IMG/VR virus record: IMGVR_UViG_3300001681_000076
Location: 1 to 35,017 of that record
Source: a virus
Reading direction: 5' to 3' (one strand)
Length of the DNA stretch: 35,017 nt
Numbering within the stretch: the first letter of the stretch is position 1; each line of letters begins with the position of its first letter. Below, piece after piece: positions 1 through 35,017 of this stretch. A program made the translations under genes and the position numbers. The notes below the pieces were generated by a model. It did no database searches and had not been told where the DNA came from. It saw only the letters and a list, made by a program, of their open reading frames with translations.

Positions 1-1
1 T

Positions 2-127
2 CATGACGAAATCGGAGGTAATTTAAGTCTTGGATTGGATTTGTGTAAATACCTAGACACGGACAATGGCAATAATGGAACTTACGTTGTCAATATGAAA
101 ACGCTCAGAATAACTGAGCAAATATAA
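2..127 (+). CDS. 3' end of a gene cut by the window edge
   Basis: An open frame runs in from the left edge without a start and stops at TAA 125-127, giving 41 residues (begins HDEIGGNLSL, ends KTLRITEQI). I do not recognise the family. It is Asn/Gly-rich and has no visible motif. A perfect 6-bp hairpin (GCTCAG 103-108, CTGAGC 114-119) lies in its last codons. A clear terminator follows 14 bases after the stop, which supports this being the real end of a plus-strand transcription unit. The other two plus frames have stops within the first 20 bases. Confidence 0.5.
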   Translation, partial: HDEIGGNLSLGLDLCKYLDTDNGNNGTYVVNMKTLRITEQI

Positions 128-140
128 CAGGTTTTTATTG

Positions 141-173
141 AGTGCTGCTAATTTAAAAAACAGCACTTTTTTT
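141..173 (+). terminator. Rho-independent terminator
   Basis: The stem AGTGCTG (141-147) pairs with CAGCACT (161-167) across a 13-base loop and runs into a tract of seven T. It closes the unit that ends at 127. The next gene starts only 38 bases later, so the following cluster needs a promoter in or before this stretch, or read-through. Confidence 0.8.
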
Positions 174-210
174 ATTAAGTTTTTTTATGTAATTTTTTTT
201 GGGTGATAGT

Positions 211-486
211 ATGGAAAAAACAAACAACGGGAGGTTTGCGGACGAGAACAAAGTCTATGCAATTATCTTAGAAGAATTACATAAGGTCGCTTTTCAACAT
301 GAAACGGATATTCTAATCCGTGCATTTTGGGACGAACTTAAACAGGCGTGGGATGTTACCGCGTATAGAGAGATGCCAAGCCAACAAGGATGGTGTTTTA
401 CAGAATTGAATCAGGCGTATTGTTACGGCGATGCGATGGATGCAATTTTATTTTTTAATGAGAACGGAGTGAAAAATGGAAGTTAA
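211..486 (+). CDS. Hypothetical protein, first of the left-arm small-gene cluster
   Basis: This is a 91-residue acidic protein (starts MEKTNNGRFADENKVY) of unknown family. I chose ATG 211 over an in-frame TTG at 199 because GGGTGA lies 5 bases before the ATG. The middle is rich in Trp, Tyr and Phe. The FADENKVY stretch resembles the GWDETNKVY stretch of the next gene, hinting at distant common descent, but this is only a short match. Its 3' end overlaps the next gene by 11 bases, so translation is probably coupled. Confidence 0.75.
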   Translation: MEKTNNGRFADENKVYAIILEELHKVAFQHETDILIRAFWDELKQAWDVTAYREMPSQQGWCFTELNQAYCYGDAMDAILFFNENGVKNGS

Positions 487-742
487 ATTTAAAACAAATG
501 GTTGGGACGAAACCAACAAAGTATATCTTTTAGCACGAAGCGTGTTTAATATACAAGACCATGAAGGGGTCGAATGCAGTTACGAGGTCGAATCTTTTGA
601 CGAAAAACCGCACGAGTCTGACTGTGTGACTATTGATTTCTCTATGGTTGGATGGAGAGAAACTAACAAGTTGGAAGCCTTGGTTAAATTAATAAAAGAA
701 TTTACCGATGTCTATGCAGAAGTGGAGAGTGACGATGAGTAA
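476..742 (+). CDS. Hypothetical acidic protein with an internally repeated GW-ETNK motif
   Basis: This is an 88-residue acidic protein (start ATG 476, GGAGTG upstream). The motif GWDETNK (residues 9-15) recurs as GWRETNK (59-65), each followed by a hydrophobic helix-like stretch, so the protein may be two diverged copies of a 30-40-residue unit. The C-terminus is very acidic (ends EVESDDE). Function is unknown. Small acidic early phage proteins often bind host proteins, but nothing here shows a target. It overlaps both neighbours by a few bases. Confidence 0.75.
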   Translation: MEVKFKTNGWDETNKVYLLARSVFNIQDHEGVECSYEVESFDEKPHESDCVTIDFSMVGWRETNKLEALVKLIKEFTDVYAEVESDDE

Positions 743-971
743 TCACAAACAAAAATTTTTAGAGAAGTATTACAGCAGGCCGATTTACCATTGCAACGAG
801 TGCGGAACTTCAGATATACAATTACAAGCATGGGTGCAACAGACAGAAATTGGCCATTTACAGTATGTTGATTTGGTTATGGATAATCCGGAATCAGGAT
901 GGTGTAATCAATGCTCAGAATCAGTCGAAGTGAACTATAACAAAAGTACGGAGGTGCGGAATGATAGTTAA
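735..971 (+). CDS. Small zinc-ribbon-like protein
   Basis: This is a 78-residue protein starting MSNHKQKFLEKYY. I chose ATG 735 because it follows a GGAG site and overlaps the stop of the previous gene; a longer frame from 708 lacks such a site. Two Cys pairs, CNEC near residue 20 and CNQC near residue 58, have the spacing of a treble-clef or zinc-ribbon fold, so it probably binds one zinc ion. The role (DNA, RNA or protein contact) cannot be told from sequence. It overlaps the next gene by 11 bases. Confidence 0.75.
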   Translation: MSNHKQKFLEKYYSRPIYHCNECGTSDIQLQAWVQQTEIGHLQYVDLVMDNPESGWCNQCSESVEVNYNKSTEVRNDS

Positions 972-1242
972 AAGCGTAGAAATCATGAAAGTTTTAGAAA
1001 AATATGTACACCTGCGCAACTGTACTCAGTGCGGAAAAGGAATGGATGAAGGTTGGTACGATGAGAACGACAGTACATATTATTGCGGTAAAAAATGCCT
1101 GCATACAGAGTACATGCCACAATCTAATCCAAGTTGGTCAATCACTCAAGGTGCTATTGATTTAAAAGAGAATATCTTTAAATATGAAACCGTGTTTTAT
1201 ACCGAATGGTACGAGGACGACAGATGGGAGGAACTAGCATGA
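961..1242 (+). CDS. Small Cys-rich, probably zinc-binding protein
   Basis: This is a 93-residue protein with ATG 961 just after a strong GGAGGTG. CTQC (about residues 21-24) and a CGKKC motif (about 42-46) form a plausible zinc site. The C-terminal half is rich in Trp, Tyr and Glu (ends EWYEDDRWEELA). The family is not recognised. The stop overlaps the next start as ATGA, a translational coupling sign shared by much of this cluster. Confidence 0.75.
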   Translation: MIVKSVEIMKVLEKYVHLRNCTQCGKGMDEGWYDENDSTYYCGKKCLHTEYMPQSNPSWSITQGAIDLKENIFKYETVFYTEWYEDDRWEELA

Positions 1243-1424
1243 GAAAATTAACCAAAAAACAAAAGTCATTAATTGACAGTTTTATTAAAAACAATAGAAG
1301 TGCGCCAATGTTTGCTTCTTGCTCAATAATTGACAACGGTGGTTCGATCGAAAATCTCAACAGGTACGAGAGTTGTTGGTCTGATATAGAACGTTATTAC
1401 GCTGACAACTATAATAAATTTTAA
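1239..1424 (+). CDS. Hypothetical 61-residue protein
   Basis: Starts MRKLTKKQKSLIDSF at ATG 1239, which overlaps the previous stop (ATGA) and follows GGGAGG. The N-terminus is basic and helical and the C-terminal half is Ser/Asn/Tyr-rich, with two Cys too far apart for a clear zinc site. No family is recognised. It sits in the middle of the co-directional small-gene run and is probably co-transcribed with it. Confidence 0.7.
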   Translation: MRKLTKKQKSLIDSFIKNNRSAPMFASCSIIDNGGSIENLNRYESCWSDIERYYADNYNKF

Positions 1425-1434
1425 GGGGGGAAAT

Positions 1435-1656
1435 ATGCAACGCAGTAAACACAATTTAAGGGAATTAACTTTTTCTTACGAGTACGAGGATTTTTTACAA
1501 TTTTTAGAACTGACTGATACTTCTCAAAACAGAACCCGATGGTTGCACATGGTTGCAGTCATTAAAAACAATTGGAGTGATACTATCGACAATGAGATAG
1601 AGCAATGCTTGAAGGAAGCATGGGATGAAACTTTCGGAGGTGAGGACAATGTTTGA
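1435..1656 (+). CDS. Hypothetical 73-residue acidic protein
   Basis: ATG 1435 follows a strong GGGGGG-type ribosome site. The protein (starts MQRSKHNLRELTF) is predicted mostly helical and acidic toward the C-terminus. No motif is recognised. Its last codons contain the ribosome site (GGAGGTGAGG) of the next, membrane-peptide gene, which starts inside this one. Confidence 0.7.
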   Translation: MQRSKHNLRELTFSYEYEDFLQFLELTDTSQNRTRWLHMVAVIKNNWSDTIDNEIEQCLKEAWDETFGGEDNV

Positions 1657-1726
1657 AATTTTAGTGGGTTGCTTCATCCTGTTTGAAGCGTTTTTATTTT
1701 ATCTAATGTTTAGTGGTGACGAATGA
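1649..1726 (+). CDS. 25-residue single-helix membrane peptide
   Basis: The gene encodes 25 residues: a hydrophobic stretch at about residues 3-21 with one internal Glu, then SGDE. ATG 1649 sits 5 bases after GGAGGTGA, one of the best ribosome sites of the cluster, and overlaps the previous gene. The stop overlaps the next start (ATGA). Size, hydrophobicity and coupling fit a real membrane-inserting micro-protein. Possible roles such as superinfection exclusion or host inhibition are inference only. Confidence 0.6.
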   Translation: MFEILVGCFILFEAFLFYLMFSGDE

Positions 1727-1899
1727 GCATAACAAGTCAAAAATCAGATTTGTGGCTTGCTTACATGAGCGCAGAACCACACAGAGCAGATTATTATTTG
1801 AATAAGTATTTGGAGTCACTATCTAAAGATGATTTACAAAAATTATTAGAGGGGTTCGAGGCAAGTCATGGAACTTTTCAGAACCTTGACCCCCGATGA
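1723..1899 (+). CDS. Hypothetical 58-residue protein
   Basis: Starts MSITSQKSDLWLAYMSAEPH at ATG 1723, overlapping the stop of the membrane peptide before it (ATGA). The core is helical (about residues 20-46, Leu/Lys/Asp-rich). No family is recognised. The next gene starts within its stop codon region (ATGATTGA), continuing the chain of overlapping starts and stops. Confidence 0.6.
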   Translation: MSITSQKSDLWLAYMSAEPHRADYYLNKYLESLSKDDLQKLLEGFEASHGTFQNLDPR

Positions 1900-1997
1900 T
1901 TGATATAGTTTTGATGGGAATAGGTTTACTATTCAAATTACTTTTTTTTGGCATAATTTTCATGCCATTATTTTTTCTATTTAAAAGACGGAGGTAA
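1896..1997 (+). CDS. 33-residue membrane peptide
   Basis: This is a 33-residue peptide with two hydrophobic runs (about residues 4-12 and 15-29) and a basic tail ending KRRR, which by the positive-inside rule would lie in the cytoplasm. ATG 1896 overlaps the previous gene. No strong Shine-Dalgarno is seen, so it would rely on coupled translation. It is the second tiny membrane protein of the cluster. Function is unknown. Confidence 0.5.
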   Translation: MIDIVLMGIGLLFKLLFFGIIFMPLFFLFKRRR

Positions 1998-1999
1998 CG

Positions 2000-2173
2000 A
2001 TGAAACACGAGAACCAAAAATTAATTAGTTTTATGGCTGAAAACGGATTAACAGTCGATGATGTTGCGGAGATAACAGAACGCAAGAGAGCCACTGTTTT
2101 TTCATGGAGAAGTAACAGAACGCCGCCAACTTGGGTTTTACCCATACTGCTCGCAAAAATAAAAGACGGTTAG
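2000..2173 (+). CDS. 57-residue helix-turn-helix protein
   Basis: ATG 2000 follows GGAGGT, which is the end of the previous gene. The sequence shows a single Cro/XRE-like helix-turn-helix: LTVDDVAEITERKRATVFSW (residues 18-37), then a basic turn and TPPTWVLPILLAKI. Single-domain proteins of this type act as DNA-binding regulators (Cro, AlpA-like or excisionase-like). It is the last gene of the left cluster and could act on the shared 16-bp operators described at 6943, 7013 and 34770, although the 78-residue protein at 6698-6934 is the better candidate. Confidence 0.65.
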   Translation: MKHENQKLISFMAENGLTVDDVAEITERKRATVFSWRSNRTPPTWVLPILLAKIKDG

Positions 2174-2198
2174 TTTGCTGTCTGTTTATCAACAACAT

Positions 2199-2232
2199 AA
2201 AGCGGTTATCTGAAATTCAGTTGCCGCTTTTT
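2199..2232. terminator. Bidirectional terminator between converging operons
   Basis: AAAGCGG (2199-2205) pairs with CCGCTTT (2224-2230). Inside the loop a second perfect hairpin, CTGAA-A-TTCAG (2210-2220), can form. T-rich tails follow on both strands. The minus-strand nuclease gene ends inside the structure. Its position between converging operons fits a shared terminator. Confidence 0.65.
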
Positions 2233-2603
2233 ACAAAGTCAAACCATCCATCCAATCTAAACGTTACTGTTTTTTCAAGGTCGCTAATTTTGCACCCCTT
2301 ATACCCCCACAGTGTATCTCTAAAACTCATAACAACTTGCCACTTCTGATTGTCTAATCTATAAGCAAGAACCGGAGTCTTTCCTGCCGCTGCAGCATTA
2401 CGGGCAGTTTGATCCCACCAACCGCTTAAACTCATCTTTTTTGCACGCTTAACTTCAATAGCATAGTCATACAAATCCAAATCATGACCACTATCACGAG
2501 TCTGTTCAATTCTACGCGCACACTCTACACCAAGGGCAGTTTGAATCAACTTAGCAAACTCACGCTCACCAACCTGACCTTTTGTTCTCTGCATTTTACC
2601 CAT
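2217..2603 (-). CDS. Putative PD-(D/E)XK nuclease or resolvase-like protein
   Basis: This is a 128-residue protein, last of the leftward replication operon. An N-terminal GQVGEREFAKLI helix with a conserved-looking Glu is followed by HDLDLYDYAIEVKRAKK (about residues 40-56), which fits the D-x(n)-ExK core of phage Holliday-junction-resolvase-like and restriction-like nucleases. The length fits a minimal nuclease fold. ATG 2603 was chosen since it overlaps the preceding stop region; ATG 2594 is equally possible. Likely role is cleaving branched or concatemeric DNA during replication or packaging. The family assignment rests on the motif alone. Confidence 0.6.
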   Translation of the reverse strand: MGKMQRTKGQVGEREFAKLIQTALGVECARRIEQTRDSGHDLDLYDYAIEVKRAKKMSLSGWWDQTARNAAAAGKTPVLAYRLDNQKWQVVMSFRDTLWGYKGCKISDLEKTVTFRLDGWFDFVKSGN

Positions 2604-2904
2604 TCAACGATTCCCCAAAACCACCCAACAAATCTTTGACTTTTGCTAGTAATTCCACCTCAGTTCCATAACGTTTCTCAAACGCTTTCGACCCCTTGTG
2701 ATAAGCAGTTCCATAATCTCCGTTTCGGTGGTGTATAGCACACAGTGGTATTACATCATAATTGGATGCTCTCTGACCCATTCCCGAACCATGACGAATA
2801 TGGTGTATCTCTGCCGGTGAATCCATGTACCCCATCATCCGACACGCTATGCAACCTAAATCTGCAACAGCATTCATGTGTTCTTTCTCTGCTTTAGTGG
2901 CCAT
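2596..2904 (-). CDS. P1 Ref-like HNH nuclease
   Basis: This is a protein of about 102 residues. Starting at MATKAEKEHM, it carries CIACRMMGY, EIHHIRHG, then PLCAIHHRNGDYGTAYHKG and FEKRYGTEVELL. This pattern of a CxxC, HH, PLC-xxHH and a downstream G-xH-G is that of the phage P1 Ref family (recombination enhancement; RecA-dependent HNH-fold nuclease), in which paired Cys/His hold zinc. Longer in-frame starts exist at 2931 and 2985. I chose 2904 for its small overlap with the upstream gene and the family-like N-terminus. Expected role is nicking or cutting at RecA-bound DNA in recombination. Confidence 0.8.
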   Translation of the reverse strand: MATKAEKEHMNAVADLGCIACRMMGYMDSPAEIHHIRHGSGMGQRASNYDVIPLCAIHHRNGDYGTAYHKGSKAFEKRYGTEVELLAKVKDLLGGFGESLNG

Positions 2905-3238
2905 ATCGCTTTGCTTCTCGTTGATCGGCATAGATGCGAGCCTTCCACCCTTCAAATTGCCACTCCGCCATTTTGCACTCCCCACGCATTATTTCCTCTT
3001 GTTCTACTGCCACCTTTATACCCTGTAAAACCTCAAGATAACGATCATCTGCTCTTGCTTCTCGTTCTTGTGCTGCAACTGACGTGTTACCGCCCATTTT
3101 CATGGCTTCTTTTTGTAAAATTGCCATCAATGACTTACGATAATGCTCTAAATAAGCATGTTCAGCCTTGGCTTTGGCATATTTCGCCCACTTTTCTCTA
3201 ATTTCATGCTGTTTTATCTCTCTAAAATCTTCACTCAT
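2894..3238 (-). CDS. Coiled-coil hypothetical protein of the replication operon
   Basis: This is a 114-residue highly charged, helical protein (starts MSEDFREIKQHEIREKW). ATG 3238 overlaps the upstream stop as ATGA; an in-frame extension to 3295 would lie wholly inside the upstream gene. Lys/Glu/Ala-rich heptad-like stretches suggest a coiled coil, interrupted near the middle by MGGNTSVAAQEREARADDRYL. Small coiled-coil proteins like this are common beside phage Ref/HNH genes, but I know of no proven function. Confidence 0.7.
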   Translation of the reverse strand: MSEDFREIKQHEIREKWAKYAKAKAEHAYLEHYRKSLMAILQKEAMKMGGNTSVAAQEREARADDRYLEVLQGIKVAVEQEEIMRGECKMAEWQFEGWKARIYADQREAKRYGH

Positions 3239-3678
3239 ATCCAATCTCCCATTTTTGCTATATTTGTAAAATCCCCGTGCGGTATAAAGACACACGGTTC
3301 TGCATCACCTTCTGACCTAAAGTTTTTTCTCTCGAACCACTTCACGTTGTAATTTTTTTCGTTGCTGCAGCGAACTCCATAAATGCCATCATCAAACCTG
3401 ATAACTAAATAATAAGGTATGTTAAATATTTTCGACCAATAAATACCTTTCGCCCACTTTGACATGCTTGATATGACACACGCAAAGTCATTATGTTTTG
3501 AATTAAATCTTTTAAACTCTACTAAACCAACACCTACGCCATTTTTCTCTACAAAGAAATCTATACGGTAACTTATAGGTAGTTTTCTTAGTGTAGCGCC
3601 CCATAACGACTCTAAATAATCTGCTGCAGTACGTTCATTCTTTAAAGTAACCTCGTTTTCGTATATAGGCCTAGTCAT
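3235..3678 (-). CDS. Putative PD-(D/E)XK-fold nuclease-like protein
   Basis: This is a 147-residue protein. ISYRIDFFVEKNGVGVGLVE followed by FKRF (about residues 35-58) matches the D-x(n)-ExK catalytic core (Asp on one strand, Glu-Phe-Lys on the next) of the PD-(D/E)XK superfamily. It is followed by a helix and a strand (YYLVIRFDDGIYGVR), as in that fold. The start ATG 3678 overlaps the primase stop. It may process replication intermediates or host DNA. It is not obviously a homologue of the second such protein at 2217-2603. Confidence 0.55.
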   Translation of the reverse strand: MTRPIYENEVTLKNERTAADYLESLWGATLRKLPISYRIDFFVEKNGVGVGLVEFKRFNSKHNDFACVISSMSKWAKGIYWSKIFNIPYYLVIRFDDGIYGVRCSNEKNYNVKWFERKNFRSEGDAEPCVFIPHGDFTNIAKMGDWI

Positions 3679-4687
3679 TATTAATCTCTTTGATGTCTAT
3701 GTACTTGACCCCAAAAGTTTCCATTAACTTTGTAAAACCTTCATACGCATCAGGGTCTGAATCTTTTAGATTTTCTAGTGCTTCAGTTCTAGTTCTGTTG
3801 TAAAAATCCAACCAATCCTCACCAACAACCGGTGGTAATTTGACTTCAGCCTTGATGCCTGCTCGAACTAAACGTTCTGCAAGAGTGTATGCCGCTCTCT
3901 GACCACAATATGATGCATCATTATCTGCATAAATATCAACACGCTTAACAATATCAGGCAAGTCTAGTGCTGCAAGATTTTGTGCATTAAGTGCGGATAA
4001 AACCGGCAATTCAGTTTGATCTCTAATTGATAGTGCAGTTTCAATTCCTTCCGCGACTGCTATATGCTCTTCGACCTTGTATAACTCTACATAACCACCC
4101 TTAATTGGATGCACGGGAGTCATGATTTTCTTTGGCGCAGCACACTTTAGTTTTTCCTGTCTATGTGTATAAGTTAGATGATAAGTTACTCCCTTCCCTT
4201 GCTTGTTAGTTACAAGGGAAACCAAGGTTGGAAAAGTTCCTGTCTTAGTTCCATCTTCGTAGTAGTAAAGATTTGCTTCTTTTAAACTATCAGGGCATGA
4301 AGTAACGCCTCTGCCTTTTAGATATTTAATCAAATCTGAATCATTCTTTATTGGCTTGGCCATTTTCGCTATCGTTTTTAGCGCAACTTTCGGATCTTTT
4401 TTTGTCATTACTACTTTTTTACACTCCCCTATTATATTTCTAATTTCTTCTGCGGTTTTAGCAAAGTTCCACCCAAACATTTTCTGTACAAATTGAAACC
4501 CATCGCCTGCACCGCACTGACCACAAATAAAAGTACCATTACCATCCTTATTATCAAAACGATAACGATCCTTGCCGCCGCAAAATGGACACTTAGTATG
4601 TTTGTTTTGTAAAAAATATGGCTCTACTCCCAAGCCATGAAGAATATCTATCCACTTACCCGCCGTTTGTTCTCTAATCTCGCTCAT
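3671..4687 (-). CDS. DNA primase: P4-type zinc ribbon plus Toprim domain
   Basis: This is a 338-residue protein. The N-terminal zinc ribbon has CPFC (Cys33, Cys36) and CGQC (Cys55, Cys58), typical of P4 alpha/T7-type primase zinc domains that read the initiation sequence. The Toprim catalytic domain shows AEGIETALS (about 212-220) with the metal-binding Glu and YADNDAS (about 253-259). There is no helicase domain in the same chain; the helicase is the adjacent gene, whose stop overlaps this start (ATGA). It would lay RNA primers for host polymerase, since no phage polymerase is seen. The 511-bp block upstream of the helicase is the likely place of action. Confidence 0.88.
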   Translation of the reverse strand: MSEIREQTAGKWIDILHGLGVEPYFLQNKHTKCPFCGGKDRYRFDNKDGNGTFICGQCGAGDGFQFVQKMFGWNFAKTAEEIRNIIGECKKVVMTKKDPKVALKTIAKMAKPIKNDSDLIKYLKGRGVTSCPDSLKEANLYYYEDGTKTGTFPTLVSLVTNKQGKGVTYHLTYTHRQEKLKCAAPKKIMTPVHPIKGGYVELYKVEEHIAVAEGIETALSIRDQTELPVLSALNAQNLAALDLPDIVKRVDIYADNDASYCGQRAAYTLAERLVRAGIKAEVKLPPVVGEDWLDFYNRTRTEALENLKDSDPDAYEGFTKLMETFGVKYIDIKEINND

Positions 4688-6186
4688 GCTATCGCCTTAC
4701 TCTTGGCGTGGCGTATATTCATGTGCGTAATCCATGATCTGCATTCTGCATTCGGCTTCTCTGACATTCCGTGCTGCAATTCAGGTGACGGCTTGTGTCC
4801 AAACTTAGATATAAACTTGTGATACGCCCACCCTTGGCGAAACCCCTTGATGTCTGAATAACCTTTAAACATCGAGTACCATAAAGACTTTTCTAAATCT
4901 GAATAGTTTTTCTTTTTTGCTTTTCTAGTTACTTTATTAACTTCGCCTAGATCTCCATCACCAACTATCAACGCCCTGCCTTGTCTAATATGCACAGCAC
5001 CACATGTAGGACACGCTCTTAGTTTTTCATACACGGTGAAACACTTCTCACATGTAACAGGCTTAACTTCCCTTTCTTTTAATTCCTTCTTTTTTTTCTC
5101 TTGAATCTTTTGTTTCGGATCGAGATCCCATGCAAATTCATCTTCTACAAATCCATGATTATAGACTGCACCGGAATGATCAATAATAAGTGCCTCATTC
5201 TTACCCTTCATCGGGCGTAGCACGCGACCTACCATTTGTAAATACAAACCCAATGATTTTGTAGGTCTAGCGAGAACACACACCTCTGCGGATGGACAAT
5301 CCCAACCCTCAGTAAGAACAAGACAATTGCATAATACTTGAATTTCACCTGTTTCTAATTTTTTTAATGTTAAATCTCTTTCGTCTGTGGGCGTTAATCC
5401 GTCAATATGGCCTGCTGCAATACCTGCTGCAATGAAAGAATCTTGTAAATTTATCGAGTGCGCAACCGAAGATGCAAATACCACTGCTTTTTTCTTGGCT
5501 GCAATTCTAATGAAGTTGGTTACAATATCACCTACTAATTCACCCGTGTCCATTCGTGCTGCAAGTTGTTTTGTGTTGTAGTCACCCATAGATGTTTGAA
5601 CACCTTTTAGATCAGGGATTGAAGGTGCAAAATATCTTGCCGGTACTAAATGACCTTCTTTGGTTAGTTGTTTTATGGACGGCGCACAAACCATATCAGA
5701 ATAGATATGCCCCAAACCTAAACCATCTCCACGACACGGTGTTGCTGTCAAACCAATAATGAAACTATTAGGGTATTCTGCTATTAATTTTCTGTAAGTG
5801 TTGGAAAGTGATCTATGACATTCATCAATGATTACGATCTGTGCTTCAGGCAAAGGCATTCTTTTACTTGTAATTGCCCTTGCTCGAAGAGTATCAACAG
5901 ATGCAATCTGAACTGAGTGCCAAGATTCTGCGACCTGACCGGCCATGATAATTCCATGCTCTATGCCGAAGAGACACATCTTGTTTGAACATTGGGATAT
6001 TAGTTCTCTTCTGTGCGCAAGAAACAAAACTTTATTGCCTTTTTTAACTGCCCTTTGTACTATTGCAGATGCCATCACTGTCTTGCCGCTGCCTGTTGCT
6101 GATTGAAGGATCACTTTCCGGTTTCCCAAGCCATGAGAAGAGAGTAGTCCTGTTATTGCTTTTTCCTGATAGTTCCTTAGTTCCAT
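4684..6186 (-). CDS. SF2 DECH-box DNA helicase with zinc ribbon
   Basis: This is a 500-residue superfamily 2 helicase of the ResIII/UvrB-like type. Motif I is SATGSGKT (29-36), motif II DECH (121-124), motif III TATP (147-150) and motif VI QMVGRVLRP (317-325). A four-Cys zinc ribbon (CEKC 379-382, CPTC 392-395) and a basic C-terminal part follow. Similar stand-alone helicases are paired with zinc/Toprim primases in many small phages, where they probably unwind the origin. It is the first gene of the leftward replication operon, with a GAGG site 6 bases before ATG 6186 and a promoter at 6204-6231. Confidence 0.9.
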   Translation of the reverse strand: MELRNYQEKAITGLLSSHGLGNRKVILQSATGSGKTVMASAIVQRAVKKGNKVLFLAHRRELISQCSNKMCLFGIEHGIIMAGQVAESWHSVQIASVDTLRARAITSKRMPLPEAQIVIIDECHRSLSNTYRKLIAEYPNSFIIGLTATPCRGDGLGLGHIYSDMVCAPSIKQLTKEGHLVPARYFAPSIPDLKGVQTSMGDYNTKQLAARMDTGELVGDIVTNFIRIAAKKKAVVFASSVAHSINLQDSFIAAGIAAGHIDGLTPTDERDLTLKKLETGEIQVLCNCLVLTEGWDCPSAEVCVLARPTKSLGLYLQMVGRVLRPMKGKNEALIIDHSGAVYNHGFVEDEFAWDLDPKQKIQEKKKKELKEREVKPVTCEKCFTVYEKLRACPTCGAVHIRQGRALIVGDGDLGEVNKVTRKAKKKNYSDLEKSLWYSMFKGYSDIKGFRQGWAYHKFISKFGHKPSPELQHGMSEKPNAECRSWITHMNIRHAKSKAIA

Positions 6187-6203
6187 AATGCCTCAAGTTA
6201 TTA

Positions 6204-6231
6204 GTTATAAGTAAGTGATATAGTCATTCAA
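6204..6231 (-). promoter_or_regulatory. Promoter of the helicase-primase operon
   Basis: On the minus strand, TTGAAT (6231-6226) and TATAAC (6209-6204) are separated by 16 bp, giving a start near 6197, just before the helicase ribosome site. The -35 box lies inside one copy of the imperfect repeat at 6224-6258, so a protein bound to that repeat could control it. Confidence 0.6.
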
Positions 6232-6346
6232 CGGTGAAGATTTCGCGTGAATTTCAGGCAAATTACCCTAACTCAAACTTAAAGAAGTCTGACCTAGCAA
6301 TACCTAATAATCATTCAACGGAGTTAGTTCCGCGTTATCATTCAGG
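6224..6346. repeat. Two imperfect 35-36-bp direct repeats
   Basis: Copies lie at 6224-6258 and 6311-6346. Both start TCATTCAACGG, contain CGCGT in the middle and end TTCAGG. The middles can form partial hairpins (for example AACGGA with TCCGCGTT in the second). They are 87 bp apart, and the first overlaps the helicase promoter. Iteron-like repeats next to a primase/helicase operon often bind an initiator or regulator. Function here is inferred. Confidence 0.55.
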
Positions 6347-6572
6347 GTTAGATGTAATCCGATACTCTAACTGATGTTGTTACGACTCGCATGCCGCCTC
6401 TAGCGCCAACATCGACTAATAAAAGTCACTACTTACGCATTAAGGCAATGGTTTCAGAGAACCCTTTTTTTTACAAGGTTGGAGGATCATAAAGATGACC
6501 AATCCTTGACATTGCCATAGAACAAATATACCATCATTTAAAAATCAAGTTTTATTAATTACCGATTATTAT

Positions 6573-6600
6573 TTGACATTAGAGTAAAGTGATATATAAT
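6573..6600 (+). promoter_or_regulatory. Consensus sigma70 promoter of a candidate small RNA
   Basis: TTGACA (6573-6578) and TATAAT (6595-6600) both match the consensus exactly, with a 16-bp spacer. Transcription would start near 6607 and meet a strong terminator at 6662-6699. No open reading frame with a ribosome site lies between. Confidence 0.75.
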
Positions 6601-6606
6601 TTGAAC

Positions 6607-6698
6607 CATAAACGGTTTCACTCCGTTTTACTATGCTTGACATTGCCGTGTTAGAATAGTTAAAACCCTTGATAGCAAATTCTATCAGGGGTTTTTTT
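6607..6698 (+). ncRNA. Candidate small RNA of about 90 nt
   Basis: The unit runs from a perfect consensus promoter to a strong terminator. It holds a 6-bp hairpin (AAACGG 6610-6615, CCGTTT 6623-6628), a probably single-stranded CTTGACATTGCC (6636-6647, a second copy of 6505-6516) and the terminator stem. It ends tail-to-tail with the repressor gene. Phage P4 uses a comparably short RNA (CI RNA) for immunity next to its origin control, so a regulatory role is plausible. No homology is claimed. The 5' end is estimated from the -10 position. Confidence 0.5.
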
Positions 6699-6699
6699 T
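6662..6699 (+). terminator. Strong Rho-independent terminator, likely shared with the repressor gene
   Basis: AAAACCCTTGATAG (6662-6675) pairs with CTATCAGGGGTTTT (6682-6695) through one G-U pair, giving a 14-bp stem with a 6-base loop and eight T (6692-6699). The T-run favours termination of plus-strand transcripts. The reverse direction ends in TTTT and may also stop repressor transcripts, since the repressor stop codon is at 6698-6700. Confidence 0.9.
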
Positions 6700-6934
6700 A
6701 AGATTCTAAATCAGGCCTTATCTCTTCAAACGAGAAATCACCCCAAGCAACAATCTTCCATGCGTTACCTTCAGGTATTGCAACAGATCTTGACTTCCAC
6801 ATTCTTACTGCTTCAGGAGTTACATTCAATCGCGTAGCAAAATCATTTGCGCCGCCATAGAAGTCTATAACTTTATCCCTAGCCTCTCGTGCTTGGTCGT
6901 ATGCTTGTATGTATTCCATAGTCATTTTACTCAT
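6698..6934 (-). CDS. Cro-like helix-turn-helix repressor
   Basis: This is a 78-residue single-domain DNA-binding protein. GGANDFATRLNVTPEAVRMW (about residues 27-46) is a Cro/YdaS-like helix-turn-helix, followed by the usual S-x-AIP turn and an Ile/Trp-rich helix (NAWKIVAW). There is no peptidase-type C-terminal domain, so it cannot be inactivated by RecA self-cleavage as lambda CI is. It faces the early operon across divergent promoters, each carrying a 16-bp palindrome, so it very probably represses both. Its -10 box ends only 7 bases before the ATG and no ribosome site is seen, so the mRNA is probably leaderless. Confidence 0.8.
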   Translation of the reverse strand: MSKMTMEYIQAYDQAREARDKVIDFYGGANDFATRLNVTPEAVRMWKSRSVAIPEGNAWKIVAWGDFSFEEIRPDLES

Positions 6935-6940
6935 GTGAGA

Positions 6941-6969
6941 ATTATAACAGGTGTTATAGTAAAAATCAA
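6941..6969 (-). promoter_or_regulatory. Repressor-gene promoter (probably leaderless transcript)
   Basis: On the minus strand, TTGATT (6969-6964) and TATAAT (6946-6941) are separated by 17 bp. The expected start is about 6934, the first base of the repressor ATG, as for lambda cI transcribed from PRM. An operator palindrome overlaps the -10 box. Confidence 0.7.
6943..6958. promoter_or_regulatory. Operator O1
   Basis: TATAACAGGTGTTATA is a 16-bp inverted repeat, perfect except for the central GG. It fits the shared pattern TRTAAC-N4-GTTATA seen at three sites. It covers most of the -10 region of the repressor promoter, implying negative autoregulation. Confidence 0.7.
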
Positions 6970-7002
6970 CCTTCTTTTTGTGCAGCGGGTAAAAAATATA
7001 TC

Positions 7003-7030
7003 TTGACTTTTATGTAACATCTGTTATAAT
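7003..7030 (+). promoter_or_regulatory. Early (recombination operon) promoter
   Basis: TTGACT (7003-7008) and TATAAT (7025-7030) with a 16-bp spacer give a start near 7037 and a leader of about 25 nt before ATG 7062. Operator O2 overlaps the spacer and -10 box, so a bound repressor would block polymerase. Confidence 0.85.
7013..7028. promoter_or_regulatory. Operator O2
   Basis: TGTAACATCTGTTATA is a near-perfect palindrome (one mismatch in the arms) matching TRTAAC-N4-GTTATA. Its centre is 70 bp from that of O1, placing one site on each divergent promoter. Confidence 0.7.
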
Positions 7031-7061
7031 CGAGTTCTCTTAACAACAAAATGAGGTAACA

Positions 7062-7313
7062 ATGCAAAAGGAAATACCAATAAACGATTTCAAATACGAA
7101 GGGGATGGCTACGTCTTTCAGTTTAAGAACCAACGTGAGGCATTCTATAAAACACTTGTCGTATCCACTAGACACCTAAAAGTTCTTGAAAACAGAACGG
7201 GTTTGGAATCAAAACGACTTAAAGAAGTAATCATCGAAGAATGGTTTGCAGATGAAAACGAGATAACTAGACTTGAGAACAATGCTAAACGCAGAGCGAA
7301 GAGCGCATCATGA
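7062..7313 (+). CDS. Hypothetical early protein
   Basis: This is an 83-residue protein (starts MQKEIPINDFKYEGDGYVFQ) and the first gene after the repressor-controlled promoter. ATG 7062 follows GAGGT. It looks like a short beta part (DFKYEGDGYVFQFKNQREAF) followed by a charged helical C-terminus (ends NNAKRRAKSAS). No family is recognised. Its place, where phages often carry Cro-, CII- or Kil-like early proteins, suggests an early regulatory or host-directed role, but no helix-turn-helix is evident. The stop overlaps the next start (ATGA). Confidence 0.75.
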   Translation: MQKEIPINDFKYEGDGYVFQFKNQREAFYKTLVVSTRHLKVLENRTGLESKRLKEVIIEEWFADENEITRLENNAKRRAKSAS

Positions 7314-7525
7314 CACAACCCGAAATAGGAACTACTTGGTGGTGGCATGGCTTCGAGGCTTGGCGTGTAGTCAGCGTGGATTCATGTACTGATGAGTTTG
7401 GTGAAGAAGAAAGAATGTTTGTTACCATCTTGTGTAAGGACATGAACCAACTCAGAACCGTTTGGACTAAATCATTCTATAAGCGGTGGCATACATCTTG
7501 GAATCCGAAGGCAAGGGATGAGTAG
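7310..7525 (+). CDS. Hypothetical Trp-rich early protein
   Basis: This is a 71-residue protein with unusually many Trp residues (TTWWWHGFEAWRVV near the N-terminus, then VWTKSFYKRWHTSW near the C-terminus). It looks like a small beta-barrel (SH3-like or Tudor-like) pattern, as in some small phage proteins, but I cannot assign a family. The start overlaps the previous stop. A 32-bp gap with a fresh ribosome site (TAGGAG) separates it from the annealing-protein gene. Confidence 0.7.
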   Translation: MTQPEIGTTWWWHGFEAWRVVSVDSCTDEFGEEERMFVTILCKDMNQLRTVWTKSFYKRWHTSWNPKARDE

Positions 7526-7557
7526 TGCTTACAAACAACAATAAATAGGAGTAACAA

Positions 7558-8133
7558 ATGACAGCAAAAAAACAGGATGTATTCAGCATCCTTGATAAAG
7601 TAGATGTTAATGATTTCAAAAAAGACATTAAGATGAGTGGAAGCAGAACTCTTTCTTACTTGTCATGGACTGATGCATTGACGGGGGTGCTTCGACTGTA
7701 CCCTGACACAACTTGGGTGGTTCATGATTTCCCAATGATGCAGGGAGTTTATGAAGTTCATTCAACAGATGGAAATGCAGGTGATGGCACTCCCATAAAA
7801 CTAACTCAAACATATCAAGTAGGGTTCAAGACAGATCCGGACGTGAGAGTTCCATATTTGCGCGATAAGAGCGGTTGCTTTGTTAAGGTAAGTGTCACTA
7901 TCAGTGGACGAGAAAGAACTGAAATGCTGCCTGTTTTAGATCACCGTAATAAAACCGTTCCGAATCCTGATGCTTTTCAGATCAACACATCAATTAAAAG
8001 GTGTCTAGCAAAGTGCCTTGCGTTACATGGATTGGGTCTTTATATCTATCGTGGTGAGGATTTACCTTTTGAAGAAGAAAAACCGGCCAAGAAACCAACT
8101 ACTAAACCCAAAGTTACCGAGGTGAAGAAATGA
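7558..8133 (+). CDS. Single-strand annealing recombinase (DUF1071/Sak-type)
   Basis: This is a 191-residue protein. The signature YLSWTDALTGVLRLYPDTTW (about residues 34-53), YLRDKSGCFVKVSVTISGRE (about 100-119), TEMLPVLDHRNK, then NTSIKRCLAKCLALHGLGLY (about 143-162) and IYRGEDLPFEEE is that of DUF1071 proteins, which belong with phage single-strand annealing proteins (Rad52-like group). The C-terminal tail is Lys/Pro-rich. It would anneal single strands left by the exonuclease encoded immediately downstream (ATGA overlap), the classic Red-like pair. It is under the repressor-controlled early promoter. Confidence 0.85.
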   Translation: MTAKKQDVFSILDKVDVNDFKKDIKMSGSRTLSYLSWTDALTGVLRLYPDTTWVVHDFPMMQGVYEVHSTDGNAGDGTPIKLTQTYQVGFKTDPDVRVPYLRDKSGCFVKVSVTISGRERTEMLPVLDHRNKTVPNPDAFQINTSIKRCLAKCLALHGLGLYIYRGEDLPFEEEKPAKKPTTKPKVTEVKK

Positions 8134-9041
8134 ATAAAACTAATTTAGTGTTTTACACTGAAGAACAATTACCCCAAGGAAGTCAAGAGTGGCTTGCAGT
8201 GAGAAATCTTTTCGGAATGGCTTCTGAAGTTTCTGCAGCATTAGGAAAATCACCTTGGATTCCTGCTACTCCCTTGCAGTTGTATGAAGTTAAGACAGGA
8301 TTGCGTAAGATCGAAGTTAATGAGGCAATGCTACGTGGAACAAGATTAGAGCCTGCTGCACGCGCCGCTCTCGAACTTAATATGGAGATTCCTTTTGATC
8401 AAGTGGTAGTAACGTGTGAAATAGACGGTATTCCTGTGGGCGCATCTCTTGATGGTTGGAATGAAAAAGAGTCAATCATCGCTGAGATCAAAGTTCCAAT
8501 GAAGGGTGAAGATTCTGCTTTATGGGAAACAATGGTTAAGGGTGGAGATCTACCAAGTCAATATGATTATCAAACTCAACAGCAATTGCTAGTTACCGGT
8601 GCAGAGCGATTAGTTTTTTGGGTTTACGATCACGATACTAATGCTGCAGTCATGCAGATGATTCACCCTGACCTAGATAAACATGCTGAAATTATGAGTG
8701 CATGGATGTCCTTTTGGCGTTACATGGATAGAGGTGAAATGCCACCTGCATCTGAGAAGGATGTTGTAGAGCGAGATGATGCAGATTGGATGTGTACTGC
8801 AAAAGAATGGAAAGACGTTCACGCACAAATGGATGTGTTGAAGGTTAAAGAAAAAGAACTACGTGAAGAACTGATTGAGTTAGCAGATAACCAATCATCA
8901 AGCGGTGGTGGAGTTCGGTTAAAACGATCAGAAGGAAAGGGTCGCATCTCATATTCCAAAATACCGGAATTGAAAGATGTTGATCTTGAGAACTTTCGTG
9001 GAAAGCCGATTGTTAAATATTATATAACGGAGATAAAATAA
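8130..9041 (+). CDS. YqaJ/lambda-type exonuclease
   Basis: This is a 303-residue protein. GSQEWLAVRNLFGMASEVSA (about 17-36) matches the R-x(n)-S/T region of YqaJ exonucleases. LRGTRLEPAAR has the N-terminal Glu (E74), and GASLDGW with AEIKVP supplies the Asp108, Glu119 and Lys121 of the catalytic D-x(n)-ExK site. DYQTQQQLLVTG follows as in the family. It should degrade duplex ends 5'-to-3' and hand single strands to the annealing protein. The C-terminal third (about 215-260) is a charged helix (VKEKELREELIELADNQ), seen in many YqaJ proteins. Confidence 0.9.
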   Translation: MNKTNLVFYTEEQLPQGSQEWLAVRNLFGMASEVSAALGKSPWIPATPLQLYEVKTGLRKIEVNEAMLRGTRLEPAARAALELNMEIPFDQVVVTCEIDGIPVGASLDGWNEKESIIAEIKVPMKGEDSALWETMVKGGDLPSQYDYQTQQQLLVTGAERLVFWVYDHDTNAAVMQMIHPDLDKHAEIMSAWMSFWRYMDRGEMPPASEKDVVERDDADWMCTAKEWKDVHAQMDVLKVKEKELREELIELADNQSSSGGGVRLKRSEGKGRISYSKIPELKDVDLENFRGKPIVKYYITEIK

Positions 9042-9292
9042 TGGCAGATTATGATGATAATAATCGCGGCGTTCTATTCAAGAATAGCCGTAAAGAAAAA
9101 GAAACACACCCTGACTTATCAGGTGAGTTAAATATCAATGGAACAGTTCATTGGCTGAATGCTTGGAGTAAAGTATCAGCGAACGGCAATAAGTTCATAT
9201 CGATTTCAATTGGAAAACCAAAAGATAATCAACCTGAAGCATCAGAAAAAAGTGAAGAGACTAAGGTTGTGGATGATAACGATATTTGGTAA
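9041..9292 (+). CDS. Small DUF736-like protein, possible ssDNA-binding helper
   Basis: This is an 83-residue protein: NNRGVLFKNSRKEKETHPDL then GELNINGTVHWLNAWSKVSA and KFISISIGKPK, a small beta-rich pattern common in phage recombination operons and in plasmids (DUF736-like). The C-terminus is acidic and ends DDNDIW, resembling the acidic aromatic tails of SSB proteins. The start ATG overlaps the exonuclease stop (TAATG). A single-strand DNA-binding accessory role is plausible from fold pattern, tail and context, but unproven. Confidence 0.7.
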   Translation: MADYDDNNRGVLFKNSRKEKETHPDLSGELNINGTVHWLNAWSKVSANGNKFISISIGKPKDNQPEASEKSEETKVVDDNDIW

Positions 9293-9450
9293 ACTAACGT
9301 AAAACATGAAAGCATTTAATCGTAGGAATGTTCGGGGTGTATCTCCTCAAGATTTGATCCTCGTTAGTATAAAGAGCGCGGGAGTAGTTGCCCTAAGTAA
9401 CTATCTAATTTGATCAAGGGTTCGTAAAGAGTTTCCCTTCATTGTGGGTC

Positions 9451-9476
9451 GGCACTACCCTAGATCGAAAAGTGCC
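9451..9476. terminator. Hairpin between converging early and late operons
   Basis: GGCACT (9451-9456) pairs with AGTGCC (9471-9476) and is followed on the plus strand by TTTA. It lies where the rightward early operon meets the leftward late operon, and the late operon's last stop (9455-9457) is inside it. The T-run is weak, so it may be a leaky terminator. The 150 bp before it (9293-9450) hold no supported gene. Confidence 0.35.
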
Positions 9477-9607
9477 TTTAATCTACTCCACCAACTTTTC
9501 CTGTATAAAACAATCGGTTTAAACGAACTATATCTGTTTACGCACATGTTGCATAAGCCTTCGTTTAATCCACTATCGTAGATCTCACACATATCGCATT
9601 GTTTCAT
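9455..9607 (-). CDS. 50-residue two-CxxC zinc protein
   Basis: Starts MKQCDMCEIYDSG at ATG 9607, which overlaps the upstream stop (ATGA); a longer frame to 9637 lies inside the upstream gene. CDMC (4-7) and CNMC (19-22) make a compact zinc knuckle. The C-terminus is basic and aromatic (YRKSWWSRLKALFDLG), a possible amphipathic membrane or nucleic-acid contact. It is the last gene of the 25-kb late operon. Function is unknown. Confidence 0.6.
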   Translation of the reverse strand: MKQCDMCEIYDSGLNEGLCNMCVNRYSSFKPIVLYRKSWWSRLKALFDLG

Positions 9608-9774
9608 GTTTTGGTAGTGATGCATTGACATACACATGGGGCAGATTTAGAGGTTTGTTGTGGCTGTGGAAACATCATGTTACTCCCTGTTTCCATCATC
9701 TGTTGGGGCATATTAAAAAATGCTGTTGCTGTTATAGAAACAAGCATAGCAATAAACAATATCAATCTACTCAT
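9604..9774 (-). CDS. Small membrane or exported protein
   Basis: This is a 56-residue protein with an N-terminal hydrophobic helix (MSRLILFIAMLVSITATAFF), a Met/Gln/Pro-rich middle and a CVCQC motif near the end. I chose ATG 9774 (GAAGAA upstream) over a TTG at 9804. It could be a signal-anchored periplasmic peptide. Placed beside the spanin-like gene, it might belong to the lysis set. The Cys cluster could form disulfides if exported. No family is recognised. Confidence 0.55.
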   Translation of the reverse strand: MSRLILFIAMLVSITATAFFNMPQQMMETGSNMMFPQPQQTSKSAPCVCQCITTKT

Positions 9775-9828
9775 TTCTTCATCCGGTGATGAACATACAC
9801 CCAAACAGGGTTTTGTTCTGTGCCTACA

Positions 9829-9948
9829 TTAACCTGCATACCCTAAGAAATTCAGGGTGGCTACTATAGCGAAGATTCCAATAATTGCTATGGTTGTTTT
9901 ATTTAGTGACTTTACTTTTGTGAGTAATTTTGAGATTAATTCTTTCAT
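9829..9948 (-). CDS. 39-residue single-helix membrane protein
   Basis: The N-terminal half is basic (MKELISKLLTKVKSLNKT) and is followed by one transmembrane helix (IAIIGIFAIVATLNFLGYAG). ATG 9948 has GGAG 5 bases upstream and overlaps the preceding stop (ATGA). A short basic N-terminus plus one helix is compatible with a pinholin- or antiholin-like peptide or an accessory of the lysis genes around it. This is inferred from context only. Confidence 0.6.
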   Translation of the reverse strand: MKELISKLLTKVKSLNKTTIAIIGIFAIVATLNFLGYAG

Positions 9949-10346
9949 AACTCTCCATCTTGTTTGAAAACTATTTCTTTGTATTTTGCTTTGGCTTTAG
10001 CATACCCTAATTTTTGAGTAATTAACGGAACAAGGATGTTAGATAGTATGAGAAAAATAATACCGAACCATAAAATAGATTCAATTCCTTTCTCTGCAAC
10101 ATAAGCAAAAGCCTGTGGTGTTGTCTTTATATCCTCCACTGAAGTGTCATCCTCAAGAAGTTCTTCCGTGCTGACCATGACTGCTGCGTTTACAACAGCA
10201 GGGATCGCGCCACCTAGTGCATAAGCAACACCGGTGGTTGCTACATTTTGAACAAGTGGTTTAAATTTCAATGAGTTACATCCTGTTGTCATCATGAAAG
10301 CAATAGCCAACGTAATTAACAGAAGTATTCTAATAAAGAAACTCAC
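9945..10346 (-). CDS. Lipoprotein with C-terminal membrane helix, candidate u-spanin
   Basis: This is a 133-residue protein starting with GTG 10346. The N-terminal signal (FFIRILLLITLAIAFMM) ends in TTGC (Cys23), a near-lipobox. A Gly/Ala/Val-rich middle, an acidic linker, a strong transmembrane helix (about residues 90-110) and a basic tail follow. A lipid anchor plus one C-terminal membrane helix in about 130 residues is the plan of unimolecular spanins such as T1 gp11, which fuse inner and outer membranes at lysis. In a classical u-spanin the helix is nearer the C-terminus, so this remains a candidate. The Ala/Gly-rich middle is also unusual. Confidence 0.55.
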   Translation of the reverse strand: MSFFIRILLLITLAIAFMMTTGCNSLKFKPLVQNVATTGVAYALGGAIPAVVNAAVMVSTEELLEDDTSVEDIKTTPQAFAYVAEKGIESILWFGIIFLILSNILVPLITQKLGYAKAKAKYKEIVFKQDGEL

Positions 10347-10466
10347 TTAATTTATCCATTTCTCAATTTTGGTTATTACCGCATTACAAAAAAACTTAAT
10401 CTTATTTAATATAGTTTCTTTTACAAACCTTCCGTTACTATCTCTAGTTATGTTGCCTAATCTCAT
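10347..10466 (-). CDS. 39-residue basic hypothetical peptide
   Basis: Starts MRLGNITRDSNGRFVKETIL at ATG 10466 behind a strong AGGAG site and ends directly at the next start (TAA then GTG). It is basic and amphipathic, with an Ile/Trp C-terminal helix (TKIEKWIN). The DSNGRFVKE stretch resembles the Ser/Gly/Arg-Phe-Val motif of small phage DNA-contact or AP2-like linkers, but the match is too short to assign. Confidence 0.5.
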   Translation of the reverse strand: MRLGNITRDSNGRFVKETILNKIKFFCNAVITKIEKWIN

Positions 10467-10538
10467 AAAGTTCTCCTTATGCACACATTAGGTAAGGCCA
10501 CAAAACGAAACAATCCCCTATACAAATCGGAATGTTTA

Positions 10539-10790
10539 TCAAGTCCCTATTCTCATGTGTTTCCATATTTGATCTATTTTTTTACTTTGCTCTCTTAGTT
10601 CCTCTTTAATGTCTTTTGCATCACCGTGATAATCTTCTTTCAGCATAAACCTAACAGGCAAATCAACCTGACAGGTGTGCATACTCAGTTCAAGATCCTT
10701 AATATCTTTCATTATAGATCTTACAACACCACCGGTAATTGCTGACAATATTGATACGAATGCAAGAATTATCTCGCTTAAATATTCCAT
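10539..10790 (-). CDS. Holin-like membrane protein with coiled coil
   Basis: This is an 83-residue protein. One N-terminal transmembrane helix (LSEIILAFVSILSAITGGVV, residues 4-23) is followed by a charged helical region (KDIKEELREQSKKIDQIWKH). The one-helix-plus-coiled-coil plan is that of XhlA-like and other small phage holin-type proteins and of some Rz-like proteins. Being next to the candidate spanin supports a lysis role, but no endolysin gene is visible to confirm a cassette. Confidence 0.55.
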   Translation of the reverse strand: MEYLSEIILAFVSILSAITGGVVRSIMKDIKDLELSMHTCQVDLPVRFMLKEDYHGDAKDIKEELREQSKKIDQIWKHMRIGT

Positions 10791-10820
10791 TATTCTCTTT
10801 AAATAAGCCTTTAAATAAAT

Positions 10821-10838
10821 GCCCCTCCGAAGAAGGGC
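10821..10838 (-). terminator. UUCG-tetraloop hairpin, weak terminator or mRNA-stabilising element
   Basis: On the minus strand GCCCTTC-TTCG-GAGGGGC forms a 7-bp stem (one G-U) closed by a C(UUCG)G tetraloop, an exceptionally stable RNA cap. The following ATTTATTT is a poor terminator tail, so it may shield the 3' end or reduce, rather than stop, read-through from the tail-fibre genes into the lysis genes. Confidence 0.45.
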
Positions 10839-10844
10839 AAGAGT

Positions 10845-11210
10845 TTAAAAGCCTAAAGCCGCTTTTTTAGCAGTGCCTGCTGCCACAATTGCTGAAATAG
10901 CATCTGTAACTGCAGTATCGCTTGTGCGTAAAGCACTCAGTTCATCTTCAAGTGAATAGTCATTACGAATTGTTTCTTTCGTCATGTTGTCTATTTCAAT
11001 GATTCTGTTTGAGTTTGCTTTTACCTTTGCTTTCTCCGCTGCGCTAGTAGTAGATATGTCACCCATGTTAGTGGCCATATCTTCTTTTGTGTCAGCAGGG
11101 ATGCTATTAGAAATAGACCAATAATTAACACCTGCATCTTGCCATAGTGCTGTTCCATATTCTGCAGGTATAACACTATTACCTTCAAACTTTTTAATTG
11201 TATTCGCCAT
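10845..11210 (-). CDS. Hypothetical protein downstream of the tail fibres
   Basis: This is a 121-residue protein with a good GGAG site before ATG 11210. An N-terminal stretch rich in Trp/Tyr (FEGNSVIPAEYGTALWQDAG) is followed by a long helical Asp/Glu/Ala region. It directly follows the RCC1-repeat fibre gene, a position where phages encode fibre chaperones or accessory tip proteins. No family is recognised; a fibre-assembly role is inference. Confidence 0.6.
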   Translation of the reverse strand: MANTIKKFEGNSVIPAEYGTALWQDAGVNYWSISNSIPADTKEDMATNMGDISTTSAAEKAKVKANSNRIIEIDNMTKETIRNDYSLEDELSALRTSDTAVTDAISAIVAAGTAKKAALGF

Positions 11211-11221
11211 AATTATTCTCC

Positions 11222-12976
11222 TTATGCGTATGTGACAGGGTGTAAGTTAGCAGTTGTGCTATTCATCTGAGTACCTTGAGAGTGTTCACCTGAGTAACCA
11301 ACCGTGTAGTAAGAGCCATCAGTGCCTAATACATCCATACACTGTTCAGAACTCGTACCTCTACCGATAGCACACTTAATATTACCATCTAAACCTTGAG
11401 GAAGTTTAGGCTTAACCCAACCGCCTCTGTTATTGTTGTCACCTGTACATAAAGCATAGTTGCCGTTGTAACCTGAAGTCATAATAGTTCCATCGGCTAA
11501 TGTTATAACATTGTTTTGATAATTATATGCACCACCTCGTGATAAGAACTTAACATCGGCTTGGATCGTCATGATTGGTGGGTTGCCGTCAGTATTACCT
11601 GAACTAACACCCATAGACCAAGATTCATTATTACCCCAAACGTATAACTTATTGCTAACACTTAATGCAAAACGAGAACCGTGCTGTTCATTTGAACCCC
11701 ATAGATAAGCGCCGATCCATTCGCCATATATGCCGCCTGTTCCTGCTATTAATTTTTTTGTTGTTGCGTGTACAGTTGTATCAACTTTAATTGTTCTATC
11801 ATCTGTTGTGCCATCAAACCACGTAGATAATGTAAAACTATGATATTCGGTTGTATTACTTGTACTTAATTGACCATGACCATTGTAACCTGTACCAAAC
11901 ATTCTACCTTCAGAAGTAACAAGACACGTACTCTTGCTGTCTTGTCCGTGCATTTGCAGGTGGATTATTTTCTCATCTGTGTTTAATCCACTAATAGTAA
12001 CTTCAGCAGGAGAGTACACATCAGAAGTATGACCGAAACCTAAGTTGCCTTGGTTTTGATAACCCCACATATACAACTTACCATCTTCATCAATAACACC
12101 TGCGAAACCGTTACCACGTCCGTTTACGTTATATACTCGTACAATATTAATACCGTTTAAAGACATAATCTTAGCAGGTAGGTAGGTAATAGTGTTATTG
12201 GCTGAACCATTACGACCACATTGACCTTGAGAGTTGTAACCCCAAGAATAAACTTCACCTGTATCTGAGAGTGCTAGTGTTGTTGATTCTTGATTATTAT
12301 CGGATGATTTAGACATACAGAAGTCAGTAAACACTTTACCTGTAGGAGTTTGACATCTAACACCCCAACCATGTTCAGTTGTGTGTCCTTGTCCTGTGTG
12401 ACCATAACCATTGTAACCCCACGACCACAACTGACCATCTTCATCAAGAGCCATATTTGTATAATTTGAACTTTCAACCTTAACAAACTTAGCAGGGCCT
12501 ACTCCACCGTTAGAATCAGTATCCCATTGAACAGGACTACACATTGAGTTAGCGTGTGCTTGACCGTTACCTAGAGACTGTGAGTTATCACAACCGTAAG
12601 CCCAAATAACACCATCAGTGTCAATGAACGTAGAACGTCTGTATGAACCACCATCGCCGGTGTTTCCATAAGAGTTCATCAACTTACCTACTCTACCGTA
12701 AGGCATAGTATTGGTTGTTGCTAAAGCGTTAATAGCCGTAACTGCGTTAGACTTTGCAGTGTTGATCGCTGCAGTTCCTTCAGTTCCTTTTGTTTCAATA
12801 GCAGTTGCTTGTGTTTCACCAACAGTAGTTATGAACGCTAACTCTGAAGATGGGCCGACTGACTCTAGTGATTTTGCAAGATAAACTAAATCTTTTGGTG
12901 CAGCACTTGCCGCGTGGCTTTTTGCTTTATCTACGACAGCATGAATTGCATCTGTCATATTTGTATTGGTACTCAT
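11222..12976 (-). CDS. RCC1-repeat (beta-propeller) tail fibre or tip protein
   Basis: This is a 584-residue protein. Residues 1 to about 105 are helical and Ala/Ser/Thr-rich (probably an attachment shaft). The rest is a chain of repeats with the RCC1 core W-G-x-N/G-x-x-G-x-L/T-G, for example LWSWGYNGYGHTGQGHT, VYSWGYNSQGQCGRNG, LYMWGYQNQGNLGFGHT, MFGTGYNGHGQLS and LYVWGNNESWSMG. I count eight to nine units of 45-55 residues, more than enough for the seven blades of an RCC1 propeller. Behind the T7-type fibre gene, it is best read as the receptor-binding part. Repeat number and spacing are by eye. Confidence 0.75.
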   Translation of the reverse strand: MSTNTNMTDAIHAVVDKAKSHAASAAPKDLVYLAKSLESVGPSSELAFITTVGETQATAIETKGTEGTAAINTAKSNAVTAINALATTNTMPYGRVGKLMNSYGNTGDGGSYRRSTFIDTDGVIWAYGCDNSQSLGNGQAHANSMCSPVQWDTDSNGGVGPAKFVKVESSNYTNMALDEDGQLWSWGYNGYGHTGQGHTTEHGWGVRCQTPTGKVFTDFCMSKSSDNNQESTTLALSDTGEVYSWGYNSQGQCGRNGSANNTITYLPAKIMSLNGINIVRVYNVNGRGNGFAGVIDEDGKLYMWGYQNQGNLGFGHTSDVYSPAEVTISGLNTDEKIIHLQMHGQDSKSTCLVTSEGRMFGTGYNGHGQLSTSNTTEYHSFTLSTWFDGTTDDRTIKVDTTVHATTKKLIAGTGGIYGEWIGAYLWGSNEQHGSRFALSVSNKLYVWGNNESWSMGVSSGNTDGNPPIMTIQADVKFLSRGGAYNYQNNVITLADGTIMTSGYNGNYALCTGDNNNRGGWVKPKLPQGLDGNIKCAIGRGTSSEQCMDVLGTDGSYYTVGYSGEHSQGTQMNSTTANLHPVTYA

Positions 12977-13047
12977 AATTTGTCTCCTTTATTAAAAATA
13001 TAAGTAACATTACGGCTACTCTTGATTGTGTTTTTTGAGTTATACAT
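12973..13047 (-). CDS. 24-residue leader peptide coupled to the RCC1 fibre gene
   Basis: ATG 13047 (MYNSKNTIKSSRNVTYIFNK...) has an AGAGGAC site 9 bases upstream and its stop overlaps the RCC1 fibre start as ATGA. The fibre's own ribosome site (AAAGGAG) lies within this small frame. This could be a real coupled micro-gene tuning fibre output, or chance in an 88-bp gap. Confidence 0.35.
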   Translation of the reverse strand: MYNSKNTIKSSRNVTYIFNKGDKL

Positions 13048-13064
13048 TATTGGTGTCCTCTTTT

Positions 13065-14330
13065 TTAAACAATATCTAAACCTAATAGGATGTGATCTTC
13101 CAATGAGTCATGTGCTACGTCTTTGAAAGACACACCACCTGCATTATCTGAAGTCAAAACCTGCCCTGCTGAACTTGTACCAACGTTCGGCAATTTATAA
13201 GCAACGGTTGTACCATCGGTAGCCATTACACTTATTCCTGTTGAATCAACGATCATACGATCCTTACCGGCAGCACCAACACGAACTTTATCTTCGTCCG
13301 CATTAACCTCTACCTTGACATAAGTATCACTGTCACCGTCCTTAATAACTTTTCCATCTACTACTGCGGCTGCACTCTCTGCTGCATTAGCGTAGTGCCT
13401 TGCAGAATAACCTGAGTTACCATCTGTATCTGTAATTGCTGTACTTGGCGCTGCACTTGCCCAATCGTGAGCATCTGAATTGTATGCTGCTGCTGAATTT
13501 TTACTTGCTAACGCCGCCGTCTCACTAGAATCTGCTGCAGTTTCACTAGCATCTGCTGCTGTTTCGCTTGCCGCTGCTGCTACCTTACTTGCTGCTGCCG
13601 CTACTGCTGATGCTGCTGCTTCTGCCGCTTTAGTGGTTGAGATAGTTGCTTGAGTAGTTGCTGTTGTTGCTTGAGTAGTTGCTGTTGCAGCATCCACCAC
13701 TAACGCCCACGTACCTGCTTCAGTTAGCAATGTTCCTGCCGTACTATACTGAGTTGCAAAGTAAACGTTCTTGGTGCTTGTATCCTTAACCAAGGAACGA
13801 GCATCATAATCTGTTGCTGTTATTGTTGGAGATGTTCCTTTGTATGATCCGAGTTCAATAGAGGCTACCAAGTTACCACTATCATCGAATGATAAAACAT
13901 TACCTGCTCTTGATGCAGTGTCCTGATTGATACTTACACCTGCAGCATCTGTAATTGTTGGATCGAATTTAATAGATCGATCTAACTCTTCTTGAATCTG
14001 TTGAGATATGAACGTTAATCTATCAAGTGCATCTTCATGTGTTTCTGCGGGGAACGGATCATTCTCTACATAGTCTGTTCCTTGAGTTAATCCTAATACA
14101 CGAGTGATTACTACAGCATCGCCATCCACAAGGCCTGATGTAAATAAGATATTACCACCTGTATCTACTCCTGCATCAGTTACAGTGTAGTCAGTTGTTA
14201 ACGTGCGTAGAATTCCGTTTACATAAACTGTAAGATCGCTATCGTTATATACCTTAAATGCATAAGCAAAATTTGTTTGCCCGCCTGATGAGATATAACT
14301 ATTTTTGTTTTGTGTATTTGATACTGCCAT
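13065..14330 (-). CDS. Tail fibre with T7 gp17-like N-terminal domain
   Basis: This is a 421-residue protein. Residues 1 to about 150 match the T7 tail-fibre N-terminal (virion attachment) domain: GGQTNFAYAFKVYNDSDLTV, VNGILRTLTTDYTVTDAG, GDAVVITRVLGLTQGTDYVE and FPAETHEDALDRLTFISQQI. An Ala/Thr/Ser-rich trimeric-coiled-coil-like rod follows (about 215-320), then a short C-terminal part with no propeller or chaperone domain. It probably anchors to the tail tube while a separate protein (the RCC1 one downstream) supplies the receptor-binding tip. A strong AGGGGAA site precedes ATG 14330. Confidence 0.85.
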   Translation of the reverse strand: MAVSNTQNKNSYISSGGQTNFAYAFKVYNDSDLTVYVNGILRTLTTDYTVTDAGVDTGGNILFTSGLVDGDAVVITRVLGLTQGTDYVENDPFPAETHEDALDRLTFISQQIQEELDRSIKFDPTITDAAGVSINQDTASRAGNVLSFDDSGNLVASIELGSYKGTSPTITATDYDARSLVKDTSTKNVYFATQYSTAGTLLTEAGTWALVVDAATATTQATTATTQATISTTKAAEAAASAVAAAASKVAAAASETAADASETAADSSETAALASKNSAAAYNSDAHDWASAAPSTAITDTDGNSGYSARHYANAAESAAAVVDGKVIKDGDSDTYVKVEVNADEDKVRVGAAGKDRMIVDSTGISVMATDGTTVAYKLPNVGTSSAGQVLTSDNAGGVSFKDVAHDSLEDHILLGLDIV

Positions 14331-14367
14331 ATATTCCCCTAGTGTCTTGAATTATAACTCAATTTTG

Positions 14368-17300
14368 TTATTTTTTTAAATTAAGTGGCATATTTGGGTA
14401 TGCACCACTTCTTCCAAAATTATCCATCATCCCTTGCTTTCCTTCTTTTCGGAAGGTGTCTATAAACTGTTTTGCATTTCTGTCACCGGTTGCTTCATAT
14501 AGATCAAATGCGCCCTTGATAACGTATGCTTGTTTTTCTGCGTTACCGTTTGCTGAAATGAATTCATGCATCCAAACACTAGCGCCAAATCTGCGCATTA
14601 TGCTTTTAAGTTTATTCACCACCGTTGTACCTTTTGGTGTTGTTAATGCATCGACCTCTTCTTGGGTTAGTTGATCACCATTCCCTGAGACTAATTTCTT
14701 CGCCGCTCTATTGAGAAACAAGTCTTGTTTTGACATTACCTCTTCATACTTGCCTGCAGTCAGATCATGTGCTAAGTCGCCTGAGTCCACAATCTTGAAG
14801 AATCTACCTACCATATTACCAATAACCGGAATTCCAATTTGATCTCTCACCCAATGTAATAATTTGTCATCTACAGTGCCTTCACTAAATTCGTTCAACT
14901 CATCAAGCGTTACCCTTGTTGGTTCGTAACCGAAAATCTCCGGAACATCATCCCATTGTTTCGATATTAAAGTACCACCTGCAAGTTTCCAAACATGATC
15001 CGCCCATGCCGCTTCTTTAAATTCACCGCCTGCTTTCATTTCTCTGTCGGTTAGAATGTTTTGTTGTCTAAACGGATCGTACGGGTTTCCACCTGACAGG
15101 TAAGTTAATGTCTGTGAAAACAAATCAATGATCGGTGCTACAGAAGGAAATTGTCCTGCACTATAGTCGGCTAAACCTTCACCGAAGTGTCCTGTTCTTG
15201 TTGATTTATGCGCTAATGGAGAATTAATTAGAGACTGCCAAAAAATACCTCCGGCAAATCTAGCGGTTTCATCTTGAGGAATGGTAAAAATTATTGCCTT
15301 TTGTACAAGACCTTTGCCGTCAGGACTTGGAACTGTAACAAGATCTAACGGTATAACAATGTAATTAGTTTTCACATAGTTTGAAGTCATGTTCATGATT
15401 GTGGCGTTCTTGGCTTTCTGCTCTTCTGTATTACCCATCCAACCTTGTGCTGCAGCGAACATCAGCATCTTCGGCACTAAATTAGATTGAATTATGTTAA
15501 ATGCATATTCTGATGAACGCCACTTAGACTTCTTACCTGTAGTTGGTTCTTTTCTAAATGACTCGTAATCACCACGCCAACCTTCTTTCATTGCATTAGA
15601 GAACATGAAAATATTGTTGTATGCAAGGAAACTGTCACCCTTTCTCAAGAATGCAGGTGAGCCTGCTTGTGTTCTAATGAAGTGAGCGCGTTGTTGTGGT
15701 GACATATCAGGAAAGTATTTATCCAAGTATCTATGTGCGCCCGCTTTATTTTGTGTTTCAATTAACTGTCCGCCAACTCGAATAAAGTCCAAGAACATAT
15801 TGACCGGATGTTCTACTTTCTTCGCCCACGCTTCTTTGGATTGGTGGAACTGCACGATTTGTCTTTCAAGTCCCATCATGTCCGTAGTCTCACCGTAAGG
15901 TTCTGCTATAGAGATCAATGACTTATCCATTCTCATGTTATCCATAACCTTGCTTGGAACATTTGAAAATCGATGCCAACCGTCTTTCATACCTTTTGCC
16001 CAATGTGGTGCATATCGCAATGTCTTTAAGATTGCAATGTTATCCCAATTACTAACTTTAGGAAGGTTACGAATTGTTCTTTGAGTATCACGAACCCAAT
16101 TGAACAGCATGAACGCAGGGTTCATTACAGTGTACGTGTTCCTAAACCAAGCATTCATTTGACTGAATCTATACCAACTTTGGTAAGAATCTAACTCGTT
16201 GCGCTTAAATCCTTTTGCCACCCATTTGTTTACATAGAACCCGTGCAACTTTCCTTTACGCATAACAGTCATTAATTCTAAATCTTTACCGTCATACTTT
16301 TCACCTCTTGGCTCAACGGGGCGCTCTACAGCGAATCCATTTTGCATAACAGTTTCATACTCAGCCTTCATAAAGTCAAACATATCTTCTAGTCCTGACT
16401 CTTTAGCCTTCTCATACATTTGCATTGTTTTATCGATGGCTCTGTTCCTAGCCATAGCACTAATAAGTTGTAAGTCGCTAAATACTGTTGCCGTTAGTGG
16501 ACTCTCAACACCTTTTACAGTACCAATTTGTCCGATCAGTTTTGACCCCATTCCATTTCCGAATGATTTGTTCATGTGTTCAACAACATTAAACGTTACA
16601 TAATTCTTGTTGCCGATAATCTTTTCTTTAAGTTCAGCGCCGAACATATCTGATTTCTTCACTTCGTTAATAAACCACTGCTCTCTTACTAGCCACAAGT
16701 TATCCACAATCTCTCTAATGTTGGGATATTTAACTTCAATTTCTGCCATTAGTTGTCTTGCTCTTGCAGGTGTTGTTCCTTCAGGATTTGCAATTTTTGA
16801 ACGATCACCCAAAGCAATACGATTCGTTAATAGATATAAATTAACCATATCTTCAGGTATTTGTTGTTTACGCGCCAACTCCCTGACGTTAAACTCTAAG
16901 TGACTTATGTAACCTTCCGCTGTATTTTTTGAATATATGTAATCCTCAATTGCGAACTCAGGATTGTCTTTGTCTTTTAAGTTAAAATTCTTTAGATCGC
17001 TTAACGTATTCGTATCTCTAATGATTGCAAAATATTTATCATAGAAGTTAAATTTAGCACTATTTACGCCATCATGTTTTCCTGCTTGCGCCTCTAGTGC
17101 TTCAACACGTTTCATATCTCCGTCACGCATCCACCTCATTAGCCTCTGTGCTAGTGCTTTGTTTGCGCCATTTGGCGTGTTTATAACGTCTTGGATAGCG
17201 TACCAATTATCACGGAACTTTGGATGTCCTTCATGCAAGAAGTTCATGAAACCTTCGTAAGCCGTTGGCATTTTCATTTTGACCCATGTAGGGTGTACTA

Positions 17301-20300
17301 TTAATGCACTAATAAAGTCAGCAAAGATTTCAGGCGAACTTCTTCTATACTTAACATAGGTAGTTGTTGCTTGCGCTTCATCGTATGGCCTCCACTCTTT
17401 CGATCCTTGGTACATTTCTTCATGTATCAAGTCTCGATTAAGTAGTTTTCTTTTGCTTACTTCGGCCTCAAACATTTCCTTGAACTTAGTAGCAATTTGT
17501 TGTTTTAAATCTTTTGGTAATGCATTAGTCTCTTTACCGCGATCTAAAACTTTCATGATGTCAGGGTGAATTTGACCACGCATTGCAGCCTTTGTAATTT
17601 CCCTTTTTAATTTACGTGATGCTGATTGTATTACAGAATATACATTTGGATCTACTTCTGCGCGTTTCATCACCCCTGTAAAGATGTCTTTGATTTGCTG
17701 TGGAGTTATGCCTAATTCTTTTACTGCAGGGATTGCTGAAATCTCTTCTGACAACTCTTTAACAAGCCTTGTAGCCTCTTTTTTTAGATCTTTAATCTCA
17801 CCCTTGGTTAATGGTTTTTGTCCATTTGGCGTGCCTTGATAATATTTTCCTAAATGCCCTTTTAAACTAGCAATACGTCCTATAATGTCTCCGCGTGCCA
17901 TTGTATGCTCGCCTACTTTAGATATGTAATCTACAATATGGCCAAGTTCGTGTGCAATTGTTGCCTTTGCTTGTTCAGGATCTCTAAACAGTTCTGCATT
18001 TAGTTTGACTGCAGCATTAAGTTCAGTTCCTTCTCGAACAATAGCCATGCCTCTAGTCCCTTCACCGAGTTTCGTTGTGACTTCAGCGTGCTTCCCACCC
18101 ATAACTTCAAATAGAAGGTTTACAATCTCAGGTAGATCAAACATTTTATGGTATCGAGAACTTTCTCTCATCAGTCCCATGTTAAATGATGCTGTGGATG
18201 CAAGATCTAATGCCTTATGATCACCTAGTTTGTCTGTGAAGTTTAGTTTTATCTCACCATTAGCATCAAACTCTCTCTTTGAAACACCTAGTATTTTGGT
18301 ATTCTTTGGATTTAACAGAATAGAGGATTCTACTATCCCACCTTTCTCAAAATATATAGCATCAAACCCTAGTTCTTTAGCGAATGTTTTTAAAACTTGT
18401 TCCTTATTCGGTGATTTATTAATCCTGTAGTTGAACCTCTCTAAAATATCAGAATTTTTCTGCATGTTTCTTCTTAGGGCAGTTGTGATTTGCTCAATTG
18501 CAATAGATTCGCTCTTACCTTGTGCTTCTGCAATCATGAGTGGATTGTCTATTCTTGCTAATACACGGTAAATAAATCCCTTATTAGGTCGTACTACAGC
18601 CTGCGCATCGCTACCTACTCGTATTAGAGCATCAGTCTTGTTATTAAATCTATTCAGATCCGCTCGTGAGGAACTGTGTGTAACGATTGCCCAACCTTCA
18701 CCATTCTTCAGAATCTCTTCACGAGTTGGCATCTTGACATCTTTTATCGGAGAAAACTCATGTTCACCTGTTAATTTCACTTCGCCCGACTTTATTAGAA
18801 ATTCTGTAGTGTGCCAACCACCATTTTGTGTTCTTTCATACTCAGATTGTTGGCGCAATATCTCCATTTCTTTTACGTCCACCAATTCCTGTAATCTTTG
18901 TTGAGAGTATTCGATTTCAGTTCTACTAAGCACTTCGCCTTTTATACCTTCAAGAGTATCTCTAACAAAATCGGCAGCAACCTTTCCACCACCTAGCATG
19001 TCAGCCGCTTCTGTCGTGTCCTTAATAACTTTATCTATGATCAATAAATTAGCATCATCATGAGACCAACCTTTTATTTCTTCAGGCTTTCCCTCGTTTG
19101 TAGCATCTCGCTTCTGAGTTGCTTTATCAACAATCTCCTGCAATTTACTTGGAAGAGTTATTTTGCTATCAACAATATTGTAATCCCTTGCTATGAAATG
19201 CTCTACAACATGCATCATTCCTTGTTCAGATACCTTGCCATCTACAGATTCAATAACCCAACCATTCTCATGGGTTGGAGATCTTGATAGCCTAATGTTC
19301 ATATTATTAACTGTAGTGCCTTCTTGGAACACAGCCTCTAGGTTCTTTCCTGTCGTATTGTGTTCAGCAGTTGTAAGTACAATAACAGGATTTCCACCAT
19401 TACTTGAACGCTCAAATGAATGTTGTGATGTGTGGTATATGTCACCCTTCTGAGTGTGAGTTGCTTGAGAGGCTTGCGCTCGCATGATAATAGCATCTAC
19501 TGATTTTGTAAGCGCTGCAGGTAAGTCAAAATGATATTGCCCACCCCTTATAGTAGGCGCTTTTCTCATTGCGGCCATAATAGTTGGTGTTAGATTAGGA
19601 TTCGCTTTTAAAAACTCAACGAATGCTTCAGGTCTAATACCGTGTTGAGCAAATGCTTTTTGTAATCTTTTATTGACTGCCCACTCTGTTGAGCCAACGT
19701 GCATTTTAATTTTACCGGTAACTTTACTAAATCCTGTATTACCACCATGCATTATTCCAAGAACCATCACATTGTGTGCAAACTCTTCAGCAGAAGGCCA
19801 CCATCTTTGCGGTACTGTCCCCGCATACATATTTCGCATAGGATCAATAGTACCAACTTCAGTCATTATTGATGCTTCAGTCAATAATCGTGCCGTACCA
19901 ACACCATACTGTTTGCCACTCTTGCCCGTAGTTCTTTCGATTAGTTTTCTAATAAATGGATTTGCCGTTGTTTTTGCAGCACTCGTCAATAAGAAACTAC
20001 CTGTTCCTGTTAATGCACCTAAAACTGCCTCTGCACCAAATTCCTTAATGGCATTTTTCATGTAATCAAGGAATTCTTTTTCATTGCCAACACCGGCAGC
20101 ATCATCTAACAGATCCGTATAAATACTACGGATAGCGCCATGCACACCAAACATACCTGCGAAACAACCTATTGTTCCACCCGCTGCCGTTCCCACTGTT
20201 GTTCCTACTGCGGGAACTGCAGAACCTGCGGCTGCACCAACTTTTGTTCCCACTGCACCACCCGCTTTACATCCACCCCAAAAAAGAGGAGTATCGGGTA

Positions 20301-21312
20301 CGATACCTGCAACACTATATGCCAACTGATTAATAAATGGCTGCTCTTCTAAGTATATTGACTCACCAAGAAGATCTGCCATGCTAGTAGGACATTTGCT
20401 TTCATCTTTTTGACAGGCGTGGAACTTGTACCCCATCACCACTACGGCTTGTTGAGCGCCATATTCTAAAGACTCCGTGAAAGTCCAATCCCATGCCGAC
20501 TTATCTGCATCAATAGGTGGCCGCGCTCTTTGCTCATCTTCGTCCCAATACCACTGATTCGCTCTCGCCCACTTTTTTGACTCTTCTAGTGCGCTCTCTT
20601 CAAACCCATAAGGGACTACTTGATACGTGGGCGTATCAGAATAAATAGGCTTGTCATTTATAACATCCCACTCTACTACATCAGTGCGCATTTTTGTGTA
20701 ACCTTCAGGAGTCCCGCCATAATTGATATTATCTATATCACCTACGTCTGAAACATGCTTTTGTCTTGATGTATCTTGCCCTGCTAGTATCTCTTGAACA
20801 TAACTAAATGGCGCTTTTTGGTGAACCGCTTGTGCGATCTGTACTCCAATTTCAGGTTTGTGCGCCCACATAGTTTTCATCTGTAGCGCGACATCTTCGG
20901 GAGTCCATTTTAAGTATTGATTGTAAGACTGTTCAGCATTTGGATCTGTAATCCAATCGCCACCTTGAACCTCTTGTGCCACCTGCATAAATTGCGTGCC
21001 ATTATCTGTTTCAAATGCGTACTTCGGGTACTGTGAAGTTCCATCGAATACCGGCTCTTTATCCCAATTGAATCGACCCTGCTTCCCTGCAACGGTCATT
21101 TCGTCACTCATTCCAACGTCATTAACTTTGGTGATATTGTTTGTATTTTTGAACAAGCCAATTGGCGGCATTGTTATGCCAAGTTCATTGTTTATGTCTA
21201 GTGCTGAAAATCCATCTGATTTTAGTGTGTTTTGCTTTTCAAGGAATAACGCGCGTGCTTCACTCTCGCTGTAGCCATCTGTCAATCTATCTGTTAAGAA
21301 TTGCGATTTCAT
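14368..21312 (-). CDS. Giant internal virion (polyvalent-type) protein with peptidase and ART-like regions
   Basis: This is a 2314-residue protein, a fifth of the window. In order: residues 1 to about 335 unknown; a Gly/Ala-rich hydrophobic stretch (about 345-390) able to insert into membranes; an ADP-ribosyltransferase-like region (about 865-1000: THSSSRADLNRF, FIYRVLARIDNPL, ELGFDAIYFE, LLNPKNTKILG) as in polyvalent proteins; a zinc-metallopeptidase motif AHELGHIVDY (HELGH at 1121-1125); and a long C-terminal region (about 1725-2100: MNPAFMLFNWVRDTQRTIRN) typical of large polyvalent-protein-associated domains. Such proteins ride in the head and are ejected with DNA, in the place of T7 gp16. 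No transglycosylase motif was seen. Confidence 0.8.
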   Translation of the reverse strand: MKSQFLTDRLTDGYSESEARALFLEKQNTLKSDGFSALDINNELGITMPPIGLFKNTNNITKVNDVGMSDEMTVAGKQGRFNWDKEPVFDGTSQYPKYAFETDNGTQFMQVAQEVQGGDWITDPNAEQSYNQYLKWTPEDVALQMKTMWAHKPEIGVQIAQAVHQKAPFSYVQEILAGQDTSRQKHVSDVGDIDNINYGGTPEGYTKMRTDVVEWDVINDKPIYSDTPTYQVVPYGFEESALEESKKWARANQWYWDEDEQRARPPIDADKSAWDWTFTESLEYGAQQAVVVMGYKFHACQKDESKCPTSMADLLGESIYLEEQPFINQLAYSVAGIVPDTPLFWGGCKAGGAVGTKVGAAAGSAVPAVGTTVGTAAGGTIGCFAGMFGVHGAIRSIYTDLLDDAAGVGNEKEFLDYMKNAIKEFGAEAVLGALTGTGSFLLTSAAKTTANPFIRKLIERTTGKSGKQYGVGTARLLTEASIMTEVGTIDPMRNMYAGTVPQRWWPSAEEFAHNVMVLGIMHGGNTGFSKVTGKIKMHVGSTEWAVNKRLQKAFAQHGIRPEAFVEFLKANPNLTPTIMAAMRKAPTIRGGQYHFDLPAALTKSVDAIIMRAQASQATHTQKGDIYHTSQHSFERSSNGGNPVIVLTTAEHNTTGKNLEAVFQEGTTVNNMNIRLSRSPTHENGWVIESVDGKVSEQGMMHVVEHFIARDYNIVDSKITLPSKLQEIVDKATQKRDATNEGKPEEIKGWSHDDANLLIIDKVIKDTTEAADMLGGGKVAADFVRDTLEGIKGEVLSRTEIEYSQQRLQELVDVKEMEILRQQSEYERTQNGGWHTTEFLIKSGEVKLTGEHEFSPIKDVKMPTREEILKNGEGWAIVTHSSSRADLNRFNNKTDALIRVGSDAQAVVRPNKGFIYRVLARIDNPLMIAEAQGKSESIAIEQITTALRRNMQKNSDILERFNYRINKSPNKEQVLKTFAKELGFDAIYFEKGGIVESSILLNPKNTKILGVSKREFDANGEIKLNFTDKLGDHKALDLASTASFNMGLMRESSRYHKMFDLPEIVNLLFEVMGGKHAEVTTKLGEGTRGMAIVREGTELNAAVKLNAELFRDPEQAKATIAHELGHIVDYISKVGEHTMARGDIIGRIASLKGHLGKYYQGTPNGQKPLTKGEIKDLKKEATRLVKELSEEISAIPAVKELGITPQQIKDIFTGVMKRAEVDPNVYSVIQSASRKLKREITKAAMRGQIHPDIMKVLDRGKETNALPKDLKQQIATKFKEMFEAEVSKRKLLNRDLIHEEMYQGSKEWRPYDEAQATTTYVKYRRSSPEIFADFISALIVHPTWVKMKMPTAYEGFMNFLHEGHPKFRDNWYAIQDVINTPNGANKALAQRLMRWMRDGDMKRVEALEAQAGKHDGVNSAKFNFYDKYFAIIRDTNTLSDLKNFNLKDKDNPEFAIEDYIYSKNTAEGYISHLEFNVRELARKQQIPEDMVNLYLLTNRIALGDRSKIANPEGTTPARARQLMAEIEVKYPNIREIVDNLWLVREQWFINEVKKSDMFGAELKEKIIGNKNYVTFNVVEHMNKSFGNGMGSKLIGQIGTVKGVESPLTATVFSDLQLISAMARNRAIDKTMQMYEKAKESGLEDMFDFMKAEYETVMQNGFAVERPVEPRGEKYDGKDLELMTVMRKGKLHGFYVNKWVAKGFKRNELDSYQSWYRFSQMNAWFRNTYTVMNPAFMLFNWVRDTQRTIRNLPKVSNWDNIAILKTLRYAPHWAKGMKDGWHRFSNVPSKVMDNMRMDKSLISIAEPYGETTDMMGLERQIVQFHQSKEAWAKKVEHPVNMFLDFIRVGGQLIETQNKAGAHRYLDKYFPDMSPQQRAHFIRTQAGSPAFLRKGDSFLAYNNIFMFSNAMKEGWRGDYESFRKEPTTGKKSKWRSSEYAFNIIQSNLVPKMLMFAAAQGWMGNTEEQKAKNATIMNMTSNYVKTNYIVIPLDLVTVPSPDGKGLVQKAIIFTIPQDETARFAGGIFWQSLINSPLAHKSTRTGHFGEGLADYSAGQFPSVAPIIDLFSQTLTYLSGGNPYDPFRQQNILTDREMKAGGEFKEAAWADHVWKLAGGTLISKQWDDVPEIFGYEPTRVTLDELNEFSEGTVDDKLLHWVRDQIGIPVIGNMVGRFFKIVDSGDLAHDLTAGKYEEVMSKQDLFLNRAAKKLVSGNGDQLTQEEVDALTTPKGTTVVNKLKSIMRRFGASVWMHEFISANGNAEKQAYVIKGAFDLYEATGDRNAKQFIDTFRKEGKQGMMDNFGRSGAYPNMPLNLKK

Positions 21313-21320
21313 TTTTTACC

Positions 21321-24300
21321 TTATTTTAAAATTTTGCCATCTTCTAGCACAATGTAATATTTACCACCGTTATCTAACTTTGGCAGACTACGCAAAAATA
21401 CCAACGCATCCTCTTCATCTTCAAACATATCCATAGGCATCGAGGATTCAATATCAAACTCTCCGACTACTGCACCGATTTCTCTTTTGGTTATTTCAGA
21501 AGGAGTGACATCAAAATATGTTATACCGTCACCTGACGTGTAATTTCTTCTTTCATAAAGTCCTTGTAATAAATCAACAAGCCTTCTCTCTCTCTCAACA
21601 ACATAATCGTGTCCGTCTTTAGCGAAGTTGTACCCTGCTATAGTAGGCTTTTCCTCTGACTTCAAATCTGCAGATCCTGTTTCTTTCCAAGATTCGTAAC
21701 TAGAGTAGTCAATGCCTTTGTTTTTTTCAATAGTAGCATGTGTATATTTTAATTCATCAATCCATTCTTCAGCATGTCTAGCATCCGCACCCATCCCATA
21801 AAAATCACTTACTAAAAAGTTAGTCAAGAACTGTCCTGTTTTTAATAACCCGTCCGCACCAACATCCATGAATTTATCAAACGCTGTTTTGTTCGCATCG
21901 GCTTTCTCTTTGGCTGTTGCAGTAATTTCCAACGTCTCTAATGCCGCTATTTTTTTGTTTATTTCTGCAAGTGCTTTCGCTTCTGCCGCTATTTTTTGCT
22001 TTGTTCTTTCAATTTCAACATCCATATCTTTTATTTGTGCAATAGATACGCCCAATTCTGCAGCATTCTTTATAGTAGTTGCTTCTGCGACCTGAGACTC
22101 TAACTCCGTTTTCTTTTCTGTCCAAGTATCTGTATTATTGGACGTTGTATTATCTAGGTGTTCATCTATTGCTGCAATTTCTGCATCAAGAGTTTCAATG
22201 ATTTTTGTTTGGTTAATAATATCTGCTGATTCTTGTGATACTAATTCTTCATAATTTAAGTATTTTGTTAAAGCACCACTTTTAATTAATGCTTTTCTTT
22301 TTTTAAGTTCTGAATAAGGCTCTGTTCTATCTGTCCACCCTTCAGGGATCGGATGATCTGCAGGAAGTCTAACTACCTTACTAGCATCACCTGTTTGCAT
22401 CATTGCAATCTTTGAGAAGTACAATCCTCTACCATCTTCTACAGTCATTCCATCAGGTGCTACAAATGCGAAGTTAGATCCATCTGTAAATTTGATTGTG
22501 ACTTCCTTACCAATTAAAGAATCGTTTTTAAGTGCAGTGGCTAACTTTTCTGTTAATACTTCTGCGTTGTAAATTGTCCTTTTTTGTGCGTTTGTTATAT
22601 CAGAATTTTCTGCCACTTGGTTTGCTCTGATTTTTGCACGGTGCTTTGTAAATAGAGTGTCATCGACCCCACCAAGTTGCTCTTGAATAAGAGTATCTCC
22701 AATCCAATTTTTGTTTTGATCTCCAATATAATGTTTCTTACCGTTCTTATCCATCTTGTACAGTGGTGCGCGTAATTGATCTGCAAATGAAGTTCCGTCA
22801 CTTTCTTTCTTCAGTTTCAAAGTTTTATCCAACATCTCTTCAAAGTTAATCATTTGAGTTTGAACTAGCAATCTCGCCTCGGTAATACTAGCCTTATCTG
22901 CACCTTGCAACATGGCCAATATACTATTCAAATCACCCAAGTTCTCACCTGCGCCCAACTTCGCTTTCACTTCGTCAGGTTTTAAAATATAAAGTATCAT
23001 GGCGTTTTCTGCAATCGTAAGTAAATTCTGTTTCGCTTTACTTACCTTCCAATCTTTCCCTGCAGTTTTTAGAAACTTTGTTGCTTTAGTCCAATATTTG
23101 TCAGGAACAAAGCCAAACTTTTTAATTAAGTAGCCAAGGTATGCGTTGTCTGCTTCCACAGGGTTGGTTATATAGCCTTCAATAATTTGTTGAATCTCAG
23201 GATCTTCACTACTACCACTTCTAACGTCTGCTTCAATTGATCTAAACGCACTAATCTGACTTGATGAAAATGTTGCTTTCCCCTGTTGTTTAAGCATGGA
23301 CAGGTACTGATTGAACATAGCAGCAGATTTACCATTAGGACTTATTGTTGCGTTTATCAACGCATAGGTTAATGTCCCGTTTTGGTGTGCCGCTTGCAAT
23401 GTCGAAAGTTGTTTTGCAAAAACTGCTTCTTCTTTGTTACCAATATTTCTTACTCTTATTGCACGATCAGTTTCAAGTCTAGTGAGCAACTGCGACCTAT
23501 TACTGTCTTTCGAGCCAAAGTTTGGATCACCAACATCTAAAGCATTAACAGCATCCATGATTGCTTGCGCATGTTCTTCTGTGACATTGGGATCGTTAAG
23601 TAATGCAGAAAAGTCACCATTCACAAAATCGATTGCTCTGTTGTAATCTTCCACGGTTGTAACTACCGGAATACCCCCTTTAGTAGTATCAGATTCAGGA
23701 TGATCAAAGGCGGGGTTATTAAATGTTACTGATCTATAAGCATTTTGCCTTGTTATCCCTTCCTTTGCCGAGTCCACCAAATTATCAAGAGTTAAGAACA
23801 TAGCAGGCGTATTTAAAGACGGGAAAACACCATTTTTAACCTGACTCATCATGTTATCAATTGTTATCAACGCTTCTTTATTTTGCTCAACACTGTTTGT
23901 AGGAATTGCATCGTGTATGTTATCGAAATTTGCCAAAAAGGTACTTGATTGTTGCGCTCTTGTGTAATTAACAACATGACCTTGCACTTTAGTCATCATA
24001 GCCGCATACTTAGCACCGTGGTACTTATACATTGCTGCTCTAACATCTTTGTTCTTAATTGTGTCGATGTGATCTGTCATATATTTACGGTACATATCAG
24101 AGACTGTTGATGCTAGGTTCTTCGGTGAAATGCTATTGGATAACATGCCGTCACCCCCTTGCTGACCATAGGCTGCGCTCGTCATCACACCCATTGGGGA
24201 ATTGGGACTATATTCACTAGAGCCGGCTAAGAGACCTCCCTCCCATTTGTCAAAGTTGCCCTGAGAGGTGTTTAGTTGATTAACCTTATCGCCTTTTTCC

Positions 24301-24476
24301 AACGCAGCCATAACTGTTGAAGTCACCTGTTGCGAAGTACGCATGATTTGGTTTCCGTAATCCATAGCGCCACGTCCTGCTGCCATAGCATTACTAATCC
24401 ATTTAGTATTACCTGCTACCGGATTTGCTTGACCTAACTGAACATGCTTTCTTGTCCCTACTTTAATTCCTGCCAT
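21321..24476 (-). CDS. Large internal virion protein (T7 gp15-position)
   Basis: This is a 1051-residue, mostly helical protein just before the giant one in the late operon, the relative place of T7 gp15. The N-terminus is Gln/Gly/Ser-rich with helical parts (MDYGNQIMRTSQQVTSTVMA). A long coiled coil lies at about residues 740-880 (INQTKIIETLDAEIAAIDEH through EIERTKQKIAAEAKALAEIN). I see no lytic transglycosylase or peptidase motif and no transmembrane helix. It probably forms part of the ejected channel together with the gp14-like and giant proteins. The assignment is from position and composition, not sequence similarity. Confidence 0.65.
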   Translation of the reverse strand: MAGIKVGTRKHVQLGQANPVAGNTKWISNAMAAGRGAMDYGNQIMRTSQQVTSTVMAALEKGDKVNQLNTSQGNFDKWEGGLLAGSSEYSPNSPMGVMTSAAYGQQGGDGMLSNSISPKNLASTVSDMYRKYMTDHIDTIKNKDVRAAMYKYHGAKYAAMMTKVQGHVVNYTRAQQSSTFLANFDNIHDAIPTNSVEQNKEALITIDNMMSQVKNGVFPSLNTPAMFLTLDNLVDSAKEGITRQNAYRSVTFNNPAFDHPESDTTKGGIPVVTTVEDYNRAIDFVNGDFSALLNDPNVTEEHAQAIMDAVNALDVGDPNFGSKDSNRSQLLTRLETDRAIRVRNIGNKEEAVFAKQLSTLQAAHQNGTLTYALINATISPNGKSAAMFNQYLSMLKQQGKATFSSSQISAFRSIEADVRSGSSEDPEIQQIIEGYITNPVEADNAYLGYLIKKFGFVPDKYWTKATKFLKTAGKDWKVSKAKQNLLTIAENAMILYILKPDEVKAKLGAGENLGDLNSILAMLQGADKASITEARLLVQTQMINFEEMLDKTLKLKKESDGTSFADQLRAPLYKMDKNGKKHYIGDQNKNWIGDTLIQEQLGGVDDTLFTKHRAKIRANQVAENSDITNAQKRTIYNAEVLTEKLATALKNDSLIGKEVTIKFTDGSNFAFVAPDGMTVEDGRGLYFSKIAMMQTGDASKVVRLPADHPIPEGWTDRTEPYSELKKRKALIKSGALTKYLNYEELVSQESADIINQTKIIETLDAEIAAIDEHLDNTTSNNTDTWTEKKTELESQVAEATTIKNAAELGVSIAQIKDMDVEIERTKQKIAAEAKALAEINKKIAALETLEITATAKEKADANKTAFDKFMDVGADGLLKTGQFLTNFLVSDFYGMGADARHAEEWIDELKYTHATIEKNKGIDYSSYESWKETGSADLKSEEKPTIAGYNFAKDGHDYVVERERRLVDLLQGLYERRNYTSGDGITYFDVTPSEITKREIGAVVGEFDIESSMPMDMFEDEEDALVFLRSLPKLDNGGKYYIVLEDGKILK

Positions 24477-24499
24477 AATCTACCTAAATTTATTCGTCA

Positions 24500-24952
24500 T
24501 TAATCAAACGCACCTGAACCGCCTGCACTCCCTAATGTACTTGCCGCCTGTCCGTAGCCTGAAAGTAAAGACCCTTTCGCCCTAGACTCTTGTGCTTGCC
24601 ACTGTGATGATCCTGTCATCCACATACGCCAAGCCTGACCTCTAGCCGTTCTAGTCATTTCATAAGCATCTGATTGCATATTATTTATTGATTTCATCAT
24701 ATTCATTGCTGAAGATCCCTCTCCAACAGACACACCTGATGCGCCCCATTGAGCCGCTTGCATGTGTAATTGTTCTATCGCTTGACGGTGGGCGACCTTT
24801 CTTTTATACATGTACGCATTTAACGTTTCATGATATTCGATTTGACCTTGTTTATAAGCATCAGCACCTGCTTGTCTAGCACCTCTCGCTGCTATTGCGC
24901 CACCCGCAATACTTGCACCTGCACCTACTACTGCCATTATTGCTGTCAACAT
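24500..24952 (-). CDS. Internal core protein (T7 gp14-like)
   Basis: This is a 150-residue protein. A hydrophobic Gly/Ala N-terminal segment (MAVVGAGASIAGGAIAARGA) could insert into the outer membrane, as proposed for T7 gp14. A helical Gln/Met-rich body follows, with GASGVSVGEGSSAMNMMKSI (about 70-89), a motif recurrent in podovirus gp14-type proteins, and a Gly/Ser tail. Size, position before the two large internal proteins and composition agree. GGGAGAAG precedes ATG 24952. Confidence 0.75.
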   Translation of the reverse strand: MLTAIMAVVGAGASIAGGAIAARGARQAGADAYKQGQIEYHETLNAYMYKRKVAHRQAIEQLHMQAAQWGASGVSVGEGSSAMNMMKSINNMQSDAYEMTRTARGQAWRMWMTGSSQWQAQESRAKGSLLSGYGQAASTLGSAGGSGAFD

Positions 24953-24964
24953 ACCGCTTCTCCC

Positions 24965-26686
24965 TTAATCTACAACTGTGAGAGTGCCATGAATACCTAA
25001 AATTGTCATAGGTAAAGGCTGCTCTTGTCTAATTTCAATAATACCATCTCTATCCCAACCAAGATTAGTAACCCGTTTATCACCTTCAAAGTTCGGTACT
25101 GCTGCACCCATTTTATGCGCTGATGTTCTGAACGGTAGTTGATCTCCGTTAATAATTACACCTGTCGTATCTATGAGTCTGACCATAACTTCATTCCATC
25201 TCTTTTTACGGCCTTGTGCTTTACCTGCTTCAGAACCCGCTTCTACTCGCATTGTTCTTAGTTTTGATTTGTAAGCAAGTCCGATCTGAATTGGTACAGT
25301 ACCCCAAGTGCTAGGAATCTTTGGACTAACACTACCACCTGATACTATTTCATCAGGGAATACACAGTTATCAATTAATATCTGTACTGTCTCCCCTTCT
25401 AAATGTGACAATCCACCCACTGATGTGGTTGATCCTGTTACCGTTCCGGATAAAGCACCGTCCACATTTAATTCAGGATCAAGATATTCAACGTGTCTCA
25501 CTACATTGCCGTTTACTGTTCTTTTTACCAAGACCCAAACCTGATCTTTTGTTCTTTCTGTAATTACCGTTAGGCTTTCAACTTCAGAATCTTTTCCACC
25601 AATATAGTGCCTTGCCCATGCAATAACATCCTCCGGTCTTTCGTAAGTCATACTTAATAACTTTCCGTCTGATGTGCATGCCCATACAATAGAGTCAGGT
25701 TCTTGCTGATAATCCATGTCAGTCAAATACCCTTCAGTGATGTGTTCTGCTAATAGAGTCATATCAGGTGCAGTGTACGAGTCTGTTTGATAACTGTATG
25801 AATATTCACGAATTTTTCTTCTTGCACGCTGAACAAATAGAATCGCATTACCGATTTGGATCGGTGGAATTATGTAACTTCCGTATGTTGTTTGCTGCGT
25901 TACCATGATGTTTGATGGCGTTAGTGGTTCACCTGTTGGTCTGCCAACTTTAAATTCGCCACCACCTGTTCCAATAATTAAATCTCTACTAGGCTGCAAC
26001 CATCTAATAACGTTTACTCTATTTGTTGCAATCGCATATTCCATAGACTCGTCAGCAAGTCCTGTTCCTTGATTGAAGTTTTCGTAATCTGCAGTTTGTG
26101 AACCCCAAATAGTTTGCGGATATGCTGAAGTACCTGCAAAGAATAATCGTTGCTCATAGAAAGATACTGTTCTTGGATAGCCGTTTGCTGCCGTCCAAGG
26201 TGTTGCACCTGACCATGTAAAGGTTGGTGTTGTCAGTGTCCATGCAGTATGACCTGTACGACTTAGTTTTCTTGGTGCGTGATTACTATGACAGACATAC
26301 ATTACATCCGCTGATTGAGCAAAGTGTAATTCAAACAATTCTGCTTCTGAATAAGGAGTAGAAATCTCATACGCAACTGCAGGTGATCCTGTTACGATCT
26401 GACCATTGTCTTTGAAAAACCTGATATAGTTTTCACCAACTTCTAATACATAAGATTGTGTAGTATTAAACTCAAAAGGTATTAATCTAACCTCTTTACT
26501 TGAGTCTTTTACTTCTGAAACGAAATATGTTCCATCTCTTCTCTTAGCGCCGCCATGAGGATAAACAAACATATTCTTTAGTTCGCTTACGCCATTAAAA
26601 TATTTTTTGAAATCAATTTGACCTTCAAGCCGTGGACTTAACTCACCTGCTGTAAAGTTTGATTGAAAGGGGTGTACTCTAGCCAT
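24965..26686 (-). CDS. Tail tubular protein B-like nozzle protein
   Basis: This is a 573-residue protein. The N-terminus (QSNFTAGELSPRLEGQIDFK, YFNGVSELKNMFVYPHGGAK, RRDGTYFV) is the hallmark of the podovirus nozzle/stabilisation family related to T7 gp12. The rest is beta-rich (propeller-like repeats such as YVLEVGENYIRFF and SIVWACTSDGKLLSMTYERP), consistent with the tail nozzle that caps the tube. It overlaps the adaptor gene by one base. Confidence 0.85.
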   Translation of the reverse strand: MARVHPFQSNFTAGELSPRLEGQIDFKKYFNGVSELKNMFVYPHGGAKRRDGTYFVSEVKDSSKEVRLIPFEFNTTQSYVLEVGENYIRFFKDNGQIVTGSPAVAYEISTPYSEAELFELHFAQSADVMYVCHSNHAPRKLSRTGHTAWTLTTPTFTWSGATPWTAANGYPRTVSFYEQRLFFAGTSAYPQTIWGSQTADYENFNQGTGLADESMEYAIATNRVNVIRWLQPSRDLIIGTGGGEFKVGRPTGEPLTPSNIMVTQQTTYGSYIIPPIQIGNAILFVQRARRKIREYSYSYQTDSYTAPDMTLLAEHITEGYLTDMDYQQEPDSIVWACTSDGKLLSMTYERPEDVIAWARHYIGGKDSEVESLTVITERTKDQVWVLVKRTVNGNVVRHVEYLDPELNVDGALSGTVTGSTTSVGGLSHLEGETVQILIDNCVFPDEIVSGGSVSPKIPSTWGTVPIQIGLAYKSKLRTMRVEAGSEAGKAQGRKKRWNEVMVRLIDTTGVIINGDQLPFRTSAHKMGAAVPNFEGDKRVTNLGWDRDGIIEIRQEQPLPMTILGIHGTLTVVD

Positions 26687-27249
26687 TAGCCTCTAAAACT
26701 TATAAAAGTATCTGAAACGATGCTATCACTCGAACCCTCCAATCCATCAATAGAACGCGCTTCTGCAATCTTACTTTCGTAGAGTTCCCACATCTGTTTC
26801 GATAGTGTGTTACTACCGGTAATAGAGTATGCCAATTCTGCTGCAAGTCGTGCAGTCAATGCTTCCGTAAATAATGGATCGAACTGTGATGTATCGGTAA
26901 TTTTTGAAATATATAAAATACTTGCTGCATCTTCATTTGACAACAGTTTTCTACCTTCAATTTTGAATTCTATGTCAGCGTATGACATCTGCAAAACTCT
27001 TAAACAATAAGGCTTTGTAGGTAGTGTGTATTCTGCTGCAAAATCAAATGCAGGTATTGATGTTAATTTACTAAGTTTTTGCCTAGCAATAGCAAAGTTC
27101 CAAGTATGCGCTCGTAGAACAGCATCTCTTGTAGGCTCATAAAATGCATTAGATAGCCTTGCTCTTTCCGTATTATCGGATAGGGATGTGATTGCTTCGT
27201 CACCTAACTTGCGCAATGCATTTGAACAGATGGAAACTTCTGTAGCCAT
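26686..27249 (-). CDS. Tail tubular protein A-like adaptor
   Basis: This is a 187-residue protein. SICSNALRKLGDEAITSLSD, FYEPTRDAVLRAHTWNFAIA and LPTKPYCLRVLQM match the T7 gp11 (tail tubular A) adaptor family, which joins the portal to the nozzle and binds fibres. Its length is close to that of T7 gp11. AGGAG precedes ATG 27249. The 64 bp between it and the capsid gene have no gene; they contain a GGGG/CCCC inverted repeat ending in T7 on the plus strand. Confidence 0.85.
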   Translation of the reverse strand: MATEVSICSNALRKLGDEAITSLSDNTERARLSNAFYEPTRDAVLRAHTWNFAIARQKLSKLTSIPAFDFAAEYTLPTKPYCLRVLQMSYADIEFKIEGRKLLSNEDAASILYISKITDTSQFDPLFTEALTARLAAELAYSITGSNTLSKQMWELYESKIAEARSIDGLEGSSDSIVSDTFISFRG

Positions 27250-27313
27250 ATCACTTCTCCTGAATTTGGTGGGGATAACCTTTTACAGAAACCCCCTTTT
27301 TTTGATCTAACTA

Positions 27314-28171
27314 TTATTCTTTAGCACCGATCTCTACAACTTTTTCATCTTCGATACGAGTAGCACCGATGATCATTGATAAGAATACCTGTGTTGCGTA
27401 GTTCTTATCATCACGTTCTGAAATACGAGTAGTAATATCTTTACCTACCGCAAGACCTAACGCTGATTCTGTGTATGCAAGGCACGAACGAGTTGTTGAT
27501 ACTTTTGCTAAACGCTCAGAACGGATAAACTTGAAACCCAAGAAGGTATCAATATTACCGGATGCTAATGCACGAACCGTATTGTAATCAGATGAAGTCA
27601 CCTGAGTAGTATTCAATAAGTCTGTGACCTGCTTCGCAGAACAAATTAAGTAACGCGCCTCATCAGGATCAACATCAGATGAATCAATGATTTCCTTAGC
27701 AGAAAGTAACTTATCTAAAGTTAAACCTGTTGTACCAACAGCAATCTTTTGAGATGCCGGAAGTGCAATCGCTGTAGCACCTGCTACACCACCTGCTGCT
27801 GAACCCGATGCTGCAGCGATGATAGCATCATCCATAGCACGACCCATTGCATTAGCGCCTGCCATTGCATATTCAGATTGTGGAGTAATAAGCATTTTAA
27901 CTTTATCTTCCTGATCAATAAGATCCGCCCAATCGTAATCCACTAACGTAACTTTACGTCTTGAGTGTGGAGTATTGATCTGTGGAGTGTCAGAGTGACG
28001 AGTTGTGCGAATTCGTGCTGCTGTAGCGCCAATTGCCTCGAAATAATGACTCTTACCTGTAACAGGTGTGTAGCGTGAAGTCTCTTTTAAACGTGAACCT
28101 TTCTGTTGTGCCAAGTGTAAAACATTTGACTTATACTGCTCAACAAATGCAGTTGTAATTGCTGTGGACAT
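27314..28171 (-). CDS. Major capsid protein
   Basis: This is a 285-residue protein placed between scaffold and adaptor genes, the usual podovirus order. It begins STAITTAFVEQYKSNVLHLA and has VTLVDYDWADLIDQEDKVKM and AMGRAMDDAIIAAASGSAAG, a pattern seen in a compact HK97-fold capsid family of marine and soil podoviruses. It is shorter than T7 gp10 (345). Its ribosome site AGGAGG is caught in a hairpin (28174-28205), so translation may be regulated. The long 186-bp gap upstream sets it apart from the rest of the operon. Confidence 0.85.
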   Translation of the reverse strand: MSTAITTAFVEQYKSNVLHLAQQKGSRLKETSRYTPVTGKSHYFEAIGATAARIRTTRHSDTPQINTPHSRRKVTLVDYDWADLIDQEDKVKMLITPQSEYAMAGANAMGRAMDDAIIAAASGSAAGGVAGATAIALPASQKIAVGTTGLTLDKLLSAKEIIDSSDVDPDEARYLICSAKQVTDLLNTTQVTSSDYNTVRALASGNIDTFLGFKFIRSERLAKVSTTRSCLAYTESALGLAVGKDITTRISERDDKNYATQVFLSMIIGATRIEDEKVVEIGAKE

Positions 28172-28173
28172 GA

Positions 28174-28205
28174 TGCCCTCCTTATATAATTATTTTAGGT
28201 GGGCA
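28174..28205 (-). promoter_or_regulatory. Hairpin covering the capsid ribosome-binding site
   Basis: In the mRNA, TGCCC-A-CCT (28205-28197) pairs with AGG-A-GGGCA (28182-28174) across a 14-base AT-rich loop: eight pairs with one A-A mismatch. The 3' arm contains the AGGAGG site 3-8 bases before ATG 28171, so the fold would block ribosome entry until opened. Confidence 0.55.
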
Positions 28206-28289
28206 TTATCCTTGCGGGTGTCCTGTCATTTACGGCGACTAAACGAGTTTAAGAACTACCATTTGCCTTACTGTTGTTATCCTTGCGGG
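28206..28289. repeat. 13-bp direct repeat upstream of the capsid gene
   Basis: TTATCCTTGCGGG occurs at 28206-28218 and 28277-28289 (in the mRNA, CCCGCAAGGATAA), 71 bp apart, in the capsid leader. The first copy abuts the ribosome-site hairpin. It could be a protein- or RNA-binding element. No promoter boxes are convincing between them. Confidence 0.5.
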
Positions 28290-28357
28290 CATTTCAGGCG
28301 TAAATATTAGAAAGGATTCCTCATAAGATTCCTCTCTTGTTTATTATATTAACATAT

Positions 28358-29161
28358 TTAGAATGCTTTTGAGTACAATTGATTCATTTCTGCTTGTGCA
28401 TCCATGTGTTTAGGGTCTTTTGGATTCCAATATGCGTGTTCTTTATTATCATTAATTTGACCGATCTTCATTTTTGCATCAAGCGGACTCATTACTAGAC
28501 TATTGTTTGAAGTTCCTTGTGCAGAATCTTCTGAAATATCTTTTCCGGCTGCGGCAAGCAATCTAATAAGATCAGGATCGTTTCCAAATCTAGGATCTTC
28601 TAACTTTTGTTGTAGTTCAGGCGTACCGTACACTCGCAACGCTCTTTGGGCAGCAGTTAGATTCTTCTCATAGTGCGCACCATATTCTTTTCTTAGTTCA
28701 TCTTCAGTGGAAACACCTATTTGATCTCCCAATTGAGCCTCTTGTTGGCTTTGGTAATCAAAAGAACCTTTTTGCCACTCAACTAATCCTTGCATTTGCT
28801 GCGGTGATAAGCCTAGTGCATGACCTCTTTCTTTAAATGAAGATAACATTTCAGCAGGATATTGCTGTTCATAGCCTGATGGTATCTCTAATTCGTAACC
28901 ATCTGCTGATTCGGGTCTGCCAAGTTTGTCATAAACTTCCATCCTTTCATCATCTGTTTTTGGAATGGGTATTCTACTACCTAACATCTGTTGTTGATGT
29001 ACCAAGGTTTTTGCTGCCGACTCTGCATCATTGATATTTGCTAAAGTCGGGTCTGCTCTTAAATCATCTGACAACCCATCTCTCCAATCGCTTTGGTTGT
29101 CACTTGTTACAGGTGCTGTTGCATTGTCTGTATTTTCTGTGGCCTCTGCTACTTCATTCAT
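28358..29161 (-). CDS. Scaffolding protein
   Basis: This is a 267-residue acidic, Gln/Asp/Glu-rich protein without hydrophobic segments, just upstream of the capsid gene. Features typical of podovirus scaffolds: WRDGLSDDLRADPTLANIND near the N-terminus, PESADGYELEIPSGYEQQYP in the middle, and a helical C-terminus with a basic/Asp mix (NPKDPKHMDAQAEMNQLYSK) of the kind that contacts capsid subunits. It would guide procapsid assembly and then leave. Confidence 0.85.
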   Translation of the reverse strand: MNEVAEATENTDNATAPVTSDNQSDWRDGLSDDLRADPTLANINDAESAAKTLVHQQQMLGSRIPIPKTDDERMEVYDKLGRPESADGYELEIPSGYEQQYPAEMLSSFKERGHALGLSPQQMQGLVEWQKGSFDYQSQQEAQLGDQIGVSTEDELRKEYGAHYEKNLTAAQRALRVYGTPELQQKLEDPRFGNDPDLIRLLAAAGKDISEDSAQGTSNNSLVMSPLDAKMKIGQINDNKEHAYWNPKDPKHMDAQAEMNQLYSKAF

Positions 29162-29164
29162 TTT

Positions 29165-29380
29165 TTATTCCTCTTTTATATTACACATTTTTATAATACG
29201 CATATAGACGGATCTTTCTCCTTCTCTACGCGCGGTTTCATACGGATCGCCTTTTACATAAGACTCCCGCATTTGATATGCAGCCTTTAAGTCTTTGAGG
29301 ACTTGCATTCCCTCTCTAGTACCAAAAGCATCTGCATAGTTTCTTCTGAGATCATCAATCTCTTTCATCCCGCTGATCAT
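29165..29380 (-). CDS. Bbp19-like small head-region protein
   Basis: This is a 71-residue protein. YADAFGTREGMQVLKDLKAA followed by KGDPYETARREGERSVYMRI matches the small Bbp19-like family (named for Bordetella phage BPP-1) found between portal and scaffold genes. ATG 29380 is chosen: it overlaps the portal stop (TGATG) and has AAGG upstream; a GTG at 29383 is also possible. Its role is unknown, probably in head assembly. Confidence 0.75.
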   Translation of the reverse strand: MISGMKEIDDLRRNYADAFGTREGMQVLKDLKAAYQMRESYVKGDPYETARREGERSVYMRIIKMCNIKEE

Positions 29381-30996
29381 CACTGACCTTCTTGCATCAT
29401 AGCCTGCATCATAGCCTCTTGATCTTCTTCGGACATATCCGCTGCTTGTGCTGCTACAGGTGCTAATTTACTCACAACATCTGCACCGCCTTGTACTGCT
29501 TGCATCTGTTGTTGCTGCTGTTGTTGTTTTGCAGCCTCTTCACGTTTAGCATTAATTTCTTCAGGATCTCTCATAATGTTTTTAGGAACGCCTAACAGTT
29601 CAGCACGAGAACGAATTGCTGCATCATGATCAATGTTGTCCATTATTTCAGGTGCAAATCCCGCTAAATTAGCAGCCATTTCATACAACCTCTCAACTGC
29701 CGTAGCCTCTTCCATTCTTTGAGAACGTGCTAGTGGGCCGACAAACTCAATATCTAACGCAGTGCCTTCCAAATCTTCCGGCGCAGGGGAAAAAAGATCG
29801 TTCCTGTCCATAATGGCAAAACATCTTTCTATCAATGGATTTAGAAACTCCGTCTGAAATCTTCCTAGAGTCGGGCCTAGTAGTCTTTGCATCAATTCAT
29901 AGCGAACTTGTACTTCAGTTGCCGTCATTTGCGGGCCACTCTGAAGTTCTAACTGATCTGAGAAGAAAGCCTGCTTAATAGCACCTCTTAAAGCCTCTTC
30001 CTTCATGTCAGAAACATCAAATCTTGCACCTGTATTTAACGGCTTTATTGCACCATCTCTTCTAACAACTGTTATACCTGATGGTTTTGTAACAACACGA
30101 CCAATAACACCATCATCTTCTACTAAAAGTGGCGGATCTATTGCCTTTGCCCATGCTTTTAACCCTAACTCTACTGCTTTATTGAGAGTTTTAATATCAG
30201 GGAGTGCATTGAACGCAGGTGATCTTCCATATTTTTCACCTGATGCTTTTGCCCATCTAGTTACCAAGTATGGCATTTCGTTATAACCACCCTCGCCAAC
30301 AATATTCTTATCTGCAAGACAGATATAAACGGATGCCCAAGGTAATTTTGTTTGATTCTTCTCATACGAAGGCGTTACGCAGTGAATAAATTCAAAACTC
30401 TTGTCCGGATCTTTCTTTAGCGCCTCCATAACCTTAACACCAACAGCATCTCCCCATTTTTGGTGAGCCTGACGTGCTGTATAAGGAAATTTTCTGTACA
30501 AAGTATCTATCTCGCCCTTGTGATTCTCAGAAATCATGTATTCAGAAACCGCTAACGATCTAAAACTGATTGCCCCATCTGCTTCTTCAACTTCTAAACA
30601 AGCAGTACCGATAGAACAAATATCAAGATAGAACTCATGCACTTCTGTATTGAAGTTTGACGAGTTGAACGCTTTGTACATTCTATTACGACAATCTTCT
30701 AACCATACTTGCACCTCTCTACTTGCAGCGACTGACTCATCTCTAACTCTTAAATGAAACCAAGGTAGGGATGCAGACGTTAAAGTCCCTTGTAAAGATG
30801 CCGCAAGTAAAGTATTTGCATGAACTGCGGTAGAATCGTAAAGTTTCTCAGTTCTCTTTGATCCTTTTGCATAAGTTGCAGACACATCTGCTTTCCTTGG
30901 CATTACATAGTCAAGAATTTCTTGCCAATGATTCAACCACGGTGCTTTATCAGATTCTAATTTATTAAATCTTTTAATTAACTGTTCAACTTCCAT
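29380..30996 (-). CDS. Portal (head-tail connector) protein
   Basis: This is a 538-residue protein of the podovirus head-tail connector family (T7 gp8 type): NHWQEILDYVMPRKADVSAT and KLYDSTAVHANTLLAASLQG at the N-terminus, HKGEIDTLYRKFPYTARQA, YGRSPAFNALPDIKTLNKAV in the middle and TATEVQVRYELMQRLLGPTL in the crown/wing part. A Gln-run (AAKQQQQQQQMQ) and acidic Met-rich tail follow. The length agrees with T7 gp8 (536). As a dodecamer it would gate DNA entry and join the adaptor. Confidence 0.9.
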   Translation of the reverse strand: MEVEQLIKRFNKLESDKAPWLNHWQEILDYVMPRKADVSATYAKGSKRTEKLYDSTAVHANTLLAASLQGTLTSASLPWFHLRVRDESVAASREVQVWLEDCRNRMYKAFNSSNFNTEVHEFYLDICSIGTACLEVEEADGAISFRSLAVSEYMISENHKGEIDTLYRKFPYTARQAHQKWGDAVGVKVMEALKKDPDKSFEFIHCVTPSYEKNQTKLPWASVYICLADKNIVGEGGYNEMPYLVTRWAKASGEKYGRSPAFNALPDIKTLNKAVELGLKAWAKAIDPPLLVEDDGVIGRVVTKPSGITVVRRDGAIKPLNTGARFDVSDMKEEALRGAIKQAFFSDQLELQSGPQMTATEVQVRYELMQRLLGPTLGRFQTEFLNPLIERCFAIMDRNDLFSPAPEDLEGTALDIEFVGPLARSQRMEEATAVERLYEMAANLAGFAPEIMDNIDHDAAIRSRAELLGVPKNIMRDPEEINAKREEAAKQQQQQQQMQAVQGGADVVSKLAPVAAQAADMSEEDQEAMMQAMMQEGQ

Positions 30997-31005
30997 GATG
31001 CCCCC

Positions 31006-31260
31006 TTATGAACCCGATCCAAGAAGAGATCGTTTCTTTGTTGGCGCTTCATCCAAAAGACCTTCTCCGCCTGTTCTTAATAATGAATACCTGCCTTTCT
31101 TGGCTTTGTTCAGTATTTTCTTACGCTCTACAACGATTTCTTCATCCATTCGCTTTTCTTCTGCTCTGCGAACTTCAGTTTCTTTCTCCATTGTTTGTGG
31201 CGTGTACATTGGTGGCATTGGTGGTGGTGGTGGTGGTGCAGGTGGTGATTTTTTACCCAT
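31006..31260 (-). CDS. MGKK...LLG mini-protein, copy 4
   Basis: This is an 84-residue protein with MGKKSPPAP, a Pro-run, a charged helix (about 25-50), then SLLRTGGEGLL and KKRSLLGSGS at the end. It is one of four tandem paralogues between terminase and portal that share N-terminus MGKK(S/N)xP and C-terminus (K/x)(S/T)LLG. T7 gp7.3, a small virion protein needed for ejection and coded just before the portal, also starts MGKK and ends with a KKSL...SGG-type tail, so a related virion role is suggested but not proven. Confidence 0.75.
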   Translation of the reverse strand: MGKKSPPAPPPPPPMPPMYTPQTMEKETEVRRAEEKRMDEEIVVERKKILNKAKKGRYSLLRTGGEGLLDEAPTKKRSLLGSGS

Positions 31261-31675
31261 TTTCTTCTCCTAGATAACGACACTCGCTGCGCAACATTCC
31301 ATAAAAGATACCATCTTTACCGGATTTACACATCTGTCTGAGTCGGCCTTCTTTCTTAAACCCCATTCTCTCAAGATGATTTCGCGCAGTTGTGTTGTCA
31401 ATTTCTGTAAATGCAGAAACTCTACGGACACCCAATTGTTCAAAAGGGTAGCCGTATATGAATTTCATGTTTTTTTTGGTGAACGCCCCTCGGACTTCAC
31501 TTGCAGCGGAAAGCATAATATCTACCTCTCGGTACTCACTATACACAACCCCTGCTACTAATTTTCCTTCTTGATATATTCCAAACGATACGCAAGCGCC
31601 AAAATCTGTTGCGCCTACTCGATCCGCAACCCACTGTGAAGTTTCGGATTTGTCATTTGGTACTACGTCAAACAT
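31253..31675 (-). CDS. GNAT-family acetyltransferase-like protein
   Basis: This is a 140-residue protein. The C-terminal half, VRRVSAFTEIDNTTARNHLERMGFKKEG, has the NxxARxHLExxGF signature of GNAT acetyltransferase motif B, and the middle (KFIYGYPFEQLGVRR) fits motif A, though a clear Q/RxxGxG/A acetyl-CoA loop is not obvious. Similar proteins occur in the packaging regions of several podoviruses. The substrate is unknown. It interrupts the row of MGKK...LLG genes and overlaps copy 4 by 8 bases. Confidence 0.7.
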   Translation of the reverse strand: MFDVVPNDKSETSQWVADRVGATDFGACVSFGIYQEGKLVAGVVYSEYREVDIMLSAASEVRGAFTKKNMKFIYGYPFEQLGVRRVSAFTEIDNTTARNHLERMGFKKEGRLRQMCKSGKDGIFYGMLRSECRYLGEENG

Positions 31676-31678
31676 GGA

Positions 31679-31939
31679 CTAACGTCCCCCTCCAAGAAGA
31701 AGTCGTTTTTTGACCTTATCTTCTTCTTTGTCCCAATAATTTCTTGAGGCTAAAATATTTTTTTGTGGTGCTTCTACGCCTTGTACTGTAGATACCTTAT
31801 GATCTCGTACACTTACTTCGTTTAATTCTTTTGTTGTTTCTTCTTGCGTTTCCGTTGTGACTACCGGATCAGGTAATACAGGTTCAGGGTACGCCGGTTG
31901 ATAGATAACTTGGGGTGCGGGTGCTGATTTCTTTCCCAT
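31679..31939 (-). CDS. MGKK...LLG mini-protein, copy 3
   Basis: This is an 86-residue protein with MGKKSAPAP, a Pro/Tyr-rich stretch (YQPAYPEPVLPDP), an acidic Thr/Glu region, then KNILASRN and KKRLLLGGGR. It shares both ends with its neighbours while the middle has diverged completely. A strong AGGAGGT site precedes ATG 31939. One base separates it from copy 2. Confidence 0.75.
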   Translation of the reverse strand: MGKKSAPAPQVIYQPAYPEPVLPDPVVTTETQEETTKELNEVSVRDHKVSTVQGVEAPQKNILASRNYWDKEEDKVKKRLLLGGGR

Positions 31940-31940
31940 C

Positions 31941-32234
31941 TTAACCTCCTAATAATGTCTGTTTTGAAACGTTTGCATCTGACTCAATTCCTTTTCCGCC
32001 GGATAATAAAACAGATTTTCTAATTTGCTTTCGCCGTCTGCCCATCATTGATGCGTGATCTTCAACAGGTTCTTTAACTTGTGCCTGTATCTGTTTTACT
32101 TGACCTGCTTGTTTCTTTACCATTTTATTTACTGCAGGAAATGACCCCGCCGGAGATCGAGCCGCCGGCTGCTGCTGCGGTTCGTATGTTCGATAAACAG
32201 GTTGTTGTGCTACGGGCGGTGATTTTTTACCCAT
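31941..32234 (-). CDS. MGKK...LLG mini-protein, copy 2
   Basis: This is a 97-residue protein from ATG 32234 (a longer frame to 32315 would overlap copy 1 and lacks MGKK at its start). MGKKSPPVA is followed by a Gln/Pro-rich stretch, a basic helix (VKKQAGQVKQIQAQVK), RRRKQIRKSVLLSGGKGIES and SKQTLLGG. It is the most basic copy and may contact DNA. Confidence 0.75.
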   Translation of the reverse strand: MGKKSPPVAQQPVYRTYEPQQQPAARSPAGSFPAVNKMVKKQAGQVKQIQAQVKEPVEDHASMMGRRRKQIRKSVLLSGGKGIESDANVSKQTLLGG

Positions 32235-32235
32235 G

Positions 32236-32460
32236 CTAAGACCCCAATAATGATTTAGTCTGTGCAGAAGCAGTTCCGCCGCCGAGATTTGCGCCTCTAG
32301 TAAGAATGTTTCCATAATTACCTTGCTTGCCTTTCTCTTTCTTGACTGCTTCTTGAGCGTTTGCTACAGGTGCAGGCGATGCTGCGGCTGATGCCGGTGC
32401 TGATGTTATATAAACAGGTTGTGGTGCTGCAGGTGCAGCAGGTGCATTTTTCTTACCCAT
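32236..32460 (-). CDS. MGKK...LLG mini-protein, copy 1
   Basis: This is a 74-residue protein with MGKKNAPAAPAAPQP, an Ala/Pro/Ser-rich low-complexity stretch, a short Lys-rich segment, then GNILTRGANLGGG and TKSLLGS. It is the shortest copy and follows the large terminase gene after 14 bases, with an AGGGG site upstream. The central (N/S)-x-L-x-(T/S)-x-G and terminal SLLG blocks define the family together with copies 2-4. Confidence 0.75.
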   Translation of the reverse strand: MGKKNAPAAPAAPQPVYITSAPASAAASPAPVANAQEAVKKEKGKQGNYGNILTRGANLGGGTASAQTKSLLGS

Positions 32461-32474
32461 GATTTTATTTCCCC

Positions 32475-33905
32475 TTAAAAAATATTAAACTTGTCATCTG
32501 CCTGATGCTGCCTTGGTTGAGTTTCAAACACCCTTGCTAATCGCAAAGACATCGCTGCATACCTCATGGCAGAAATCAAGTCGTCTTTAAATGGTACTAT
32601 TCGACCTTCCTTTCTATGATACATCCTAAATTCATCGAAAATCTCTTTTTGTGTATCAAAAACCTTTAATCTGCCTGTTTTCATTCTCTCAAGCAATTCC
32701 ATTACACCCGACTCTAGTGAAACACCTCCCGATCCTTCAGGCTGTCCACCTGTGGGCGGGTTAGTAAACCAACCACCCCACGTTCTTCCTCTTCCTTTTA
32801 TCATGTTCACACCTAGAGTGCGATATTGATCTGCTAATGGTGTTCCCGAACCCTTGTCTGCTTGCCTACCATCACGCGGCCAAACAACAGGAATCCATTT
32901 CGGTCTTGCGTTAATTGCTGCTGCATGTATTGCAGGCACTTCTTGTCGTTGTGAATAAGTGTCATATATGTATATTACATCAGAATCTCTATCCCAAGTA
33001 ATCCAAACTGCTGTTGTTGGGTGATCCCAACCATAATCCATTCCACATATACGAGGCCAATGACTCGGAATCTCTATCGGCTTACATTTGATTAGATCTT
33101 CAGGTATCGGAAAGACTAAACCCGAACCAAGAGAAGGAATTCCTTTTTCTCTCATCTTCCTCTCGTGTGGCGGTAGTGCAGCGAGTATTTGTTCTTTAAC
33201 TTCAGTCGTCATGTGCGGTGCATCATCCCAACCTGCAGTGTGCATAACTTGACCATTACGCAAATCATTCATAAATTGTGCAACAGTTTCCGTCATTCCA
33301 TTCTCAGGGGTGAACGTCATGTACACCATGCCCCCTTTATCTGCAGTACGAGTCACACATTGCGAGTAAATCTCCGGTGGCGGCTCTTCATCTAACCAAA
33401 TTACGTCTAGCGACTCACCCATCCACTTCTCTCTTCCCATTTCGTAGGCTTTGAAACCGATACGCGACCATCCACCACTCACATGTTTCACAACGGCGGA
33501 GTTAAATGCATGTGGAACACCCGCTTTTCTTGTTGTATCACCGATAAGTTTTGCAGGAATCGATCCCACACCCCTTGCTGACGGATCATCCGGCTGTCCG
33601 AATAGTTCTTTTTGTAGAATATCACGAGTTGTTTCATTACTCGCACCACCCGCCCACGCTCTAATTGGTCTATTCCATCTTCTGCCTGTCCACCAATCGG
33701 GGTACAACCCTGTTAAATGAATTGCTAACTCCATCGCACCACAGAATGATTTTCCAATTCTGTTTCCTGCCATCAATAATTTTTGAGCAGCCTTAACATT
33801 GTGGAATTTGTCCTGATATGCATACGGCTCGTAGTATTTCAATCGGTTGTGGTCTTTCCTGTACTGCAGTTCTTTTGCGATTTGTATTGCTTTTTCAACG
33901 CTCAT
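32475..33905 (-). CDS. terL: Terminase large subunit
   Basis: This is a 476-residue protein. ATPase domain: Walker A-like AGNRIGKS (46-53), Walker B VIWLDEE (168-174). Nuclease domain (RNase H-like): GMDYGWDHPT with Asp290, and a C-terminal KDDLISAMRY with Asp441/442. It is a podovirus-type large terminase that drives DNA into procapsids and cuts concatemers. ATG 33905 (MSVEKAIQIAK) is preferred over a GTG six bases upstream. The start overlaps the previous gene by 11 bases. Confidence 0.93.
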   Translation of the reverse strand: MSVEKAIQIAKELQYRKDHNRLKYYEPYAYQDKFHNVKAAQKLLMAGNRIGKSFCGAMELAIHLTGLYPDWWTGRRWNRPIRAWAGGASNETTRDILQKELFGQPDDPSARGVGSIPAKLIGDTTRKAGVPHAFNSAVVKHVSGGWSRIGFKAYEMGREKWMGESLDVIWLDEEPPPEIYSQCVTRTADKGGMVYMTFTPENGMTETVAQFMNDLRNGQVMHTAGWDDAPHMTTEVKEQILAALPPHERKMREKGIPSLGSGLVFPIPEDLIKCKPIEIPSHWPRICGMDYGWDHPTTAVWITWDRDSDVIYIYDTYSQRQEVPAIHAAAINARPKWIPVVWPRDGRQADKGSGTPLADQYRTLGVNMIKGRGRTWGGWFTNPPTGGQPEGSGGVSLESGVMELLERMKTGRLKVFDTQKEIFDEFRMYHRKEGRIVPFKDDLISAMRYAAMSLRLARVFETQPRQHQADDKFNIF

Positions 33906-34059
33906 CTTCACTCTCTAATAAGATTGCATCTTGTTGTATCTGCTCTGCAAGAGTTGCGATAACAATATCGTCTAGTTCCCCTGCACCCTCTTTAATTAGT
34001 TTCGCTGTTCTGTGTATTGCTCTTAATTTAATCTTGCATTCCTCAAACTTATGCTTCAT
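33895..34059 (-). CDS. Hypothetical helical protein between the terminase genes
   Basis: This is a 54-residue charged helical protein (starts MKHKFEECKIKLRAIHRTAK, ends acidic EDER). ATG 34059 overlaps the upstream stop (ATGA); the frame extends further upstream but inside that gene. Two helices joined at GAGELDD suggest a helical hairpin. It may assist terminase assembly by position; no family is known to me. Confidence 0.65.
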   Translation of the reverse strand: MKHKFEECKIKLRAIHRTAKLIKEGAGELDDIVIATLAEQIQQDAILLESEDER

Positions 34060-34229
34060 TCTTCTCCTAACCCTAAATGTTGTGATGCCATATCTATGAT
34101 CGATGAATAACACCACTCACAGAAAATAACAGGCATCATGCCAAAATAACCTTTTGCACCACCACATTCCTCATCATATTCGCTACTGCAAAGAGAACAG
34201 GTATCTTTATCTTCTAAATCCGCGCTCAT
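34056..34229 (-). CDS. 57-residue zinc-ribbon-like protein
   Basis: CSLC (11-14) and CEWC (37-40) flank an acidic, Gly-rich loop (SEYDEECGGAKGYFGMMPVI), fitting a single zinc ribbon. ATG 34229 (MSADLEDKD) has GGA upstream, and the stop overlaps the next start. It lies between terS and terL, where small HNH or zinc proteins often assist packaging, but the HNH residues are absent. Function is unknown. The 97 bp between it and terS show no gene. Confidence 0.65.
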   Translation of the reverse strand: MSADLEDKDTCSLCSSEYDEECGGAKGYFGMMPVIFCEWCYSSIIDMASQHLGLGEE

Positions 34230-34326
34230 ATTTCCATGTCCTGTTCCAAAAAAGTAAAAGTGTTTCCCTACTGAGAGATGGTAACTAACCTATTGATTTT
34301 ACTAGACTATTATAAAACGCTAATAT

Positions 34327-34761
34327 TCACGAAACCTCTACTTTTACAGGGGTGACATCTATAATATTCTGACTAAGCAGCATTTCTAGTTCTGCTTCAA
34401 GTTCCTTGTCGGTCTTTTTGTCCATCCCTGAAATTTCAATTTGGCTTATTGATCCGAATCCTGCCCTGTCTAGCAGGTCTTTGCACGCCTGTAACTTAAC
34501 ATTTTGGTTTGTTGCAGTCCTTGCTAACTCTATAATCCCCGCTAATCCTAGCGTAGCGCTATCCCCGATCAACTTCACTGTTTCTTCTTTAATAACCTCT
34601 GCAAATTTACGCTTCAACTGATACCCTTTCTGTTTACTCGTTGCTTCGCTATACCCTGCTTTGATAGCACAAGCGGATGCGTTTCCTGCGTACTCTGATC
34701 CAACGTAAAGCCTTATAAACTCTGCCTGTTGCTCGTTATTTACCGGTGCTAATATTTCCAT
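34327..34761 (-). CDS. terS: Terminase small subunit
   Basis: This is a 144-residue protein. The N-terminal NEQQAEFIRLYVGS, ACAIKAGYSEATSKQKGYQL matches the helix-turn-helix DNA-binding region of terminase_2-type small subunits. A helical oligomerisation core (IIELARTATNQNVKLQACKD) and an acidic C-terminal region follow. It would recognise the packaging site and hand DNA to TerL. It is the first gene of the late operon. ATG 34761 lies only 7 bases after the -10 box with no ribosome site, so the mRNA may be leaderless. Confidence 0.85.
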   Translation of the reverse strand: MEILAPVNNEQQAEFIRLYVGSEYAGNASACAIKAGYSEATSKQKGYQLKRKFAEVIKEETVKLIGDSATLGLAGIIELARTATNQNVKLQACKDLLDRAGFGSISQIEISGMDKKTDKELEAELEMLLSQNIIDVTPVKVEVS

Positions 34762-34767
34762 AAGCGT

Positions 34768-34776
34768 AGTATAACA
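34768..34776 (-). promoter_or_regulatory. Extended -10 promoter of the late operon
   Basis: On the minus strand TGT-TATACT (34776-34768) is an extended -10 element; no good -35 box is seen 16-18 bp upstream. The expected start is about 34761, the terS ATG, the same geometry as at the repressor gene. Operator O3 overlaps it. Confidence 0.55.
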
Positions 34777-34785
34777 CAGGTTATA
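34770..34785. promoter_or_regulatory. Operator O3 at the late promoter
   Basis: TATAACACAGGTTATA has perfect 6-bp arms and fits TRTAAC-N4-GTTATA like O1 and O2, 28 kb away. It covers part of the terS -10 box. It suggests the same regulator acts on late transcription. Confidence 0.6.
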
Positions 34786-34830
34786 AACCTATTTACCCTC
34801 TGATGTGTGAGATCAACCCTATTCTATGGT

Positions 34831-34857
34831 GGGACGCGCGGGTTTGGGGGGTGGGGG
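34831..34857 (+). other. G-quadruplex motif upstream of terS
   Basis: Four G-tracts (34831-34833, 34840-34842, 34846-34851, 34853-34857) with loops of 6, 3 and 1 bases meet the standard G3+N1-7 rule; a fifth tract follows at 34871-34874. The G-rich stretch stands out in an AT-rich genome and lies between the late promoter and the repeats. Confidence 0.6.
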
Positions 34858-34891
34858 TCGCGTTTGGCGTGGGGTCTTTGTCCTTGCACAC

Positions 34892-34929
34892 ACGATTGAA
34901 TCGCTTTGCCACTACGATTGGCACGATTG
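34892..34929. repeat. Three ACGATTG repeats
   Basis: ACGATTG occurs at 34892-34898, 34914-34920 and 34923-34929 (two as CACGATTGA or GCACGATTGA). Spacings are 22 and 9 bp. Such clusters could be protein-binding sites, for example for TerS. Confidence 0.5.
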
Positions 34930-34954
34930 ACAGACGTAAATCTGTGGGGCGTGC
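34921..34954. other. Two-stem inverted repeat
   Basis: GCACG (34921-34925) pairs with CGTGC (34950-34954) and ACAGA (34930-34934) with TCTGT (34941-34945), separated by a symmetric 4x4 internal loop and closed by a 6-base loop. It contains the third ACGATTG copy. It is non-coding and is a candidate terminase or initiator site. Confidence 0.45.
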
Positions 34955-34976
34955 GAGTGAGTGGATGTAACGTTCA

Positions 34977-35000
34977 TATCATTGTTACTATCATTGATAC
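34977..35000. repeat. Tandem 12-bp repeat
   Basis: TATCATTGTTAC (34977-34988) is followed directly by TATCATTGATAC (34989-35000), 11 of 12 bases identical. It ends 17 bases from the window edge, so more copies could follow. It is iteron-like. Confidence 0.5.
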
Positions 35001-35017
35001 TCTCATAGTTCTTTACA

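Follow-up and report, generated by a model that had tools for sequence, protein, structure and literature searches.

The window analysed here, a virus record of 35,017 bases from a marine phage taken over its whole length, carries on its minus strand four small genes and a GNAT acetyltransferase gene in the order TerL-P0004-P0003-P0002-GNAT-P0001-portal, and analogy with phage T7 suggests that the small proteins belong to an unnamed but widespread set that probably docks in the head-tail channel. We estimate at roughly 55 % the probability that this cassette encodes channel proteins resembling gp7.3 and gp6.7 of T7, which would be docked in the channel by their C-terminal tails. Slot, architecture and precedent make it most likely that the window proteins work like gp7.3, which is not to say that they are gp7.3.

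The gene row between TerL and portal

The cassette is bounded by the genes for the large terminase subunit (TerL), which is 67 % identical to the TerL of Baldr, and for the portal protein (Table 1). A sequence-only reading of this DNA had described four small genes of 74-97 residues in this interval, and both the positions and the lengths that it gave are correct. From TerL towards the portal, the genes are separated by gaps of 14, 1, 1 and 3 nt, followed by an 8-nt overlap between the GNAT gene and P0001 and by 9 nt before the portal gene, and a purine-rich Shine-Dalgarno-like stretch lies just 5′ of each start codon in the cassette. This operon-like packing, together with the Shine-Dalgarno-like stretches, indicates that the four small ORFs are genes and not chance ORFs. 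The shared ends noted in that reading are also present throughout, since all four proteins begin with MGKK(S/N)xP and all four carry LLG one to four residues from the C-terminus. The formula proposed for a second block, (I/L)L-x-(T/S)-x-G, describes part of the set and does not extend to all four: the corresponding stretches are LLRTGGEG in P0001, VLLSGGKG in P0003 and ILTRGANL in P0004, while ILASRNYW in P0002 is the motif of a separate type, C. The GNAT protein matches PHROG_4470 (5.2e-33), PHROG_1249 (3.4e-7) and, under the curated cut-off, Pfam Acetyltransf_3 (1.6e-4). No near-identical DNA was found for the window among phage records, and a tblastn search of phage records with P0003 gave no match.

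Table 1. Genes of the cassette, its two boundaries and the tail genes discussed in the text (positions in the window).
Feature	Position	Strand	Sequence features, matches and slot
Large terminase subunit (TerL), upstream cassette boundary	32475-33911	-	PF03237 6e-26, PF17289 9.1e-18
P0004, type A, 74 aa, TerL-proximal slot	32236-32460	-	MGKKNAP...GNILTRGANLGGG...TKSLLGS
P0003, type A, 97 aa	31941-32234	-	MGKKSPP...RKSVLLSGGKGIESDANVSKQTLLGG
P0002, type C, 86 aa	31679-31939	-	MGKKSAP...APQKNILASRNYWDKEEDKVKKRLLLGGGR; putative T7 gene 6.7 slot equivalent
GNAT acetyltransferase (P0005), 140 aa	31253-31675	-	slot counterpart of gene 7 (T7) and gene 28 (SP6)
P0001, type B, 84 aa, adjoins portal	31006-31260	-	MGKKSPPAPPPPPP..., predicted helix about 21-59, KGRYSLLRTGGEGLLDEAPTKKRSLLGSGS; T7 gp7.3 slot equivalent
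Portal (head-tail connector), downstream cassette boundary	29380-30996	-	PF12236 8e-141, PHROG_332 8.5e-158
Tail adaptor, 187 aa, T7 gp11-like	26686-27249	-	PHROG_394 tail protein 5.5e-55
Tail nozzle protein, 573 aa, T7 gp12-like	24965-26686	-	PF25675 Phage_nozzle 7.8e-9, PHROG_376 1.1e-189

Conservation of the cassette in related phages

A search with the portal protein yielded 73 related viral records, and the 52 examined records with a complete TerL-portal interval, among them the window and another record of this phage (L006), display a nearly fixed layout, TerL - A(0-2) - C - GNAT - B - portal. One A copy is present in 27 of these intact records and two in 15, the window included with its arrangement A(P0004)-A(P0003)-C(P0002)-GNAT-B(P0001), the rest being minor variants; in 5/52, the C-terminal part alone of type C was recovered as an ORF. 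The GNAT gene, which had been taken as a break in the row of small genes, is thus a conserved member of the cassette and not an interruption. Profiles built from other phages recognize each window copy in its own slot: the B profile matches P0001 (1.8e-21), the C profile matches P0002 (4.7e-15) and the A profile matches P0003 (9.4e-11) and P0004 (5.5e-9), in every case with 0/1000 shuffles (controls preserving local composition, n=1000 each). The A6 profile, in which the window copies are included, reaches P0004 at 3.9e-18. Among the remaining window ORFs, none matched the small-protein profiles at E<=0.01. The best match of each copy to its own slot in other phages implies that the duplications are old and slot-specific. 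Recent duplication as the origin of the shared ends is ruled out by these own-slot scores and by the 33-45 % identity of the window copies to one another, and the cassette is conserved in related genomes. As a separate observation, Baldr contains an extra 48-aa Lys-rich ORF without the tail (L001:5516-5662), which comes after the B-like gene and stands nearest the portal gene.

Modular architecture of the small proteins

Types A and B have in common a C-terminal tail of about 30 residues, GRYSxLLTGGxG...KKSLLG, and profile-profile comparison (hhalign) aligns their last ~40 columns with a probability of 99.3 %. Types B and C share instead the first ~30-34 columns (93-95 %), including the MGKKSxP start, and at the C-terminus neither A nor B aligns significantly with C (18-30 %). 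The tail of type C reads APQASLLAERxFWxKKxSLLK, or in its looser form APQxxxLAxRxxWxKxx...LL. Having its own C-terminus and a B-like N-terminus, P0002 represents a distinct subtype that is a paralogue at the N-terminus. Scanning with A2, an alignment of mixed C-tails, was precluded by its variability.

The middles of the four proteins had been considered unrelated; between phages they are alignable within each slot, yet they evolve faster than the ends. Nonsynonymous divergence in type B is 0.18 at the N-terminus, 0.39 in the middle and 0.21 at the C-terminus, with similar values in type C, and the respective values in type A are 0.39, 0.48 and 0.27, so that over all types the middle (0.37-0.48) exceeds both the N-terminus (0.18-0.39) and the C-terminus (0.20-0.27). 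The earlier notion of conserved ends joined by freer middles is borne out by these figures and by related phages in which the same tail recurs behind widely differing N-terminal parts, the proteins ranging from 66 to 256 aa. The predicted structure of type B consists of a Pro-rich coil, a single helix (residues 21-59) and a low-confidence C-terminal coil, and given this helix the B linker may be helical instead of disordered. For type C, two helices are predicted with low confidence.

A widespread family represented by PHROG_831

The tail of types A and B corresponds to PHROG_831, a family annotated as of "unknown function" in the database. The family had been thought undescribed; it is not specific to the window phage and is already present in databases, though unnamed. 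The PHROG_831 profile matches P0003 (3.4e-5) and P0001 (0.0031); P0004 gave no match to it and is reached instead by the other-phage A profile, and P0002 has no match in PHROG or Pfam. Position and tail agree with the family, as the window genes lie between TerL and portal and the LTGxxG block plus terminal LLG is found, with variations, in three of the four copies, P0002 being the exception. By sequence, P0004, P0003 and P0001 are small proteins of the epsilon15 gp3/PHROG_831 kind, with a variable N-terminal part and the tail G-R-x-S-x-L-L-T-G-x-x-G...K-x-L-L-G.

Both epsilon15 gp3 (6.2e-34) and phiV10 gp6 (2.4e-36) match PHROG_831 and are encoded directly before the portal gene, and the C-termini of types A and B align with the pelagiphage and epsilon15 proteins at 97-99 %. 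Like the window proteins, epsilon15 gp3 (68 aa) has the same profile tail and the same place immediately 5′ of portal; in contrast, the epsilon15 type shows one copy, no GNAT and an MCIG start, whereas in the window three copies bear the tail, subtype C is added and the starts are MGKK. HTVC010P gp3 and gp4 are PHROG_831 paralogues that, as in the window, share the tail and stand in tandem after TerL and before the portal gene, but they number only two, and their interval contains no annotated GNAT gene and no type C. A scan of viral contigs with the tail confirmed at least 461 stretches as relatives, HTVC010P-like SAR11 phages among them, and in the records fetched, exactly two copies lie between the terminase and portal genes in 73/73 HTVC010P-like loci having both. 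The count of copies in related phages, which the sequence-only reading had proposed, thus supports a conserved family both here and in the 52 intact records. In a C-module tree, B groups with the first pelagiphage copy with a support of 0.83, on 45 residues, too few to rely on.

In the complete genomes searched with the profiles, copies are confined to the TerL-portal interval. Four were counted in the window (P0002 weakly), two each in Baldr, HTVC010P, HTVC035P and ct8d5349, one each in epsilon15, phiV10 and Vibrio phage 1.021, one weak copy in HTVC019P, and zero in phiVC8, ZP6, T7, SP6, P-SSP7 and BPP-1. Since phiVC8 and ZP6 have a PF12236-like portal and lack these proteins, the small proteins are not obligatory for a portal of this kind. 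Tail-bearing proteins can be considerably longer than those of the window, as in ct8d5349, where a protein of about 255 aa ends in the family tail, and in other related phages (187-256 aa). Several pelagiphage second copies (L224, L238, L243, L251 and L260) measure 136-220 aa, the usual length being about 75, and have long N-terminal extensions. No PDB entry matches the small-protein family, and no mention of the tail motif was found in the literature.

Comparison with the gp6.7-gp7-gp7.3 slot of T7

In T7, the gene order is gp6.7 - gp7 - gp7.3 - (gp7.7) - portal (gp8), and in SP6 an acetyltransferase gene, gp28 (PHROG_1249), precedes gp29, a member of the gp7.3 family (2.6e-11), and gp30, the portal gene. 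PHROG_1249 is common to the SP6 acetyltransferase and the window GNAT (3.4e-7), and a T7 gp7 relative (L146) matches it weakly (0.0014); a direct profile comparison between T7 gp7 and the GNAT family to which the window gene belongs was negative. P0001 lies directly 5′ of portal and 3′ of the GNAT-like gene, the place of gp29 in SP6 and, apart from gp7.7, of gp7.3 in T7; P0002 immediately precedes the GNAT-like gene, as gp6.7 precedes gp7. Synteny with T7 and SP6 thus assigns P0001 to the slot of gp7.3 and P0002 to that of gp6.7. Position alone makes P0002 (type C) the candidate equivalent of gp6.7.

At the sequence level, signals of kinship are weak and indirect. Searches of the window proteins in PHROG and Pfam gave no match to the gp7.3 family (PF11653/PHROG_1320), and the profile search against T7 gp6.7 and gp7.3 that had been suggested earlier came out negative when run profile against profile (hhalign), with probabilities of 0.1-0.8 % for gp7.3/gp6.7 against the window families and 0.2-0.7 % for P0002 against gp6.7 (PF17570/PHROG_1391). 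In single comparisons, the gp7.3 profile gives P0001 a score of only 5.9 bits (7/1000 shuffles), epsilon15 gp3 attains 15/1000 on the same profile, and gp27 of HTVC019P, a T7-like pelagiphage, encoded in the same slot, attains 0/1000 on the pelagiphage PHROG_831 profile and 1/1000 on the gp7.3 profile. These values, which carry no correction for multiple comparisons, are no more than suggestive of sequence homology between the small proteins and gp7.3 and do not establish it. An apparent gp6.7-gp7.3 match of 98.9 % was rejected as the product of contaminated sets, dropping to 51 % after cleaning. The MGKK start, which had been read as a sign of kinship with T7 gp7.3, was also discarded: starts vary within the family, and because epsilon15 gp3 begins with MCIG and the HTVC010P proteins with MGS/MGG, MGKK is no evidence of kinship.

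The structural precedent comes from T7. Six copies of gp7.3 are present, and in each the ordered part is confined to C-terminal residues 84-98, which are fixed to a pair of neighbouring nozzle subunits (PMC11784390; PDB 9jyz), the remainder being unstructured around the DNA (PMC11784390). Residues 2-15 of gp6.7 bind the portal barrel, both gp6.7 and gp7.3 are ejected, and particles lacking gp7.3 do not adsorb (PMC11784390). In virions of the T7-like phage phi-Psa17, both gp6.7 and gp7.3 were detected by mass spectrometry (PMC4517105). The parallel with gp7.3 drawn in the sequence-only reading is therefore upheld for the slot, because the genes occupy the same place and only a C-terminal peptide of gp7.3 is ordered and nozzle-anchored, and it is not supported for homology or for MGKK. 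T7 gp7.3 and SP6 gp29 resemble the window proteins in the pre-portal slot with a GNAT-like gene upstream, in their small size, in a variable N-terminal part and in a Gly/Ser-rich C-terminal end, the functional likeness being the C-terminal anchor. Unlike the window proteins, T7 gp7.3 has a Lys-rich N-terminus, that of the window proteins being Pro-rich or helical, its C-terminal block is KKSLSVARSSGGGINI, without an LLG end, and no profile match between them is significant. T7 gp6.7 shares with P0002 the slot upstream of the GNAT-like gene, but sequence similarity between the two was not detected.

Proposed role of the small proteins

The window encodes a T7-like portal, adaptor and nozzle, and if the small proteins behave as gp7.3 does, they would be present in the virion, dock on the nozzle or the adaptor and be ejected. 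The C-terminal tail would dock in the head-tail channel at a repeated site, likeliest between nozzle or adaptor subunits in the manner of gp7.3 residues 84-98, with the nozzle protein of the window as presumptive partner. The N-terminal part, Pro-rich, charged or helical, would extend into the channel, surrounding the end of the DNA or lying along the portal barrel, where it could aid tail assembly and DNA retention, and the small proteins would exit together with the ejected proteins. Several paralogues would allow one phage to fill several ring sites, or to show varied N-terminal parts on one tail. No report of these small proteins was found in virion proteomes, and neither "gp7.3" nor "small protein" was found mentioned in the P-SCSP1u cryo-EM paper.

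A broader proposal, tentative and on balance doubtful, is that the LLTGxG...LLG tail might serve as a general address tag that places varied N-terminal cargo at ring sites of the portal-tail channel, gene duplication diversifying the cargo. If so, the cargo would span Pro-rich arms, basic amphipathic arms, helices and extensions of 100 or more residues, duplication would have gone as far as the three tail-bearing genes and one sister subtype of the window, and many podophages, including those of SAR11 with their great abundance, would have tethered peptides along the route of ejection. Should several paralogues share one docking tail, phages would have a simple way to alter the lining of their ejection channel. 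The link to the gp6.7-gp7-gp7.3 slot gives PHROG_831 a concrete, testable role and a place to look in portal-tail maps. The rule of slot plus tail also speaks to a gap in Peru-2 and ICP3, whose gp6.7/gp7.3 counterparts are unrecognisable by sequence and in which small pre-portal ORFs are suspected (PMC13320782, 2026 preprint).

Other roles have been considered for the cassette. It is unlikely that the small proteins are packaging accessories whose tail docks on TerL or on the portal exterior during packaging and which do not remain in the virion: every intact locus has their genes flanked by TerL and portal, and the net positive charge of three of them (P0001 +6, P0003 +11, P0004 +6) would suit DNA contact, but the best-studied proteins of the slot, T7 gp6.7 and gp7.3, are virion proteins, and the T7 slot does not adjoin a terminase gene. 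Similarly doubtful is a transient role in scaffolding or chaperoning the portal or the tail, confined to morphogenesis, as T7 gp7.3 is present in the virion all the same and two to four paralogues with unlike N-termini are ill-suited to one chaperone role. The conservation of the GNAT gene beside the small genes, and the PHROGs class "moron/host takeover" given to gp7.3 and PHROG_4470, would fit non-virion regulators or GNAT substrates, for instance lysine-rich, host-acting proteins acetylated by GNAT; this is quite improbable, as no GNAT is annotated in the interval of HTVC010P and epsilon15, both of which have the small proteins, and the cassette is invariably within the structural operon.

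The last codons of P0003, TTATTAGGAGGT TAA (31941-31960, minus strand), and of P0002, CTTCTTGGAGGGGGA / CTTCTTGGAGGGGGACGT TAG (31679-31700, minus strand), double as the Shine-Dalgarno of the following gene. It is nevertheless scarcely credible that the conserved ends are DNA-level features, with MGKK set by the context of the start codon and LLGG by the Shine-Dalgarno sequence of the gene that follows, since the MGKK codons vary (GGT/GGA, AAA/AAG) and LLG is kept despite other gene spacings; type B spells LLG with 9 codon triplets, type A with 15 and the epsilon15-like proteins with 8, and many of these do not resemble a Shine-Dalgarno sequence. Such variety of synonymous triplets indicates that LLG is conserved at the protein level, and it rules out Shine-Dalgarno overlap as the main cause of LLGG.

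Other genes of the window

Downstream of the cassette, a small ORF (29165-29383, minus strand) overlaps the portal stop and resembles by eye the post-portal ORFs of HTVC010P (gp6), HTVC035P, Baldr and ZP6, with an EGQRSV/EGERSV-like motif; it is possibly a second conserved small protein. Two large proteins of 2314 aa (14368-21312) and 1051 aa (21321-24476), both on the minus strand, occupy the position of ejection proteins with no convincing PHROG match, and are preceded by a 150-aa gene with a weak match to internal virion proteins. Near the tail genes, a 584-aa protein (11222-12976, minus strand) matches "regulator of chromosome condensation" in PHROGs (1.9e-25) through RCC1-like repeats, and could possibly be a beta-propeller tail protein. 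A gene for a Sak-like ssDNA annealing protein adjoins one for a RecE-like exonuclease on the plus strand (7558-9041), the structural genes being encoded on the minus strand.
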